This document shows, one piece after another, positions 1 to 64,000 of a DNA stretch of 64,000 bases (positions are counted from its first letter, which is position 1; every line of letters starts with the position of its first letter). The notes beneath the pieces were generated by a model. That model did no database searches, had not been told where the DNA came from, and saw nothing but the letters and a program-made list of their open reading frames with translations. The DNA comes from Pseudomonadales bacterium (lineage in GTDB: Bacteria > Pseudomonadota > Gammaproteobacteria > Pseudomonadales > Azotimanducaceae): assembly GCA_016779325.1 (NCBI GenBank), contig JADHNU010000001.1:1-64000 (forward strand). The letters run 5' to 3'. Both the position numbers and the translations under genes were made by a program.

Positions 1-121
1 ACGCGTTACTCACCCGTCCGCCGCTCGACGCCTACCCGAAGGTATCGTTTCCGCTCGACTTGCATGTCTAAAGCCTGCCGCCAACGTTCAATCTGAGCCA
101 TGATCAAACTCTTCAGTTCAA
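1..121 (-). rRNA. rrs: 16S ribosomal RNA, 5' end only
   Basis: The reverse complement begins AACTGAAGAGTTTGATCATG and continues GCTCAGATTGAACG, the nearly invariant 5' start of bacterial 16S rRNA (the primer 27F region). Only about 120 nt are inside the window; the rest of the gene and any 23S/5S lie beyond the left edge. A leader with a boxA element and a strong promoter precede it. The exact mature 5' end (about position 118-121) is inferred by comparison with E. coli. Confidence 0.97.
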
Positions 122-260
122 ACCTCTGATTCCACGTACAACATAACCGCAGAACCCCTATCGGGTTGCCAAAGTAAGCTCCAGGAAAATCCCTTCGCCC
201 CTTCAGCTATTCAGTGGTCGGATCAATGACTCGGGCACCCACACGAATGGCTTGATCAAA

Positions 261-272
261 TTTTTAAAGAGC
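261..272 (-). promoter_or_regulatory. rrn leader boxA antitermination element
   Basis: On the minus strand the leader reads GCTCTTTAAAAATTTGATCA. The first 12 bases match the boxA consensus of rRNA leaders (E. coli TGCTCTTTAACA), which recruits NusB/S10 for antitermination. It lies about 140 nt upstream of the 16S 5' end. The surrounding leader (122-347) holds no protein gene that I can support. Confidence 0.8.
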
Positions 273-347
273 TCGGCGTCTGAAATCCCTAGTTTCCTAG
301 AGGTTCTTCGCACCGCTTCAAAGCAGTGCCGCCGACCAGGGCTGCGC

Positions 348-375
348 ATTATACACCTGGGCTTTCGGGTCGCAA
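348..375 (-). promoter_or_regulatory. rRNA operon promoter
   Basis: On the minus strand there is a -35 TTGCGA (370-375), a 16-bp spacer and a perfect -10 TATAAT (348-353), followed by a GC-rich GCGC discriminator. This is the classic arrangement of a growth-rate-controlled rrn promoter. The DNA upstream of the -35 is A-rich and extends into the 3' end of pssA (around 400-420), like an UP element. Transcription should start near 341 and run left through boxA into 16S. Confidence 0.8.
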
Positions 376-392
376 GCGCTTCCCACAACTAT

Positions 393-1223
393 TTAGCGAG
401 TTTCTGCATTCTTTTTTTCTGCGGCGGCGCGGCGACGCCGCGCCCGCTGCAGAAAGTACATGACAGGCCCAGACGCTGCATAAATCACGACCCCACCAAG
501 CAGCATGCGGGGGGGATCAAGCATGACCCCCGCATAGGCCAAAACAATAGCCACGAGGGTAAAAAAGGGGACGCGCCCCGCGAGGCGAATAGTCTTCGGG
601 CTCCAGTATCGCAAGGGCGAAACCATCAGCAGTCCTACCCCGGCCGTATAGATCGCCAAGGCCGCGGCACCCAGCCCGTCCGGGCCGGCGGCGCGGGGGG
701 CATTCTCCGTGAACGTCCAGACCAGGCCCGCAAGCAATGCGGCCGCCGCAGGACTCGCCAGCCCCACGAAGACGGCGTGGTCGTCCTGCATATTGAACCG
801 AGCAAGACGCAACGCCGCGCACGCCATATAAATGAAGGTAGCAACCCACCCTGCCTGACCCAGGGACTGAAGACTCCAGGCAAAGACCAGCAAAGCCGGC
901 GCAACGCCGAATGCCACCATATCGGAGAGGCTGTCGTATTGCGCCCCAAACGCACTTTCCGTGCGCGTGAGCCGTGCCACCCTCCCGTCGGCTGCATCCA
1001 GAATCATGGCCGCAAACAACGCCATGGCCGCAGCTTCGAAGTTTCCGTTCATGGATGCGACGATGGCGTAGAAGCCGGAGAACAGCGCCCCGGAGGTAAT
1101 CAAATTGGGAAGCAGAAAAATCCCGCGGCTCCGAGCCGCGGGGGGGTCTTCGCGAGGGGCGGCGTCTTCCTGGCCCGCCCCCCCTTTAAGGGCATGGAGC
1201 TTAGCGGGTTCTTTATCGACCAC
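393..1223 (-). CDS. pssA: CDP-diacylglycerol--serine O-phosphatidyltransferase
   Basis: This membrane enzyme makes phosphatidylserine from CDP-diacylglycerol and serine, the first step to phosphatidylethanolamine. The CDP-alcohol phosphotransferase signature is complete: D76, D79-G80, A83-R84, G93, D97 and D101 fit the D-x2-DG-x2-AR-x8-G-x3-D-x3-D pattern. Several hydrophobic helices follow, and the C-terminus is Arg/Lys-rich. The length of 276 aa fits the Pseudomonas/Bacillus-type PssA rather than the PLD-type E. coli enzyme. The start is GTG with a GGGAG site 9 nt upstream. It lies 34 bp downstream of ilvC and is probably the last gene of the ilv operon, a linkage seen in pseudomonads. It is the only CDP-alcohol transferase in the window. 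Confidence 0.95.
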   Translation of the reverse strand: MVDKEPAKLHALKGGAGQEDAAPREDPPAARSRGIFLLPNLITSGALFSGFYAIVASMNGNFEAAAMALFAAMILDAADGRVARLTRTESAFGAQYDSLSDMVAFGVAPALLVFAWSLQSLGQAGWVATFIYMACAALRLARFNMQDDHAVFVGLASPAAAALLAGLVWTFTENAPRAAGPDGLGAAALAIYTAGVGLLMVSPLRYWSPKTIRLAGRVPFFTLVAIVLAYAGVMLDPPRMLLGGVVIYAASGPVMYFLQRARRRRAAAEKKNAETR

Positions 1224-1237
1224 GCGTGCGCACTCCC

Positions 1238-1252
1238 GAGCCCCGAGGGCTC
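1238..1252 (-). other. small hairpin between ilvC and pssA
   Basis: GAGCCC and GGGCTC form a perfect 6-bp stem with a 3-base loop in the 34-bp ilvC-pssA gap. No T-run follows, so it is unlikely to end transcription by itself. It could mark an mRNA processing or 3'-protection site between the two cistrons, but that is inference. Confidence 0.3.
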
Positions 1253-1257
1253 TAAAG

Positions 1258-2310
<1,053 letters not shown>

Positions 2311-2327
2311 CTATGACTCCCAGCGCC

Positions 2328-2819
2328 TTAGGCGCTGACCACCTTTTCACCACGGGCGAGCCCAGATACGCCGGATCGCACCACTTCCAGAATCGACAGC
2401 TCCCCCACGGCCCGCAGGAACGCATCGAGCTTGCTGCTCACCCCGACGATTTGGACCGTATAGGCGGCATCGGTCGCATCCACAATCTGCCCCCGGAAGA
2501 TATCTGCCGTGCGCTTAATCTCCGCGCGCTGGGCCCCGACGGCCCGGAGTTTCACCAGCATGAGTTCGCGCTCAACGTGTTCGCCCTCCGTGAGGTCCAC
2601 CACCTTGACCACCTCGATCAGCTTGTTCAGCTGCTTGGTGATCTGCTCGATCTTTTGATCGTCCCCAAGGGTGGTTAGGGTCAGGCGCGACAGAGTCGCA
2701 TCTTCCGTGGGCGCCACGGTCAAACTTTCAATGTTGTAGTTGCGCTGCGCGAAAAGGCCCACGACCCGAGACAAGGCCCCCGCTTCGTTCTCGAGAAGCA
2801 CGGAGATAATTCGGCGCAT
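2328..2819 (-). CDS. ilvH: Acetolactate synthase small (regulatory) subunit
   Basis: This 163-aa ACT-domain subunit activates the large subunit and confers valine feedback inhibition. The start was set at the ATG giving [19 protein letters not shown], the usual N-terminus. The ATG overlaps the ilvI stop as TGATG, indicating translational coupling. A longer in-frame extension (to 2876) runs into the ilvI coding region and was not accepted. The ACT domain covers about residues 3-75 and the ALS_ss C domain follows. Confidence 0.97.
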   Translation of the reverse strand: MRRIISVLLENEAGALSRVVGLFAQRNYNIESLTVAPTEDATLSRLTLTTLGDDQKIEQITKQLNKLIEVVKVVDLTEGEHVERELMLVKLRAVGAQRAEIKRTADIFRGQIVDATDAAYTVQIVGVSSKLDAFLRAVGELSILEVVRSGVSGLARGEKVVSA

Positions 2820-4579
2820 CAGCTTCGCTCCGTCTTCGAAAGGACCATGTCGCAGAGCGCGCCCCCTCGAACCCACATGGGATAGACGTGCTCGTTCTGA
2901 TCCACGGCCACATCAAGGAAAACTAGGCGATCGCGAAGGGCCGGCGAGAACACTTCAGCCATGGTCTCGTCGAGCTTTGCCGGGTCGGTTACGCGCAGAC
3001 CGACGTGGCCGTAGGACTCGGCTAGCGCCACGAAGTCGGGGAGCGAGTCCTGATAGACGCTGCCGCTATGCCGGCCCGCATACTGCATGTCCTGCCACTG
3101 CCGAACCATGCCCAAGGCCTGGTTATTGACGTTAATGATCTTGATTGGCAGTCCGTATTGGCGGCAGGTCGACAGCTCCTGGATGTTCATTTGAATGCTG
3201 CCTTCTCCCGTCACGCAAGCCACCACGGCCTCCGGGAAGGCCAACTTGACGCCCATGGCCGCCGGCAGACCATAGCCCATGGTGCCGAGGCCACCGGAGT
3301 TCACCCAGCGGCGGGGCGCATCAAAGCGGTAATACTGGGCCGCGAACATTTGGTGCTGGCCAACATCCGAGGTGATGTAAGCGTCGCCCCCCGTCGCCCG
3401 GTACAGCGCCTGCACCACGGTCTGGGGCTTGATGATTGCCTCCGCCTCATTTCGGTGCCGCTGGTCATGATCAAAGTCGCTATGACGCCGCCAGCCTTCG
3501 ATCTGCGCCCACCAGGCTTCGCGGGCCTGGCGATCGAGAAGCTCGGGCGCTTCAAGCAGCCGATCCTCGAGGACGGTCAAGAGCTCCGTCAGCACGTTCA
3601 GCGCCGGCCCCACAATGGGCACCTCGGTGGGGATAATCTTGGAAATGCTGGCCGGATCCACGTCAATATGGATGACCTTCGCATCGGGGCAGAACTTCTT
3701 CGGATCGTTAGTCACCCGATCATCGAAGCGGGCGCCCACAGCGAAAATCAGATCGCTATGGTGCATCGCCATGTTCGCGGGGTAGCTGCCGTGCATGCCG
3801 AGCATGCCCAGGAACTGGGGGTCGGTCGACGGGTAGGCGCCTAGCCCCATGAGCGTATTGGTGACGGGCAAATTCAAGCGCTTGGCCAGGGCAATGAGCG
3901 GTTCGCTCGCATTGCCCTGAATGACGCCACCACCGCTGTAAATAATAGGACGCTTCGCTGCCAAAAGGAGGTCCACGGCCTTGCGAATCTGCCGAGGATG
4001 GCCTCGCGTCGCCGGGTTGTAGGAGCGCAGGGAGACGCTTTCTGGATAGTGATAGGGCACGCGGTAGCCCGGATCCGTCGTGTCCTTCGGGACGTCGATA
4101 ACCACGGGGCCCGGGCGTCCGCTCGAGGCGATGTAAAACGCCTTTTTCACGACCTCAGCCATCTCCTCCGCACTCTTCACCATGAAGCTGTGCTTCACGA
4201 CGGGCCGGGAGATCCCCACCATGTCGGTTTCCTGGAAGGAATCGGTGCCAATCAGGTCACTTTGGACCTGGCCCGAAATCACCACCATGGGAATGGAATC
4301 CATGAACGCCGTAGCCAGCCCGGTCACCGCGTTGGTGGCCCCGGGGCCCGACGTCACCAAGGCCACACCGGGTTTCCCCGTTACCCTGGCGTAGGCGTCA
4401 GCCATATGGGTAGCCGCTTGCTCGTGCCGTACCAGTACGTGCTCTACGGCCTGCTGCTGAAAAATCGCATCGTAAATATGCAACGCAGCGCCGCCAGGGT
4501 AGCCGAAGATGTATTCCACACCTTCGTCCTGGAGCGCGCGAATCAGAGCTTCACCGCCGGACAGCAATTCCACGACCAT
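2819..4579 (-). CDS. ilvI: Acetolactate synthase large subunit
   Basis: This thiamine-diphosphate enzyme condenses pyruvate to acetolactate (or with 2-ketobutyrate), the first common step of branched-chain amino acid synthesis. The protein is 586 aa. The TPP N-terminal domain includes YIFGYPGGA and the catalytic Glu of [15 protein letters not shown] (E53). A central FAD/cofactor domain follows, then the C-terminal TPP domain with the [11 protein letters not shown] metal/TPP motif. Where many family members have GDGS, this one has GEGS. It heads the ilvI-ilvH-ilvC-pssA operon. The upstream region (4580-4680) holds a possible sigma70 promoter. Confidence 0.97.
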
Positions 4580-4655
4580 TCCTCACAAGGCTTGGGATCC
4601 TTCCTTTGGCTGACGGAGCGCAAGGGCTACCCCCAGCCTAAATTCAGGGGCGCGT

Positions 4656-4684
4656 ATTCTTTATGGTCAGCCCCCCTGCGTCAA
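4656..4684 (-). promoter_or_regulatory. candidate promoter for the ilv operon
   Basis: On the minus strand a TTGACG (-35, 4679-4684) is followed by a 17-bp spacer and AAGAAT (-10, 4656-4661), about 80 bp upstream of ilvI. The -35 sits at the very 3' end of pgeF and inside a 7-bp hairpin (CCTGCGT/ACGCAGG). The -10 is only a 4/6 match, so this is a weak call. No leader peptide rich in Leu, Ile or Val codons was seen. Confidence 0.35.
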
Positions 4685-5394
4685 CACGCAGGCCGGGGGG
4701 CAATGGCCGCCACCTGACGTCCGGCCCCCGCGCCTTGACGGCGATGGGAATAGGCCGATTCCAAGCAAAAGACATCTCGCCCGTCTACGAAGACCTCGGC
4801 AATCCCCGCAGCCAGAAGCCGCGCCCGAGCCAGGGCCGCCAAATCCACCCAAGCCTTTCCTTCCGCCCCGGGCCGCACGCTGCCCGCCGGCCCCGCTCCA
4901 AGGGCTTGCACCACTTCGCCCCCCACTTCGAAGCTCGCAGGACCAATGCAGGGACCTAACCAGGCCATACTGCCCTCTAGCCCCGTCACGCCGTCGGCCA
5001 AGCCCGCCGCCGCTGCCTCGAGAATGCCGCCGGCGAGGCCTCGCCAGCCCGCGTGCACGGCCGCCACACAAGTACCCTTTGCGTTCGCAAGCAACACGGG
5101 GAGGCAATCGGCGGTCAGCACGGCAACGGCGGGATCCCCGGCACGCGCCCACAAGCCGTCGCCGACCCGCACGTCGTCTTCGCGCGAAAGGGACCCGGCC
5201 CAGTGCAGGGTGGCACTGTGGACCTGCTGAAGATTGCGCACCCCTCGCGCGCCCAAACAGCGCTCGAGGGCGCGCCAGGCCTCCGGGCTTCGACGCTGCC
5301 CCGCAGGCGTCAGAGCGAAGTCCTCCGGCAGCCCCAGAGAAAAGGCTGCCCGCACCCCTCGCGGCCAGGGCACCGCGCTCAACGGCCACAGCAT
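4681..5394 (-). CDS. pgeF: Polyphenol oxidase / purine nucleoside phosphorylase family (laccase domain) protein
   Basis: This is a YfiH/PgeF (DUF152) protein of 237 aa. The metal-site motifs are visible: QVHSAT, LTADCLPVLLAN and VAAVHAGWRGLAGG. The family is described as multicopper-like oxidases with purine nucleoside phosphorylase/adenosine deaminase activity, and as proofreading enzymes in peptidoglycan synthesis. Its ATG overlaps the rluD stop (TAATG). rluD-pgeF is the standard gammaproteobacterial pair, divergent from bamD. Confidence 0.93.
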   Translation of the reverse strand: MLWPLSAVPWPRGVRAAFSLGLPEDFALTPAGQRRSPEAWRALERCLGARGVRNLQQVHSATLHWAGSLSREDDVRVGDGLWARAGDPAVAVLTADCLPVLLANAKGTCVAAVHAGWRGLAGGILEAAAAGLADGVTGLEGSMAWLGPCIGPASFEVGGEVVQALGAGPAGSVRPGAEGKAWVDLAALARARLLAAGIAEVFVDGRDVFCLESAYSHRRQGAGAGRQVAAIAPRPAC

Positions 5395-6386
5395 TAGGCC
5401 CCGTCCCGATCGGCCCGGAGGGCTTCCCGCCAGCCGGCCATGTCGTCGGGCATGGGCGCCTCAAAGCTCACCGCCTCCCCCGTGCTGGGATGGATGAAAT
5501 AGAGCTCTGCCGCATGCAAAGCCTGGCGCTCCGCACTGCGCAGGGCGGCAATCAGGGCAGGCGAAGGGGCAAGGGGCAGGCGACCCCGAGCACCGTAAAT
5601 ACGATCCCCGAGAAGGGGGAAGCCCGCCGCGCTAGCGTGAACGCGAATTTGATGGGTCCGCCCCGTTTCTAGCCGGCACGCCAGCAAGGCGTGGGCGCGG
5701 AACCGCTCCAGGAGGGAGAAAAAGCTTCGGGCCGCCCGGCCGTCTTCCCGGATCGCCATGCGCAGCCGGTTCTGCGGGTCGCGACCCAGCGGGCCGTCCG
5801 CCTCGAAGGGGCCAGTGGGAACCCCTTCTACCAGAGCGAGGTAATGACGCCCCATGCTTCGGTCGGCAAGCTGCGCCGCCAAGGCCCCCTGGGCCGCTTC
5901 CGTCTTCGCCACCACAAGGAGGCCGGAGGTGTCCTTATCGAGGCGGTGCACCAACCCCGCGCGCGGGACCTTCGACAACTCGGGATTGCGATGCAGCAGG
6001 GCATTGCACAGGGTGCCACGCCAATTGCCCGCGCCCGGATGGACCACCAACCCCGCAGGCTTATTAATCACCAATAGCGCGGCATCTTCGTAGACCACGG
6101 CGAGGGGAATCGCTTCGGGGTGCCACTGGGTTCGATCCTCTTCCCGGGCGCTGAGCGCAAGACGCTCGCCCCCGTGCACTTTCTCCCCGGCCTTCGCCGT
6201 TCGTCCCTCAAGGGTGAGTTCGCCGCTCTTTAACCAGCGTTGAAGGCGCGCCCGGGACAGATCGGGCCAGAACGCCGCCAGAGCCTGATCAAGGCGCAAG
6301 CCGAAGGCCTCGGGAGGAAGCACCCCCTCTCGCGCAAGGCGCTCGCCGGAAAAGTCGTCGTCTTCTAGGGCATCTCGGGGGTCCAT
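5394..6386 (-). CDS. rluD: 23S rRNA pseudouridine synthase RluD
   Basis: RluD isomerises U1911, U1915 and U1917 of helix 69 in 23S rRNA and is needed for normal ribosome assembly. An N-terminal S4 RNA-binding domain (about residues 25-75) precedes the RluA-type catalytic domain. The motif HRLDKDTSG carries the catalytic Asp (D150), and the RTHQIRVH motif is near the C-terminus. The ATG at 6386 was chosen because an AGGA site lies 10 nt upstream. An upstream TTG (6419) and ATG (6395) remain possible. It is co-transcribed with pgeF and divergent from bamD, as in E. coli and Pseudomonas. Confidence 0.95.
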   Translation of the reverse strand: MDPRDALEDDDFSGERLAREGVLPPEAFGLRLDQALAAFWPDLSRARLQRWLKSGELTLEGRTAKAGEKVHGGERLALSAREEDRTQWHPEAIPLAVVYEDAALLVINKPAGLVVHPGAGNWRGTLCNALLHRNPELSKVPRAGLVHRLDKDTSGLLVVAKTEAAQGALAAQLADRSMGRHYLALVEGVPTGPFEADGPLGRDPQNRLRMAIREDGRAARSFFSLLERFRAHALLACRLETGRTHQIRVHASAAGFPLLGDRIYGARGRLPLAPSPALIAALRSAERQALHAAELYFIHPSTGEAVSFEAPMPDDMAGWREALRADRDGA

Positions 6387-6477
6387 GGGGCCCATTTCCT
6401 GTTCATGCAGCCAAGGCAATAGCTGTGGTTAAATGGCGCCCGTGCCGCGCGCCCGCTCGTTTTTAAGGAATACAATT

Positions 6478-7419
6478 TTGCTCCACGCCGCCGCAATTCT
6501 ACGCACCTTTACGGCCGTCCTGGTCCTTGGCTTAGGCGGCTGCAGCGCCTTGCCATTTTTTGGGGACAAGGACGACGAGGTCGACGTGGCGGAAGATCGC
6601 TCGGAGATGGAGCTTTACCAAGCGTCTCAACGCAGTATGCGCGCCTCAAACTACGAGACCGCCATTGCCCAGCTTCAGGCCCTCGAAGCTCGTTATCCCT
6701 TTGGTCGCTATGCGGAACAAGCCCAGCTTGAGCTTATTTACGCCTACTACATGAATTTCAAACCGGACCTTGCCCGCAGTTCGGCCGATCGGTTTATTCG
6801 CTTGCACCCCCAACACCCGAATGTGGATTACGCTTTTTATCTCAAGGGCCTGGCGGCCTTCGAGAAGGACCAAAGCTTCATCGACCGGTTCTTCCCCACG
6901 GAAACGGCCTCGCGAGACGTAGGCAGCGCCCGGGACAGCTTCGCTGACTTTGGCCAACTCCTCGCCCGCTACCCCAGCAGTGAGTACGCCCCCGATGCTC
7001 GGCAGCGCATGGTGTACCTGCGTAACTTGCTCGCTCGCTCGGAAATTCTTTCAGGCCGTTTCTACCTTGAGCGCAACGCCTACGTGGCCGCGGCGAATCG
7101 AGGTCGGAACGTCGTGGAGAACTTTCCCAGCACCCCGTCGGTCCCCGATGGCTTAGCCCTGATGATCGAGGGTTACCTGAAACTTAACCTGCCGGAACCG
7201 GCTAACGACGCCCTGAAGGTATTGGCGGAAAATTACCCTACCTATCCCAATTTCGATGAAAACGGGCGTTACGTGATTTCCCAGGCGCTCCGAAATCGCG
7301 ACCGATCCTTCCTTAATATTGCAACCTTTGGGCTTCTCGACGATCCAGAAAGCCTCGAGCCGATAGAACTGAGCGTCGACCGACCTGGCGCGCCGCTTCC
7401 GCCCACGCCCTCAAGCTAG
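6478..7419 (+). CDS. bamD: Outer membrane protein assembly factor BamD
   Basis: BamD is the essential lipoprotein of the BAM complex that inserts beta-barrel proteins into the outer membrane. The N-terminus is a lipoprotein signal ending in the lipobox LGGC. About five TPR repeats follow, with recognisable segments such as [21 protein letters not shown] favour a TTG start at 6478, which gives [19 protein letters not shown] as signal and has AAGGA 8 nt upstream. An ATG at 6433 would add 15 charged residues in front of the signal. The mature part is longer than E. coli BamD, with a Pro-rich tail. Confidence 0.93.
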
Positions 7420-7511
7420 ATCCCCCTCGGGCCGAGGCGCTTTAAGCGCACGGCCGGATCCCGCGCGCCACCGTACCTTGGGCGCTGACTCAGCAGAACT
7501 GAGGGCGCCTT

Positions 7512-8000
7512 GTGGGCTTTAGCCTTCTTGAGCTTCTAACGGTCATGGCGCTGCTTGCGCTGCTGGCGGCCTTCGCTGTGCCTGCCAGTACGGCGCCCAA
7601 CGCCGCGACCCCGCTGAACGCCGAGGGGGATCGGCTCCTCAGAGGGCTTCAACACGCACGGCATAGCGGGGTTGCCCTCCGCCAGCCCGTTACCCTATGC
7701 GCGCTCGATCGAAACCATCGCTGCCAGAACGCCTGGAGCGGGCCGCTGACGCTTTTCGTGGACCATCCCCCGAAGGGACGCCGCCAAGGCCCCGAAGACA
7801 AAATCCTGCGCCGCCTGCCCCCGGCGCCCACGGGGGTCTCCCGGCGCTGGCGTGCCTTCGGGAGCCGGCGCTACCTTCGATGGCGCCCAGACGGGCGCAC
7901 CGATGGGCAAAATGGCCGGCTCGAACTGATCGCCGGGGACCGGACGCTCACGCTCATCGTGACTCAGGCGGGACGCTTGCGGCGCGCGCCGAAGGCCTAG
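7512..8000 (+). CDS. GspH/FimT-type minor pseudopilin
   Basis: This is a 162-aa prepilin-like protein. The GTG start gives MGFSLLELLTVMALLALLAA, in which the G/F prepilin peptidase site, the +5 Glu and the hydrophobic helix are all in place. The rest fits the GspH/FimT fold: RLLRGLQHARHSGVALRQPVTLC with a Cys pair, and GRLELIAGDRTLTLIV near the end. It is transcribed toward pilX and overlaps its end by 4 bp. It stands apart from the pilE-fimU-pilV-pilW-pilX operon and is probably a second FimT-like pilin. It could prime pili or act in DNA uptake; this role is inferred from family only. Confidence 0.8.
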   Translation: MGFSLLELLTVMALLALLAAFAVPASTAPNAATPLNAEGDRLLRGLQHARHSGVALRQPVTLCALDRNHRCQNAWSGPLTLFVDHPPKGRRQGPEDKILRRLPPAPTGVSRRWRAFGSRRYLRWRPDGRTDGQNGRLELIAGDRTLTLIVTQAGRLRRAPKA

Positions 8001-8449
8001 GGCAAGGACAGGCCAAGGATCCGCGTTCGAGTGAGTTCGAGCACTCCGCCAGCGCCATAGCCTTTCGCCGTAACACGAAAGCGATGCCAGGTCGGAGGAT
8101 CGCCCTCGGGCCCCAGATACTCCACAAAATAGCCAGGCTGCTGAGAGATGGGCGCGGGCAAGGGGTTAGCCAGGGGGCGCATGGCCTGATCGAGGCCCTC
8201 GCTATTACGGCGGAACGACGCAAGGTCCGCCTCCGTAAGATTGCGAAGAAAACGCTCCCCTTCGCTGAGGGCCGCCTCCGCTGCGTAGAAGGCCACAGCA
8301 TGATTTCGCTGCGCGCTCGCCATGCGCAGTTCAAGTACCGAGCCCTCCAGCCCAGCCAAGCCCAAAATCGCAATGAGAAGGAGCACCCCGAGCACCAGCG
8401 TGAGAACAGCGCCCCGCTCCCGAGGCCTCACCCAGGGTCTGCGGTTCAT
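7997..8449 (-). CDS. pilX: Type IV pilus minor pilin PilX
   Basis: PilX is a 150-aa minor pilin with the PilX_N pattern: a basic N-terminus (RPRERGAVL), a hydrophobic helix, and ELRMASAQRNHAVAFYAAEAALSEGE. Like other PilX proteins it lacks the usual +5 Glu. With FimU, PilV and PilW it forms the priming complex at the pilus tip. It is the last gene of the minor pilin operon here, its start overlapping pilW by 4 bp. PilY1, which normally follows, is absent. Confidence 0.88.
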   Translation of the reverse strand: MNRRPWVRPRERGAVLTLVLGVLLLIAILGLAGLEGSVLELRMASAQRNHAVAFYAAEAALSEGERFLRNLTEADLASFRRNSEGLDQAMRPLANPLPAPISQQPGYFVEYLGPEGDPPTWHRFRVTAKGYGAGGVLELTRTRILGLSLP

Positions 8450-9468
8450 GAGCCGTGGCGCCGCAGCGTGACGGTGGTGGTAAAGCGCCGTCGCAAAACC
8501 CCGTCCCCGTCCTGGCCGACGACATCCACACTGGTCGCCAAGACAGAAATCTCCACGGCTCGCACGGTGGCAAAATCGGCGACAGCGCCAGCAGTCAGGT
8601 AACGCTCTGGTACCCCATCGCCATTCTCATCCACCGCGAAGCGCAGCTGGAGATCCTCAATGCCTTCCACGAGCTCCTCCGCTGCGCCCCCACCCTTTTG
8701 AAACAGCGCCAGGGGCCGTGCATCTCGATTATTGCCCCCTGCCCCGGGGGCAATAAAAAAACTCTTCACCGAAGCAGCTTGCAACATGGCGCCAGCTTCA
8801 AAGGGACTGCCATCGAAGTACAGCTCCGTGGTGAAGTTGCCGGGCGCAGGCTGCGCCTCCCGGGTTCGGGTAATCCGAAAACCTCGGCCCGTCACTCCCG
8901 CACCCTGCATCTGGAAAAGGGTGGCGCGACGGCAATCGCTGAGCACCAGCAGCGCCCCGGGGGAAAAGACCTCGGGGTCCGTGGGCGGCTCGGTGAACAG
9001 CACAGCCGAGGCTTGGGGCATGGCACTGACAAGGCGGAGTCCCGGTTCCTGGAGGGTGCGGGTGACCAGCACATCGGAGGAGGGCGCCAAGGCGCCGGCC
9101 ACCAAGCCCAAACCGCTGTTTTGAAGGCTAGGGGAAAATTCCCCTTCCTCCCCGTCGTAGCCTCCTAAACCTGCCGCCAGGTTGTAGGGGGCCGGCGGCG
9201 CCGTGGCCGTCCCGCCCCGCAGCGTGCTCCGAAGGGACGGGGTCAGCCCCTCACAGGCGCTCAAGCCCGCAGGCTGGACCGCTTCCATTAAGAAGGCCAG
9301 GGCAAAACGCCCATTTTCCTGGAGCCGTGCCTGCCCCTGACTCAAGCGATAGCTGCGCTGGGTCGCATCGAAAAGCTCGGCGGCCCCAAGGGCGAGCATT
9401 GCGCTTAGGGCCAACGCGAGGAGCAGCTCGATCAGCGTGAAGCCCTGGGCTTGCCCTCCCCGCTTCAC
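8446..9468 (-). CDS. pilW: Type IV pilus minor pilin PilW
   Basis: The 340-aa protein starts with a class III signal (GFTLIELLLALALSAMLALGA; cleavage after Gly, +5 Glu). It continues with ENGRFALAFLMEAVQPAGLSAC, the PilW-specific segment. It is a minor pilin of the tip initiation complex. It overlaps pilV upstream and pilX downstream by 4 bp each, so the operon is tightly coupled. Confidence 0.9.
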   Translation of the reverse strand: MKRGGQAQGFTLIELLLALALSAMLALGAAELFDATQRSYRLSQGQARLQENGRFALAFLMEAVQPAGLSACEGLTPSLRSTLRGGTATAPPAPYNLAAGLGGYDGEEGEFSPSLQNSGLGLVAGALAPSSDVLVTRTLQEPGLRLVSAMPQASAVLFTEPPTDPEVFSPGALLVLSDCRRATLFQMQGAGVTGRGFRITRTREAQPAPGNFTTELYFDGSPFEAGAMLQAASVKSFFIAPGAGGNNRDARPLALFQKGGGAAEELVEGIEDLQLRFAVDENGDGVPERYLTAGAVADFATVRAVEISVLATSVDVVGQDGDGVLRRRFTTTVTLRRHGS

Positions 9469-9926
9469 GGGGGCGGCCTTTGCGTGACCAGGCTGAGGGA
9501 CGTCGGCGCCTGGCTGGGCGCGGCTCGCCAGCGCACCGTGACCTCTAGATTGAAACCGGTTTCCTGCACTGCGCCGTCTCCTTCCGGAAGCGCTTCAGCA
9601 AGCAAAGCGCGCCAGCGAGTAAGATCAAAACGGGCAAGTTGCGGCGGGGTGCAGGGCTGGCTTAGGCAGTCTGGGGCCAGGGGAGGCTCGGCAGAAAAAG
9701 CCAAGGCGTAGGACTCGCCGCGGTTCATAATGGCGCGCTCCAGAAGGTCTGCCGCGAGGAGCGTGGCCTCAGTCCGCAACTGCGCGTCTTGCTGACTCCG
9801 AAGTACGGACAGCTGCAGGCCCCCCATACCCAGCACCCCAAGGGCTAGAAGGGTCATGGCAACTAGCACTTCGAGCAGGGAAAAGCCTGCGGGCTGCGGG
9901 CTCAAGCTGGGCGCCCCTTCAGTCAC
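9465..9926 (-). CDS. pilV: Type IV pilus minor pilin PilV
   Basis: The 153-aa prepilin has the cleavage site and helix AGFSLLEVLVAMTLLALGVL, then LSVLRSQQDAQLRTEATLLAADLLERA, which is typical of PilV. A GTG start at 9926 overlaps the fimU end by 8 bp. Together with FimU, PilW and PilX it should make up the minor pilin complex that nucleates the type IV pilus. Confidence 0.88.
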   Translation of the reverse strand: MTEGAPSLSPQPAGFSLLEVLVAMTLLALGVLGMGGLQLSVLRSQQDAQLRTEATLLAADLLERAIMNRGESYALAFSAEPPLAPDCLSQPCTPPQLARFDLTRWRALLAEALPEGDGAVQETGFNLEVTVRWRAAPSQAPTSLSLVTQRPPP

Positions 9927-10392
9927 AGGCCAGAGGCGCCTGACTGACCCGCCCCGTGAGGGCGACCGTCAACTCCAGCCCAGGACCGAACGAGGGACAC
10001 AGGGTGAAGATCGCGCCTGTCGCCAGCCGACCTTGGGGAGAAAAGGTGAGGGCCTGCCCCCCGCTTCGCTCCACGATGGTCAAAGGTTCGGCGGGGAACA
10101 CCCGCAGGGGGATCTCCATTGCTCCAAGTAAGGCGTAACCATCGCCCCAGAGGTTCTCCGACTCCGCCTCCCGCACCCTCAGATGATGGCTCTGCCCCTG
10201 GGTGAGCGCGGCCGTTCGGGCCAGCGCCACGGCCCGATGCAAGCGGTTCGCCGCCGCGGCGACCCGGCCCTGGGAGAACACGGCGGAGAAATCGGGAAGG
10301 GCGAGCTGAGCGAGGGCCGCGAGAACGGCCAAGGTCACTAACATCTCTAGGAGCGTTAGACCCAGCGCGCTAGAACTGGGAGGCAACTTCAT
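9919..10392 (-). CDS. fimU: GspH/FimT family minor pilin (FimU-like)
   Basis: This is a 157-aa pseudopilin with the signal LGLTLLEMLVTLAVLAALAQLALPDF, then RVAAAANRLHRAVALARTAALTQGQ, the conserved first helix and DNA/pilin-binding region of GspH/FimT proteins. The start is the ATG at 10392 that gives [12 protein letters not shown] longer upstream extension lies inside pilE and is rejected. It overlaps the pilE end by 23 bp. Its position before pilV supports the FimU assignment. Confidence 0.85.
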   Translation of the reverse strand: MKLPPSSSALGLTLLEMLVTLAVLAALAQLALPDFSAVFSQGRVAAAANRLHRAVALARTAALTQGQSHHLRVREAESENLWGDGYALLGAMEIPLRVFPAEPLTIVERSGGQALTFSPQGRLATGAIFTLCPSFGPGLELTVALTGRVSQAPLACD

Positions 10393-10792
10393 GGTCTTCA
10401 AAAATCCCATCCCCATCCTGATCCCAATAGCGCACGCCGCTGGCCAACAGGCGCAGGGCGCCGTCCCCAGCCTGAGCCCCAACGGGGTTTGCGGTCAGGG
10501 TATAGCCTGTGGCGCCCGCATCGCTCAGGACAAGGCGATAACGCACCTCTCCCTGGCTCGGGGACTGGCTTGCGCATAGCTGGGCGAGGTCAGCATCCTG
10601 ATAGGTGAGCCGCTCAACGTGAAAGCGTTCGAGGCCTTGGGCACAGCGACCCAGGGCCGCAAGGGCCGTCGTTCGATGGGCTTGGCGCTGATAATCGCGG
10701 TAACTGGGCAGGGCAACGGCCACCAACACCGCTAAGATCGCCACCACCACCATAAGCTCGAGCAGGGTAAAGCCAGCGCCCCGTCTAGCCAT
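10370..10792 (-). CDS. pilE: Type IV minor pilin PilE
   Basis: The 140-aa prepilin has a classic cleavage site and N-terminal helix ([20 protein letters not shown]) followed by [20 protein letters not shown], as in PilE minor pilins (ComP/PilE type). The C-terminal part shows the [12 protein letters not shown] segment that occurs in this family. It directly follows ispH, overlapping it by 8 bp, and precedes fimU. In P. aeruginosa pilE is the last gene of the cluster after pilY1/pilY2, so its first place here is a rearrangement. Confidence 0.87.
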
Positions 10793-11759
10793 CTACCGCG
10801 ACCATGCGTAGCTCTTTCGGCAAAGAGAAGGTGATGGTCTCGGGCGTGCCGGCGAGCTCCTCAGCGCCTTCCGCGCCCCAGGCGCGAAGCTGAGCAATCA
10901 CCCCCTGAACCACCGCCTCCGGCGCCGAGGCCCCTGCGGTTACCCCAATGGCCCGAGCACCCGTAAACCAGGGGAGCTCGAGCCCGTCCGGACCGTCTAA
11001 GAGAAAGGCTCGCGCGCCCTGCCGCTCCGCCAATTCTCGCAGCCGGTTGGAATTCGAGGAATTTGCCGAGCCCACCACCAACACCACATCGGCTAGGGCC
11101 GCGAGGGTACGCACCGCGTCCTGTCGGTTCTGCGTTGCGTAGCAGATATCATCCTTTCGCGGCCCTTCGATGGCGGGGAACCGGGTCCGCAGCGCATCAA
11201 TCACCTTGGCCGTATCGTCCACGGAAAGGGTGGTTTGGGTCACAAAGGACAGGGCCTCGGGATCCTTCACCACGAGCTGAGCGACGTCCTCCTCATCTTC
11301 GACGAGATACATCTCGCCCCCCTGGCTGCGATCGAACTGGCCGAGGGTGCCCTCCACCTCCGGGTGGCCGGCATGGCCGATTAAGATGCATTCCCGGCCC
11401 TGGCGACTGAACTTCATGACTTCCATGTGCACCTTGGTGACCAAGGGGCAGGTGGCATCGAAGACCTTGAGCTGGCGCGCCGCCGCGGCGTCCTGCACCC
11501 AGCGCGGTACGCCATGGGCGCTAAATATCACCACTGCGTTATCCGGAACTTCCTCCAGCTCGTCGACAAAGCGAGCGCCCCGAGCCCGGAGGTCCTCCAC
11601 CACAGTGCGGTTGTGAACGACCTCATGGCGCACGTACACGGGTGGCCCAAAGGCCGCGAGCGAGCGCTCCACAATGTCAATGGCGCGGTCTACCCCTGCG
11701 CAAAAGCCGCGAGGATTTGCCAGGTGGAGCGCCATGCCCGTCAGGGGGGCCGTCGTCAT
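10785..11759 (-). CDS. ispH: 4-hydroxy-3-methylbut-2-enyl diphosphate reductase
   Basis: IspH (LytB) is the iron-sulfur enzyme that makes IPP and DMAPP, the last step of the MEP isoprenoid pathway. The protein is 324 aa. [14 protein letters not shown] holds the first cluster Cys, FDATCPLV the second and [10 protein letters not shown] the third. The ATG at 11759 has AAGGAG 8 nt upstream, so an internal Met (11735) is less likely. The gene follows fkpB with 1 nt spacing, in the order lspA-fkpB-ispH that is usual in pseudomonads. Confidence 0.97.
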
Positions 11760-11760
11760 T

Positions 11761-12210
11761 TTAGGACTCCTTCGCCGCAGTCACGGCTAAGACAGACACT
11801 TCAAAGAGCACCGTACGCCCTGCCAACGGATGATTAAAGTCCACGACCACCTCATCGTCCTCTAGACGATGAACAACACCGGGCAGCTCGCTTTTCGCCG
11901 CATCCGCAAAGGACAGCACAAGGCCAGGCTCCAGGGCGAGGCTTTCATCGAATTGGGCCCGAGGAAAGCGTTGAAAGTTATTCGGGTTCTGCTGCCCAAA
12001 GGCGTGCTCCGGGGGCACCTCAAAGGTTTCCTGGGCGCCCGCCTCCAGCCCCAGGAGATAGGTTTCGAAGCCAGCGGGGAGATTCCCATCGCCGACGGAA
12101 AAGGTGGCAGGCTTGCCCTCAAAGGTGGAATCGAGGGTCTCGCCGGTTGGCAAACGTAAGGCAAAATGTAACGTTACCTCCATGCCCGGGCCAATTGCAT
12201 TCGTGCTCAC
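11761..12210 (-). CDS. fkpB: FKBP-type peptidyl-prolyl cis-trans isomerase (SlpA/FkpB type)
   Basis: This is a 149-aa SlyD-like FKBP. The sequence runs from [22 protein letters not shown] through the inserted flap ([18 protein letters not shown]) to [18 protein letters not shown], all typical of FkpB. The GTG at 12210 overlaps the lspA stop (GTGA). A much longer open frame continues upstream through lspA on the same strand and is a shadow. It sits between lspA and ispH in the conserved cluster. Confidence 0.93.
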
Positions 12211-12698
12211 GATGACTCCTTCTTTTGCCGTTGCTCGTCTTGCCACCAACCCAGCAACAGCGCCCCGACGGCGAGGGTGAGGGCGCTGTCCGCAACGTTG
12301 AAGGCGGGGAAGTAGTGGCCCTGCCAGTGCACCAACAGGAAATCGGTCACGGCGCCGGCCAGGCCCCGGTCGAGGGCATTGCCCAACGCCCCACCCAGGA
12401 GCGCGCCATAGGCCAGGCCAAGGGCCATTTGATCCTCCCGAAGGCTGCGCAACTCGCGCAGGACCCACAGGGCAAAGGCCAGGGCGAGGGCCAGGAAAAA
12501 CCACCGTTGCCAACCCGCCGCATCCGCCAAAAAGGAAAAGGCCGCACCCCGATTCTCCGCGTGAACCAGAGCAAAGAATGCACTGACGTCGACGCGCTCT
12601 CCCAGGCGAAGCCCCTCGCGAACGGCATACTTCGTCAGCTGATCCAGGATCAGCACGAAGGTGGCCAGGCCAAGGGCCCAAATTCTTGGGCGCGTCAC
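12207..12698 (-). CDS. lspA: Lipoprotein signal peptidase II
   Basis: LspA is the inner-membrane aspartyl protease that cleaves prolipoprotein signals. The 163-aa protein has four membrane helices and both catalytic motifs: DQLTKYAVRE and, near the C-terminus, FNVADSALTLAVG. The motif ENRGAAFSFL between them is also family-specific. The GTG start at 12698 overlaps the ribF stop. In relatives ileS lies between ribF and lspA; here nothing does. Confidence 0.95.
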   Translation of the reverse strand: MTRPRIWALGLATFVLILDQLTKYAVREGLRLGERVDVSAFFALVHAENRGAAFSFLADAAGWQRWFFLALALAFALWVLRELRSLREDQMALGLAYGALLGGALGNALDRGLAGAVTDFLLVHWQGHYFPAFNVADSALTLAVGALLLGWWQDEQRQKKESS

Positions 12699-13648
12699 GC
12701 CGCGCCTCCGGCCTTCCCGGCGGCCTCCGCCGCCCAACGCACACGGGCCGCCGCCGCGTCTTGATGGATTTGGGCTTGCAGGGCCTCGAGACCCTCAAAA
12801 CGCTTTTCATTGCGAATCTTTTCAAGGAAACGCACGGTGAGCAGGCGACCGTAGAGATCGCCGTTATAGTCGAATAGGTGAACTTCAAGCAGGGGTTCGC
12901 GGCCCTCTACGGTGGGCCGGACTCCGATATTACAGACCCCTCCGTAGGGGCGATCGAGTCCCTCTACGGCCACGGCGAAGACCCCGGCAAGGGGCGAGCG
13001 ATAGCGCTGAAGGCGAAGGTTTGCCGTGGGCATGGCCAGGGTACGGCCGAGCTGTCGTCCGTAAACCACCCGCCCAGTTATGGAGTAGGGGGCGCCCAGA
13101 AGCCGTTCCGCCGTCGGAAAATCGTCGGCCGCGAGACAGGCGCGAATGCGGCTAGAGGAAATACGATCCCCACCGTCCCGAACCGTCGGCGTATCGTCCA
13201 CCGTGAACCCTGCACCCTCGCCAAGGCGTCGAAGCAGCGCGGCGTCGCCGCGGCGCTCACGCCCAAACTTGAAATCATCGCCCACGAGTACGTGGCGAGC
13301 CGCAAGCCCGTCGACAAAGACCGCTCGAGCCCAGGCTTCCGGATCGCTGCTTGCAAGAGCCTCGTTGAAGGGCAAGAGCAACAGATAATCGAGCCCGACG
13401 GCCTTCAGGCGCTGCCACTTTTCTCGCAGGCGGGTAAGCCGAGCGGGCACTTCCCGCCCTTGGAAGAACTCCCGGGGCTGCGGCTCAAAGGTTACGAGGG
13501 CCGTGGGGCACCCCAGCGCCTGCCCCCGGGCCCGCAGGGCCTCCAGAATGGCCTGATGCCCCCGATGAACCCCATCAAAATTGCCAATAGTGGCCACGCA
13601 GCCATGATGCTTGGGGCGTAGGTTATGCATACCTCGAATCAATTCCAT
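12695..13648 (-). CDS. ribF: Bifunctional riboflavin kinase / FAD synthetase
   Basis: RibF phosphorylates riboflavin to FMN and adenylylates it to FAD. The N-terminal FAD synthetase domain has ATIGNFDGVHRGHQAIL, and the riboflavin kinase domain begins around GRVVYGRQLGRTLAMPTANL. The start chosen is ATG 13648, which has GGGGAGG 9 nt upstream. The open frame extends three codons to a TTG that would sit on the ribosome binding site. The length of about 317 aa is normal. It heads ribF-lspA-fkpB-ispH-pilE-fimU-pilV-pilW-pilX, genes that overlap or nearly touch throughout. Confidence 0.96.
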   Translation of the reverse strand: MELIRGMHNLRPKHHGCVATIGNFDGVHRGHQAILEALRARGQALGCPTALVTFEPQPREFFQGREVPARLTRLREKWQRLKAVGLDYLLLLPFNEALASSDPEAWARAVFVDGLAARHVLVGDDFKFGRERRGDAALLRRLGEGAGFTVDDTPTVRDGGDRISSSRIRACLAADDFPTAERLLGAPYSITGRVVYGRQLGRTLAMPTANLRLQRYRSPLAGVFAVAVEGLDRPYGGVCNIGVRPTVEGREPLLEVHLFDYNGDLYGRLLTVRFLEKIRNEKRFEGLEALQAQIHQDAAAARVRWAAEAAGKAGGAA

Positions 13649-13716
13649 GGTGCCCAACCTCCCCTTAAGCCTTTCGCTGCGCCCGCAGTATACGGGGCTC
13701 CCGGGCCATCCTCACC

Positions 13717-15270
13717 TCACTGGCGCAGAAGCTCACGCAGCCAACGGGGCCCATAGCCCAGGGCCCAGAGACTGACCAGGTAGAGCCCAAGACCCAGCCC
13801 CACAAGCCCCGCCAGGGCTAAACATCGCGCACCCAGGGCAGCGCTTTCCCAGTAGGCCGGCGCTGGCATGGCCCAGCTCAGCCCCGCCGCCATGAGCAGT
13901 GCTGCCCCCCCAACGGAGAGCAAAAAGCGGGTAAGACCAGGCCCAGGACGCCAGAGCCCTCGGCGAAAAAGGGTGAACCCGAGCAGCCCCGCCTGAAGGG
14001 ACGCCGCGAGGCCCGTTGCCAGGGCAAGCCCGACGTGTGCCAGGGGCCCGATGAGCGCCAGGTTCAAAGCGATATTGGCGAGCACGGCCACCATCGCGAA
14101 GCGCACCGGCGTCGCCGTGTCCTGGCGCGCGAAGAATCCCGGAGCCAGAACCTTCACGCCGCTGAAGCCAAGCAGGCCCAAGGCATAGGCTTGCAACGCC
14201 GCCGCCGCCGCTTGCGCATCGGCGGGGGTCATGGCCCCGTATTGAAATAAGGTCATCATCAGCGGCAGCGCTAACACTAAAAGCGCCATAGCCGCCGGAA
14301 CCGTGAGCAAGGCCGCGAAGCGGAGGCCAAGGTCCAGGGAAGCGCTAAACCCCGCCCCATCGCCCGCGCTGTGATGCCGGGCTAGGCGCGGCAGCAAAAC
14401 GGTCGCCAGGGCAATGGCGAACAGCCCTAGGGGCAGTTCCATGAGCCGATCGCCGTAGTAGAGCCAGGAAACGCTGCCCGTCACCAGAAGAGACGCAAGA
14501 ATTGTGTCGATCAGAAGATTAATCTGACTGACAGAGGCCGCGAACAGCGCGGGCAGCATGAGCGTGGCGATGCGCCGCACACCGGGATGGGCCAACTCCA
14601 GGCGAGGCCATTGAAGATAGCCTAGCCGCGCAAGCGCCGGCAGCTGAAACACAAATTGAACGATCCCGGCCAGCAATACCCCCCAGGCCAGGGCCAGCGC
14701 CGGTCGCCCTAACCAAGGCGCAAGCAGCCAGGCCGCAGCCAGGAGGCACACATTGAGCCAGAGGGGCGTAATCGCCGGGCGGGCGAAGGCGCCGTGTACC
14801 TGCTGCACACCGGCGGCCAGGGCCGTTAGGGAGATGAACAGAAGATAGGGCGCCGTCAGCACGAGCAGTTCGGCGGCCAGGGCGCCTCGCCCATCGTCGC
14901 TCATGCCCGGTGCGAAGAGCGCGATGACGGCGTCACTGAACACCATGGCCAAGGCCGTCAGCCCCAGCAAAACCAGGCCCAACGCCCCAGCCACCGCCGC
15001 CACCAGCCGGCGTACGGCCTCCGGCGCCTCGCCCTGCTGATAGGCCGTGAGCACGGGAACGAAACCCTGAGAGAAGGCGCCCTCAGCGAACATGCGGCGA
15101 AAAAAGTTGGGGATCTTAAAGGCCACGTAGAAGGCATCGGCAGCGGGCTGGGCCCCAAGAAGTTGCGCCAGGACAACGTCACGAAGCAGGCCGAGGACCC
15201 GAGAAAGGCTCGTCATGGCCGCAACGAGCGCCGAACGACGCCCTAGCCCCTCCCGATCCGTCTCACTCAA
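13717..15270 (-). CDS. murJ: Lipid II flippase MurJ
   Basis: MurJ (MviN) flips lipid II across the inner membrane for peptidoglycan synthesis. The 517-aa protein has about 14 hydrophobic helices. The N-terminus SRVLGLLRDVVLAQLLGAQPAADAFYVAFKIPNFFRRMFAEGAFSQ contains the conserved RDxxLA, FKIPN and AEGAFSQ segments. It lies 68 bp upstream of ribF on the same strand and is divergent from rpsT, the same arrangement as in P. aeruginosa. Confidence 0.96.
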   Translation of the reverse strand: MSETDREGLGRRSALVAAMTSLSRVLGLLRDVVLAQLLGAQPAADAFYVAFKIPNFFRRMFAEGAFSQGFVPVLTAYQQGEAPEAVRRLVAAVAGALGLVLLGLTALAMVFSDAVIALFAPGMSDDGRGALAAELLVLTAPYLLFISLTALAAGVQQVHGAFARPAITPLWLNVCLLAAAWLLAPWLGRPALALAWGVLLAGIVQFVFQLPALARLGYLQWPRLELAHPGVRRIATLMLPALFAASVSQINLLIDTILASLLVTGSVSWLYYGDRLMELPLGLFAIALATVLLPRLARHHSAGDGAGFSASLDLGLRFAALLTVPAAMALLVLALPLMMTLFQYGAMTPADAQAAAAALQAYALGLLGFSGVKVLAPGFFARQDTATPVRFAMVAVLANIALNLALIGPLAHVGLALATGLAASLQAGLLGFTLFRRGLWRPGPGLTRFLLSVGGAALLMAAGLSWAMPAPAYWESAALGARCLALAGLVGLGLGLYLVSLWALGYGPRWLRELLRQ

Positions 15271-15294
15271 TCCGCCCCCTCCCTACCCCATGCG

Positions 15295-15323
15295 TTGACA
15301 AGGTCCCGGCCCATCGGCATATT
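15295..15323 (+). promoter_or_regulatory. rpsT promoter
   Basis: A perfect -35 TTGACA (15295-15300), a 17-bp spacer and CATATT (15318-15323) lie in the murJ-rpsT divergent gap, giving a start about 35 nt before the rpsT GTG. The -10 is only 4/6, but the consensus -35 and the position are convincing. Confidence 0.6.
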
Positions 15324-15363
15324 ACCGCGCCTTTCCTGGAACGCCCGCTAATCGGAGAAACCC

Positions 15364-15630
15364 GTGGCGAATACTGCAACAGCAAAAAAGCGCGCCCGCC
15401 AAGCGGAAAAGCGTCGCCAACATAACGCCAGCCTGCGCTCGATGGTGCGCACGGCTATTAAGAAGGTCCAAGCCACGATTGCCGGCGGCGACTACGAAAC
15501 CGCAACGGCGGCCTACCAGGCTGCGGTACCGGTCATCGATCGCATGGCGGATAAGGGCATCATTCATAAGAACAAAGCGGCTCGCCATAAGGCGCGGCTG
15601 AATGCTCAGGTGCATGCTCTCAAGGCCTAA
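15364..15630 (+). CDS. rpsT: 30S ribosomal protein S20
   Basis: S20 binds 16S rRNA early in 30S assembly. The 88-aa basic protein starts [20 protein letters not shown] and ends [17 protein letters not shown], as expected. The start codon is GTG. In E. coli rpsT starts with UUG and is translationally autoregulated, so a non-ATG start fits. A GGAGA site lies 7 nt upstream. It is convergent with proB, with only 4 bp between the genes. Confidence 0.97.
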
Positions 15631-15634
15631 GGCC

Positions 15635-16789
15635 CTAGAGCACCACCAGATCATCACGATGGATCACTTCCTGCGCGCCCGGATAGCCGAGGCGTGCAGG
15701 AATTTCGTCCGTGGCGCAGCCTTGGATGACGCCGAGCTCCTCCGCACTAAAATTGACTAAACCTCGCGCCACCACGACCCCAGCCGGATCTTCACACGCC
15801 ACCACTTCGCCCCGCGCAAAGCTTCCCCGCAGGCCGCGGACGCCAACCGCCAACAAGCTTCGCCCTTGCGCCTGCACCGCGCGCGCCGCGCCAGCATCGA
15901 GCAACACGGTCCCTCGCGTTTGTAGCTGGCCGGCAATCCACCGCTTGCGGGCTGCCAGGGGCGCTTGATCGGGTACAAGCAGGGTGCCTGCGGGCGCCCC
16001 TGCAAACAGGGAGGTTAAGGCCTTCGGCGTTCGTCCGCTCACAATGGCTGTCAGCGCTCCCGAGCGGGCAGCTAGGCGCGCCGCCCGAAGCTTCGTCACC
16101 ATCCCACCGCGCCCCAAGGTCCCCCCGGTCGGCCCGGCCATGGCATCGAGACTGGGGTCCGACGCTGCGGCGCAGGCCAGCAAGGGCGCCGACGGATCGA
16201 GGCGCGGATCGCGAACGCGAAGGCCTTCCTGGTCGGTCATCAACACCAACACATCCGCGGCCATCAGGTTCGCCACCAATGCGGCAAGGGTGTCGTTATC
16301 GCCAAAGCGGAGCTCTTCCGTCGCCACCGTATCGTTTTCGTTGATCACGGGAATGGCGCCGTGTGCTAGGAGGGTACGAAGCGTACCCCGGGCGTTTAGA
16401 TAGCGGGTTCGGTCTGAGAGATCGTCGTGGGTCAACAACACCAAGCCCACCGTGCGTCCCTCAGCGCTCAGCACCTTGGCCCAGGCATCGATAAGGCCGA
16501 CCTGGCCCACAGCCGCCGCCGCTTGAATCGCCTCGAGGTTAGCGGGACGGGTTCCGTAACCGAGCCGCCGAGCGCCTTCCGCAACTGCCCCGGAACTCAC
16601 TAGGATAATTTCGTCGCCCTGGGCCAAACGCGGGGCCAGCGCCTGGGCCCAGGCGGCCATGGCGTCAAGGTCAAGCCCCGTGCCATCAGCCGTCAACAGA
16701 GAGCTCCCTATCTTAACGACCCAGCGCCGGGCCTGCTGGAGGCGCTCAGACGCCGCACCCAGCAATGCCCCGGAAGCCTCAGCGGGCAT
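15635..16789 (-). CDS. proB: Glutamate 5-kinase
   Basis: ProB phosphorylates glutamate in the first step of proline synthesis. The 384-aa protein has the amino acid kinase domain ([10 protein letters not shown] at the N-terminus, [15 protein letters not shown], and [18 protein letters not shown]). A C-terminal PUA domain (about residue 280 on: [21 protein letters not shown]) is also present. The start at 16789 ([11 protein letters not shown]) overlaps the obg end by 11 bp. Much longer upstream open frames are shadows of obg. Confidence 0.96.
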
Positions 16790-17957
16790 AGTGCACCTCG
16801 ACGTCACTGCCTTCGTCCTCATCACTATCGTCAGAGGCCTTGCCGGCGCGTCGTTGCCGCGCCTCCGCCGTCTGGACGAGCAGATCCTCGTCGATGGCTT
16901 CCCGCAGGGCCCGCTGCGCTTCGCGCACCGCCTCATCTTGCTCTTCTGCCGACCGCTGCGCCTCCAAGGCCTCGGCGGTGGCATAGCAAAGAGCGTCCGT
17001 TCCTTCCCCGGTGACAGCGGAAATCTCGAAGATCGGCGCCCCCGGGAGCACGGCAGCGCAGGCCTCTCGCACGGCCATCCGCCCCGCCTCATCCAGCGCA
17101 TCGCGCTTATTCAAAATGAGCCAGCGGGGCCGGGATGCCAGCGCAGGACTAAAGCAGGCGAGCTCTGCCTCAAGGGCCGCAAGATTCTCTGCGGGCTGGC
17201 TGCCATCAATGGGGAGCATGTCGATGACGTGGTAAAGAATGCGGGTGCGCGCCAGATGGCGGAGGAAGCGCGTACCCAGGCCGGCACCCTCAGCGGCGCC
17301 CACAATTAATCCAGGCACATCGGCCATGACAAAGCTTCGCTCCGCACTGATCCGGACCGTGCCCAGGTTGGGCACTAGGGTGGTGAAGGGATAATCCGCC
17401 ACCTTGGGACGCGCTGCGGACACAGCGCGAATCAAGGTCGACTTGCCCGCGTTGGGCAAACCCAAAAGCCCTACATCGGCGATGAGCTTAAGCTGAAGCC
17501 GGAGATTGCGGACCTCGCCCGGGACGCCCTTCGTGGTACGCCGGGGGGCCCGATTCACCGAGCTCTTGAACACCGTATTGCCTAGGCCATGGCGGCCGCC
17601 GGCGGCCACCCGCAAGGTTTGCCCGGGCTCCGTTAAATCCCCCAGTGGTTCGAGGGTTTCTTCGTCGATTACGGTGGTGCCCACGGGCACCTTAATCAGG
17701 GCATCCTCGCCCCGCCGGCCGGTCATCTCGCGGGCGCCGCCCGCCTGCCCGGGCTGGGCCCGGTAGCGAGGCTGAAAGCGAAAATCGACCAGGGTATTAA
17801 GGGCGGCTTCCGCGCACAGGATAACGTCCCCGCCGTCGCCCCCATTGCCGCCATCGGGCCCCCCTTTGGCCAGGTTGCGCATGCGTAGAAAGGACAGGCA
17901 GCCATCGCCCCCTTTGCCCGCTTCGACCCGAATAACCGCTTCATCGACGAACTTCAT
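16779..17957 (-). CDS. obg: GTPase Obg (CgtA)
   Basis: This essential 50S-assembly and stress-linked GTPase is 392 aa. The Gly-rich Obg domain (residues 1-158) contains [15 protein letters not shown]. The G domain has [11 protein letters not shown] (G1), DVPGLI (G3) and NKRD (G4). The C-terminus is acidic, as in proteobacterial CgtA. It lies between a rho-independent hairpin after rpmA and proB, so it may be expressed by read-through or from its own promoter. Confidence 0.97.
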
Positions 17958-17991
17958 GACGCCCGCTCCTTCCCAAAGGCTAACCCCTTGG

Positions 17992-18025
17992 GCAAAAAAA
18001 AACCCCGGAGGACCGGGGCTTTTTG
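17992..18025 (-). terminator. rho-independent terminator after rplU-rpmA
   Basis: CCCCGG and CCGGGG (18003-18008 and 18013-18018) form a stem with a 4-base loop. It is flanked by an A-run on the left and T-run on the right of the plus strand, so it is symmetric. On the minus strand it is followed by nine T residues directly downstream of rpmA. Partial read-through would feed obg-proB. Confidence 0.85.
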
Positions 18026-18065
18026 AGGGTCCCCGGTGCGCGGAGACCCATGGCTAAGGCCCCGT

Positions 18066-18329
18066 TTAGGCCTCTGCCGGCTCGATGCTCACGTGGCGAC
18101 GCTTCAGCGGCCCCCGCACCTCGAACTTCACTTTGCCATCAGCGAGGGCGAAAAGGGTGTGATCCCGACCGAGACCCACATTCGTACCCGGGTGAAACTG
18201 CGTGCCCCGTTGACGCACGAGGATGTTCCCCGCTTTCGCCGCTTGGCCGCCGAACAGCTTAACGCCGAGGCGCTTTGATTCTGAATCGCGGCCGTTGCGA
18301 GTACTACCGCCTGCTTTTTTATGTGCCAT
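18066..18329 (-). CDS. rpmA: 50S ribosomal protein L27
   Basis: L27 (87 aa) lies at the peptidyl transferase centre. The sequence [20 protein letters not shown] and then [17 protein letters not shown] is diagnostic. There is no Firmicutes-type cleavable N-terminal extension. It follows rplU by 14 bp. Confidence 0.98.
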
Positions 18330-18343
18330 GGCCTATAGCCTCC

Positions 18344-18655
18344 TTAACCGCGAATGCCCGTTACCCGAACTTCCGTGTAACTCTGACGATGACCTTGCTT
18401 GCGATGATAGTTCTTCCGACGCTTAAACTTAATCACCGTTACCTTGTCGCCCCGGCCTTCACCAACGACCTCTGCCGTGACCTCGCCCCCCGCAACGAAG
18501 GGCGTGCCGACCTTGATGTCGTCGCCCTCGGCGATCATGAGGACGCGATCGAAGGTGACCGTATCCCCGGGGCCTGCTGCGAGCTTTTCGAGACGCAGCA
18601 CTTCCCCTTCCTCAACGCGGTGTTGCTTGCCACCGCTTTCGATTACCGCGAACAT
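18344..18655 (-). CDS. rplU: 50S ribosomal protein L21
   Basis: L21 is 103 aa, starting [20 protein letters not shown], with the C-terminal [24 protein letters not shown] signature. The start at 18655 has GGAGA 5 nt upstream. The open frame extends to 18811 through the untranslated leader and is not coding there. The leader is about 115 nt long, starting from a good promoter at 18777-18805. Confidence 0.97.
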
Positions 18656-18776
18656 AATATCTCCGAAGGCTGAGCCCCAATCCGTGCCGCCTTTGATTAA
18701 GGTGGCTGCTGAAACGGCCGCTCCCAAGCGCAAAACAATCGACCAGCACGCGCGGCTACCCCGCGCAAGGCGCGCA

Positions 18777-18805
18777 ACTATACGGAAAGCCATGGCCAGC
18801 GACAA
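18777..18805 (-). promoter_or_regulatory. rplU-rpmA promoter
   Basis: On the minus strand TTGTCG (18800-18805), a 17-bp spacer and TATAGT (18777-18782) form a strong sigma70 promoter. It predicts a leader of roughly 115 nt before rplU. Its -35 overlaps the -35 of a promoter pointing to ispB. Confidence 0.7.
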
Positions 18806-18827
18806 GGGCATGGAAGCACCTTATACT
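18799..18827 (+). promoter_or_regulatory. candidate ispB promoter
   Basis: GCGACA (18799-18804), a 17-bp spacer and TATACT (18822-18827; 5/6) point toward ispB, giving a leader of about 115 nt. It is back-to-back with the rplU promoter, the two -35 hexamers overlapping, so RNA polymerase occupancy may be mutually exclusive. Confidence 0.5.
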
Positions 18828-18949
18828 CACTCTTTGTATCGCCGGGGGAGGCGATCACGCCAGCCTGCTAGGGGGCTTGAGCGGGTGTGCGCCCCGGGTC
18901 CAGTTCTAGCCTTACCTGAGCCATCACGCACGGGCCTGCGGAGAGCACG

Positions 18950-19969
18950 ATGACGGTGAACCCCTCCTACTCGACCCCTCCTCGGCCCGCGCCCAGCCTG
19001 CCTTTTTACGAGCCCGTGCTCGACGACTTCGCGGCGGTCAATGCGCTTATCCCCCGCCAGCTCACCTCCGACGTCCATCTCGTGGAGGAGATCGGCCAAC
19101 ACTTGGTGGAAGCGGGGGGCAAGCGGCTGCGCCCCCTGGTGGTGCTCCTTGCCGCCAATGCCTGTGATGCGCCCGCGGAAGCGCGGGTTAAGCTCGCCGC
19201 GGTGATCGAGTTCTTGCACACGGCTACCTTGCTTCATGACGACGTCGTTGACAGCTCCGGCCTACGGCGCGGCAAGCTGACAGCCAATGCCCTATGGGGC
19301 AATGCCCCGAGCGTGCTGGTGGGGGACTTCGTCTACTCCCGGGCCTTCCAGCTCATGGTGGAACTTGGGCAACTCGATATTCTCTCGGTCCTTGCCGAGG
19401 CCACCAATGTCATCGCCGAAGGGGAAGTCATGCAGCTGGCCAATATTGGCCGCATCGACCTCAGCGAACGCGACTACCGCACCATCATCGGCGCTAAAAC
19501 GGCCAAGTTGTTTGAGGCGGCAGCCCACAGTGCGGCACTCCTCAACCCCGCGGCCCATCCCGCGCGCGCTGAACGCGTCACCGCCCTAAAGACCTATGGC
19601 CGAGCCCTGGGCCTGGCCTTCCAGCTCGTGGACGACAGCCTCGACTATGCCGGCGACGCCGCGTCCCTGGGAAAAAACGCCGGCGACGATCTCGCCGAAG
19701 GCAAACTCACCCTGCCCCTGATCGTCGCCCTTCGGGACGGGGACACGGCCACGCGGGCCCTCGTTCAGGAAGCCTTAACCCGAAAGGATGCCAGCGCCCT
19801 CGGCGAGGTGCGCCATGCTCTGGCCCGCTGCGATGCCCTGGGCTACACCCAGCGCGCCGCAGAAAACGAAGTCGCTCAGGCCAAGGCCGCGCTCCACGCC
19901 CTCCCCGAATCGCCCTTCCGGTCCGCTCTCGCCAACCTCGCCGATTTCGCACTCACAAGAAGCTTCTAA
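18950..19969 (+). CDS. ispB: Octaprenyl (polyprenyl) diphosphate synthase
   Basis: IspB elongates farnesyl diphosphate to the C40-C50 side chain of ubiquinone. The 339-aa all-helical protein has the first Asp-rich motif LLHDDVVDSSGLRRGK and the second LVDDSLDYAG, plus GGKRLRPLVVLL near the start. The gene is divergent from rplU-rpmA, as in E. coli and Pseudomonas. It uses the product of the MEP pathway whose last gene, ispH, is also in this window. Confidence 0.96.
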   Translation: MTVNPSYSTPPRPAPSLPFYEPVLDDFAAVNALIPRQLTSDVHLVEEIGQHLVEAGGKRLRPLVVLLAANACDAPAEARVKLAAVIEFLHTATLLHDDVVDSSGLRRGKLTANALWGNAPSVLVGDFVYSRAFQLMVELGQLDILSVLAEATNVIAEGEVMQLANIGRIDLSERDYRTIIGAKTAKLFEAAAHSAALLNPAAHPARAERVTALKTYGRALGLAFQLVDDSLDYAGDAASLGKNAGDDLAEGKLTLPLIVALRDGDTATRALVQEALTRKDASALGEVRHALARCDALGYTQRAAENEVAQAKAALHALPESPFRSALANLADFALTRSF

Positions 19970-20012
19970 AGCCTTCTCATTGAGACACAGACCGCATACA
20001 CTCTCGCCCCCT

Positions 20013-20089
20013 CGGAGTGTAGCTCAGCCTGGTAGAGCACCGTCTTCGGGAGGCGGGGGTCGCTGGTTCGAGTCCAGTCACTCCGACCA
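20013..20089 (+). tRNA. tRNA-Pro (anticodon CGG)
   Basis: The 77-nt cloverleaf starts CGGAGTG and ends CACTCCG plus ACCA, with CCA encoded. The D arm is GCTCAGCCTGGTAGAGC. The anticodon stem CCGTC/GGCGG closes the loop TTCGGGA, so the anticodon is CGG, reading CCG codons. The T arm is CTGGTTCGAGTCCAG. It resembles E. coli proK. A weak promoter (TTCTCA, 17 bp, TACACT ending at 20002) precedes it and a hairpin terminator follows. Confidence 0.97.
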
Positions 20090-20099
20090 CTACGCAGTG

Positions 20100-20128
20100 G
20101 GCCGGCATCCCGAGCCGGCCGTTCTTCT
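20100..20128 (+). terminator. terminator after tRNA-Pro
   Basis: GGCCGGC and GCCGGCC form a 7-bp GC-only stem with a 7-base loop, followed by GTTCTTCT, 10 nt after the tRNA 3' end. This fits a rho-independent terminator, though the T-run is interrupted. Confidence 0.65.
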
Positions 20129-20146
20129 AAGAGGGGGTTTAAGGCT

Positions 20147-20416
20147 ATGGACGTCGCCTTTGCCTTTGGCCTCGCCGGTCATCCCGTTACCGTGGTTTTG
20201 GAGCGGGACGACCACCTCGCGCTATACGTCGATGGGTGCCTGAGGAAACGGCGCCCGGGCGCACCCTGCTACCTTTGGACCAACGTCGAGCTGCCCTTCG
20301 AAGAGCATTACCTCGTGGAAGTGCGACGGAGTCCTTCCCGGGCTTTGACGGTGACCCTGAATGGGCACGCCGTCGCGCCGGGGGCGATTCTTAACCCCCA
20401 GCGCACGCCCCTCTAG
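20147..20416 (+). CDS. Hypothetical small protein, 89 aa
   Basis: I do not recognise a family. The ATG is preceded by GAGGGGG 9 nt upstream. The protein has no signal peptide or membrane helix. It looks like a compact beta-rich fold: alternating hydrophobic strands (VTVVLERDDHLALYVDG, LTVTLNGHAV) with two Cys. The gene is convergent with an enoyl-CoA hydratase, with 8 bp between them. Conserved relatives might be found next to tRNA-Pro in related genomes; I cannot check this. Confidence 0.6.
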   Translation: MDVAFAFGLAGHPVTVVLERDDHLALYVDGCLRKRRPGAPCYLWTNVELPFEEHYLVEVRRSPSRALTVTLNGHAVAPGAILNPQRTPL

Positions 20417-20424
20417 GCTACACC

Positions 20425-21225
20425 TTAGCGACCCTTGAACTGCGGCGGGCGCTTTTCGAGGAAGCTAGCAACCCCCTCTCGGTGATCATCCGTGGCGAAA
20501 AGCACGCCGAGGGTTTGGGATATCCAAGAGCCAAGGGGCTCGGGATCGCTCCACGTACTGCGGCGTAGCCCTTCCTTTAGGTAGCGCACCGCCAGGGGTG
20601 GGTTCTCGGCAATGCTGGCAGCCAGCGCCCCCGCTCGGGCCAGGAGGTCGTCATGAGGGATCACCTCCATCACCATGCCCAGCGCCGCAGCTTCCGCGGC
20701 ATCAATCATGCGACCACTGAAGATCAATTCCGCGGCCCGCTCTGGCCCCACGAGCTTCGGCAAGCGCCAAAGGCCGCCAAGATCGGTAATGAGGCCTCGC
20801 TTCACGAAGAGCGACGCGAAGCGGGCTTCCGTGGAGGCTATACGCATATCGGCAAGGAGCGACAAGTCCATCCCCCAGCCCACGGCAACGCCGTTCACTG
20901 CGGCGATGATTGGGCGATCGCACCGCAAAATTGCCTCCGCCGCCGGGGTCATGCTGGGCCTCGGCTGGCGCAGCCGTGCATGACTGTCCGGCGCGGGTTT
21001 ACCCGTCATCATTTCCTTGACGTCTTCCCCCGCACAAAAGGCCGGATCCCGACCGGTCAATACCACTACCCGAACCTCTGGGTCCGCTTGCACCGCACGA
21101 AAGGCGGCTTCTAAATCGGCGTAACCCTGAGGATTCAGGGCGTTCCGCCGCGCCGGACGGTTCAGCGCGATGGTGCAAATGTGGTCCTTGAGTTCGACCT
21201 CAAGGGTTTCGTAGTGATAAGCCAT
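20425..21225 (-). CDS. Enoyl-CoA hydratase/isomerase family protein
   Basis: This is a crotonase-fold protein of 266 aa. The substrate/oxyanion motifs are ALNRPARRNALNPQGY near the N-terminus, FCAGEDVKEM, and AAVNGVAVGWGMDLSLLADMRIAS. In the catalytic segment GLITDLGGLWRLPKLVG an Asp stands where hydratases have the second Glu, a pattern also seen in acyl-CoA isomerases and hydrolases of the family. The exact reaction is therefore open. It is a single gene, oriented opposite to gloA. Confidence 0.85.
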   Translation of the reverse strand: MAYHYETLEVELKDHICTIALNRPARRNALNPQGYADLEAAFRAVQADPEVRVVVLTGRDPAFCAGEDVKEMMTGKPAPDSHARLRQPRPSMTPAAEAILRCDRPIIAAVNGVAVGWGMDLSLLADMRIASTEARFASLFVKRGLITDLGGLWRLPKLVGPERAAELIFSGRMIDAAEAAALGMVMEVIPHDDLLARAGALAASIAENPPLAVRYLKEGLRRSTWSDPEPLGSWISQTLGVLFATDDHREGVASFLEKRPPQFKGR

Positions 21226-21325
21226 GGTGCATCTCCCTTCCCCAGTTCCTGCCCTTTATGCCCCAGATCACCTACCCGCTGCTATGCTTTCCCCTCCAGC
21301 GATCAGACCACGGGAGCTTTGGGTC

Positions 21326-21745
21326 ATGAAATATCTTCACACCATGGTGCGGATTACGGATATCGACGCGTCCCTCGCTTTCTATTGCGAGGCTCTGGGC
21401 CTGACGCTGCTTCGTCGCTATGACAATGAAGCGGGGCGCTTCTCCCTCCTGTTTCTCGCCGCTCCAGGTGACGAGAGCGCCCAGGTCGAACTCACCTACA
21501 ACTGGGATCCAGAAACGCTGGAGGGCGGGCGGAATTTCGGCCACCTGGCCTATGCGGTGGACGATATCTACGCCAGCTGCGAGCGCCTTCAGGCCCATGG
21601 GGTGGTGATCAACCGCCCCCCTCGGGACGGCCGCATGGCCTTTGTCCGCTCCCCCGATGGCGTATCCATCGAGTTGCTCCAGCGCGGCGACGCGCTCGTC
21701 CCCCAAGAGCCTTGGCTTAGCATGGAAAATGTTGGAAGCTGGTAG
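21326..21745 (+). CDS. gloA: Lactoylglutathione lyase (glyoxalase I)
   Basis: This 139-aa vicinal-oxygen-chelate enzyme detoxifies methylglyoxal as its glutathione hemithioacetal. The two beta-alpha-beta-beta-beta modules each give metal ligands: H5 (MKYLHTMVRI), the Glu of VELTYNWD, H of NFGHLAYAV and E of SIELLQRG. The short length fits the Ni-dependent E. coli type. The start at 21326 gives the usual N-terminus; an in-frame extension to 21224 is not coding. A glutathione S-transferase follows 29 bp downstream. Confidence 0.93.
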   Translation: MKYLHTMVRITDIDASLAFYCEALGLTLLRRYDNEAGRFSLLFLAAPGDESAQVELTYNWDPETLEGGRNFGHLAYAVDDIYASCERLQAHGVVINRPPRDGRMAFVRSPDGVSIELLQRGDALVPQEPWLSMENVGSW

Positions 21746-21774
21746 TCGCCTATACACAGGGGAGAGGAAGCACG

Positions 21775-22386
21775 ATGAAGCTGTTTGATTCAGTAGGACC
21801 CAATCCGCACGTCGTTCGCATGTTCATAGCGGAAAAGGGCATCACCATCGCTACGGAAACCGTTGACATCATGGCCGGAGCGAATCGAAAGCCCGACTAC
21901 CTGGCGAAGAACCCGAGCGGTAGCTCGCCCTGCCTCGAGCTCGACGACGGGTCGATCCTGGCGGAGATCACGGCCATCTGCGAATACCTTGAGGAGCGGT
22001 TCCCCGGCATCGCGCTGATCGGCGAGACCGCGGAAGAGCGCGCCGAAGTACGCATGTGGACGCGACGCATCGACTTGGGCATTTGCGAACCCCTCACCAA
22101 CGGCTTTCGTTTTAGCGAAGGCCTCCCCATGTTCGAAAGCCGCTTTCGCTGCCTCCCGGAAGCCGCCGATGGTCTTAAGGCGATCGCCAAGGACAAACTG
22201 ATTTGGCTGGACGGGCTCATGGCCGGCAAAACTTGGGTCTGCGGCGATCGCTTTACGCTGGCGGATATCATGCTCTATTGCTTCCTCACCTTCGGCGCCG
22301 CCGTGGGCCAGCCCCTCCCGGAGGATTGCACCCACGTCGCCGCTTGGCTTGAGCGCGCCGGGGCTCGACCCAGCGCAAGCGCCTAA
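21775..22386 (+). CDS. Glutathione S-transferase family protein
   Basis: This 203-aa GST has a thioredoxin-like N-terminal domain (MKLFDSVGPNPHVVRMFIAEKG; cis-Pro and GSSPCLELDDGSILAEITAICEYLEE, including the ES/EI-type GSH site). An all-helical C-terminal domain follows, with the FTLADIML N-capping box. A GAGGAAG ribosome site lies 6-7 nt before the ATG. It is probably co-transcribed with gloA, so both would use glutathione in electrophile detoxification. The substrate is unknown. Confidence 0.88.
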   Translation: MKLFDSVGPNPHVVRMFIAEKGITIATETVDIMAGANRKPDYLAKNPSGSSPCLELDDGSILAEITAICEYLEERFPGIALIGETAEERAEVRMWTRRIDLGICEPLTNGFRFSEGLPMFESRFRCLPEAADGLKAIAKDKLIWLDGLMAGKTWVCGDRFTLADIMLYCFLTFGAAVGQPLPEDCTHVAAWLERAGARPSASA

Positions 22387-22398
22387 GCGCTCACCTCC

Positions 22399-22423
22399 AC
22401 GGCTCCGGGGCCTCCGGAGCCGT
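22399..22423 (+). terminator. GC-rich stem-loop after the GST gene
   Basis: ACGGCTCCGG and CCGGAGCCGT form a perfect 10-bp stem with a 5-base loop, 12 nt after the GST stop. No T-run follows, so it may be a rho-assisted terminator or a 3'-end protector rather than a classical intrinsic terminator. Confidence 0.45.
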
Positions 22424-22512
22424 CTAGCCCCTGGTCAGTTAAACCGTGTCCTAGAGTTGGACATTTGCTATCCTTCGCCCCCCTCTCGGCACGCGCAGCC
22501 AGGATAGCCATC

Positions 22513-23640
22513 GTGAAACGTACCTACCTCGCGGCCGCGATCATCGCCGCCGCCTTTATTACTTGGGTTCTATCGGGCCAAATCGGCGGCCCGGAAGGGG
22601 CTGGTCCTGCTCCGTCCCTTGCGGAGGCCCGCGCCCGCGAAAACAGCTTGGCCGAGGATGCCCCGGTGCGAGTCCGCGCCCAGGTGCTTCAGAGCCTGCC
22701 CGTGAACGCCGAGGTGGTCGTACGCGGCCGCACTGCGGTCGAACGCTTTGTCGATGTGCGCAGCGAAACCCGCGGCCGCGTGGTCGAGCTCCTGGCGGAG
22801 AAAGGGGACCACGTCGCCGCTGGCGCCCCCCTATGTCGCCTAGACGAAGAAGCGCGACCGGCCCTCTTGGCGGAAAGCCAGGCCCAGCTTAAGCAAGCGG
22901 AAATTGACCACCAAGGGAGCCTCAAGCTGCAGCGCGAAGGGCTCCTCTCTGATGCCGCCGTCGCCGCCACGGCCACCCGCTTGGCCAGCGCAAAGGCCCT
23001 GGTCCAGCAGCGGGAGCGCGAGCTGGCCAACACGATGATTCGCGCCCCCTTCTCCGGCGAAGTCGAAACGCGCCCCGTGGAAGAAGGCGACCTTCTCCAG
23101 CTCGGCGCCATTTGCGCGCGGGTGATTGATAGCGACCCCATGTTGCTGGTGGGGGAAGTCAGCGAGAACGAGGTCGCTGAACTGTCCCTGGGGGCCATCG
23201 CCCACGGCACACTCATCACCGGCGAGCAAGTAGAAGGCACGCTCCGCTTCATTGGCCGAAGCGCCAACAGCCGCACCCGCACCTTCCGCGTAGAGGTCGC
23301 TGTTCCCAATCCCGAGGGTCGCCTTCGCGATGGCGTGACCACCGAGGTGATCCTGCCCGTGGCGGAGCACGAGGCGCACCTCATCCCCGCCGCCATCCTG
23401 ACCCTGGACGACGCCGGCGCCCTGAACATCCGTATCGTCGATCCCAATAAGCGCGTGCGTATGGTACCCGTGACGATCGTTAAGGAAGAGCCGGAAGGCC
23501 TTTGGGTAACGGGCCTACCGGCTACGGCTACGGTCATTACGGTCGGACAGGAGCTGGTCACCCCCGGCAATCTCGTCGAGGTGACCTACGAAGACGCTTC
23601 GGCTGGCTTGGGCCAGCCGACCCCCACGCTCGGGCAGTAA
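22513..23640 (+). CDS. RND efflux periplasmic adaptor subunit
   Basis: This is a 375-aa HlyD/AcrA-type membrane fusion protein. It has an N-terminal membrane anchor (MKRTYLAAAIIAAAFITWVL). The lipoyl half-motifs are RGRVVELLAEKGDHVAAGAPLCRLD and TMIRAPFSGEVETRPVEEGDLLQLG, around a short coiled coil, with a beta-barrel and membrane-proximal domain after them. The GTG at 22513 has AGGA about 8 nt upstream; an earlier TTG (22465) is less likely. The pump gene follows by 16 bp. No outer-membrane channel gene is adjacent. Confidence 0.9.
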   Translation: MKRTYLAAAIIAAAFITWVLSGQIGGPEGAGPAPSLAEARARENSLAEDAPVRVRAQVLQSLPVNAEVVVRGRTAVERFVDVRSETRGRVVELLAEKGDHVAAGAPLCRLDEEARPALLAESQAQLKQAEIDHQGSLKLQREGLLSDAAVAATATRLASAKALVQQRERELANTMIRAPFSGEVETRPVEEGDLLQLGAICARVIDSDPMLLVGEVSENEVAELSLGAIAHGTLITGEQVEGTLRFIGRSANSRTRTFRVEVAVPNPEGRLRDGVTTEVILPVAEHEAHLIPAAILTLDDAGALNIRIVDPNKRVRMVPVTIVKEEPEGLWVTGLPATATVITVGQELVTPGNLVEVTYEDASAGLGQPTPTLGQ

Positions 23641-23656
23641 GCGAGGAGCACAGGTC

Positions 23657-26600
23657 ATGAATGGCATCATTGCTTGGGCCGTGGATCGCGGCCGGACGAC
23701 CCTCTCCATCATGGGGTTGATCATCATCGCCGGCCTCTACTCCTACGCAAAAATTCCCGTAGAAGCGGACCCCAATATCCAGGTGCCCATCTTCATCATT
23801 ACGATCCTTCATGAGGGGATCTCCCCGGAGGACTCGGAGCGGCTCCTGGTCATGCCCATGGAAACGGAGCTTCGCGCCGTAGAAGGGGTTAAGGAACTCA
23901 CGGCCTACGCAGCAGAAGGATCCGCCTCCCTGGTCGTCGAATTCTCCGCGGACTTTGATCCGGACCCCGCCCTCATCGACGTGCGGGAAGCGGTGGATCG
24001 GGGCAAGGTCAAGATCCCCTCTACCGCAGAAGAACCCATCGTCTCCGAGGTGACCGCCGCGGACTTCCCCATCCTGACCATCAACTTCTCTGGGGAAGGG
24101 ATCAGTGAACGGGTGCTCTACAACACGGCGCTGCGGGTAAAGGACGAGCTTGAAGCCATCCCCGACATCATGGAAGCGAACCTTCGAGGCCAACGCGAAG
24201 AGGTCCTTGAGGCGGTCATCGATCCGGCGCGGCTGGAATCCTTCGGCATCGACCCGATCACGCTGGTTAACAACGTTTCCCAGAACAACCGGCTCATTCC
24301 TGCCGGGGCCTTGGAGGCCAACAAAGGGCGCTTCTCCGTCAAGGTGCCGGGCATTATCGAAGAGGCCTCCGACCTCTTCTCCATTCCCGTCAAGGCAGAT
24401 GGTGACACGGTCGTGACCCTCTCCGACGTGGCCACGATCCGCCGGACCTTTAAGGACCGAACCGGCTACGCACGGGTGAACGGCGTGCCCGCGATCTCCA
24501 TCCAGATTACCAAGCGCGTCAACGCGAACCTCATCGATACGGTTAGTCAGGCTCGCGCTATCGTGGAATCGATGCGCCCGGGCTTTCCCGCCGGGGTCAA
24601 CGTGTTTTACACCCAGGACCAAGCCCCCGATTCCCAGCAGCAGGTGGACGAACTCACGGGGAACATCGGCACAGCCCTTGCCCTGGTCATGACCATCGTT
24701 GTGGCCGCCCTCGGCGTTCGCAGCGGCATCATCGTGGGCTTAGCCATACCGACGTCCTTCCTCTTTTCGGTCATTTTGCTCTATCAGATTGGCTATTCCT
24801 TCAACTTCATGGTGATGTTCGGGATGCTTCTGGGCCTCGGCATGCTGATCGATGGCGCCATCGTCATTACGGAATATGCCGACCGAAAAATGGCAGAGGG
24901 GGTCCACCGCCATGAGGCCTACAAGCTGGCGGCTCAGCGGATGTTCTGGCCCGTAACGGCTTCCACGGCGACGACCCTCGCGGCCTTCCTTCCGCTTATC
25001 TTTTGGCCCGGCCTCTCCGGCAAGTTCATGATGTACTTGCCCGTTACGGTTTTCTGCGTGCTCCTGGGCTCCCTCGCCTACGCGGTGTTCTTCGGTCCCG
25101 CCGTGGGGGCGCGCTTTGGCAAGGCTGGGGCCCAAACCCAGGAAGATCTCCAGACGCTCAATATTCTCGAAAACGGCGACCCCACCCAGCTCAGGGGTCC
25201 CACGGGGCTCTATGCGCGCTTTCTTTACCGCGCAGCCCGGGCACCCTTCCTGGTCGTGGGCCTCACGGTAGCGATCCTTTTCGGCGCCTTCGAGCTCTAT
25301 GGCAGCTATGGCCGAGGCTTCGTGTTCTTTAACGATACGGACCCGGTCTTTGCTCGCGTCAGCGTGAACGCCCGGGGCAATCTCTCCGCCGAGGAGGTCA
25401 AGAACCTGGTGCTCGAGGTCGAGGAACGGGTCATCTCCATTCCCGGCATCAAGAGCCTCAACACGAACACCAATCCGCCGGGAGGCAGTGGATTCCGCGG
25501 CCGGGACGTGGCCTTCGACCGCGTCGGCTCCCTCTTTATCGAGATGCACGAGCAGAAGGATCGCACCCTGAGCGGCGAGGCGATCCTAGAGCTCGTGCGC
25601 GAGCGAACGGAAAATATCCCAGGCATCGTCGTCGAAATCCAAGAGTTCGAGCAGGGCCCCCCGGTTGGGAAGCCCATCCAGCTTGAGTTCGCATCGAAGT
25701 CCTCCGATATCCTCGAGCCAGCGGTGCGGGACGTTCGCGCTTGGCTAGAAACCAACGTGGATGGGCTCCGAGACATCTCGGACACGCGCTCCCTTCCCGG
25801 CGTGGAATGGACGCTGGAGGTCGATCGGGCCCAGGCCGCCGTCTACGGCGCCAATGTAACCCTCGTGGGCACCGTAGTGCAGATGGTGACGAACGGCATG
25901 AAAGTGGCGGAGTACCGCCCGGACGACGCCGAGGAAGAGGTGGATATTCGCATTCGCTTCCCCGAGGCCTACCGGGGCCTTGCCATGCTGGAGCAACTGC
26001 GCTTGCCCACGGCGCAGGGGCCCGTGCCGCTGTCCAGCTTTGTGACGCGCACCCCCTCCCCCAACGTCGACACCATCCAGCGGGTGGACGGCACGGCCGT
26101 GGAATACATTAGGGCGAACGTTGCCCCCGGGGTGCTTGCGGACGATAAGGTGAAAGAAATCAGCGCCTGGCTCGACACGCAAAGTTTTGATCCCCGCCTG
26201 ACGGTCACCTTCCGCGGCGCGAATGAGGAGCAAGCCGCCGCTATGGAGTTCGTGCTGGTCGCGTTCCTGCTGTCGCTGTTGCTCATGTTTGTGCTGCTCG
26301 TTACCCAGTTCGATAGTTTTTATCAGGCCGGGCTCATTCTCTTCGCCGTCGTCATGTCCACCGCAGGCGTGTTGCTCGGGCTCGTGATCACCGGACAGCC
26401 CTTCAGCGCGATCCTAACGGGGGTGGGCATCGTGGCCCTGGCGGGTATCGTGGTAAACAACAACATCGTCCTGATCGATACCTTCAACGGGCTTCGCAAG
26501 GAACGACCGGACCTCGACACTCTAGACCTCATCGTCCGTACCGGGGCTCAGCGGCTCCGCCCCGTGTTTCTAACCACGGTGACGACTATCTTTGGTCTGC

Positions 26601-26878
26601 TGCCCATCGCAAGCCACATCAGTGTCGATATCATCGCCCGGGAGGTGGTCCTAGGCGGTCGAACAGCGTCCTTCTGGGTGCCCTTAGCCCAATCCATTGT
26701 TTCCGGCCTCACCTTCGCCACCCTGCTCACCTTGATCGCCACCCCAGCTATGCTGGCGCTGCCGGAGCGGGCCCGGGACCTCTTCCGCCCCGTGCGTCGG
26801 CTACTGCGCCGCCGCGGGCGCAAGGCCGTGGTGGCGAACGTCGCCGACAACTCCCAGACCCCCGCGTCCTCTTCCTAG
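23657..26878 (+). CDS. RND efflux permease (AcrB/MexB-like), system 1
   Basis: This is a 1073-aa inner-membrane pump with the 12-helix RND layout: one helix, a large periplasmic loop, six helices, a second loop, and five helices. TM4 reads LGLGMLIDGAIVITEYADRKM, so only the first of the two AcrB proton-relay Asp residues (D407/D408) is present, followed by Gly. TM10-12 include VALAGIVVNNNIVLIDTFN and AQRLRPVFLTTVTTIFGLLP. It is close to the broad efflux RND permease family; the substrate is unknown. It forms a two-gene unit with the adaptor and is followed by a strong terminator. Confidence 0.92.
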   Translation: MNGIIAWAVDRGRTTLSIMGLIIIAGLYSYAKIPVEADPNIQVPIFIITILHEGISPEDSERLLVMPMETELRAVEGVKELTAYAAEGSASLVVEFSADFDPDPALIDVREAVDRGKVKIPSTAEEPIVSEVTAADFPILTINFSGEGISERVLYNTALRVKDELEAIPDIMEANLRGQREEVLEAVIDPARLESFGIDPITLVNNVSQNNRLIPAGALEANKGRFSVKVPGIIEEASDLFSIPVKADGDTVVTLSDVATIRRTFKDRTGYARVNGVPAISIQITKRVNANLIDTVSQARAIVESMRPGFPAGVNVFYTQDQAPDSQQQVDELTGNIGTALALVMTIVVAALGVRSGIIVGLAIPTSFLFSVILLYQIGYSFNFMVMFGMLLGLGMLIDGAIVITEYADRKMAEGVHRHEAYKLAAQRMFWPVTASTATTLAAFLPLIFWPGLSGKFMMYLPVTVFCVLLGSLAYAVFFGPAVGARFGKAGAQTQEDLQTLNILENGDPTQLRGPTGLYARFLYRAARAPFLVVGLTVAILFGAFELYGSYGRGFVFFNDTDPVFARVSVNARGNLSAEEVKNLVLEVEERVISIPGIKSLNTNTNPPGGSGFRGRDVAFDRVGSLFIEMHEQKDRTLSGEAILELVRERTENIPGIVVEIQEFEQGPPVGKPIQLEFASKSSDILEPAVRDVRAWLETNVDGLRDISDTRSLPGVEWTLEVDRAQAAVYGANVTLVGTVVQMVTNGMKVAEYRPDDAEEEVDIRIRFPEAYRGLAMLEQLRLPTAQGPVPLSSFVTRTPSPNVDTIQRVDGTAVEYIRANVAPGVLADDKVKEISAWLDTQSFDPRLTVTFRGANEEQAAAMEFVLVAFLLSLLLMFVLLVTQFDSFYQAGLILFAVVMSTAGVLLGLVITGQPFSAILTGVGIVALAGIVVNNNIVLIDTFNGLRKERPDLDTLDLIVRTGAQRLRPVFLTTVTTIFGLLPIASHISVDIIAREVVLGGRTASFWVPLAQSIVSGLTFATLLTLIATPAMLALPERARDLFRPVRRLLRRRGRKAVVANVADNSQTPASSS

Positions 26879-26897
26879 GGAACGCTCCGGGCATAAA

Positions 26898-26928
26898 AAA
26901 AGGCGCACTGTTCAGTGCGCCTTTTTTG
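26898..26928 (+). terminator. bidirectional terminator after RND system 1
   Basis: GGCGCAC and GTGCGCC (extended to GGCGCACTG/CAGTGCGCC, 26902-26921) are flanked by seven A on the left and six T on the right. It is a strong symmetric intrinsic terminator 20 nt after the pump stop. Confidence 0.93.
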
Positions 26929-26931
26929 TTT

Positions 26932-26986
26932 AAAAAACCCCGGCGGCAAGCGTTTGGGGAGGGGAGGGAGGGTCGTGCCGCCGGGG
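26932..26986 (-). terminator. second hairpin, terminator for the hydrolase operon, with G-rich loop
   Basis: CCCCGGCGGCA (26938-26948) and TGCCGCCGGGG (26976-26986) form a perfect 11-bp stem. On the minus strand it is followed by six T, so it should terminate the operon ending at 27067. The 27-base loop holds GGGG-A-GGGG-A-GGG-A-GGG on the plus strand (26956-26972), a potential G-quadruplex. The rest of the 26987-27066 gap shows only a short ATTG/CAAT stem followed by seven T. Confidence 0.75.
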
Positions 26987-27066
26987 CTACAAACCATCTA
27001 CAACCACTATCTGGGCACGACTTTAGGCAATTTGAACTGAACGGAAGCTGATTGGAGTCAATTTTT

Positions 27067-28224
27067 TTAAATAAAGTGCTGCCGCTCGAGCCAGCTAACA
27101 ATCGCGTCCGCAGCCTGATCCAGGCAAGCTCGCTGCCCCAGGTAGTAATGGGTCGCCCCCTTGATGAGTTCCCGTTCCCGGGGCACATGGGCCAGGGCAT
27201 CCCAAATTCGTTGGCCATGGCTCGGGGTACAGGCGTCATCGGCACTATTTTCCACCACGAAGGCGGGCACAGAAATAGACGCTGCTGACCGTGGGCCATC
27301 GGCGCGGGAGGTTTCGAAACTCCACTGGCTAAGCCAAGCCCGCAAGCTCGCATAGCGCGCAAGTCCCGCGGGCATCATGTTCACCACCCGCGGATCGCCC
27401 ATGTAGCACTGCCCGGCAGCCCGGTCGTTCGGATCCACCGTCGGGTCTAACCACCGAGGGTCGGCCATGGTGCCGTGCACCACAAAGGCTTCCTCATCAA
27501 AGGGCCGCCCTGCCCGCTTCAGTGCGTCTAGACGTTCCCACACCCAGGCCGTTATGCGCTGGCTTCGCGCTCGCTGGGCAGCGCGGAAACGCTCGAGGAA
27601 GGCCGCATCGAAAGGCGGCTTGGGCCCCGCCGGATCGTAAAGATCAAGGCTCTGGTCTCGCCGGGTTGGGTCTCGCTCGTCCACCACCGCAGGATCGAGC
27701 CATTCCGTCAGGGTCGTCGCCCGGCTCACATGGGCTGCGAGCTGCATCATGCCATCGGCGGGCAGGAGCTTGGCACCCGCCAAATCGACGGGATCCCCTG
27801 CCGGGGTTGCATCCAGGGCCGGATGTTCGGCTTGGGCCTGATAGAAAAGGGAGAGGGAACCGCCGCCGCTCCATCCCGCGAGCACCACCTTTTCAATGCC
27901 CAGGCGTTCCCGCGCGTAGCGAACATAAGCACCCAGATCGATCACCACCTTTTCCATGATCAGGGCCGTGTCGTTGTGCGGGTAACGGCTGCCGCAGCAG
28001 AGGACCGGAAGGCCCCGGCGGGCCAAGGCATTGGGCAGCGGCAAGGTGTTCATGGTGCCCGTAGGGTGCATAAACAGCAGAGCCGTTTTGCCTCGCGGCG
28101 CTTCGGGACGCAGGTACTGGCCCTCTAGGACAACCGTATCGGTGCCTCCGCCGTAGGTTTCCTTAAAGGCGCTGCGCTCTTGGAACGCGAGCAGCAAGGG
28201 TTCTCGGGTAAATCGCTGAGTCAT
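27067..28224 (-). CDS. Alpha/beta hydrolase, 385 aa
   Basis: This is a serine hydrolase fold. The nucleophile elbow is VLAGWSGGGSLS; the Asp is probably in VENSADDACTPSHGQ and the His in KGATHYYLGQ. No signal peptide is seen. It is the last gene of tetR-CMD-hydrolase, spaced 12 bp from the carboxymuconolactone-decarboxylase-like gene. The linkage suggests degradation of an aromatic or lactone-type compound, with the divergent RND pump giving efflux. The substrate cannot be read from sequence. Confidence 0.8.
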   Translation of the reverse strand: MTQRFTREPLLLAFQERSAFKETYGGGTDTVVLEGQYLRPEAPRGKTALLFMHPTGTMNTLPLPNALARRGLPVLCCGSRYPHNDTALIMEKVVIDLGAYVRYARERLGIEKVVLAGWSGGGSLSLFYQAQAEHPALDATPAGDPVDLAGAKLLPADGMMQLAAHVSRATTLTEWLDPAVVDERDPTRRDQSLDLYDPAGPKPPFDAAFLERFRAAQRARSQRITAWVWERLDALKRAGRPFDEEAFVVHGTMADPRWLDPTVDPNDRAAGQCYMGDPRVVNMMPAGLARYASLRAWLSQWSFETSRADGPRSAASISVPAFVVENSADDACTPSHGQRIWDALAHVPRERELIKGATHYYLGQRACLDQAADAIVSWLERQHFI

Positions 28225-28236
28225 GATGGCGCGACC

Positions 28237-28791
28237 CTACTCGCTCATGGCGGGAAGGCCAGGCTCGGGCTGCACGCCGAAGCTATTTAAGGCCATGCTG
28301 ACCAGGTTGTACTGGCCGACGGTAAACACCAAATCCATGAGCTGTTCCTGGCTCCAGCTGTCCGCCAAGGCCGCCCAGGTACGATCGCTGATATGGGCAT
28401 CGAGGTAGAGCTCATCCACAGCCCGCAGGAGCCAGCGCTCCTCCTCAGACCAGTGGCCGCCTTCAGGCCCCGCCTTAAGCGCTTGGATATCCGCATCGCT
28501 GAGCCCGCAATCTCGGCCGATGACCACGTGCTGGCCCCACTCATAGGCCGACCGGCAGAGCCAGCCAATGCGCAGGATAGCCAGCTCTCGGGGCCGGGGG
28601 GCCAGGGTGGACTTGCCCAGAACGTGATTGGCAAAAACCAGCCAGCGGCGTAGCAGATCGGGGTGCTGAGCCAGCGTACGGAAGATATTGAGCGGCGCGT
28701 CGCCCTTAAAGCTGCCCATGACTTTTTGCGCTTCTGGGCCCAATTCCTCGGGCGCGAGCGGCGCAATGCGCGGCGTCGAAACACGAACCAT
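28237..28791 (-). CDS. Carboxymuconolactone decarboxylase family protein
   Basis: This is a 184-aa helical protein of the AhpD/CMD family: LNIFRTLAQHPDLLRRWLVFANHVLGKSTLAPRPRELAILR followed by CRSAYEWGQHVVIGRDCGLSD. It has the E-W-x-Q-H core but not the CxxC of peroxidase-type AhpD (a single Cys sits before SAYEW). It may thus be a decarboxylase or isomerase-type member. It starts 4 bp after the TetR stop, in the same operon. Confidence 0.87.
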   Translation of the reverse strand: MVRVSTPRIAPLAPEELGPEAQKVMGSFKGDAPLNIFRTLAQHPDLLRRWLVFANHVLGKSTLAPRPRELAILRIGWLCRSAYEWGQHVVIGRDCGLSDADIQALKAGPEGGHWSEEERWLLRAVDELYLDAHISDRTWAALADSWSQEQLMDLVFTVGQYNLVSMALNSFGVQPEPGLPAMSE

Positions 28792-28795
28792 AGTC

Positions 28796-29512
28796 TTACC
28801 CCTCCCCGGGTACGGATGACGAATGATGGGCCAGCGCCTGCAGGTCGGCCTGAGCCTTCGGGCAGGCGAAGAACCCTAGGAAAAGCCGGGCAAAAGCGGC
28901 TTCCCGCTGGGCTTCCAAGGCGTCTAAGGCCAGAAGCGGTTGCGCCCGCCTCGTTTCCGCCGGCGCAGAACGCCCCTGCCCCTTTAAAATCAGCCCCGCC
29001 ACGCCGTGTACGGCCGCCCAGGTCGCTCCCGCAAGGGTCCACAGCGGCATGGGCGCGATCACCCCCTGGCGCAAGCCGCTTTCCAGCATCGTGGCGATCG
29101 GTGAAAAGGCCTGATCGGAGGCCTGCACCAGCTCCGGGTAAGGGGAAAAGTCGCCGAGGATGTCGCCGAACATCAGCAGGTACTTAACGCGGTGGGACTC
29201 GGCGTAGTGCACGTAGCCGAGGGCGAGGGAAACGAGCTGGCGCTGCAGCGGTGCGCGGCCCTCGGCCTCAAGCACCTGCGCATTCACCGCGCCCAGCTCT
29301 TCGAAACCTTCCGTTGCCAAGGCCACCAGAAGCCCCTGCCGATCATCAAAATGCCGATAAGGCGCGGTGGCCGACACGCCCGCTTCCCGTGCCAGCGCCC
29401 GGAGGGAAAGCCGTTCCGTACCTTCCTGCTCGATATGCGCCTCCGCCGCGCGCAGCAAGGTCGCGCGAAGGTCACCGTGGTGGTAGCGGCTCGAGGCCGG
29501 GCAGTCGGACAT
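28796..29512 (-). CDS. TetR family transcriptional regulator
   Basis: The 238-aa repressor has an N-terminal HTH (about residues 12-58): YHHGDLRATLLRAAEAHIEQEG, then LSLRALAREAGVSATAPYRHFDDRQGLL, typical of TetR. The C-terminal domain matches the WHG-type ligand domain. The start at 29512 has AGGAG 6 nt upstream. The gene is divergent from an RND adaptor; the 88-bp gap contains a promoter and an inverted repeat. It most likely represses both its own operon and the pump. The ligand is unknown. Confidence 0.9.
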   Translation of the reverse strand: MSDCPASSRYHHGDLRATLLRAAEAHIEQEGTERLSLRALAREAGVSATAPYRHFDDRQGLLVALATEGFEELGAVNAQVLEAEGRAPLQRQLVSLALGYVHYAESHRVKYLLMFGDILGDFSPYPELVQASDQAFSPIATMLESGLRQGVIAPMPLWTLAGATWAAVHGVAGLILKGQGRSAPAETRRAQPLLALDALEAQREAAFARLFLGFFACPKAQADLQALAHHSSSVPGEG

Positions 29513-29530
29513 GGGCGCTCCTATACAATG

Positions 29531-29581
29531 TTGACAATGCAAACATAAAGCGTATGCTCTTGCAATGTAAGCAGTGCATAC
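29531..29581 (+). promoter_or_regulatory. RND system 2 promoter with candidate TetR operator
   Basis: TTGACA (29531-29536), a 16-bp spacer and TATGCT (29553-29558) form a good promoter for the pump. Overlapping the -10, GTATGC (29552-29557) and GCATAC (29576-29581) form inverted arms of an imperfect 30-bp palindrome. Repeated ACAATG/GCAATG words lie beside them (29525-29530, 29534-29539, 29561-29567). A TetR dimer bound there would block the pump promoter. Confidence 0.6.
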
Positions 29582-29600
29582 ATCAAGACAGGATACGCCC

Positions 29601-30719
29601 ATGCGCTCCAGCCCTCTCGTCGCGCTTTTTTTTCTCAGCAGCGCATGCTGCTCGCTTTTTGCACAGACCGAGGATCCCGCGGCGGGCCTCCCCGTGACCA
29701 CCGCAGTGCTGGCCTCAGCCAGCAGCTACGAGGCGAACCAACGTTTTGCGGGCCTGCTGGAAGCAACCCAACGAAGCACCCTAGCCTTTACCACCAGCGC
29801 GCCCCTCGCCGCGCTCTATGTCGACGCCGGCGACTCGGTCACGGAAGGCCAAGCCCTAGCCCGTCTCGACGCCCGGGAACTCGAAGCGACGCTGCGCTCC
29901 GCCCAAGCCGCCCTTCGCCTAGCGGAGGCAGAGTTTCAGGCCCAGGCCGCCCTAGCGGCGCTCGCGAAGGTCAAGGGTGAGCGCGCAGCAGAGCTCTTCG
30001 CTCGCGGCCAGCTTGCGGAACAAAGCTTTGACGAGGCCCGCCTGGCCGCGAAAGCGGAGCAGGCGCGGGTGCGCGTGGCCGAAGCCCGGGCTGCGCAGGC
30101 GCGCGCGCAGGCCGAGGAAGCAGAGGTGCGGCTGAGCCGGGCCGAGCTTCGGGCACCCTATGCCGGCCAGGTGGCCGAGCGGCACGTCGACGAAGGTACC
30201 CTCGTTGCCCCCGGGGGCCCTGTGCTCACCCTCGTGAGCAGCGGCGTCCTCGAAGCGCGCATCGGCTTACCCCCAACCCTCGCCCCAAGCCTCGCGCGTC
30301 GGGACGCCTACACCCTGACGGTAGAAGGCCAAAGCTACCCCGGCGAGCTGCTGCAGGTCCTCCCGCAGCTCGATGCCACGGCGCGGACGGCAACGGCCCG
30401 CTTCCGGATTAGGAATCCCGGCAACGCACTCCGGGCCGGGCAACTTGTCGAACTCCACTTGCCGCGAACCTTGCAAGCCGACGGCTTTTGGGTGCCCCTA
30501 ACGGCCCTGGCGGAAGCGAACCGGGGGCTTTGGTCCCTCTTCCTCGCCCAGGAGGATGGCGCCGGCGGCCACCGGGCCACCCGCACCTTGGTTGAGGTGC
30601 TCCACAGCACCACGGAACGCGCCTTTGTCCGAGGCGATCTCCTCCCCGGCGATCGCCTGGTGCTCACGGGCGTCGGGCGGCTCGTTCCCGGCCAGGCGCT
30701 GCGGCTGGTCCAACCATGA
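29601..30719 (+). CDS. RND efflux periplasmic adaptor subunit, system 2
   Basis: This is a 372-aa HlyD-type adaptor with a signal sequence (PLVALFFLSSACCSLFA). It has the lipoyl halves APLAALYVDAGDSVTEGQALARLD and ELRAPYAGQVAERHVDEGTLVAPGG, and an Ala-rich coiled-coil hairpin between them. A Cys pair in the signal might be a lipobox (SSAC). The ATG at 29601 has AGGA 7 nt upstream; an earlier in-frame start (29574) is inside the operator. Its stop overlaps the pump start (ATGA). Confidence 0.9.
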   Translation: MRSSPLVALFFLSSACCSLFAQTEDPAAGLPVTTAVLASASSYEANQRFAGLLEATQRSTLAFTTSAPLAALYVDAGDSVTEGQALARLDARELEATLRSAQAALRLAEAEFQAQAALAALAKVKGERAAELFARGQLAEQSFDEARLAAKAEQARVRVAEARAAQARAQAEEAEVRLSRAELRAPYAGQVAERHVDEGTLVAPGGPVLTLVSSGVLEARIGLPPTLAPSLARRDAYTLTVEGQSYPGELLQVLPQLDATARTATARFRIRNPGNALRAGQLVELHLPRTLQADGFWVPLTALAEANRGLWSLFLAQEDGAGGHRATRTLVEVLHSTTERAFVRGDLLPGDRLVLTGVGRLVPGQALRLVQP

Positions 30720-33700
30720 GCCAGGGTGCCCTAAGCGATCTCTTCTATCGCCAAGGCCGGCTGACGGCCCTGACCCTGGGCCTCATCACGGTTCTGGGGC
30801 TCTCCGCCTTCGCCACCCTCGCGCGGCAAGAAGACCCCACCATGACGGAACGCTACGGCTACGTGAAAACGTTCCTTCCCGGGGCCTCCGCCGAACGCAT
30901 CGAAACCCTCATTACGGAGCGGCTTGAGAAAAAGCTGCGGGAAATCCCCGAAATCAAGGAGCTTCGAAGCGAGTCGCGCACGGGGCTGTCCTTCATCAAC
31001 GTGGAGTTTGAAGATCGGGTGGGTCCCGACCTCATTGATGTGCTCTGGAGTGAGGTCCGCGACAAGGTCAACGCGGTGGAAGGGGAGCTGCCCCCGGGCA
31101 CCTTGACCCCCGAGGTCGAAGCCCGGGGCCCCATCGCCACGACGCTCGCCCTGGCCTTGCGCTGGACCGGGCCGGGGGCTCCCCCCCTTGCCCTGCTGAA
31201 CCGCCTGGGGGAGCGCTTGGAAACGCGGCTTGCGAACCTACCCGGCACGAAGGAAACGGAAATCTATGGGGAACCGGAGGAGGAACTGCGAGTACGCGTG
31301 GATCCCTCCGCGGCGGCCGCCGCGGGGCTGAGCGTAGAGGCCGTAGCCACGCGCTTACGCCAGGCCGATACGCGAGCTAGCGCGGGCCGACTCCAGAGCG
31401 CCAATTCCGACCTCCTGGTAGAAATTGGTGGCGAACTCGACTCCGCTGCGCGGGTCGCCGCCATCCCTCTGGCTCGAAGCCTAGAGGGCGGTCAGCTGAA
31501 GGTTGGCGATCTTGCTGAGGTTCAGCGCACCACGGTCGATCCCCCGGCCACCCTGGCCCTCAGCCGGGGCGAGCGGGTGGTGGTGGTCGCCGCCGTCATG
31601 GAGCCTGACCAGCGCATTGATCTTTGGCGCACCGCCGCGCAGCGGGAGCTGGATGCCTTCGAAGCGACCCTACCGCCCCGGCTCAGCCTCGAGGTGATCT
31701 ACGATCAGAACGCCTTCACCAGTGCTCGCCTTGGGGATCTCACGCTCAACTTAGTGAGTGCGCTGATCATCGTGTTTGCGGTGCTGGTGTTCTTTATGGG
31801 CCCCCGAAACGCGCTGCTCGTCGGGCTCGCTCTGCCCCTCACCTTGGCCATGGTGCTTGCTGGTATGCGCTTTCTTGCCATACCTCTCCACCAAATGTCC
31901 GTGACGGGGCTCATCATTTCCCTGGGGCTCTTAATCGACAATGCCATTGTGGCCGTCGAAGCCTACAAACAGGCCCGGCGGGAAGGCGCGCCCATCGACG
32001 GCGCCGTTCGGGCCACTGTGGAACACCTTTTTGTGCCCCTGGCCGCGTCTACGGCCACCACCGTGTTCGCCTTTCTACCCATTGCCCTGACCCCCGGCGG
32101 CACGGGAGAGTTTACGGGCACCATTGCCATTTCCGTGGTGCTCGCGGTCATCAGCAGCTTTTTCCTTGCGATGACAATCGTCCCCGCTCTCGCGGGGTTT
32201 TTGGATCGGGCCTACCCCCAGGCGGCAGATCTCCCCCGCTGGCGCCGGGATGGCGTGACCTTCGCGGGGCTACGCAGCGCCTATGCCCGCAGCCTCCGCG
32301 CCATCCTCCGAGCGCCCTGGAAAGGGATCGCCGCATCCCTTGTGCTGCCCCTACTGGGCTTTGCCCTGGCCCCCACCCTCACCCAGCAGTTCTTTCCGCC
32401 GGTGGATCGAAACCAATTCCAAATTCAGCTCTCCCTGCCCCCTTCCACGCCCATCGAACAGACGGAAGCGGCGGTCGGGCGCCTTGCGGCAATCCTTGAG
32501 GACACGGACGAAGTCGGCGAGGCCTTCTTCTTCCTTGGGGAAGGCGGGCCTCGGGTGTACTACAACGTGCTGGTGAACAGCGATGGCCTGGCGAACTTCG
32601 CCGGCGCCTTCGTGAACACCGCAAGCCCCGAGGCCACCCAGCGCATCCTTCCGGGCCTTCAGCGGCGCCTCCGGGAGGCCTTTCCCGAGGCGCAAGTGCT
32701 GGCCCTGCCCTTCGAGCAAGGCCCGCCCTTCGATGCGCCCATCGAGGTCCGCATTTTGGGCGATGACCTCGCAGAACTGCAGCGCATCGGGGAACGCCTG
32801 CGCAGCTTGCTCGCCGCCGTCCCCGGGGTGACCTATACCCGGGCCGGGCTCACGGGCACGCAGGCAAAATGGGTGCTCGATGCCCCCGCTGCGAAAACCA
32901 CGGAGCGGGGCCTCAGCCTCAGCACCCTCGCGCCCGCGCTGCGCTCCAATTTGTCCGGCGTGGATGCAGGCTTCGTCATGGAAGGCACCTTCGAGCTCCC
33001 CATTCGGGTGCGCGCTGGCAACGAAGCACGCTCCACGGAAGCTCTAACCGCCCTCCCCCTCCCTGCCGCCGCGCCATCCCTTGCCTACCGTGGCATGCCC
33101 TTGGAGAGCTTTGGCACCCTGCGCCTGGCCCCCGCCGCGGACACCATCGAGCATTACCAAGGGCAACGGGTGAATACGGTACAAGGGTTCCTTATGCCCT
33201 ATGTGCTTCCCGCCGCAGCCCTCAGCGCCTTTCAAGGGGCGCTGGAGGCGGCGGACCTGCGCCTGCCCTCGGGGTACCGGATCGAGTTTGGAGGGGAAGC
33301 CGAGCAGCGTTCCGAATCCGTCGGCAACTTGCTCACCACCTTCGTCACCTTCCTCCTGCTCATGGTGGGCGTAGTTGTCCTATCCCTGAACTCTTTCCGC
33401 CAAGCCGGCACCATCGGCATCGTGGGCTTACTCTCCGTGGGCTTGGCCCTCTTTGGGGTACGGCTCTTTGGCTACCCCCTCGGCTTTAACGCCATCATCG
33501 GTACCCTGGGCCTGGTGGGGCTCGCCATTAACGGCGCCATCATTGTGTTGTCCGCCCTCAAGGCGTCCCCCGCCGCCTGCGCGGGTGATCTCGAAGCCAT
33601 CGAAACAGTGGTCATGGATGCGACGCGCCACATCATCTCCACCACCGTCACCACCATTGGCGGCTTCATCCCGCTCATCGTTTTCGGCGGCACGTTCTGG

Positions 33701-33814
33701 CCCCCCCTGGCCACGGCCATCGCCGGCGGGGTCGCAGGCTCGGCGATCCTAGCGCTTTACTTCGTGCCCGCGCGCTTCGTCCGCCAGCTTCGCAACCAGA
33801 AAACCTCGGGGTAA
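30716..33814 (+). CDS. RND efflux permease, system 2
   Basis: This is a 1032-aa pump with the RND architecture. TM4 reads ISLGLLIDNAIVAVEAYKQAR (Asp-Asn instead of Asp-Asp). TM11-12 include GLVGLAINGAIIVLSALK and DATRHIISTTVTTIGGFIPLIVFGG. It belongs to a different branch from system 1: the N-terminus ARQEDPTMTERYGYVKTFLPGASAERIETLIT is like the VexF/YerP-type tripartite pumps. It is translationally coupled to the adaptor and probably controlled by the divergent TetR. Confidence 0.92.
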   Translation: MSQGALSDLFYRQGRLTALTLGLITVLGLSAFATLARQEDPTMTERYGYVKTFLPGASAERIETLITERLEKKLREIPEIKELRSESRTGLSFINVEFEDRVGPDLIDVLWSEVRDKVNAVEGELPPGTLTPEVEARGPIATTLALALRWTGPGAPPLALLNRLGERLETRLANLPGTKETEIYGEPEEELRVRVDPSAAAAAGLSVEAVATRLRQADTRASAGRLQSANSDLLVEIGGELDSAARVAAIPLARSLEGGQLKVGDLAEVQRTTVDPPATLALSRGERVVVVAAVMEPDQRIDLWRTAAQRELDAFEATLPPRLSLEVIYDQNAFTSARLGDLTLNLVSALIIVFAVLVFFMGPRNALLVGLALPLTLAMVLAGMRFLAIPLHQMSVTGLIISLGLLIDNAIVAVEAYKQARREGAPIDGAVRATVEHLFVPLAASTATTVFAFLPIALTPGGTGEFTGTIAISVVLAVISSFFLAMTIVPALAGFLDRAYPQAADLPRWRRDGVTFAGLRSAYARSLRAILRAPWKGIAASLVLPLLGFALAPTLTQQFFPPVDRNQFQIQLSLPPSTPIEQTEAAVGRLAAILEDTDEVGEAFFFLGEGGPRVYYNVLVNSDGLANFAGAFVNTASPEATQRILPGLQRRLREAFPEAQVLALPFEQGPPFDAPIEVRILGDDLAELQRIGERLRSLLAAVPGVTYTRAGLTGTQAKWVLDAPAAKTTERGLSLSTLAPALRSNLSGVDAGFVMEGTFELPIRVRAGNEARSTEALTALPLPAAAPSLAYRGMPLESFGTLRLAPAADTIEHYQGQRVNTVQGFLMPYVLPAAALSAFQGALEAADLRLPSGYRIEFGGEAEQRSESVGNLLTTFVTFLLLMVGVVVLSLNSFRQAGTIGIVGLLSVGLALFGVRLFGYPLGFNAIIGTLGLVGLAINGAIIVLSALKASPAACAGDLEAIETVVMDATRHIISTTVTTIGGFIPLIVFGGTFWPPLATAIAGGVAGSAILALYFVPARFVRQLRNQKTSG

Positions 33815-33844
33815 GCTGCTCCCCTCGCAACGCAGGGGCGAAGG

Positions 33845-34306
33845 ATGAAGCACCTCCTCATTGTCTGGCATTCCCAGAGTGGTAACACGCAGGCGCTGAA
33901 GGATGCGGTGCTTGCGGGCGCCCAGGACTCAGAAATCGACGGGGTGACGGTACGCTGTCTGCACGCGCTGGAGGCCTCGGCAGAGGATCTCCGCTGGGCT
34001 CATGGGTTGCTTTTCGGCACGCCGGAAAACTTCGGCACCATGTCCGGGCTCATCAAGGATTTCTTTGACCGCACCTTCTATGCCGTGGAGGGGGAATTGG
34101 CGCCCCTGCCCTATGGCCTCTTCGTGAGCGCCGGCAATGACGGCCAAGGCGCCGTACGGGAAATCGAACGCATTGCCCGAGGCTACCCCTTTACCGCTGT
34201 CGCAGCGCCCGTGATTGTCCGAGGACCGCCTACGGAGGCCGGGCTGCAGGCGGCTCGGGAGCTGGGCATGACCCTGGCCGCGGGCCTCAGCGCTGGGATT
34301 TTCTAG
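33845..34306 (+). CDS. Flavodoxin-like / NAD(P)H-dependent FMN reductase-type protein
   Basis: This 153-aa flavodoxin fold has the phosphate loop VWHSQSGNTQALKDAV at residues 7-22. FGTPENFGTMSGLIKDFFDRTF forms the second flavin loop. It is similar to WrbA-like flavodoxins. It follows the RND pump by 30 bp and may share its transcript, hinting at quinone or aromatic substrates, but this is inference. Confidence 0.83.
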   Translation: MKHLLIVWHSQSGNTQALKDAVLAGAQDSEIDGVTVRCLHALEASAEDLRWAHGLLFGTPENFGTMSGLIKDFFDRTFYAVEGELAPLPYGLFVSAGNDGQGAVREIERIARGYPFTAVAAPVIVRGPPTEAGLQAARELGMTLAAGLSAGIF

Positions 34307-35130
34307 GGGTTAGCGGGCACCTCGCAGGCCGCCGGCGTGGCCTTGCAGCCCGCGTTCAGATACGCCGCGATGCGCCAGCCCGCGGCCATGAGACGCTCGC
34401 GAAGGGCCGCCTTATGCTTGAAAAGGTAGTCGTAGCCAATGCGCTCCCCCTCGGGATAGATCTGATCCCGCAGCGCCGCACTTTCTCCAATCCACGCCGC
34501 CGGCCTCGTACTGCGAAAGCGCTGCTGAAAAGCTTCGTCCATATGGGGGGCGAGCCAGCTCGCCCATTCGCTAAAGCTTAGGCGCTCCCCGTCAATCATT
34601 TGCGAATCCCACACCCGATGCAGATTCGTCGGCGAACCGAAGTAGCGCACGGCAAAATCGTTACCGCCGCGATCGGTGCCGTTCCCCGCATGAAGCGGCT
34701 GGTGCAAATCCCCGATGTAGTGAAGGACAAGCTTAAGCGCTTCCCGGCGCGCGGGGCGGGCCAGCGCGGGATCAAAAAGCCGTTTTCCGTAGCGGGCCAG
34801 GGCGGTCACCGCATCCCCTTCCGGGGGCGCACTGGTCGGTCCGTACTCCGCGCCCGGCGGGACGGTAACGTAATGCCACGGGTTCGCTGTCTTCTGCCAA
34901 AAGGTTCCCGGGGCCGAGCGCATTTCATCAGCCCAGGTACTGGCTTCGGCCAGCGTTTCGGGGCCAAGTAGATCAGCCACAAGGGCCGCCGCCGCGGGAC
35001 TCAGATGGGCCGTCGCCAGCGCGCCGGTGACGCGATGGCCCGTGGCCCCCCAGGCCCAGAGATCGGTGCAAAGGCCCAAAGCGAAGGCGAGCAACGCCAA
35101 CCGGCAGCACCGCAGCTTCCCTGTTTTCAT
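34303..35130 (-). CDS. S1/P1-type secreted nuclease
   Basis: This 275-aa zinc nuclease cuts single-stranded nucleic acids outside the cytoplasm. The signal peptide should be cleaved so that the mature chain begins with Trp (WGATGHRVTGALA); in S1/P1 nucleases this N-terminal Trp and the following His bind zinc. Further His/Asp ligands are in LHYIGDLHQPLHAG and DRGGNDFAVRYFG...NLHRVWDSQMI. The start at 35130 overlaps the atoE stop (ATGA). It may recover nucleotides from extracellular DNA/RNA. Confidence 0.93.
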   Translation of the reverse strand: MKTGKLRCCRLALLAFALGLCTDLWAWGATGHRVTGALATAHLSPAAAALVADLLGPETLAEASTWADEMRSAPGTFWQKTANPWHYVTVPPGAEYGPTSAPPEGDAVTALARYGKRLFDPALARPARREALKLVLHYIGDLHQPLHAGNGTDRGGNDFAVRYFGSPTNLHRVWDSQMIDGERLSFSEWASWLAPHMDEAFQQRFRSTRPAAWIGESAALRDQIYPEGERIGYDYLFKHKAALRERLMAAGWRIAAYLNAGCKATPAACEVPANP

Positions 35131-36443
35131 GGACTCCCCCAGACGCCAAGCGCCAACATGGCAAGCCCGAGCAGAACACCGGAACATAAAAACATGATGA
35201 CGCTGTAGCGGAGCACGCTCTGCAGAGGCAAGCCGGCAATGGCCAACAGCGGCACGGTCCAGAAAGGCTGAATGAGGTTGCTCCATTGATCCCCGTAGGC
35301 CACGCCCATAATAACTTCAGGCAAGGGCGTCCCAAGGGTTTCCGCCGCCGCAAGGAATATCGGACCCTGGACCACCCACTGCCCACCCCCCGAGGGAATA
35401 AAGAAGTTGAGCACACCGCCCGCGAGGAAGGCCCAAAAGCCTAAGGTGGCTTCGCTTGCTCGGGCAACGCAGAAGGCCGCAAGCCCTTCCGCCAGCCCCG
35501 TGCCCACCATGATGCCCATGATTCCGGCGTAAAAGGGGTACTGAAGCAGCACCGGACCGAGGGAGCGGCCTGCTTCGGTAATGAGGGCAGCGTAATGATT
35601 CGGGGACCGGGCGAGGGCAAGCCCCAAGGTCAGGAAGCTCCAGTTTACCCAGTTAAGATCCACCCCCTGCTCGTGCACGAGAAGCTGGCGAAGCAAGAAA
35701 CCCCCAAGCAGCAGCGCAAACAGCCCCGTTAACAGGGGGCCCTCCCCAAGGCTCAGGCGGGGCGCTTGGGGCGCTTCCGACCCCGCCAGGTCAGCCTTGG
35801 GGGTGAACAATACGGGCTCCGCCGGTGCTAGGCGCGCGGCCAGGGCGGCCATGGCCAGGGCCAGCAGCCCCGCCAAGCCCAAATTCCAGGGCGTTAAGAT
35901 CGTCTCTGTGAGGGGCACCACCCCAAAGCGCGCCACCAACGGTTGACCCGCCGTGGCCATAAAAAGGGGCGCGGAGCCCGAATAGCCCATGTGCCATACC
36001 ACAAAGCCGCCATAGGCGGCGGCCACCAAAAGGGGGTAATCAAGGCGCCACCCCCGCACGGCGCCCTCTCGCGCCATGGCCTGAGCCAGCAAGGCGCCCC
36101 CAGCGAGCCCCAGAGACCAGGCCGCCAAGCTCAACACGCTGGTGCCTAGGGACACCACGGCGTAGGCCATGACTGGCGTTCTCGGCAAGCGGGCAACGAA
36201 CCTCAGCAGGGCCGCCATGGCATCGGTGTGGGCCAGGGCATGAGCGAGCAGCAGCGTCAGGGCAATTTGCGAGGTGAAGGCCAGTAAGCCCCCAAGGCCG
36301 CTTCCCCAGGCATCCAGAACCTGGCTTGGCCCCACCCTCTCCTGGCCGAGGGCAAGCAGCCCCGTGACCAAGGTCAACAGTAAGACGAACAAAAACGGGT
36401 CGGGCACGCGCTCGAGGACGCGCTGAAAGCGACTGCTTGCCAT
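35127..36443 (-). CDS. atoE: Short-chain fatty acid transporter (AtoE family)
   Basis: This is a 438-aa membrane protein with about 12 helices. Diagnostic AtoE segments are LNFFIPSGGGQWVVQGPI and GVAYGDQWSNLIQPFWTVPLLAIAGL. Family members carry short-chain fatty acids such as acetoacetate or butyrate across the inner membrane. No ato CoA-transferase genes are nearby. Instead it lies 2 bp after a GH3 glucosidase and overlaps a nuclease gene, so the operon looks like a scavenging unit. Confidence 0.92.
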   Translation of the reverse strand: MASSRFQRVLERVPDPFLFVLLLTLVTGLLALGQERVGPSQVLDAWGSGLGGLLAFTSQIALTLLLAHALAHTDAMAALLRFVARLPRTPVMAYAVVSLGTSVLSLAAWSLGLAGGALLAQAMAREGAVRGWRLDYPLLVAAAYGGFVVWHMGYSGSAPLFMATAGQPLVARFGVVPLTETILTPWNLGLAGLLALAMAALAARLAPAEPVLFTPKADLAGSEAPQAPRLSLGEGPLLTGLFALLLGGFLLRQLLVHEQGVDLNWVNWSFLTLGLALARSPNHYAALITEAGRSLGPVLLQYPFYAGIMGIMVGTGLAEGLAAFCVARASEATLGFWAFLAGGVLNFFIPSGGGQWVVQGPIFLAAAETLGTPLPEVIMGVAYGDQWSNLIQPFWTVPLLAIAGLPLQSVLRYSVIMFLCSGVLLGLAMLALGVWGSP

Positions 36444-36445
36444 GC

Positions 36446-38905
36446 TTAAGCTTGCCCTTCCCGAGGTAGGCCGGCATAGCCCGGCAAGGAAAGGCGGCCC
36501 GAAAGCGGCAGGTCTGCCACGGAGAAGCCCACCGCCAATTCGTAGTCGCCTTCAAGAAGATCCCAGCGCGCGGCGCCGGCATTGAAGGCCGCGAAGCGGG
36601 CAAGGGGGAGGGAAAGGGTTAGGGTGAGGGTTTGGCGAGGCGCAAGGGCTACGCGCTGAAACCCGAGAAGGCGACGCGGTCCCCACGGCCTCATACCCTG
36701 GGCCGAACCGAAGCACTGCACCACCGTGCTTCCTGCACGCTCGCCCTCATTTTTTAGGGTAACCACGACGGCTACGGCCGCTCCCGGGTGCCCGGGCTCT
36801 GCCGCCAAGGCGAAGGTCAGGCTCCCCAGGGAAAAGCGGGTATAGCCAAGGCCATGACCGAAGGGAAAAGCCGGGCGCTCAAGGGCACGATGCCCAAAGG
36901 CCCGCCCCTCCACGTAGGCAAGCTCCCCGTTGACGGGTGTGCTGCTTGCATAGGTGGGGTGATCTTCCGCGCGGCGGGGAAAGGAAAAGGGCAGGCGGCC
37001 TCCCGGCTCAGCAGCCCCCGCCAGGACCGCCCCGAGGGCCGCGCCGAAGGCCTGCCCGGGATAGCCAAGCCATAGGATCGCTGCGACGTCGGCTTCCCAG
37101 CCGTCGAGGTCGATGGGGCTGCCGGCATTCACGGCCACCACGGTCTGGGGATTGCGAGCCGCTACGGCTTGGATAAAACGCGCCTGCTCTCCAGGGAGAG
37201 CGAAACTTCGCCGATCGGCCCCTTCCGATTCCCACTCGGCGTCGAGACCCACTAGGACCACGGCAAGATCGGCCGCTTCCGCCGCGGCCAAAGCATCGGC
37301 CCAAAGATCCCGAGGCTCCGGCGGGCGAAGGCCAATGCGCACGCCGGCGAAGGGAATGCGGCTGTCCCAACGATAGCGCACGGTGATCTCCACCGTTGCG
37401 CCAGCGGACAGCTCAAGGGTGCCCAGGGCCTCTTCGCTGCCATGGCCGAAGAACGCATCGCCCGGACGCCAAGCGGTTTCATTATCGACCACGCGCACCC
37501 CATCGATCTCCAGGGTGGCCGGCCCCGCGCTAATGAGGGAAAACTCATGGGGCCCGGAAAGGGTCGGCTGAAATCGGCTCCGCATGGTGAGCCAGCTGGT
37601 TTCGGGCAAGGCCGGATCGGCCCCAAAGAGGGGAAGCTCGCTGCGCCGCTGATGCCGGGCCTTTAGGGCCGGCCCGTCGGGGGAGGCAGAAAACTCAACG
37701 GTCCAGGGCCGAGCGCCCTCCCCGGCCAGCGACTCCGGCGAAACCAAGGGCGCATAGCGCGTGGCCCGAAGCCCGGGCTCAACCACCACCTCGGCATGGG
37801 GAAAGGCCTCGCGCAAGCCCGCTTCCGGCGAGACCGCATGCTGGCTCTTCAGGGCACTGGAACCGCCCCCCTGATACTGCGGGGTGGCCCCATTCGGCCC
37901 GAGCAGCGCGATGCGCCGGGGGCGCCGGTTACCTTCAAGGGGTAGGCACGCCCCGGCATTTTTTAGGAGCACCATACCGGTCACCGCGGCTTCCAAGGCC
38001 AGCGCTTCGTGCTCCGGGGTACCCCCGGGGGCTTCCGGCGCCTCCGCATCGAGGCTATCGGCCGTGCGAGCCGCTAGCCGCTGAAGGCGCACCAGCCGTT
38101 CATCGAGCTGCGCTTCCGAGACACGACCTGCAGCGAGGGCCTCCGCCAGCTTCGCCCCGCGAAATCGCGGTGGCCCAGGCATCTCGATATCAAGGCCCGC
38201 GTGCATGGGGCCTTCCGTTTCGTAGGTGCCGCCCCAGTCGGACACCACAACGCCGTCGAAGCCCCAGTGGTCGCGCAGAAGGTCCGTAAGAAGCCCCCGG
38301 TGGGCCGCGCAATAGGTGCCATGAAGACGGTGGTAGGCGCTCATAATGGCCCAGGCGCCACCGACCCGGACGGCGCGCTCGAAGGGATAGAGATAGGCTT
38401 CCGCCAGCGTCTGCTCGTCCACCGTGACGGAAACGCTATGGCGCTCCGTTTCACAATCATTGGTTACAAAGTGCTTCGGGCAGGCCGCCACCCCCTGGCT
38501 TTGCACCCCCGCGACAAAGGCTTCCCCTAGGCTCGCGGTGAGCTCAGGATCCTCACTGTAGGCCTCAAAGTTTCGCCCCCCAAGGAGCGTTCGCTGCAGA
38601 TTAATCGTGGGTCCCAGAAGAATCGAGACGGCCTTCTTCCGCGCCTCCTGCCCCAGCGCGACCCCGAGGCGGCGCAACAGACCCGGATCCCAGCTGGCTC
38701 CCAGCACTGCGCCACAGGGAAACTGGGTGCCGCCTACTCCGCCGTCGCCCCGAACCCCATGCGGCCCATCGGACATTTTAAGCGCTCGAAAGCCCTTACT
38801 ATCCAAGGCCGGGGTGCGCCACAGGCTGGCCCCTGCCATGAGGGCGATTTTTTCTTCCTGCGTGAGCGCACCAAAGTTGCTCGTTCCATCCCCATTCTTC
38901 GCCAT
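36446..38905 (-). CDS. Glycoside hydrolase family 3 (beta-glucosidase) with PA14 domain
   Basis: This 819-aa GH3 enzyme hydrolyses beta-linked oligosaccharides or glucosides. The (beta/alpha)8 domain has SDGPHGVRG (45-53), the substrate-binding CPKHFVTND (142-150) and the nucleophile Asp in VVSDWGG (D223). A PA14 carbohydrate-binding insertion lies at about residues 430-540 in the second domain, followed by a fibronectin-III-like C-terminus. No clear signal peptide is visible, so it may be cytoplasmic or periplasmic. The ATG at 38905 was chosen over an extension to 39094 that runs into the divergent gene. Confidence 0.93.
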   Translation of the reverse strand: MAKNGDGTSNFGALTQEEKIALMAGASLWRTPALDSKGFRALKMSDGPHGVRGDGGVGGTQFPCGAVLGASWDPGLLRRLGVALGQEARKKAVSILLGPTINLQRTLLGGRNFEAYSEDPELTASLGEAFVAGVQSQGVAACPKHFVTNDCETERHSVSVTVDEQTLAEAYLYPFERAVRVGGAWAIMSAYHRLHGTYCAAHRGLLTDLLRDHWGFDGVVVSDWGGTYETEGPMHAGLDIEMPGPPRFRGAKLAEALAAGRVSEAQLDERLVRLQRLAARTADSLDAEAPEAPGGTPEHEALALEAAVTGMVLLKNAGACLPLEGNRRPRRIALLGPNGATPQYQGGGSSALKSQHAVSPEAGLREAFPHAEVVVEPGLRATRYAPLVSPESLAGEGARPWTVEFSASPDGPALKARHQRRSELPLFGADPALPETSWLTMRSRFQPTLSGPHEFSLISAGPATLEIDGVRVVDNETAWRPGDAFFGHGSEEALGTLELSAGATVEITVRYRWDSRIPFAGVRIGLRPPEPRDLWADALAAAEAADLAVVLVGLDAEWESEGADRRSFALPGEQARFIQAVAARNPQTVVAVNAGSPIDLDGWEADVAAILWLGYPGQAFGAALGAVLAGAAEPGGRLPFSFPRRAEDHPTYASSTPVNGELAYVEGRAFGHRALERPAFPFGHGLGYTRFSLGSLTFALAAEPGHPGAAVAVVVTLKNEGERAGSTVVQCFGSAQGMRPWGPRRLLGFQRVALAPRQTLTLTLSLPLARFAAFNAGAARWDLLEGDYELAVGFSVADLPLSGRLSLPGYAGLPREGQA

Positions 38906-39055
38906 GCCCACCCCCCGGCTTCCATCCGCTTCGACCAACTTTAAACGCTCTGGCGTAAGACGTCCTCCGAAGCGTGGGGCGATGGCTTGCCGGAACCGCC
39001 CCCCCTGGGCAAAGTAAGGCGCCTCGCCCATCGCCCCAAGGACCGCCCCCAGCCC

Positions 39056-40216
39056 ATGAACCGCCCCGTGCGCACGGCCCTCTTTTGGCTTCATCTCGCT
39101 GGCGGCGTCGTCGCGGGGGTTCTGATCTTCTCCCTTTCCCTAAGCGGTGCGGCCTTAGGGTTTGAGCGACAACTTCTGGCCTGGGGAGAAAGGCTTGCCG
39201 ATGACGCCGCCGGGCGGCCGGCCCTAGAGGTGCTTTTGCCGACGCTGGCTGGGCGTCACCCCGAGGCCGAAACACTGCGGATCACCGTCGACCGGGAAGG
39301 CGCCCAGCCAGTGACCGTGCGAGCAGGACGCGGGCCCATGACCTTTTATGGTGGGGTAGACGTCACGCCCATGGACGACCCCGCGCCGAGGCTGCGCGCC
39401 GCTCTGGCGGCGCTCCGGGGCTATCACCGATGGCTTACCCTACAGGACCAGGCCCGGGATCAAGCCCGCGCCGTACTCGGCGCCGCCAATCTGATTTTCT
39501 TCGGCCTACTGCTTACGGGAAGCGTGCTCTGGTGGCCGCGGCGGCTTCGCTGGCCTTGGCTTCGGCAGCAGCTAACTTGGTCGCCTCGGCCGCCCACGCC
39601 GAAGGCGCGGGACCTTCGCCTCCATCACATGCTCGGCGCCTGGGCCTGGGTGCCACTGGTGGTGATCTGCGCCTCGGGCACGGTGTTTTACTACGGCTGG
39701 GCGAACGATGCGGTCTACCGGCTTGCAGGGGAGGTCCCGCCTGCTCGCACCTCGTCCGTCGAGGCGGCAGAGGTCCTGCCTCCCGCGCAGGCGAGCCTCA
39801 CGCCCTTCGCCGGCGCCTCCCTCGAGGCCTGGATCCATGACGCCGTGCCTGGCTGGCAGCAGCTCACCGTCACCCTGGGCGCCAGCCCGGAGGGCACCTT
39901 AAGTTTCAGCGTGGACGAAAGTGAGGGCGGCAGGCCGCAGGCGGTTTCTACCTTGACCCTAACGGCGGCGGGGGCGAGCGAGCTTGCCCCCTTTGAGTCC
40001 CTTAGCCCCGGGCAGCGCGCTCGGCGGTGGGTACGCTTTCTTCATACGGGGGAGGCCCTTGGCCTAGGGGGCCAGTTCGTTGCGACGCTAGCATCGCTGG
40101 CGGCCGCAGTGCTGGCTTATTCAGGCCTCGCCCTGAGCTATCGCCGCCTCATCCTGACGCCCCTGCGACGGCGGGCGGCCCGGGCCTCGAGCCGCCCGAA
40201 CCACCCCTCGTCCTAG
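39056..40216 (+). CDS. PepSY-associated TM helix protein (iron-regulated membrane protein type)
   Basis: This is a 386-aa inner-membrane protein. It has an N-terminal helix (ALFWLHLAGGVVAGVLIFSLSLSGA), a PepSY-like periplasmic part, a second helix pair (GAANLIFFGLLLTGSVLWWP), HHMLGAWAWVPLVVICASGTVFYY, and a last helix near the C-terminus. The HxxxG/HH motifs resemble PepSY_TM proteins found with TonB siderophore receptors, some acting as ferric-siderophore reductases. No receptor is adjacent here. It is divergent from the GH3 gene and convergent with the nitronate monooxygenase gene (4-bp overlap). Confidence 0.85.
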   Translation: MNRPVRTALFWLHLAGGVVAGVLIFSLSLSGAALGFERQLLAWGERLADDAAGRPALEVLLPTLAGRHPEAETLRITVDREGAQPVTVRAGRGPMTFYGGVDVTPMDDPAPRLRAALAALRGYHRWLTLQDQARDQARAVLGAANLIFFGLLLTGSVLWWPRRLRWPWLRQQLTWSPRPPTPKARDLRLHHMLGAWAWVPLVVICASGTVFYYGWANDAVYRLAGEVPPARTSSVEAAEVLPPAQASLTPFAGASLEAWIHDAVPGWQQLTVTLGASPEGTLSFSVDESEGGRPQAVSTLTLTAAGASELAPFESLSPGQRARRWVRFLHTGEALGLGGQFVATLASLAAAVLAYSGLALSYRRLILTPLRRRAARASSRPNHPSS

Positions 40217-41187
40217 GCCTGGGCCTGCTTGGCTAAGCGCGCAACGGCTGCGGCGTACTCGCGTCGCAGCCGCGCCACCACGTCGGCCGCGGGTACCACG
40301 CCCTTAATCGCGCCAAGGCCCTGCCCGCAGCCCCAAATATCCCGCCAGGCCTTCGACTTGCTGCTGCCGCCGGAGCCAAAGCTCATGGCGGAAGGGTCGC
40401 TCTTGGGGAGGTTGTCGGGGTCGAGGCCTGACGCCACGATCGACGGCTTCAGGTAATTGCCATGCACCCCGGTAAAGAGATTGGTGTAGACGATATCGCT
40501 AGAGGCGTAGTCCACCAGCATCTGCTTATAGGCAGGGTCCGCATCAGCCTCTTCCGTCGCGATAAATGCAGATCCAATGTAGGCCAGGTCCGCCCCCATG
40601 GCCTGGGCCGCCAGGACCGCATCGCCCGTGGCAATGGAGCCCGAAAGCAGGAGCGGGCCATCAAACCATTCCCGCAGCTCGGAGATCAGCGCAAAGGGCG
40701 ACGTGGACCCTGCATGACCACCGGCCCCGGCCGCCACAGCAATAAGCCCGTCCGCACCCTTCTCGATCGCCTTCTTGGCGAAGCGATTGTTGATGATGTC
40801 GTGAAGGACGATGCCGCCATAGCTGTGAATGGCCTCGTTCACCTCGGGGTTAGCGCCCAGGGAGGTGATGATCAGCGGTACCTCGTGCTTCACGCAGAGC
40901 GCAAGGTCATCCATTAGGCGATCGTTCGACTTATGAACGATAAGGTTCACGGCGAAGGGGGCAGAAGGCTGCTCCGGATGGGCGGCATCATGTTCCGCCA
41001 AGGCCGCTTTAATTTCCGTGAGCCATTGATCAAACATCTCGAGGGGGCGGGCATTCAAAGACGGGAAAGACCCCACGATCCCCGCTTTGCACTGCGCAAT
41101 GATCAGCTTTGGATTGGAAATAATGAACAGTGGCGACGCCACGGCCGGAAGGGACAGGCGCCCTTCAAGAATGGGGGGTAGGCTCAT
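40213..41187 (-). CDS. Nitronate monooxygenase (NPD/2-nitropropane dioxygenase family)
   Basis: This FMN-dependent TIM barrel of 324 aa has LPAVASPLFIISNPKLIIAQCKAGIVG at the N-terminus, AVAAGAGGHAGSTSPFALISEL (FMN phosphate region with the family His), and LSGSIATGDAVLAAQAMGADLAYIGSAF. It could oxidise nitronates, or act as an FMN enoyl reductase-like relative. It is followed by an acyltransferase gene 26 bp upstream on the same strand (41214-41786). Confidence 0.9.
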   Translation of the reverse strand: MSLPPILEGRLSLPAVASPLFIISNPKLIIAQCKAGIVGSFPSLNARPLEMFDQWLTEIKAALAEHDAAHPEQPSAPFAVNLIVHKSNDRLMDDLALCVKHEVPLIITSLGANPEVNEAIHSYGGIVLHDIINNRFAKKAIEKGADGLIAVAAGAGGHAGSTSPFALISELREWFDGPLLLSGSIATGDAVLAAQAMGADLAYIGSAFIATEEADADPAYKQMLVDYASSDIVYTNLFTGVHGNYLKPSIVASGLDPDNLPKSDPSAMSFGSGGSSKSKAWRDIWGCGQGLGAIKGVVPAADVVARLRREYAAAVARLAKQAQA

Positions 41188-41213
41188 GCCAATCGTGCTC
41201 CCTCAGGTTGGGG

Positions 41214-41786
41214 TTAGGAATCAGGGCTTTCATCTTGCAGGCGCACGGGGCCGAAATCGTCGGGAAAACGGCCCTGCCGCCCCGCATAGAACCCGCGCAC
41301 CTGATCCATAAACTCCGCCGGAGGCAAGACCGCATCGACGAGGGGTCCGAAGTAACCCGCCTTGTCGGCGTAGTCTAACGCAGTTAAGAGTACCGGCACC
41401 TGCGCCTCCCGGGCAATCCAATAGAAGCCCGACTTCCAGTGCGCTGTGCGGCTCCGCGTACCCTCCGGGGGAATCACCAAAAAGAGCGAGGGTAGCTCGC
41501 GAAAAAGGGTCGCCGTAGCAGAAACGCGTTGCTCGGGCCGATGACGCACCACGGGCACCCCCCCAAGGCTCCGCAGCACCCAGCCTAAGGGCGGCCAGAA
41601 AAGGCTGTGCTTCGCGAGCCAGGAGATTTTGAGGCCCCGCGCCCAGGCCATGAGCAGGAGATAGAGCAAATCCCAGTTAGAGGTGTGGGGCGCGGCCACG
41701 ACCACGCAATGGGTGACGGCGGGGACGTCCCCGGCCACCCGCCAGCCTAGGCCACGCAGCAGCCCCTCTGCTAAGCGTCTGAGCAC
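41214..41786 (-). CDS. 1-acyl-sn-glycerol-3-phosphate acyltransferase family protein
   Basis: This is a 190-aa PlsC-type acyltransferase. The catalytic HX4D box is APHTSNWDLLY and the acceptor-binding box is VIPPEGTRSRTAHWKSGFYWIA. It is of the short single-domain kind related to lysophospholipid or ornithine-lipid acyltransferases. The substrate is not clear. It is divergent from a small secreted protein gene. Confidence 0.88.
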   Translation of the reverse strand: MLRRLAEGLLRGLGWRVAGDVPAVTHCVVVAAPHTSNWDLLYLLLMAWARGLKISWLAKHSLFWPPLGWVLRSLGGVPVVRHRPEQRVSATATLFRELPSLFLVIPPEGTRSRTAHWKSGFYWIAREAQVPVLLTALDYADKAGYFGPLVDAVLPPAEFMDQVRGFYAGRQGRFPDDFGPVRLQDESPDS

Positions 41787-41893
41787 GCTCCCCCCTTATC
41801 TGTGTGCCTACGCCTGCCCGCGTCGAGCCAGAGCATAGAGAACTCTGCCCACTTCTGGCAGGCTCTGCGGCGGTTTTTTACTGGAGCGTGCCC

Positions 41894-42214
41894 ATGACCC
41901 CTCGACCCCTTGCCCTGTTTGTGCTGAGCCTGGCCCTACCCGCGACGGCGGCCGTCGATTTCAATCGCGACGCCTACGCCTGGCGGGAAAGCGCCCTCTG
42001 CTACGCCGTAACGGGCGAAGCATTCTGGTGGACTCGGGGCCGCACCCTGCGCAATCACCTCGAGGAGCTGGATCGGGAAACGGCCAGTAAAACGACGCCG
42101 GCCGCTGAAGCCGCCGTGCAACAGGAACTCGATGCCCTAAGCACCGCAGCCTACCAGCAGCTCAAGGGGCAGTGCGCGACGCGCCGAGCCCTACTTGGAG
42201 ATGAAGCTCACTAG
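41894..42214 (+). CDS. Small secreted protein, 106 aa
   Basis: I do not recognise the family. A clear signal peptide (MTPRPLALFVLSLALPATAA, cleaved before VDF) is followed by about 85 mature residues with two Cys (SALCYAV and LKGQCATR) that could form one disulfide. The region is predicted to be helical (HLEELDRETASKTTPAAEAAVQQELDAL). GGAG lies 7 nt before the ATG. It is probably periplasmic and stands alone between divergent and convergent genes. Confidence 0.65.
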   Translation: MTPRPLALFVLSLALPATAAVDFNRDAYAWRESALCYAVTGEAFWWTRGRTLRNHLEELDRETASKTTPAAEAAVQQELDALSTAAYQQLKGQCATRRALLGDEAH

Positions 42215-42229
42215 GCCCCGTCCCCGCAC

Positions 42230-43069
42230 CTAGGCGGCGCGCGCACTCACGAGATGACAGGCCGCCCCGAGATGCAGGCCATGCTCCGTGAAGTGCGGCG
42301 CGAGTGCCTCTCGGGCCGCGGACAGAGCCTGTTCCCGGGGGCCCGCCTCCAGCTCCCGGAGCACCCGAGCCAGGGGACCCACCTGGCTTTGGAGCGAGAG
42401 GGCCTCCTCCATGCTATCCGCCAGATGAAGGTCACGCTTCACGGAAGTGAGCCCAACGTCCGTCCAGCCTGCCTCTTCAAGCACCGACGTAACATAGCCC
42501 GCCCCGGCAAAGGCAAAGGGGCCCGGCGTCCGGGGATCCGGCGCGGGCCCGTCGCCCTTCGGCAGGAACGGCGCCACGGCCTGCCCCACCACACTCATCC
42601 ACGGATTGTGCTTGGGGGCCTGCCAGACGAGCATGCAGAGACGCCCTCCCGAAACCAGGGCAGATCGTAGATGGGCATAGGCCAAGACGGGCTCGGCAAA
42701 GAACATCCCCCCAAAGCGAGAAATCAGCGCGTCAAAGGGCTCGGGAAAGGTCGCTTCCGTGGCGTCGGCGCACAGGAAGCGCGCCGGCAGGGCGGCGGCT
42801 GATGCGCGGGCCTGCGCCTGGGCAATCATGGGCGCCGAAAAGTCTAGGCCCAGCACCCTCGCCCCCTGGGCCGCTGCCCCGAGGCTACTGGCACCGCACC
42901 CGCAACCGAGATCCAGCACCCGCTCCCCCGCCGTTAGGGCCGCCCCGTCGAGCAGCGCATCGAGCAGGGGCGCCAGCATGGCATCCAGCTGAGCCTGCGA
43001 TCGAACCCAGGTCTCCCCGCCCGCGCCGTTCCAGAAGGCCCGTTCCTTTTCGTTACTCCCCGTCTCCAT
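42230..43069 (-). CDS. SAM-dependent methyltransferase
   Basis: This is a 279-aa class I methyltransferase. Motif I is VLDLGCGCGASSLGAAAQG, followed by VLGLDFSAPMIAQA and DATEATFPEPFDALISRFGGMFF. The N-terminus (NEKERAFWNGAGGETWVRSQAQLDAM) is a pattern shared by many proteins annotated as class I SAM-dependent methyltransferases. ATG 43069 has AGGAG 7 nt upstream; an ATG at 43087 overlaps the preceding gene. It is co-transcribed with the upstream alpha/beta hydrolase (11-bp gap). The substrate is unknown. Confidence 0.87.
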   Translation of the reverse strand: METGSNEKERAFWNGAGGETWVRSQAQLDAMLAPLLDALLDGAALTAGERVLDLGCGCGASSLGAAAQGARVLGLDFSAPMIAQAQARASAAALPARFLCADATEATFPEPFDALISRFGGMFFAEPVLAYAHLRSALVSGGRLCMLVWQAPKHNPWMSVVGQAVAPFLPKGDGPAPDPRTPGPFAFAGAGYVTSVLEEAGWTDVGLTSVKRDLHLADSMEEALSLQSQVGPLARVLRELEAGPREQALSAAREALAPHFTEHGLHLGAACHLVSARAA

Positions 43070-43079
43070 TTCCGAGCTC

Positions 43080-43796
43080 CTAGGCATGATCGCTGAGAAA
43101 ACGGCGAAGGGCGGCCACGGCCGCCTCCCGCGCTGAACCGTCTTTCCAGTCTTCGATGAGCTCCACGCGGGGCGCGAGCGCTGCCACGCGACGGCTGGTC
43201 GAGGCGGGATGGAAGAGGTCGTTCCCGAGCATGATCTGCAGGGGCACGGAGCACTGGCGCACGTCGTCCTCGGAAACGGCGAAGAGAAAATCCCCGCTGA
43301 ACATCCGGTCCCGCAGATTGCTTAAGGCCGCCGGCGCCAAATCGGGACGGGAGGGAAGCAGTTCTTCCGCCCAGCTATCGACCATGCCGAAAAAGGCGTC
43401 CCGGTTGTTCTCAAGGCCGATCGGTTGGAGCAACACCCCGGCAAAGAAACGCTCGGGCTGCGCGCGCAGGAGATTCATGACGTAGGGACCGCCAATGCAC
43501 ATGCCCAGCGCCGCGCAGCGCTCGATGCCTAGGTGATCAAGGAGGGCGCGTTGATCTTCGAGGAAGGTAGACCAGCCATCCGTTGGCCCTACGGGCCCCG
43601 CCGACGCCCCGGCGTTGCGCTGGTCCATGGAGATCACCGTAAACGCGTCGCTTAAGACATCCAAGGGATTAAACGGGGCGCGGTCCCAGAGCGCCGTGGC
43701 CGAGCGCATGCCGCCCGGCGCGAGCGCCAACACCGCCGGCCCCGTTCCCCGCACCTCATAGTGCAGGGTGCAGTCATCCCTCTGAAAAACGGCCAT
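43080..43796 (-). CDS. Alpha/beta hydrolase fold protein with Cys at the nucleophile position
   Basis: This is a 238-aa alpha/beta hydrolase. The elbow reads ALGMCIGGPYVMN, so Cys replaces the usual Ser, as in dienelactone hydrolases. A catalytic His is not obvious: the position near the C-terminus reads LIEDWKDGSAREA. It may be a thiol hydrolase or a non-catalytic member. AAGGAGGG precedes the ATG. It is the first gene of a two-gene unit with the methyltransferase. Confidence 0.82.
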   Translation of the reverse strand: MAVFQRDDCTLHYEVRGTGPAVLALAPGGMRSATALWDRAPFNPLDVLSDAFTVISMDQRNAGASAGPVGPTDGWSTFLEDQRALLDHLGIERCAALGMCIGGPYVMNLLRAQPERFFAGVLLQPIGLENNRDAFFGMVDSWAEELLPSRPDLAPAALSNLRDRMFSGDFLFAVSEDDVRQCSVPLQIMLGNDLFHPASTSRRVAALAPRVELIEDWKDGSAREAAVAALRRFLSDHA

Positions 43797-43906
43797 AGCC
43801 CTCCCTCCTTCCTTTAGCTGAAAGTGGCGCCCCGCCCCTAATCCCCGGTAGGCTGGCGTTTTACTTGGTGTGCCCCTCGCCGACAGCCCGCCCCAAAGGA
43901 CCCCCT

Positions 43907-44425
43907 ATGACCGCTGACCTCCCCACCTCGCGGCGTCCCGGATCGCTTGCAACGATCGAGATTGCGAAAGACTACCTGAATTTCTCAGCCGGACACTTCA
44001 CCATTTTTTCGGCAACAGAGCGGGAAAACCTCCATGGCCACAACTGGCGGGTGGGCTGTGAAATTGAGACCCCCATCGGCGAGGACGGCCTCTGCTTCGA
44101 CTACGGCCGCGCCAAGAAGGCCCTGATGGGGCTTTGCGACCAACTCGACGAGCGCGTCCTCCTGCCGACGCAATCGCCCCATCTTCGCATCGAGGAGGGC
44201 TCACCCTACCTGCTTGCCCACTACGGCGCGGAGGCCATTCCCTTTCTGCCCCGCGATGTGCTGCTTCTGCCCGTCGCCAACATTACTGTTGAAGCGCTGG
44301 CTGGCTGGTTCGTGGAAGCACTCCTGGGCCATCCGGACCTGCCCCAGGACGCCATCAAGGGTCTTCGGGTACGCGTTTCAAGCGGTACGGAACAGTGGGC
44401 TTCCCGCTATTGGAGCGCGTTATGA
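43907..44425 (+). CDS. 6-pyruvoyl-tetrahydropterin synthase-like protein (QueD/PTPS superfamily)
   Basis: This 172-aa T-fold protein keeps the three zinc His ligands: H30 (FSAGHFTIF) and H43/H45 (ENLHGHNW). The catalytic Cys of PTPS and QueD (CxxxHGH) is missing. Instead E40 lies in the E-x-x-HGH arrangement of PTPS-III enzymes. The LDHH segment of QueD is also replaced, reading LDERVLLP. A C-terminal Glu for pterin binding is present (SSGTEQWASRYW). PTPS-III enzymes can make 6-hydroxymethyldihydropterin for folate. Its ATG-coupled neighbour is an SDR, and a YhhQ transporter follows, so folate, monapterin and queuosine roles all remain open. Confidence 0.8.
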   Translation: MTADLPTSRRPGSLATIEIAKDYLNFSAGHFTIFSATERENLHGHNWRVGCEIETPIGEDGLCFDYGRAKKALMGLCDQLDERVLLPTQSPHLRIEEGSPYLLAHYGAEAIPFLPRDVLLLPVANITVEALAGWFVEALLGHPDLPQDAIKGLRVRVSSGTEQWASRYWSAL

Positions 44426-45117
44426 AAGCCGTCGTCATCACCGGGGCGAGCGCCGGTATCGGCGCGGAGGTCGCTCAGCAATTCCTTAGCGCCGGCTGGA
44501 CCGTGCACAACCTGTCCCGGCGGCCCTGCCCCATACCCGGCGTGGTTCATCATGCCTGCGACCTCACGAGCGAAGCGGAGCTGACGGCCTGCCTGCAGGC
44601 CCTTCAGGAGCTGGCCGAGACGGCCTCGCCCCTTATCCTCATACACAATGCGGGGCTGCTTCGAAAAGACCGCGTGGACGACCTTCAGGCCGACGATCTG
44701 AGGCGCGTGCTTGAGGTTAACGTCGTGGCCCCGAGCCGCCTGAATAGCGCGCTTCTCCCCGCGATGAAAGCCGGGTCTTCCATCATCTACGTGGGCTCGA
44801 CCTTAAGCGAGAAAGCCGTAGGCGGCGCTGCGAGCTATGTGACCAGCAAGCACGCGACCGTGGGGCTCATGCGCGCTACCTGCCAGGATCTGGCGGGGCG
44901 AGCCATCCATACGGCCTGTGTCTGCCCCGGGTTCACGGACACCGAGATGCTTCGGGCCCACGTTGGGGAAGAGGGCGCGGAAGCCGTGGCCAGCTTCTCC
45001 GCCTTCGGTCGGCTGATCACCCCACAGGAGATCGCCGAGGCGATCGTCTGGGCCGCCACCCATCCGATAGTGAATGGCGCCGTGCTTCATGCCAATCTTG
45101 GCCAAGTTGAGCGTTAG
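44422..45117 (+). CDS. Short-chain dehydrogenase/reductase
   Basis: This is a 231-aa classical SDR. The NAD(P) motif is TGASAGIG (7-14), then HNAG (75-78), N100, S126, Y139 and K143 form the active site. LSRRP after beta-2 suggests NADPH preference. The start ATG overlaps the PTPS-like stop (ATGA), so the two are translationally coupled. Sepiapterin and dihydromonapterin reductases (FolM) are SDRs acting on pterins; a pterin substrate is therefore likely but inferred. Confidence 0.88.
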   Translation: MKAVVITGASAGIGAEVAQQFLSAGWTVHNLSRRPCPIPGVVHHACDLTSEAELTACLQALQELAETASPLILIHNAGLLRKDRVDDLQADDLRRVLEVNVVAPSRLNSALLPAMKAGSSIIYVGSTLSEKAVGGAASYVTSKHATVGLMRATCQDLAGRAIHTACVCPGFTDTEMLRAHVGEEGAEAVASFSAFGRLITPQEIAEAIVWAATHPIVNGAVLHANLGQVER

Positions 45118-45139
45118 GTTCCCGTAGGAGAACACCCCC

Positions 45140-45892
45140 ATGCTGCCCCCCCTAGAAGAACGCCGGGAACGGGTATTCCTCATCCTGGCTGGCATTTTCC
45201 TCTGTGCCATGACCATGCTGAACATTATCGGCATCACCCGATTCGTCGAGCTCGGGCCCATGAGCCTGGCCGTAGGCGTGCTGCCCTACCCCATTACCTT
45301 TCTCGTGACCGATCTGATCTCTGAACTCTACGGGCGTGCCCGGGCTAACTTCTTAGTGTGGGTCGGCCTCGGCCTTAACTTTTTTATCCTCGGCACTCTG
45401 TGGCTGGGGCAAGCCCTTCCCTCCGTAGGCCCTGAAGCCATGCCGCCCTGGCAGCAGCTCAAGCTGGCCGAAGGGGTATTCCTGCCGAACGGCACCACCG
45501 TAGACGGCACCATCGAGTTTTATCAGCTCCTGTTTTACTGCACGTCTGGCGCCGTTTTCGCGTCCATGCTGGCCTATATCGCCGCACAGTTCTGCGATGT
45601 GCAGCTGTTTCACTTCTGGAAGCGGGTCACCAAAGGCAAGCACCTTTGGGTGCGAAACAATTTCTCCACCCTCATTAGTCAGCTCGTCGACTCCTTCATG
45701 GTGATCGCCGTCACCTTCGGCGCCGCCTTTCTCGCCGGCGACATGGCCCTTGCGACCCTGTTCACCCTGATGGTGAGCAATTATCTCTTCAAAATGGCCG
45801 TCGCCCTGGCGGATACGCTCCCGTTCTATGGCCTGACCCATCTGCTGCGGAAGCACCTTCAGTTCCCCAACCCAGAGCTCGAGTACGCCTAA
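45140..45892 (+). CDS. Queuosine precursor transporter (YhhQ/VUT family)
   Basis: This is a 250-aa inner-membrane protein with about six helices. Segments such as VGVLPYPITFLVTDLISELYG and FSTLISQLVDSFMVIAVTFG are typical of the COG1738 family, which imports preQ0/preQ1. It follows the SDR by 22 bp, so a PTPS-like/SDR/transporter operon is likely. No other queuosine gene (queC, queE, queF) is in the window. Confidence 0.92.
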   Translation: MLPPLEERRERVFLILAGIFLCAMTMLNIIGITRFVELGPMSLAVGVLPYPITFLVTDLISELYGRARANFLVWVGLGLNFFILGTLWLGQALPSVGPEAMPPWQQLKLAEGVFLPNGTTVDGTIEFYQLLFYCTSGAVFASMLAYIAAQFCDVQLFHFWKRVTKGKHLWVRNNFSTLISQLVDSFMVIAVTFGAAFLAGDMALATLFTLMVSNYLFKMAVALADTLPFYGLTHLLRKHLQFPNPELEYA

Positions 45893-46153
45893 AGGGTTCC
45901 TCCATTGTTTCTCAACTGTTTCAGGGGCGAGGACGCTGCTACCGGTTCGTAACACTTCTCGCTTATTGGTTCACCTTCGAGTCAGTCACCGGTCTGCACA
46001 CTCTTCCAACGTACCCCGAGGCCCGACCTTGAATCGTTAAGAAAGCTTGTACGTCAGTCAGTTAGATGACAGACTGCAAGCGCTTTGGGGAAAGCAGGGG
46101 CACCTCCGGCCGACCGTTCGGTCCTTCGAGGCTTGCCGAGGAACAAGAAAAGC
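45893..46153 (+). other. intergenic region upstream of the sphingolipid locus
   Basis: This 261-bp gap is visibly less GC-rich than its neighbours and must carry the acp-spt promoter. No clear sigma70 pair is seen; TTGAAT (about 46030) with TACGTC 15 bp later is poor. CAGTC and GACTG (about 46055-46076, in CAGTCAGTTAGATGACAGACTG) form inverted arms that could bind a regulator. No terminator hairpin with T-run follows yhhQ. Confidence 0.4.
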
Positions 46154-46393
46154 ATGATCGTTTACGACGAATGCGTAGCGGAAATCCAAGCGCTACTCGC
46201 CCAGTCACACGCAGGCGGCTCCATTGTTCCTCCAGAAAGTGATTTAATTGACGAACTGGGTTTGGCCTCCCTCGACGTGATGGAACTCATCGAAGCCCTT
46301 GAAGATCGCTTCGATGTTGCCTTCCCCCTTAACGAACTCGGCGATGTGCGAACGATTTCTGATCTCGCGCAACGAATTCAAAACCTGACGTAG
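46154..46393 (+). CDS. Acyl carrier protein dedicated to sphingolipid synthesis
   Basis: This 79-aa ACP has the phosphopantetheine site at S39 in ELGLASLDVMELIEALEDRF. It is acidic and helical throughout. The start is the ATG giving MIVYDECVAEIQ; an open frame to 46085 is not convincing. It lies 10 bp upstream of the serine palmitoyltransferase gene, matching the AcpR-Spt pairing known from Caulobacter. A locus-encoded PPTase (63070) could activate it and the acyl-AMP ligase (60393) could load it. Confidence 0.93.
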   Translation: MIVYDECVAEIQALLAQSHAGGSIVPPESDLIDELGLASLDVMELIEALEDRFDVAFPLNELGDVRTISDLAQRIQNLT

Positions 46394-46403
46394 GCGACTT
46401 GCC

Positions 46404-47621
46404 ATGAGCCTTTTGCAGAAACTCGATGCCGCGCGAGCCTTCCAAGACCAGCTCGGTCAACTGGGTGTAAACGCCATTGGCGCGACCATTGACGTCGCAG
46501 GCTCCGCCACGGAAGGGAAGATTGACGGTAAGCGCGTCATACTAGCCGGCACGAATAACTATCTCGGGCTCACCTTTGACCCCGCCTGCATCGAAGCCGC
46601 GGCTCAGGCCGTCCGCACTCACGGTACGGGCACCACGGGCTCCCGTCTTGCCAACGGCACCTACGCTGGCCACGCCGCCCTCGAGCGCGAATTGAGCGCC
46701 TTCCTCGGGGTCCGCTCCGCTATTGCTTTCACCACAGGCTATGTAGCGAACGTGGGGGCGATCTCGACCCTCGCAGGCCCTGGCGACATCATCATGCTCG
46801 ACGCTGACTCCCACGCCAGCATCTACGAAGGGGCGAAGCTCTCTGGCGCCGAGATCTACCGCTTCCGGCATAACGACCCCGCCGATCTCGACAAGCGTCT
46901 CCGTCGCCTTGGCGACCGTTGCGCGCGCACCCTCGTGATCGTTGAAAGCCTCTACAGCATGCTGGGGGATGTCGCCCCCTTAGACCAGTTTTGCGATGTG
47001 GTGAAGCGCCACGGCGCCTTCCTGCTTCTCGACGATGCGCACAGCTTTGGCATCATGGGGGAGAACGGCCGAGGCCTCGCCGAGGTGCTGGGGGTTGAGG
47101 ACGAAATTGACTTCGTAACCGGCACCTTCTCTAAGAGCCTGGGCAGCGTTGGCGGCTTCTTTGCCAGTCGAAAGCATGACGTGGCGCCCCTGCGCAGCCA
47201 AATCCGCGCCTATATGTTCACCGCATCCAGCACGCCGTCAGTAATTGCATCGACGCGCGCGGCGCTTAAGCGGGTAAGTCAAGGCGAAGCCCTGCGCGCG
47301 CAGCTGTGGAAGAACTGCGCCCGCGTGCATGAAGGGCTCAGCAGCTTAGGTTTCACACTTGGGGCGGCCCCAAGCCCAGTCATCGCCAGCTTGATGGACA
47401 GCCCCGAGCAAGCCGCCACGGCCTGGCAGGCCCTGCTCGATGCTGGGATTTATGTGAACCTCGTTGTGCCCCCGGGCGCCCCGAAGAACCTGAGCCTGCT
47501 CCGCTGCAGCCTATCTGCCGCGCACACGGATGATCAGGTCGAGCGGATTATCGAAGGCTATGCCACCGTGGCTCAGCAGCTCTTCGATCAGCCCCGCGCT
47601 GCGGCCACCGCCTACGCCTAG
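46404..47621 (+). CDS. spt: Serine palmitoyltransferase (alpha-oxoamine synthase)
   Basis: This PLP enzyme condenses serine with an acyl thioester to 3-ketosphinganine, the first step of sphingolipid synthesis. The 405-aa protein has the alpha-oxoamine synthase signature: GTGTTGSRLANGTYAGHAALE, H137 stacking on PLP (DADSHASI), DDAHSFG (H213), and the PLP Lys K244 in GTFSKSLGSVGGFFA. BioF and Kbl are relatives. The adjacent ACP and the CerR, ceramide-kinase-like and acyl-ligase genes of the locus argue for Spt. Confidence 0.9.
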   Translation: MSLLQKLDAARAFQDQLGQLGVNAIGATIDVAGSATEGKIDGKRVILAGTNNYLGLTFDPACIEAAAQAVRTHGTGTTGSRLANGTYAGHAALERELSAFLGVRSAIAFTTGYVANVGAISTLAGPGDIIMLDADSHASIYEGAKLSGAEIYRFRHNDPADLDKRLRRLGDRCARTLVIVESLYSMLGDVAPLDQFCDVVKRHGAFLLLDDAHSFGIMGENGRGLAEVLGVEDEIDFVTGTFSKSLGSVGGFFASRKHDVAPLRSQIRAYMFTASSTPSVIASTRAALKRVSQGEALRAQLWKNCARVHEGLSSLGFTLGAAPSPVIASLMDSPEQAATAWQALLDAGIYVNLVVPPGAPKNLSLLRCSLSAAHTDDQVERIIEGYATVAQQLFDQPRAAATAYA

Positions 47622-47642
47622 GGCTCGCCCGGCTCGAACCGT

Positions 47643-48710
47643 ATGGCTGGAGCGCCTCCCCTTGCCTTGGTGGGTTTGGAAAGCCACCGCGCGGGGGAAA
47701 ACGGCCAAATCCGGGCCCTTGTCGAGGCCCTTGAAGCCCGCCTAAGCGTAGCGGCGCAGTGGTTGAGCCCCGCCTGGAAGCAACCTAAGGCCGACCTCCT
47801 CGGCTTCTTACGCCAGGTCAGCTTGGAGGGCGCAAGCCCGCTTCCCCTGCCCCCTGCGCAACGTCATCTCATCGTGAGCGCCGGGCTTCGAAACGAACCT
47901 ATTGCTCGGGCCCTCGCTCAAGCCAGTCCCCAAGGTCATACCGTTTTCCTCGGCCGCACCTGGGCACCAGCGGATGCCTTCTCTCTTACGGTAACCACCC
48001 CCCAATACCGGGTGCCACCCCATCCCCGAGTGCTTGAGAACGCGCTTACCCTCCACGGGCTCACGGAGGCGAACCTCGCCGCGGCCGCTCAGGAACACGA
48101 TGCTTTGCTTGGCCCCGCCACCGGCCAGGCCCTCGCGATTTTAGTTGGCGGCGCCAGCGGACCCTATGCCCTGGGGCCTCGCGCAGCCCAGCGGCTCTTG
48201 GACGAAGCGCAGGCGATCGCCGGCAGGCGGCCGCTTTGGTTGACCACAAGCCCAAGGACGCCGAAGGCGGCCGTCGCGGTCTTTGCTGCCCATAGCTGGC
48301 GCTCCGAGGATCGCTTTCTGCCCTTCGGCGCCGGCCCTAACCCCTACCGAGCCATGCTGGCCAAAGCTGGCGCGCTACTGGTGACTGGCGATAGCATTGC
48401 CATGCTCTCGGAAGCGGCGGGGACGGGAAAACCCCTCAGAATTTTTGACCTTGGCGCCATGGAAGGCCCGGGTTCGGGGCGGCCTCGGGACCATACGCTG
48501 TCCAGCCTCGCCTACGTTGCGCTCTTCCACCTGGGACCGCGACGGCTCAGCCGAGACCTTCGCTGCGTCTATCAAGGACTGCTGGCCGGCCCCCAGGTGC
48601 GCTTCAGCCCCAACGCTATCGCGCCGGCGGCCTGGGGCCGGGGCACCGCCTCCGCCCCCCAGCTTGCCAACACCCTGGCCCGTTTAGCTGAGCTCGACCT
48701 AACGGCTTAG
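47643..48710 (+). CDS. ELM1-domain (DUF1022) protein, paralog A
   Basis: This is a 355-aa member of the mitochondrial fission ELM1-like family. It shows GENGQIRALVEAL near the start, LIVSAGLRNEPIARAL, ILVGGASGPYAL, LTTSPRTPKAAV and VTGDSIAMLSEAAGTGKPLRIF. The layout resembles GT-B glycosyltransferases such as LpxB/MurG: two Rossmann-like halves with a C-terminal GDS-x-M-x-x-EA donor motif. No biochemical function is established for bacterial members as far as I know. It follows spt by 21 bp, so it probably acts on the sphingolipid, perhaps as a sugar transferase. Confidence 0.85.
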   Translation: MAGAPPLALVGLESHRAGENGQIRALVEALEARLSVAAQWLSPAWKQPKADLLGFLRQVSLEGASPLPLPPAQRHLIVSAGLRNEPIARALAQASPQGHTVFLGRTWAPADAFSLTVTTPQYRVPPHPRVLENALTLHGLTEANLAAAAQEHDALLGPATGQALAILVGGASGPYALGPRAAQRLLDEAQAIAGRRPLWLTTSPRTPKAAVAVFAAHSWRSEDRFLPFGAGPNPYRAMLAKAGALLVTGDSIAMLSEAAGTGKPLRIFDLGAMEGPGSGRPRDHTLSSLAYVALFHLGPRRLSRDLRCVYQGLLAGPQVRFSPNAIAPAAWGRGTASAPQLANTLARLAELDLTA

Positions 48711-50404
48711 GACGGGGTTCGACTACCAAGGGAAACGGCGCCCCGCTCCACACGGTATACGCGATCCGCCGCACTGGAGAGCGAACTGTGGTGCGAGACC
48801 ACCAGCAGGGTGAGCTCACCCCGAAGTGCGCACAGCGTATCGGCAATGGCGCGATCCGATTCCGGGTCGAGGGCGCTGGTGGCTTCATCAAGAATGAGCA
48901 AACGAGGACTGCCCAGGAGCGCCCGAGCAATCATGATGCGCTGGCGCTGGCCTCCGGAAATTCGCGTGCCCCGCTCCCCGACGATGGTGTCTAAACCTTC
49001 CGCGAGTGCACTAACAAAGGGCCAGGCGCCGGCCGCACGAAGGGCTTTTTCCACTGCGCTGTCGCTTATGCCCTCTTCCCCCAGGGTCACGTTACGGCGC
49101 ACCGTATCGTGGAGGAGCAAGGTCTCCTGCGGGACATAGCCGATCTGATGACGCCACGCTGCGAGGTCGATCTCCCGCAGATCCGTGCCATCGACCCGCA
49201 CCGCTCCGGCCGTGGGCCGCACCAAGCCGATCACCAGATCGGTGACCGTGGTTTTGCCCGATCCCGATTCCCCCACAAGACAGGTGAGCTCTCCGGCAGG
49301 AATGGTAATGCTGGTCTCCTTCAGGATGTCATGTTCACCATAGCTAAAGGACACGCCCTCGAGGGTAATCTCGCGCTCAAAATGGGGCGGCTTTTCACCC
49401 TCTAGCACCTCAGCCTTTGACTCCGCATCGCTGATGGTTTCATCCAAGGCCCAGTAGGCCGATTCGTAAATGGCCATGCGCTGATATTGCTTCTGCACCT
49501 TGCCAACCTGCTTAAGCAGATTGGCTAAAACCAAAATGAGGAAGGTGGCCGTGGCCATCTGCACATCGAAGAGTGCAAAGGCGAAGTAAATGCCGCCCGC
49601 AATGACCAGGGCGTACATGGGCTCCTGCGCCGATTCAAGGGAGGCCGTGGCGAGGGCCTCGCGACGCAGCGCCCCGCGGAGCGCGCTGGTTTCTTCGCTT
49701 AGCACATTATCGGCCAGATGTTCGCGCCCCATGGCCTTAAAGCTTTTAACGGACTGAAGCGTATCGGTCAGGGAGGCCAGGAGCTGGCGATACCATTGGG
49801 TTTGCAAGACCCCGCCGTCCCGCCCCATGCGGACCAGGCTTCGAGACAGGATCAGAATGAAAATGCTGGCCAGAACGGCGAAGACCATGGCCTGCCAGGA
49901 CACGGCGAAGGCAAAGGCCCCGTAAATCAGCGATTCGATAGTGAGGGCAAGAACGCGAACGCCCATGACGTAGGCAAGAGATGCCCGATAGGCCTCCGTG
50001 CTCATGGCGTTGGCCAGCTTCCCCGGCGATTGGCCCGCAAAGTAGGTCCAGCGGGAGCGGAGGATACCCTGGAGCAGGCGCAGGCGCAGGCCCGTTGCAA
50101 CGTCAGCGGCGATGTAGCCAATGCGTGCCTCAGCAAAAAGCACCATGGCATTTTTCAGGACGATGGCGCCGAGAATGATAAATAGCAGTAGCCCGAGATC
50201 GGGGCTCAGGCCGACGGCCTGAAGGGCATCAATGGCAACCCGCTCCACGCCGGACTCGGGCACCTCGTTCTCGAAGGCCAGATTCAGCACGGGCAGGAGT
50301 GCCGACAAGCCAATACTGTTGGCCACGCCAGAAAGCAACAGCGCAAAAATGAGCACCGCGCTTTCACCGGGATAGCGCTGCAGAAAGCGTTTAAAAATGG
50401 CCAA
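48707..50404 (-). CDS. ABC exporter, MsbA-like lipid flippase
   Basis: This is a 565-aa half-transporter. Six N-terminal helices precede an ATPase with Walker A GESGSGKTT (378-386), Q-loop YVPQETLL, signature RISGGQRQR and Walker B LLILDEATSALD. It is related to MsbA/lipid A exporter-type ABC transporters. It lies 25 bp downstream of lptG-like and is probably one operon with lptF/lptG-like genes. It converges on ELM1 paralog A with a 4-bp overlap. The context suggests flipping a sphingolipid across the inner membrane. Confidence 0.9.
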   Translation of the reverse strand: MAIFKRFLQRYPGESAVLIFALLLSGVANSIGLSALLPVLNLAFENEVPESGVERVAIDALQAVGLSPDLGLLLFIILGAIVLKNAMVLFAEARIGYIAADVATGLRLRLLQGILRSRWTYFAGQSPGKLANAMSTEAYRASLAYVMGVRVLALTIESLIYGAFAFAVSWQAMVFAVLASIFILILSRSLVRMGRDGGVLQTQWYRQLLASLTDTLQSVKSFKAMGREHLADNVLSEETSALRGALRREALATASLESAQEPMYALVIAGGIYFAFALFDVQMATATFLILVLANLLKQVGKVQKQYQRMAIYESAYWALDETISDAESKAEVLEGEKPPHFEREITLEGVSFSYGEHDILKETSITIPAGELTCLVGESGSGKTTVTDLVIGLVRPTAGAVRVDGTDLREIDLAAWRHQIGYVPQETLLLHDTVRRNVTLGEEGISDSAVEKALRAAGAWPFVSALAEGLDTIVGERGTRISGGQRQRIMIARALLGSPRLLILDEATSALDPESDRAIADTLCALRGELTLLVVSHHSSLSSAADRVYRVERGAVSLGSRTPS

Positions 50405-50429
50405 AACCTATCCTTACTCTACGCGCGCT

Positions 50430-51494
50430 CTAGCGCGCTGGGCGTAAAACGACCCAAACCAGGGCCAGCAATAGCATGGGAGGGAGGAAAGCGACGCCCG
50501 CGGGCGGCAGCTGTGCAACAAGCCCAAAATTGCCAAGAAGCTGTTCAAGGAAATAGTAAGCGAGCCCTGTCCCCAGGGCGAGCGCAGCATAGCGCGCCCC
50601 GCCCTGCCGCGCCGTGGCCCGGGCCATGGGCAGGGCAAGAAGCCCAAGAAGCACCGCCGTCACCGGGAGCGCCCACATGCGCCAAAAGGCCAGCTCCCAG
50701 CGTGCAGCCGGCTGCCCCGTATCCTTAAGGTAACGCACGTAGCCCGCCAAATCGGAAAAGGACAGGCTGTCCACCGGGGGGGCACGCAGGAAGGTTTCTT
50801 CCACCCACCAGGGTCGCCAGCGCGCCGGCGCCGGTTCCCGCACCATGCCATCGCGAGAAAAGCGCCGTCGTTCAGCGCCGACCAGGCGCCAGCTGCCATC
50901 CGGCATGGGGTCGGCGGAGGCCGCAAGAATCACCGAGGCCACCGTTGCGTCTTCCCCCAGTTCATAAATCCGCAGGTCTGTAGGAACGCGACCATGCTCC
51001 AGACCACCGACTTCAATGAGGGTGCGCTCGGACCGAGACCAAAAGCCCCGGCCGGCCACCTCGTCCGCTCGCCCCAGCGCCATATCGCGGGCAAGGGTCG
51101 CCCCCGCATAGAGCCGGGGGGATAAATACTCATGCATCACCGGCGTCGCCAGAAGAATAAGCAAGCCCGGCAGCAGGGTCGCCATGGCAAGGCGAGGAAG
51201 GGACGCTCCAGCCGCCCGCAGCACCAGCAGTTCGCTTCGGCGCGCCAGCTGCCAAAGGCCATAGGCGGTGCCGAGGAGGGTCACGAAGGGCAACAGGCGC
51301 AGAATACGCGCCGGGGTGGTCATGGCGACAAAGAGCAGGGCCCCCAGGGCGTTGTAAGCACCCGCGCCCACGCTCTCAAGCTCTTCCCGAAAGGCAAAGA
51401 GGGAGAAAAGCACCAGCAAAACCGTGGTGACCAAGCCGTAGCCGCGAAGCACCGCCAGGGCCACGTAGCGGTCCGCCTTGGTGAACCCCATCAT
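50430..51494 (-). CDS. LptG-like permease of an LPS-type ABC export system
   Basis: This 354-aa YjgP/YjgQ-family protein has six helices and a periplasmic beta-jellyroll (about residues 130-250). [36 protein letters not shown] contains the conserved LptFG coupling region (SELxxxRAAG). The ATG at 51494 overlaps the lptF-like stop. Housekeeping lptFG usually lie next to pepA in gammaproteobacteria; here the pair is inside the sphingolipid locus. Confidence 0.88.
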   Translation of the reverse strand: MMGFTKADRYVALAVLRGYGLVTTVLLVLFSLFAFREELESVGAGAYNALGALLFVAMTTPARILRLLPFVTLLGTAYGLWQLARRSELLVLRAAGASLPRLAMATLLPGLLILLATPVMHEYLSPRLYAGATLARDMALGRADEVAGRGFWSRSERTLIEVGGLEHGRVPTDLRIYELGEDATVASVILAASADPMPDGSWRLVGAERRRFSRDGMVREPAPARWRPWWVEETFLRAPPVDSLSFSDLAGYVRYLKDTGQPAARWELAFWRMWALPVTAVLLGLLALPMARATARQGGARYAALALGTGLAYYFLEQLLGNFGLVAQLPPAGVAFLPPMLLLALVWVVLRPAR

Positions 51495-52546
51495 GTGAGG
51501 CGCCGCCCAAGAAAAGCGAGCCCCACCGCGGCCAAAAGGGGCAGTAGGGGCAAGCCATAGAGGCCAGGAAAGGCCGCCAGCGCGCCGTTCTCGAGCGCCG
51601 TTTGCGCCGCGGCAGCAAGGTAAAAGACGGCGACGTAGAGCCCCACGGCCGCCCCCATGCGCCAGCGCCCGGCTAAGGGTAAAAAGGCCCCCAGCGCTGC
51701 CGCCATGATGGTCATCGCGAAAGCCAACGCGGGCATGGTGACGCGCCACTGAAACTCCGCGCGATCCTTTGGCGCCGACGACGGCCTGAGGGTTGCTGTG
51801 GCCTGGGCGCGGCGGTGGTCCGGCCGGCCAAGCACGGCGCCGTAGCGCCAGCGATAGCGGAGCGCCTCAAAGCGTTGCCGCCGGTCGCCCTGGAGCACCC
51901 CATCTCGCAGGGTCAGCATCTCCCCCCGGCGAAACTCCACGACTTGCACGCCATCACCATCGGGGGGCGCCAAATGGGCCGTCTCGGCGCGAATGAGCTG
52001 GAGGGCGTCCCCCTCCTGCTGCCGGGCGAATACGTCCTTCAACACCCGTCCTTCCGCATCAACCCCCGCAGCAGTCACCACCAGTTCCGGCCCGAGGGCA
52101 TAAAACCGTCCGGCGCGCATGGTGCTCACGTCGGGGCGCGTGGCTAAATCCTCAAGCAGGTAGCTGGTTCGGTAAGCCCAAGGGCGCAGTTCGAGGGACA
52201 ACAGGGCCACCAGCAGAGCCGCTCCCGCGCCGGCCAACGCCAAGGGGATGAGGAGGCGCAAGCCCCCAACCCCACCCGCCATCATCGCCACCAACTCTCG
52301 ATCTCGGCTGAGTCGCTCAAACACGAATAGGACGGCAAAGAAGAGCGCCGAGGGCACAATGACCTCCCCCGCCACCAGCAATTTCAGCCCGATGAGTTTC
52401 CACACGACGGAGGGCGCTAAGGCACCCGCGGCCGCATCGGCCAGGACGTTGGAGCCGGCGAAGGCCGCGAATACGACGCCCAGCAGCAGAACCCCCAAGA
52501 AGAAGGGTCCAAGAACCTGCTGGAGAAGATAGCGATCAAGTATCAA
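51491..52546 (-). CDS. LptF-like permease of an LPS-type ABC export system
   Basis: This is an approximately 351-aa LptF/YjgP-family protein: ILDRYLLQQVLGPFFLGVLLLG at the N-terminus, FERLSRDRELVAMMAGGVGGLRLL (coupling helix), a periplasmic jellyroll, and three C-terminal helices. The start is uncertain: TTG 52546 gives the family-like MILDRYL, while GTG 52561 adds five residues. It is the first gene of lptF-lptG-ABC, divergent from ELM1 paralog B. Homologs bridge the LptB2 ATPase to the periplasmic LptC/A chain. Its own ATPase may be the housekeeping LptB, since none is adjacent. Confidence 0.88.
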   Translation of the reverse strand: MILDRYLLQQVLGPFFLGVLLLGVVFAAFAGSNVLADAAAGALAPSVVWKLIGLKLLVAGEVIVPSALFFAVLFVFERLSRDRELVAMMAGGVGGLRLLIPLALAGAGAALLVALLSLELRPWAYRTSYLLEDLATRPDVSTMRAGRFYALGPELVVTAAGVDAEGRVLKDVFARQQEGDALQLIRAETAHLAPPDGDGVQVVEFRRGEMLTLRDGVLQGDRRQRFEALRYRWRYGAVLGRPDHRRAQATATLRPSSAPKDRAEFQWRVTMPALAFAMTIMAAALGAFLPLAGRWRMGAAVGLYVAVFYLAAAAQTALENGALAAFPGLYGLPLLPLLAAVGLAFLGRRLT

Positions 52547-52638
52547 AGGGCCAAATCCCACCTCGAGCACAGGCTGCGCGCGGCGCAGTGGTGTAGTGTA
52601 ACGACCTTTAGGGCTAGACGGGGGAGGCCGTACCGTCC

Positions 52639-53703
52639 GTGAACGCACAGCCGCTCCGCTTCTGGAGCCTCCTCGGCCAAAAGGCCGGCGATAACCGTCA
52701 GCTCGAGGCCCTCGCCCAGGGCGCGGAAACGCGCCTTGGGTGGGTCGGGGAGCCTCGCGCCCTGGCCTATCGGGGTGGGGATCTTCTCCTCCAGCTCACC
52801 CGCCAGCCAAGCTTGGCCGCCCTACAGCCGCAGGCGCGGGCGTCACTCAAAGCGCCCTGGCCCGACGTATTACTCACGGCCGGACGCCGCAATGAGCCCG
52901 TCGCCCGCTGGATTCAGCAGCAGAGCGGAGGCCGCTGCGCCATCGTCCACGTGGGCCGACCCTGGACCGCACCGCACCGCTTCGATCTCACCCTCACCAC
53001 GGCGCAATACGCCCTCGCCGAGGAACCCGGCAACATCGTCATGCTGCCCGCGCCGCTGGCGCCCCCCCGCGCGCCGAAGGGCATGGAAACGCGCACCAGA
53101 GCCCTCTTGCTCCTGGGCGGCCCCTCCGGCGCCCAGGCCCTTTCGCCCGCCACGGCCGTCCATCTGCTTCAGCGCTTTCGCACACTGGCGCACCGCCATG
53201 GGCTCACCCCTTGCCTCAGCACGAGCCCGCGCACCCCCAGGGCCGTTGAGCGCGCGCTCAAGGGCGAAGCCCAGGACCTCACCGACGGGAGCGTTTTCCT
53301 TTGGCACGCAGCCCAGGGGCAAGCCAATCCCCTTCCGCGCTGGCTGGAGACCGCCCAGCTCGCGGTGGTCACGGGGGACAGCATGTCCATGGTGCTTGAG
53401 GCCTTAAGCGCAGGCTGCCTAACGGCCTATGCGCCTTTACCCAAGCCGCTTTCCTTACGCTGGGAGAGCCTCAGCCATCGTCTGGCGCAGCGCCTCGCCC
53501 CTCGACGGTTTCGCCGAAATACGCAAGCGCTGTTGGATAGCTGGCAGGAAGCGGGGTGGCTTTGGCCCCTCAGCGAGCTGGAGCCCGGCCCCCTTCCCTC
53601 GCCTGGGCCCGGCGCAAACACCCTCGCGGCAAGCAGCTTGGACATCGCCCTCGAGGCCCTCGCCAAGCTCCCTCGGCGCCACCCAGCGCCCACGAAGCCT
53701 TAG
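52639..53703 (+). CDS. ELM1-domain (DUF1022) protein, paralog B
   Basis: This is a 354-aa protein of the ELM1-like family. It shows GDNRQLEALAQGAETRLG (the classic G-D-N-x-Q start), LLTAGRRNEPVARWIQ, LLLLGGPSGAQAL, LSTSPRTPRAV and VVTGDSMSMVLEALSAG. It shares the same order of motifs with paralogs A and C but the sequences are clearly diverged. The start is GTG. It is a single gene between the divergent lptF-like gene and the convergent glycosyltransferase gene (4-bp overlap). A sugar-transfer role in sphingolipid decoration is inferred. Confidence 0.85.
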   Translation: MNAQPLRFWSLLGQKAGDNRQLEALAQGAETRLGWVGEPRALAYRGGDLLLQLTRQPSLAALQPQARASLKAPWPDVLLTAGRRNEPVARWIQQQSGGRCAIVHVGRPWTAPHRFDLTLTTAQYALAEEPGNIVMLPAPLAPPRAPKGMETRTRALLLLGGPSGAQALSPATAVHLLQRFRTLAHRHGLTPCLSTSPRTPRAVERALKGEAQDLTDGSVFLWHAAQGQANPLPRWLETAQLAVVTGDSMSMVLEALSAGCLTAYAPLPKPLSLRWESLSHRLAQRLAPRRFRRNTQALLDSWQEAGWLWPLSELEPGPLPSPGPGANTLAASSLDIALEALAKLPRRHPAPTKP

Positions 53704-54638
53704 GCGCTTAGAGCGAGGGGCGGTGCCGGCGGGGGCGCAAGATCCGCCGTTCGCTCCAGTACCTCAAAAGCATCGTGGCGAAGGTGATTCGCGGCCATCT
53801 CATCGCGCAGCTCCGCCTCAGAGATTGCACCCTGGGCGAGGCATTCCTTAAGGAGCCCGAAGAACAAGGCCTCCTGATTCCGATCCGGGTGCTGGCGATA
53901 GTTCCCCAGAAAAGCATATTCCCCAAAGAGCTTGCGCCGGGCACGCATGAGCCAGCCCAGGGGCGGGAAGGCGCGGAAGCGCTCCGCGGGACGCCAATCG
54001 ACGGGGAGGCCCGTTTTCCAGGGCTGGGTCATGCGTCGCGTCGTATGGAGCAGGCGGGTTTCCGAGGTCAGGCGATCGAAATCGTTCCATTGCGCTTCAA
54101 GAACGCCAATGGTGTTCGGATCTTCAAGCTTTAGGCATACCCACTGGGAGTAATCTCGGGTCCGAGCGAAGAGCTCTCGGAAACCCGCCTCCCCATCCCA
54201 ATGACGAAGCTTTGCGCAGTCCAGCAGCATCACGCTCGACGCCCAGCACTTATCGATCGCCCCCTTGGGGCCCGAGCGCTTGCGGCACAAGATGGCCTTA
54301 TCGCCCATATCACGGCTCAGCAAATCGTTGATGTCGCCGACAGCGAAAATGTCCGGATCCATCACCACGGCCCGTCCCATGTAGCCCATGAGCTTGGGCG
54401 GCATAAAGCGCAGGGGCGTAAAAGACTGGAGGTCTTCGTTTAGCCATACCCGTTCCACCCCGTCCCGGAGGTAGGACTGGCCTTCATGCTCGGCGAAAAC
54501 GGGGTAATCCCGCGTATCGATGAAGGCGACATCGAAGGCGTCGGGATTCGAGGACTGGCGCTTGAGGGCCCAGCGGGCCACCTTCGCGCCCAGAATCTGC
54601 TTGTGATTGGTGTGAATAAATACGCACGGCTTGGTCAT
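53700..54638 (-). CDS. Putative GT8-like glycosyltransferase
   Basis: This is a 312-aa protein with a GT-A-type start (CVFIHTNHKQILGAKVARWAL) and a DxD-type metal motif at D94-P-D96 in MGRAVVMDPDIFAVGDIND. SSVMLLDCAKLRHW follows, as in GT8-like enzymes. No signal or membrane helix is seen, so it would work on the cytoplasmic face. It is the last gene of the cerK-like to GT operon, 11 bp after the sulfotransferase. Confidence 0.75.
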   Translation of the reverse strand: MTKPCVFIHTNHKQILGAKVARWALKRQSSNPDAFDVAFIDTRDYPVFAEHEGQSYLRDGVERVWLNEDLQSFTPLRFMPPKLMGYMGRAVVMDPDIFAVGDINDLLSRDMGDKAILCRKRSGPKGAIDKCWASSVMLLDCAKLRHWDGEAGFRELFARTRDYSQWVCLKLEDPNTIGVLEAQWNDFDRLTSETRLLHTTRRMTQPWKTGLPVDWRPAERFRAFPPLGWLMRARRKLFGEYAFLGNYRQHPDRNQEALFFGLLKECLAQGAISEAELRDEMAANHLRHDAFEVLERTADLAPPPAPPLALSA

Positions 54639-54649
54639 GGCCCGTCCTC

Positions 54650-55573
54650 TTAAGCGGTCTCGGTCGCGCGCCCGTAGGCGAAAAGGGGATGGAGATGCTC
54701 GTCGATGTAGCGGTCGATGGTCTCGAGTTCTTCTTCTGAAAAATCATCTCGGTAACCCGCCACCTTCGCCCGTCGGGTTTTGAAGGAGTTCGGATTATGG
54801 GGGTCAGCGGCGGTAAGCCGGTCACCGGCGCCGGCCATGGTTTCGCCCGTGGCCTCCCGCGCTTTCATGCGTTCGAAGGAGGCGAAATCCACGGCGCTCT
54901 GCACCGCGTCCAGATCCGCCTGCGCCCCCAGAAAAGCAAGCACGGACGCGAGGGTAGCCGCCGTTTCCGCCCGCAGGTCCTCATAGCGCACGACCTGATG
55001 GCGAAGGGTTTGGGGGAACGCCTTAGCCCAATCATTCATAAAGCGCACAATGCGAGGCACACCGCCCCCGTCCCCCATCACGAACTCGAACAGGGAGAGG
55101 GATGCGCCGTGCGGTGGATACTGATTAAGCAGTTTTTTATGGGGCCGCATGCGATGGGCCCATTGGTGATATTGGGACACCGCCGTATCCGCGGGGTGGC
55201 GGGCGAGAAACAGCACGGGGCGAGGATAGTAGTCCGCCTTGCTACGCCCGTTGCCTGTCCAATCCCCTAGGTAATTATCGTGGGTGAAAAAGAGCTTAGG
55301 AATCGCGCGGTGTAGGCGGTGCAGGTTATCGAATTCGAAAAGCACGGGCTCCGCAATGCCGTAGCGTTCGCGATAAAAGTGCGACAGCATGACGCGCAGC
55401 CAGGTCCGTCCCGCTTTCCCAAAGGACACCACCGCGGCATCGGCGTACCGAAGGCGACGGGCTTCTAGGCCCCCGCGCACCCAGCGCTCTAGTCGGACCC
55501 GTTGACCATCGCTCAAAAGCAGGGCGCCGCCCCGCTCCAGATTCCGCCGAACGCTCAGAAGTAGCTCGCTCAT
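54650..55573 (-). CDS. Sulfotransferase domain protein
   Basis: This is a 307-aa PAPS-dependent sulfotransferase. The 5'-phosphosulfate loop is AAVVSFGKAGRTWLRVML (48-64 region). The 3'-phosphate part is PVLFLARHPADTAVSQYHQW, and the C-terminal RRAKVAGYRDDFSEEELETID matches the GxxGxW/K-type PAPS site. ATG 55573 overlaps the ELM1-C stop (TAATG). Its place in the operon suggests sulfation of a glycosylated sphingolipid, giving an acidic head group. Confidence 0.87.
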   Translation of the reverse strand: MSELLLSVRRNLERGGALLLSDGQRVRLERWVRGGLEARRLRYADAAVVSFGKAGRTWLRVMLSHFYRERYGIAEPVLFEFDNLHRLHRAIPKLFFTHDNYLGDWTGNGRSKADYYPRPVLFLARHPADTAVSQYHQWAHRMRPHKKLLNQYPPHGASLSLFEFVMGDGGGVPRIVRFMNDWAKAFPQTLRHQVVRYEDLRAETAATLASVLAFLGAQADLDAVQSAVDFASFERMKAREATGETMAGAGDRLTAADPHNPNSFKTRRAKVAGYRDDFSEEELETIDRYIDEHLHPLFAYGRATETA

Positions 55574-56688
55574 TAGTCTTTCCCTGTCCCCTTTCCTAAG
55601 CCAGCGTTGGCGCCGCTCAATAAACCTTCCACCGCGGCCACGGCCCGTGCCAGCGCTCGCTCGGGATTCAAGCTTGGGCCCGAGGTCGCCGCGGCCTGAG
55701 CTTCCGAAGCCGGGTTCAGGAAGCGCGCCGCGCCGGATCGCACCAGGGCGTGGGCAAGTGCGTCGAGATCCCGAGGCGCTGGAAGCCAGCCTCGGGCCAC
55801 GGCCCTTTGGCGTACCCGGGCAAGGCGAGGAAAGCGCGCCACGGCCCGCTCTAGTCGCTCTCGCCAGTCTACCGCTTTTGGCAAGCGATAGATCCAAAGG
55901 GGCGCATCTTCCCCGCTCAGCTCCATGAGCATGGAGGCGGAATCGCTGGTGGCGACGAAGGCCTCAGCCCCGCGGCGCAGCGCGCCGTAGGGATTAGCGG
56001 CATCCCCCTCACGCCAGCGATAAAGCCGACTGCCGGCCGGGCGGAGCGCGTCCAGAGCGTCAAGTATGGCCGCCGGCGTTCTCCGGGAACCGCAAAAATA
56101 GAGTGTGCCGGCTGCCCCCCGGGGCAAGGTTTTTAGGCACCGGAGGAGCTCGGCCAGCACCCCTTCATCAAAACGATAGGGCCGGGTGGCACCGCCTAGC
56201 ATCACCGCCGTGAGGGGCCGGGGCAGCGCCGCAAGCTCCGCCTCGAGTGCGGTCTCTGAAGCCCCGGGAACGGCAGGAGGCTTTGACAGAAAGAGCGGCG
56301 ACTCCAGAGACAGCACATCCGGCGCCGGCGGCACAAGCGCCTGGGGGGGCGCAAGAATGAGGGCAAAACGACGGCGATACCCCTTCGGTCGCCCGAGAAT
56401 CACCAGGCGGGTTCGGCCGCCGCTTTGCTTTTGGATCCACAGGGCCGCCATGGTTGGACGACGACCCGACACGAGAATCAGTTCGGGCCAGGGCGGCAAA
56501 AGAGGGTCCGAGGCGTTCCGATCAAAGGGATAAAGGCTCGGCAGAAAAGGGGGCTTCCCGGTGACCCAGCGGGGCTTCGGCACCAGCCGGCGCCGCAGGT
56601 AGGGCACGCTAAGGCGGTCGGCAATGTTCAGAAGCTGCTGCGTATCTCCAGGCTTGCCGCCTTCCAGAAGCCACACGGGGGCGGTCAC
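55573..56688 (-). CDS. ELM1-domain (DUF1022) protein, paralog C
   Basis: This 371-aa ELM1-like protein shows EGGKPGDTQQLLNIADRL, LILVSGRRPTMAALWIQKQSGG, AVMLGGATRPYRF, CGSRRTPAAIL and VATSDSASMLMELSG. It is longer at the C-terminus than A and B. The GTG at 56688 overlaps the stop of the Tam41-like gene (GTGA), so the two are coupled. As the third member in one locus it implies three different substrates or steps. Confidence 0.85.
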   Translation of the reverse strand: MTAPVWLLEGGKPGDTQQLLNIADRLSVPYLRRRLVPKPRWVTGKPPFLPSLYPFDRNASDPLLPPWPELILVSGRRPTMAALWIQKQSGGRTRLVILGRPKGYRRRFALILAPPQALVPPAPDVLSLESPLFLSKPPAVPGASETALEAELAALPRPLTAVMLGGATRPYRFDEGVLAELLRCLKTLPRGAAGTLYFCGSRRTPAAILDALDALRPAGSRLYRWREGDAANPYGALRRGAEAFVATSDSASMLMELSGEDAPLWIYRLPKAVDWRERLERAVARFPRLARVRQRAVARGWLPAPRDLDALAHALVRSGAARFLNPASEAQAAATSGPSLNPERALARAVAAVEGLLSGANAGLGKGTGKD

Positions 56689-57596
56689 TTTAGATAACCC
56701 CCACGCCACAGCCGCCAGAGCTCGGGCCAGAGCAAGAGCCAGGGGTAGCGGCGCAGGCGCGGCGTCAGGCGGACCTGGGCGCCGCTATGGCGCTCGAGCT
56801 TCCAGGCGGCGTAATCGAGCGCCCCCTCAAAGGTCCCGAGCGCCTTAAGCAAACGCGCCAGCGCTAGGGGCTTTCCCAGGACCGCGCGAGCACGCCAGGC
56901 CCAGCGGGTGGCAGCGGCGGACCGGCGCGCACGCCAGAACCCCTCTCGCGCCAATACGGGGCCTGCTAGAGCGCGGAAAAAGGTCGCCTCGCGGGCAACG
57001 ATATCGTCCCCCCGCCCGGGGCCCTCCGGTCGAAGTTCTGTCCCATAGGTACGTGCTAAGGCCGCGCGCCAGAGATCCTCCGGTCCCGCCCCCTTCGCCA
57101 CCCCCGGCAAGGTCCGCCCCAGCAAGGTTTCGGAAGCCCCCAGGAGCGCAACCTCATAGTGCGCCCGGCGGTTCGGATCGGGGCAGGCCAGGAGACTCAT
57201 GGGCTGCGCATAGCGCGCCCAAAAATAGGGGAAGAAGTCGAGCCGAGAACACCCTCTGAAAAACTGCCTTTCCGTTAGGAGCGCGTACTTACAACGCAGC
57301 ACGCTCCCGTCCGCCCCCGGCACCTCGAGGTAAAACACATTGGGCGGCAGGACAGCGCCCGCCCAGGCGAGCCCCCGGGGCAGGCTCCGGAAGTCGCTCA
57401 CGAGCACGTGAAAATCAACCAACCCCTCCAAAGTATCCTCGCGCCGGCAAGACCCGTAATACAGCACCCCAAGCAGGCTGGCCCCGTAGCGCTGCTGCAG
57501 CGTCTCGAGGAGGGGCGCAAGCCCAGCCTGCGGGGGGCGATCGAGCTGGGCCCGGAGCGCGGACCGAGCTTGGCGCTCAAGCTCGACGAAGCGCAC
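56685..57596 (-). CDS. Nucleotidyltransferase-fold protein resembling mitochondrial Tam41
   Basis: This is a 303-aa protein. The N-terminal nucleotidyltransferase motif is VLYYGSCRREDTLEGLVDFHVLV (GS at 48-49, D61-x-H63). VFYLEV, CKYALLTERQF (102-112), FWARYAQPMSLL (125-136), PEDLWRAALARTYGTELRPE (172-191) and GRGDDIV follow. The same order of features (YGS, FD-x-V, a KYG-like strand, YIAGRLQKPV-like segment, LSY-x-GD-x-R) occurs in Tam41, the mitochondrial CDP-diacylglycerol synthase. Start GTG directly follows the cerK-like stop. I infer transfer of CMP to ceramide-1-phosphate or phosphatidate; the similarity was judged by eye. Confidence 0.65.
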   Translation of the reverse strand: MRFVELERQARSALRAQLDRPPQAGLAPLLETLQQRYGASLLGVLYYGSCRREDTLEGLVDFHVLVSDFRSLPRGLAWAGAVLPPNVFYLEVPGADGSVLRCKYALLTERQFFRGCSRLDFFPYFWARYAQPMSLLACPDPNRRAHYEVALLGASETLLGRTLPGVAKGAGPEDLWRAALARTYGTELRPEGPGRGDDIVAREATFFRALAGPVLAREGFWRARRSAAATRWAWRARAVLGKPLALARLLKALGTFEGALDYAAWKLERHSGAQVRLTPRLRRYPWLLLWPELWRLWRGGYLK

Positions 57597-58550
57597 CTAG
57601 GCCGCCCCGCGCCCGGGGCCTGCTAGGGCGACGAAGGTGCGGGGGGCCCCCGCGGTGAGGGTTAGGGGACCCACGCTGCGATATACCTCACCGTCAATGA
57701 CCCAGGGCTCCGCCACCTCTAAAGTCAGGCGCGCGCCCCGGGCACTAAAATAGCCCGCAGCTTGCGGAAGATGGGCGCTTCGCCCAAAGAGCAGGGCCGG
57801 AAGGCGCCAAGCGAGGCCAGAAGCCCCGGGGGAAAGCCAGGTGCACGCTAGGGGGCCGCCCCCGGGCCCCCAGAAAGGCGTCATGCCCAAGAAGAGCCGT
57901 TTCATGGTGCTGGCTAGGAACAAACTTTTCTCCGCGCAGGCCAGCGTGTGCCCATCGAGTCGCCCGGGCAAATGCGCCGGCGCATCAAAGGGTGCTTCTC
58001 GCCGGAGCATGCCAAGGGCCACACGCAGCAGCGCCGCCCCCGCGGCCCACTCGCCGGCGCGGCCGCCATGACCCAAACTGGCATGCCAGTACTCAATGCC
58101 GCGCACGATGACCCCAGCGCCGAAGAAAAAGCCGCGAAGGGACTCCCCCTCGGGGGTTTCTAAGGCAAGGGGGGCGCGCTCAAGACAGGGCCAGGTGGCA
58201 ACGGGTAGGTCCCGAAGGGCCAACAGCGCCCGCCGACGCCGGCTCAGACGCCCCCCACAGCGCAGATCATGCGCGGTCATATTGGTGCTCCCCGCAGGCA
58301 GAATCGCCAGGGGCGGCGCCGGGCGGTCGCCCAGGGCCGTCAACACCGCATGCACCGTGCCATCGCCCCCATTGATCGCCAGCACGGACGGCGCCTTCGC
58401 CAGCAGCGCCTCCAAGGCCATCGGCACATCGGCGGCGGATCGGGTAACCTCTTGGCTTACAGCGGTAAGGCCACCGAAGCTCTCGATCAACGCCGCCTTG
58501 CGCGCATTTCGCCCGCTGCCTGCGTTACTGAGGATTGCAATGCGATTCAC
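57597..58550 (-). CDS. Diacylglycerol/ceramide kinase-type lipid kinase
   Basis: This is a 317-aa DAGK-catalytic protein: SNAGSGRNARK (8-18), the nucleotide loop NGGDGTVHAVL (G61-T65) and LPAGSTNMTAHDL (87-90 GSTN), followed by the C-terminal beta-sandwich. In Caulobacter a protein of this class (CpgB) phosphorylates ceramide. The Spt/CerR context makes ceramide the likely substrate. GTG start with AAGGG upstream. It heads a five-gene operon: kinase, Tam41-like, ELM1-C, sulfotransferase, GT. Confidence 0.85.
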   Translation of the reverse strand: MNRIAILSNAGSGRNARKAALIESFGGLTAVSQEVTRSAADVPMALEALLAKAPSVLAINGGDGTVHAVLTALGDRPAPPLAILPAGSTNMTAHDLRCGGRLSRRRRALLALRDLPVATWPCLERAPLALETPEGESLRGFFFGAGVIVRGIEYWHASLGHGGRAGEWAAGAALLRVALGMLRREAPFDAPAHLPGRLDGHTLACAEKSLFLASTMKRLFLGMTPFWGPGGGPLACTWLSPGASGLAWRLPALLFGRSAHLPQAAGYFSARGARLTLEVAEPWVIDGEVYRSVGPLTLTAGAPRTFVALAGPGRGAA

Positions 58551-58568
58551 AAATCAGACCCTTGACCG

Positions 58569-59501
58569 ATGAACGGGGCGGAAACTTGGACCCTACCCCC
58601 AGCGCCGCCGGCCGGGAGTATAAAGGTTGCTCACCTGACCGACCCACACCTCAGTAACCTGGCGGGGATCGAGGCCCTAGAGCTTCGGGACCAGCGCCTC
58701 CTCGGCTGGCTTTCCTGGCGCCGGAAACGGCGGCGGGTTCATCAACGTGCCACCCTCGACGCCGTGGTCGCGGCCGCGCGCCGCGGCATGCCGGACCACT
58801 GGTGTATTACCGGCGACCTTACCCACATCGGCCATGAACGGGAGCTGAGCGAGGCCGCGGAGTGGCTGAGATCCCTGGCGCCTCCAGGCCAGCTGACGGT
58901 TATCCCGGGCAACCACGATCTATACATACCCGCCTGCTCCCAGGCGGCCCTTGAGGCGCATTGGGGCCCCTATCTCAAGGACGCCGGGGACGCCTGGCCC
59001 CGGCTTCAACTCCGGGGCGCCGTCGCCTTGATCAGCCTGAATAGCGGCCATGCTGCGCCCCCGGCCTTCGCTACGGGCGCTCTCGGCGCCCTTCAACGGA
59101 CCCGCCTTAAGGCCTGCCTTGCTGCGGCAGGGGCCGCGGGCTATGCCCGGCTCGTGCTCATCCACCACGCCCCGGGGCCGGGCATGGATAAATGGCGCAA
59201 ACGCCTGGTCGACGCCCCGGAGTTGGCGAACATCCTTCAGCACGAGGGCGCCGAGCTCGTGCTCCACGGCCATTGCCACGAGAGCCTGTCTCGCACCCTC
59301 GCCGGACCCGCGGGACCAATCCCCGTGCTCAGCGCGCCCTCTGCATCGGCCACGGGAGAGCATGGCTGTCGCAGCGCAGGCTTCAACGAGCTTGCGATCA
59401 CCGTAACTACGCGTTCCGTAACCCTTGAGGCGACGGGGGTGCAACTGGGTACCCCCCCTCAGCGGACACTACACACCACCCTACCTCGCCCCGGCGCTTA
59501 G
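58569..59501 (+). CDS. Metallophosphoesterase
   Basis: This is a 310-aa calcineurin-like phosphoesterase with all five metal motifs: D25-x-H27 (LTDPHLSN), G82-D83 (ITGDLTHIGHE), G114-NHD (VIPGNHDLYI), LIHHAPG and the C-terminal HGHCH. It resembles cyclic-phosphodiesterase and LpxH/UDP-diacylglucosamine-hydrolase-like enzymes. It is divergent from the lipid kinase (18-bp gap) and could hydrolyse a nucleotide-activated or phospho-sphingolipid. That role is inferred. Confidence 0.88.
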   Translation: MNGAETWTLPPAPPAGSIKVAHLTDPHLSNLAGIEALELRDQRLLGWLSWRRKRRRVHQRATLDAVVAAARRGMPDHWCITGDLTHIGHERELSEAAEWLRSLAPPGQLTVIPGNHDLYIPACSQAALEAHWGPYLKDAGDAWPRLQLRGAVALISLNSGHAAPPAFATGALGALQRTRLKACLAAAGAAGYARLVLIHHAPGPGMDKWRKRLVDAPELANILQHEGAELVLHGHCHESLSRTLAGPAGPIPVLSAPSASATGEHGCRSAGFNELAITVTTRSVTLEATGVQLGTPPQRTLHTTLPRPGA

Positions 59502-60292
59502 CCGTCGCCGCGGCGGCGAAAGCGATCCCGGACCGTGGCCAAGTCCTCTAGGGAGTCCACGTCCACGGCGGCATCGGGGTCGGCAACGGGAATAGCGGCG
59601 CACCGAGCACCGGTGCGATCGCTTAAGGCCTCCAGAGCAGCACTAAGAGACAAGCGCCCTGCCAGATAGCGCGCAGCCAAGCCCAGGCCCAACACCCGCA
59701 ACATTTTATCGGGCCGCTTTCGCAGGGCTTCCACTTCGCGCCAAAAGCTCAGCACCTTCCCCGCTTTGGGCCCGCGGAGGAAAAACAGATTGGTTCCACA
59801 ATAGGCGCCACAGGAGAAACGCAGGGCGGTGCGTTTTGAATGCGGAAAAGCCGCCTGCACCGCCTCATAGGGCGCGAGGCCCACAGCGACGTCCTGCGAG
59901 CCCGCTGCCGCGTCTTGCCAGAACCGCTCTAAGGTTTCCGGCGTCAGCAAGGGATGATCCCCCGTGGTCAGCAGGAGCGCTTTCCCTTCCCCTTGTGCCG
60001 CTTCCCAAAGCGCCTGGGCGCTGCGCGCGGGAGACCCCTCTGGGGGCAACCACCGCGCTGCCCCCGCGGCCAAGGTCGTCTCCAACCAGGGCGCCGTTGC
60101 CCGTTGTATGAGCGCCGGCCCACACAGCATGGGCGGTTCCGGCGCCACCGCGGAGACGTTGGCCAGCACACGCTGCAGCATGGGCACGCCGGCGATGTCC
60201 ACCAACGTTTTCAGCGTGACGCCTTCTGCGTCCTGAAAGGGACTGGGCCCGGCCCGCTCCGCGGCGAGGATGCCAAACAGCACTGCGCTCAT
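59498..60292 (-). CDS. MobA-like NTP transferase domain protein
   Basis: This is a 264-aa Rossmann nucleotidyltransferase. The N-terminus (GILAAERAGPSPFQDAEGVTLKTLVDIAGVPMLQRVL) is a modified form of the LAAGxGxR...K signature, with the usual Arg/Lys partly replaced. The metal Asp is in LLLTTGDHPLLT and a second in PDAAVDVDSLEDLATV. A nucleotidyltransferase is also present among the Caulobacter ceramide phosphoglycerate genes, as I recall. It may activate a head-group alcohol phosphate as a CDP derivative. It is convergent with the phosphoesterase. Confidence 0.8.
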   Translation of the reverse strand: MSAVLFGILAAERAGPSPFQDAEGVTLKTLVDIAGVPMLQRVLANVSAVAPEPPMLCGPALIQRATAPWLETTLAAGAARWLPPEGSPARSAQALWEAAQGEGKALLLTTGDHPLLTPETLERFWQDAAAGSQDVAVGLAPYEAVQAAFPHSKRTALRFSCGAYCGTNLFFLRGPKAGKVLSFWREVEALRKRPDKMLRVLGLGLAARYLAGRLSLSAALEALSDRTGARCAAIPVADPDAAVDVDSLEDLATVRDRFRRRGDG

Positions 60293-60392
60293 AGGTTTGC
60301 CTCGTTTCCTCGCTATGCCATCGCCGGCGCTTTCGGCGCATAATAGCCCGATTGTGAAATTGCCCCCCGGGGCTCAGGGATTCGAATAGCGC

Positions 60393-62144
60393 GTGACCGA
60401 TTTAAGGGAGCCCATGGTAACGCCAACGGAGCGCGAACAAGCGCTTCGCGGGGGGGATTTTGCCACGCTCTGGGAGGCACTCAGCTACGCCGCGGGGGCT
60501 GCGACGGGGGCAAACTTCTTCGACGGCCGGGGCCGCTGCACCGCGGCCTTAAGCTGGGGCGCCATCGCCGAGGCTGCGGAAGCCCTCGCGGGGGCCTTTT
60601 CGGCGCTCGCACTCCCCCGGGGCAGCCGGGTCGCCATCGTCGCCGAAACCCACCCGAATTTTCATATCGCCTTCTTCGCGGCGCGCCGGGCGGCCCTCGT
60701 GCCCGTACCCTTGCCCGCCAGCATTCACATGGGCGGCGCAGAGCCTTTCGTGGCCCTCCTCGCTCGCCTCATGGCCCACGCCGACGCAAAAGTCGCGCTC
60801 GCCACGGATGCCTTTCTTCCGTACCTCGAACAGGCCCGGGACGCGACGCCGAGCGAACTCCGCGTGGGCACGGTAGAGGCCTTTCTCGCGGGCCCCCATG
60901 CGGCCCTACCCGAACCGCCCGGCCCGGATGAAGTCGCCTACGTCCAATACACCTCAGGGAGCACCCAATTTCCTCGCGGCGCCGTGCTGACGGAACGCTC
61001 GACCCTGCGCAACGTGCTCGGCATCATTCGTGACGGGCTCAAGATTGGTGAACAAGACCGTTTCTGCTCCTGGCTGCCGTTTTATCACGACATGGGATTG
61101 GTCGGAAAAGTCATGGTTCCCATGGCCAGCCAAACCTCCATCGACTACCTCGGCCCCCGGGAATTCGCCATGCGTCCGCGCCTCTGGCCCCGCCTTATCA
61201 GCGACCATGGGGGCACCATTTCCTTCTCGCCCCCCTTCGGTTACGAACTGACAGCCCGGCGCTTACGCGCTCAGGATGCGGAAAGCTTTTCCCTCAGCCA
61301 CTGGCGCATCGCTGGCTGCGGCGCAGATATGATCCGCCCTCAGGTCCTGGAAGCCTTTGCCGAAGCCCTCGCACCGGCGGGATTTCGCAAGGAGGCCCTT
61401 ATGCCGTCCTATGGGATGGCCGAAGTGTCTCTAGCCGTGAGTTTTACGGCCCCGGGAACGGGCCTCCACACAGACCGGATCGACCGGGCGACGCGGGAAC
61501 GGAAGGGCTATGCCCAGCCCGGAGAGGGGCCGGAAAGTCTTCGCTTCACCAGCTGCGGCCAACTGCTCCCGGGCTATGAGGCCGAAATACGAGACAGCAA
61601 AGGCGGGCCCTGCCCCGATCGCACCATCGGCACGATCTTCCTGAAAACGCCCAGCACCATGGAAGGCTATCTCACCAAAGACGGCCTAGATCAAAGCGCC
61701 CTTCACGGGGCTTGGCTCGATACGGGCGACTTGGGCTACCTCTACAACGGCACCTTGGTGGTGACGGGACGGCGCAAGGATCTCCTCATCGTCAATGGCC
61801 GTAACCTTTGGCCCCAGGACCTCGAGCTTACTGCCGAACGCGCGGCCGAGGGACGTACGGGAGATGCGGCCGCGTTCACCGTTGAGGGTCCCGAGCGAGA
61901 CGAACTCGTGGTCCTCCTCCAATGCCGAGAGCGGGTCCCGGAGAAGCGCCTTGAGCTGCTCCGCGGCGTTCGCCGCGCCGTGCAAACCACCTTTGGGGTG
62001 GAAGCGAATGTGCAAGGCGTGGAGCCCCATGCCCTGCCTCGAACCACCTCCGGAAAGTTGTCTAGGGCCAAGGCTAAGGCCCTGTTCCTTGATAAGGATC
62101 CGAGCCTGGGCCTCGCCGCCGCACAACTGGCCCCGGAAGCATGA
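60393..62144 (+). CDS. Fatty acyl-AMP ligase / acyl-ACP synthetase
   Basis: This is a 583-aa adenylating enzyme. The P-loop-like motif is VQYTSGSTQFPRGAVLT, then PSYGMAEVSLAVSF and LDTGDLGYLYNGTLVVTGRRKD. The GYELTARRL...LSHWRIAGCGADMI segment is typical of FAAL enzymes, which load ACPs rather than CoA. It corresponds to the acyl-AcpR synthetase of Caulobacter and should charge the locus ACP for Spt. The GTG start is 60393; ATG 60414 is possible (AAGGGAG just upstream). The next gene overlaps by 4 bp. Confidence 0.9.
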   Translation: MTDLREPMVTPTEREQALRGGDFATLWEALSYAAGAATGANFFDGRGRCTAALSWGAIAEAAEALAGAFSALALPRGSRVAIVAETHPNFHIAFFAARRAALVPVPLPASIHMGGAEPFVALLARLMAHADAKVALATDAFLPYLEQARDATPSELRVGTVEAFLAGPHAALPEPPGPDEVAYVQYTSGSTQFPRGAVLTERSTLRNVLGIIRDGLKIGEQDRFCSWLPFYHDMGLVGKVMVPMASQTSIDYLGPREFAMRPRLWPRLISDHGGTISFSPPFGYELTARRLRAQDAESFSLSHWRIAGCGADMIRPQVLEAFAEALAPAGFRKEALMPSYGMAEVSLAVSFTAPGTGLHTDRIDRATRERKGYAQPGEGPESLRFTSCGQLLPGYEAEIRDSKGGPCPDRTIGTIFLKTPSTMEGYLTKDGLDQSALHGAWLDTGDLGYLYNGTLVVTGRRKDLLIVNGRNLWPQDLELTAERAAEGRTGDAAAFTVEGPERDELVVLLQCRERVPEKRLELLRGVRRAVQTTFGVEANVQGVEPHALPRTTSGKLSRAKAKALFLDKDPSLGLAAAQLAPEA

Positions 62145-63073
62145 CGACGGACGTCCTCAGCGACCTACCGGGACCCATCGCCATTACCGGCGCCACGGGA
62201 TTCATTGGCCGCGCGCTTTGCCAACGCCTTGAGCCCGCCCGCCAGGTGGTTCGGGCCCTATCACGGCAGGCCGATAGCCGGCTCCCGGATACGGTCACGG
62301 TGGTTCGCGGCGACCTCTCCTCAAGCGTCGCCCTTCGCACCTTAGTACGAGATGCGGCCTGGGTCGTGCATTGCGCGGGGGCCGTTCGCGGGGCCACGCG
62401 CCGCACCTTCGATGCCGTTAACGTCGACGGCACGGCAGCGCTACTCGATGCCATGGCCGCCGCTGCGCCCAAGGCCCGGCTCCTCCATATTTCTACCCTC
62501 GCAGCATCCCAGCCCCAACTGTCGGACTACGCGGCGAGCAAGCGCAGCGCGGAATTGCTCGTCACCACCCGGAGCCGCGCGGGCGACCTCATCCTCCGTC
62601 CTACGGCGGTCTACGGCCCTGGCGACCGAGAACTTCGCCCCCTCCTCGACCAAGCCCTCAAGGGTTTTCTCCCCCGACCCGTTGGGAATCGTCGCATCAG
62701 CTTGCTTCATATCGACGATCTCATTGATGCCATGCTGCTGGCCATGCAAACCCCGGACGGCGAGGTGGGCCCTTATCCGTTGGCCGACGCCCGGGCCCAA
62801 GGCTATCGCTGGCGGGAACTGGCCGCGGCAGCGGCGCGCATCCGAGGCGACCGGGTTCGTGTATACCCCGTACCGAAAACCCTCCTGTACTTGCTCTCCC
62901 TGGGCGCCACCCTAGGGGCCCGTGCGCTGGGGGACGACCCCATGCTCACCCCCGGTAAGGTTCGGGAACTCACCTTCGAAGATTGGTCCTGCGATAGCAG
63001 CGCCTTTCGCGCGCGTACAGGCTGGACTCCGCAGGTCAGCCTGGATGCGGGGTTACGAAGCCTCGTTCTGTGA
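62141..63073 (+). CDS. cerR: NAD-dependent epimerase/dehydratase family protein, CerR-like ceramide reductase
   Basis: This is a 310-aa extended SDR: TGATGFIG (16-23), DVDGT-like NVDGTAALLDAM, S118, Y130-x3-K134 (SDYAASKRSAE), and RPTAVYGPGDREL. In Caulobacter the CerR protein of this type reduces the 3-keto group of oxidised ceramide. The acyl-AMP ligase overlaps upstream and a PPTase gene overlaps downstream (GTGA), so the three are coupled. Confidence 0.85.
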   Translation: MTTDVLSDLPGPIAITGATGFIGRALCQRLEPARQVVRALSRQADSRLPDTVTVVRGDLSSSVALRTLVRDAAWVVHCAGAVRGATRRTFDAVNVDGTAALLDAMAAAAPKARLLHISTLAASQPQLSDYAASKRSAELLVTTRSRAGDLILRPTAVYGPGDRELRPLLDQALKGFLPRPVGNRRISLLHIDDLIDAMLLAMQTPDGEVGPYPLADARAQGYRWRELAAAAARIRGDRVRVYPVPKTLLYLLSLGATLGARALGDDPMLTPGKVRELTFEDWSCDSSAFRARTGWTPQVSLDAGLRSLVL

Positions 63074-63678
63074 GGCGTCGGCGCGGACAGAGCGTCCAAC
63101 GAGTTGGTGCCACGCGCGTTTTTGTATGCTGGGCGCCCATCACCTCGCGCGCGCCCATCCCCTCAAGACGGGTCGGCCTCCGTGCGGATCGGTCCCTCAG
63201 CCCCGCGCAGCGAACCGCTGCAGCGCTTTACGCGACCCTAGGCCCTGGCCATGGACGCCTGCGCCTTCGCCCCAGGCGACGCCCGCAATTTCGCAGCGCG
63301 AAAGGTCGTCGCTATGCGTTCAGCATGAGTCACAGCAGGGGACTGGTGATGCTTGCCTGGGCCCAGGGCTTCAACCTGCGGCTTGGGATAGATTTGGAGC
63401 GAAGTACGCGCCAAACCCGGCCTGGGCTGGCGCGCAAGCTCCCGTGGGAAAAGGCCGCCACGCCCTACGGAAGGCTGACCGCAAATTGGACCGCGCTTGA
63501 AGCGGCGTTGAAGGCTGACGGCCGGGGCCTCAGCGGCCTCGGTAAGGTGGTGGCGACGGCCAACCCTTGGCGCTTGGAACGGCTAGCGCCCGGCCATGGC
63601 ATCCTACTATTGGCCCCGCTGAAGAGGACGCCCCGAGGCTTTAGCGCAACCCTTGCGGTGACAAGAACCCGCGCCTAG
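63070..63678 (+). CDS. 4'-phosphopantetheinyl transferase (Sfp-type)
   Basis: This is a 202-aa protein. The Sfp motifs are visible: FSMSHSRGLVMLAWA (84-98), GIDLE (106-110; metal Asp108 and Glu110) and NWTALEAALKADGRGL (139-154; E144, K148). The middle KLPWEKAATPYGRLTA aligns with the linker. The GTG start overlaps the cerR stop. It is shorter and more basic at the N-terminus than usual. It should convert the apo-ACP of the locus to the holo form. It converges on a DUF5916-type gene (4-bp overlap). Confidence 0.83.
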   Translation: MRRRRGQSVQRVGATRVFVCWAPITSRAPIPSRRVGLRADRSLSPAQRTAAALYATLGPGHGRLRLRPRRRPQFRSAKGRRYAFSMSHSRGLVMLAWAQGFNLRLGIDLERSTRQTRPGLARKLPWEKAATPYGRLTANWTALEAALKADGRGLSGLGKVVATANPWRLERLAPGHGILLLAPLKRTPRGFSATLAVTRTRA

Positions 63679-64000
63679 GAGCCCATGCGATAGCGCAGCA
63701 TGACCACGAGTTGGTCTTGGTCTGGCTCGGCGATATTGCGACGGAGAAGCTCATCGAAGCCCCGGCCCGCAGGGTTATCCAAGGAGCCCCCGCGGCTGTA
63801 GACCACGAACAGATCCGATAAGGGGGCGATTTCCCAACGGTAGCGAAGTTGCATGATCGCGTTAGAGATGGAGAAGTCTTGCTCCCCTGGGGCCGTCGGC
63901 TGCGGCGCGGCCCGAAGATGACCACTCGGGGCGATCTCGTAAAAGTCGGACTCCTCGGCCTTCAGGCCGATCCACTGCATGGAGGCGCGAAGCTGCTGCC
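63675..64000 (-). CDS. C-terminal part of a DUF5916-type outer-membrane-associated protein (partial)
   Basis: Only the last 107 residues or so are in the window; the gene continues past the right edge. The visible part ends LRYRWEIAPLSDLFVVYSRGG...RNIAEPDQDQLVVMLRYRMGS. The RWEIAPLSDLFVVY segment and an aromatic C-terminus are typical of DUF5916 proteins, which pair a CBM9-like domain with a beta-barrel. The final residues (MLRYRM) could be part of a barrel strand. Its link to the sphingolipid locus is not clear. Confidence 0.65.
   Translation of the reverse strand, partial: QQLRASMQWIGLKAEESDFYEIAPSGHLRAAPQPTAPGEQDFSISNAIMQLRYRWEIAPLSDLFVVYSRGGSLDNPAGRGFDELLRRNIAEPDQDQLVVMLRYRMGS

Follow-up and report, generated by a model that had tools for sequence, protein, structure and literature searches.

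The window analysed here, a stretch of 64,000 nucleotides from a Pseudomonadales bacterium of the family Azotimanducaceae (contig JADHNU010000001.1), carries a sphingolipid locus; a 4'-phosphopantetheine transferase (PPTase) is encoded by the third gene in its aasR-cerR unit. It is quite likely that this enzyme, coupled to the lipid operon, is the only PPTase of the cell and primes both the acyl carrier protein of fatty acid synthesis (FAS AcpP) and the carrier protein of the locus (AcpR). The initial annotation had taken the gene for a private PPTase of the locus; the observation itself is upheld, and its meaning probably has to be corrected to a conserved divergent PPTase that is sole rather than demonstrably private.

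The unit lies on the forward strand and comprises an aasR-like fatty acyl-AMP (acyl-ACP) ligase (60393-62144; NF006624, 641 bits, curated cut-off 600), a cerR-like NAD-dependent reductase (62141-63073; PF01370, 94.7 bits) and the divergent, short-segment Sfp-type PPTase (63070-63678). That the three genes are joined by 4-bp overlaps had been noticed before, and both the coordinates and the overlaps, at 62141-62144 (aasR/cerR-like) and 63070-63073 (cerR-like/PPTase), were verified. The ligase is 80-81% identical to those of the three congeners with a full copy, the copy in G002 being partial. The reductase did not exceed the cut-off of any CerR-specific model; it is named CerR-like because of its position, directly after aasR as in most related loci, and because of its identity of 33.5-53.5% to the gene that follows aasR in 20 loci of the family from other genera (42% in G008).

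At the other end of the locus, on the same strand, are the genes of an AcpR-like specialised acyl carrier protein (46154-46393; PF00550, 39.8 bits for the longer ORF 46085-46393 that contains it, cut-off 20.8) and of a serine palmitoyltransferase, Spt (46404-47621; NF047599, 567 bits, cut-off 500). The AcpR serine aligns with that of AcpP, and AcpR is a likely substrate of both the PPTase and the ligase. The aasR, acpR and spt type genes of the Rhodobacteria five-gene ceramide pathway are thus all present at the locus. The reverse strand encodes a MobA-like nucleotidyltransferase divergent from aasR (59498-60292; PF12804, 44.3 bits, and gene order), a DAGK-type lipid kinase that is a candidate ceramide or sphingoid kinase (57597-58550; PF00781, 46.4 bits), two LptF/LptG-family permeases (50430-51749 and 51491-52648; PF03739, 185 and 166 bits) and an ABC exporter, a candidate lipid flippase (48707-50404; PF00005, 115.6 bits, and PF00664, 42.1 bits). 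In aasR, the cerR-like gene, acpR, spt, the lipid kinase, the two permeases and the ABC exporter, the locus resembles the Caulobacter/Rhodobacteria cluster, as far as the available parts of its descriptions go (PMC9386255, PMC11324152). It differs in that acpR-spt starts about 14 kb before aasR and in that a PPTase gene directly follows cerR, where many clusters have acpR-spt.

That the third gene encodes a real but divergent Sfp-type (group II) PPTase is clearly supported by profile and fold. Taken alone, the window protein matches PF01648 with 19.4 bits (E 0.0011), below the gathering cut-off of 25, which is a detection threshold, and the HetI model likewise with 19.4 bits (cut-off 370), while phmmer with the single protein against the PDB gave one match (E 0.52). 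A profile of 13 sequences (A1) comprises five sequences of the window's genus (g1, window included), six of a second genus (g56), that of G016 and that of G008, which is partial as its contig ends within the gene. Built without any solved PPTase, A1 matches the solved Sfp structure (1qr0) at E 2.3e-9 and human AASDHPPT at E 4.8e-8; the broader profile A2, to which nine ordinary Sfp-type rows were added, reaches Sfp at E 1.9e-43 and is less independent than A1. At E<=1, 12 of the 13 members of A1 are matched by PF01648, eight by PF22624 and five by PF17837. The Sfp motifs read earlier from the letters are hence borne out by profile search once relatives are included, the window protein by itself remaining below the Pfam cut-off. 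The AcpS (group I) model TIGR00516, run at E<=10, matches nothing in the own genome.

In the 13-sequence alignment, identity to the window PPTase is 60-62% within the genus and 27-34% outside it. PPTases carry a W-KEA motif; the residue preceding its catalytic Glu, which is Lys in all nine ordinary Sfp-type rows, is Leu, Val, Ala or Thr in the window clade. Residues S85, H88, G106, D108, E110, W140, E144 and K148 are invariant (13/13), and among them the Asp-Xxx-Glu / Glu metal-binding triad (D108, E110, E144) is intact in every sequence, the residue roles being those given in the available part of PMC4103896.

The AF2 model of the protein (pLDDT 83.2, pTM 0.84) shows the two-subdomain monomer fold of Sfp-type PPTases. 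Its best fold match is PptT (Z 14.0, with 189 of 202 residues aligned); the mycobacterial PPTases and PcpS (PMC5686131, available in part) lead the matches with Z 13.0-14.0, and Sfp follows with Z 10.7-11.9. Compared by structure only, PptT / PptAb and their mycobacterial kin are the closest in fold (Z 13.1-14.0 over 175-189 residues), while their identity is low, at 13-16%. With Foldseek at E<=0.001 all 31 matches were PPTases, with modest query TM-scores of 0.34-0.59.

The PPTase gene is under purifying selection. Nei-Gojobori estimates of dN/dS are 0.10-0.22 for the 10 pairs in genus g1, of which the four pairs with the own genome are rough (dS 1.8-2.1), and 0.15-0.48 for the 15 pairs in g56. 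It is very improbable that the gene is a decayed or non-catalytic PPTase remnant: the score below the Pfam cut-off for the protein alone, the lost Lys before the catalytic Glu and the loss of about 10 residues between the metal ligands might be read in that way, but the Asp-Glu-Glu triad, the His and the terminal Lys are invariant in 13/13 sequences, dN/dS within the genus is 0.10-0.22 and the fold is predicted with confidence. A chance ORF or a decayed gene is ruled out by the invariant catalytic residues together with dN/dS. For the comparison with neighbouring genes, G002 was omitted from the cerR and aasR sets because its cerR lies in two pieces in different frames and its aasR on a separate contig; aasR of g56 was omitted as well. 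In the pairs with the own genome, dN of the PPTase is 0.37-0.41 against 0.085-0.088 for cerR (three cerR pairs computed), a ratio of 4 to 5. A PPTase dN so far above that of cerR is unexpected for a housekeeping enzyme.

A gene matching aasR at E<=1e-80 was found in 39 of 200 family genomes, evenly drawn from a larger group, and 26 of these 39 were examined, with the second aasR loci of G106 and G067 left out. As the initial annotation had suggested looking for, a PPTase gene next to cerR occurs in other genomes: it directly follows cerR in 12 of the 26, the own genome included, namely in all five genomes of g1, all six sampled from g56 and G008, and no PPTase was found in the aasR stretch of the other 14. 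The two genes overlap by 4 bp in eight of the 12 and by 1 bp in G059, and are separated by 2 bp in G099, G082 and G141; for g56, the start codon nearest to cerR was picked among several. Since the order recurs in g1, g56 and G008, the arrangement is not due to chance.

In a species-wide collection, the best 80 of at least 582 aasR relatives included a credible PPTase by A1 and A2 in two loci, L032 and L045, which are apparently contigs of G004 and G008 and so already among the 12; a match of A1 in L088 (14.7 bits, E 0.012) was left out of the count. Sixty-one of these best 80 loci extend 2.5 kb downstream, and in them the unit continues as cerR-acp-spt (42 loci), cerR alone (17), acp-spt (one) or none of these (one), with a PPTase after cerR in 0 of the 61. 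The window PPTase thus occupies the place that acpR-spt takes in many other loci. Among viral contigs, 21 stretches matched a search pattern and none of them encoded a relative. Conserved coupling of a PPTase to cerR was thus seen in a small bacterial group. The initial annotation knew of no PPTase in the Caulobacter cluster, which agrees with the 17 cluster genes named in the available part of PMC11324152, where no PPTase is listed; likewise, no report of a PPTase in this cluster was found in the accessible literature, most subscription papers lying outside its scope.

The role of the enzyme depends on which other PPTases the cell has. PF01648 at E<=10 finds a single place in the own genome, the cerR-linked PPTase, and at E<=1 one weak place in each of four congeners; A1 and A2 likewise find only the cerR-linked PPTase in the own genome and no second credible PPTase in the five genomes of g1. 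No AcpS was found with TIGR00516 at E<=10 in 5/5 genomes of g1 and in 5/6 of g56; this model finds AcpS in 3/3 family controls, which were picked for earlier AcpS-sized PF01648 matches, and matches 9 of its 14 named control genomes. Altogether, a sole credible PPTase was found in the own genome, in 4/4 congeners and in 5/6 genomes of g56, and a credible AcpS in 0/11. The sixth genome of g56, G141, encodes a further Sfp-type protein on a contig of 3,030 bases that may be foreign.

Several candidates were discarded. An additional A1 match in G001 (35 residues, 17 bits) is antisense to a transporter-like ORF, as judged by eye, and the TIGR00516 match in G059 of g56 (12 bits) is chance-like. Weak A2 matches occur in five g56 genomes (E 0.03-0.15); the three inspected by eye resemble TetR-type regulators. 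The pdxJ-acpS context was rejected as a test for AcpS loss, as AcpS and pdxJ are on different contigs in three family members that have AcpS, and genes other than acpS follow pdxJ in two of those three.

The own genome, in an assembly that is 93% complete, encodes two carrier proteins by PF00550 at E<=0.01, the locus AcpR and FAS AcpP, the latter placed between fabF-like and fabG/fabD-like ORFs (read by eye). With one PPTase and FAS AcpP present and no AcpS found, a housekeeping role is the simplest reading, and the earlier description of the enzyme as private to the locus, with no need of a host AcpS, is not supported in a genome where this is the only PPTase seen. Under that description the PPTase would prime AcpR only, and AcpP would be served by an undetected divergent or unassembled PPTase. 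Its operon position, its fast divergence, its short segment and its pI near 12 would suit such a specialised enzyme; also in favour of this explanation, some genomes of the family must hold PPTases that escape all profiles used. However, any additional PPTase would need to have gone undetected by PF01648, TIGR00516, A1, A2 and PF22624 in 5/5 genomes of g1 and 5/6 of g56, and we consider this explanation unlikely. PF22624 also misses the known PPTase of the genus, so that its search says little there.

The main weakness of the sole-PPTase reading shows in the family as a whole. PF01648 at E<=0.02 has no match in 38 of 200 family genomes, or 12 of the 128 better ones; both figures overstate absence, because G008, G114 and G130 were counted as lacking a match and yet have a PPTase, found in G008 by PF01648 at E 0.003 under a laxer limit and in G114 and G130, where it is cerR-linked, by A1. 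Six genomes (G007, G015, G067, G088, G065 and G070) show no credible PPTase with PF01648 (E<=0.02), A1, A2 or PF22624, the sole A2 match among them being one in G088 at E 0.97. The first four also have no TIGR00516 match, and G007 and G015 have no PF01648 match even at E<=1. As these six should need a PPTase, the profiles must miss some, and a miss in the own genome is possible too.

A further explanation, compatible with the enzyme being the sole PPTase, is that a housekeeping gene was moved behind cerR by rearrangement and that its coupling is incidental. The gene can indeed stand alone, for G016 and G068 each have a PPTase of this clade on a contig other than that of aasR. Incidental neighbours would be expected to part, but the PPTase overlaps cerR or starts 2 bp after its end in 12/12 genomes, and we regard incidental relocation as rather unlikely.

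According to the preferred reading, that of a sole PPTase coupled to the lipid operon, the enzyme would use CoA to load 4'-phosphopantetheine onto the serine of FAS AcpP and onto that of AcpR. A fatty acid would then be loaded on holo-AcpR by AasR, and acyl-AcpR would be condensed with serine by Spt, as described for Caulobacter in the available part of PMC9386255. Through its coupling to cerR, this essential enzyme might be made in step with the lipid operon. In this scheme we infer the enzyme activity, both substrates, the shared transcript and any regulatory meaning. If it is true, translation of an enzyme essential for priming fatty-acid synthesis is coupled to that of a membrane-lipid operon, and the cell's overall lipid synthesis and its sphingolipid output would be linked.

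The gene beside aasR in G008, situated between the nucleotidyltransferase gene and aasR, is presumably bCerS (CC_1154 type), judging from its position; Pfam at E<=0.01 gives no match to its product. With this protein as the query (E<=0.001), a bCerS-type gene was matched in all five other family genomes tested, G016, G068, G007, G015 and (trivially) G008 itself, and, unexpectedly, in 0/11 genomes of g1 and g56, which sets them apart from the Caulobacter/Rhodobacteria cluster. In all ten of these 11 genomes with an aasR contig, the nucleotidyltransferase gene adjoins aasR without a bCerS-type gene. Among the best 80 of at least 582 loci, 48 carry a relative of it no more than 2.5 kb upstream of aasR. 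CC_1154 is among the five genes required for dihydroceramide (PMC11324152, in the part available), and a Black Sea study, in its accessible portion, likewise describes Spt genes with neither bCerS nor CerR close by, for which it proposes rearrangement or replacement (PMC11334938). The supply had been called self-contained, a term to be used with caution, as the bCerS-type gene of the known pathway was not found in the clade. Tentatively, and as something possible rather than probable, the two genera may have kept the sphingolipid start-up machinery and lost the known ceramide synthase or exchanged it for another enzyme, with their only PPTase now linked to the operon; the product would arise via a new N-acyltransferase or be a non-acylated sphingoid lipid, and one short, very basic PPTase would read both AcpP and AcpR. 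If so, the later bacterial ceramide steps work differently or are missing in this clade.

Organisms with one PPTase have precedents in H. influenzae and Synechocystis (PMC4103896, in part) and in Legionella, for which one Sfp-like PPTase is reported and AcpS is absent, P. aeruginosa being cited in the same source as having one broad PPTase (PMC5126622, in the part available). The window genome resembles Legionella and P. aeruginosa (PcpS) in having one PPTase and no detected AcpS, and PcpS matches the predicted fold with Z 13.0. In contrast to theirs, the window PPTase is coupled to a sphingolipid cluster and, by computed pI, is very basic, with a shorter metal-ligand segment than in ten ordinary Sfp-type proteins.

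Between the first Asp and the catalytic Glu the distance, measured without G068, is 36 residues in g1, 35 in g56, 33 in G016 and, for the incomplete G008 protein, 41, as against 46-48 in ten other Sfp-type proteins, i.e. about 10 residues fewer between the metal ligands than is ordinary. Computed pI values are 11.6-12.0 for g1 and g56 and 10.7 for G016; the incomplete G008 protein has 8.7, and the ten others span 6.1-10.2. The shortened segment may help to bind the carrier, and the protein, if the reading holds, would be a PPTase that is compact and has its metal-ligand segment reduced. A tree was built of 24 proteins, some of which, G008 among them, sit on long branches; in it g1 and g56 form one group (99/96), and these with G008, G016 and G068 a wider one with 93/89 support, below the star mark of the tool. 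On the same tree, the state of being coupled to cerR requires two changes.

No credible PPTase was found in six other Azotimanducaceae genomes (G007, G015, G065, G067, G070 and G088) searched with the Pfam models PF01648 and PF22624, the profile of 13 operon-linked-clade PPTases (A1) and a broader PPTase profile (A2); the listed completeness of G015 is 100%. These genomes may encode a very divergent PPTase. A second Sfp-type PPTase of G141 (L181:1883-2719, on a 3 kb contig) falls outside the operon-linked clade. The cerR gene of G002 (L113:23-893) is split into two pieces in different frames, either by an assembly error or by a real break, and the reading frame of the PPTase downstream is open.

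The bCerS-type gene, named provisionally from the position of the G008 query beside aasR, was present in all four further family genomes tested, the query's own not counted. It was not found in any of 11 genomes retaining aasR and cerR type genes (G000-G004, G059, G082, G099, G114, G130 and G141); in the window, its absence concerns positions 59498-60393.

The sphingolipid locus of the window also contains three Mito_fiss_Elm1 (PF06258) genes (47643-48710, 52639-53703 and 55573-56709) and encodes a 312-aa protein (53700-54638) that matches no Pfam family at E<=0.01. A sulfotransferase-family gene (PF00685) lies within it at 54650-55897, hinting at a sulfated product.
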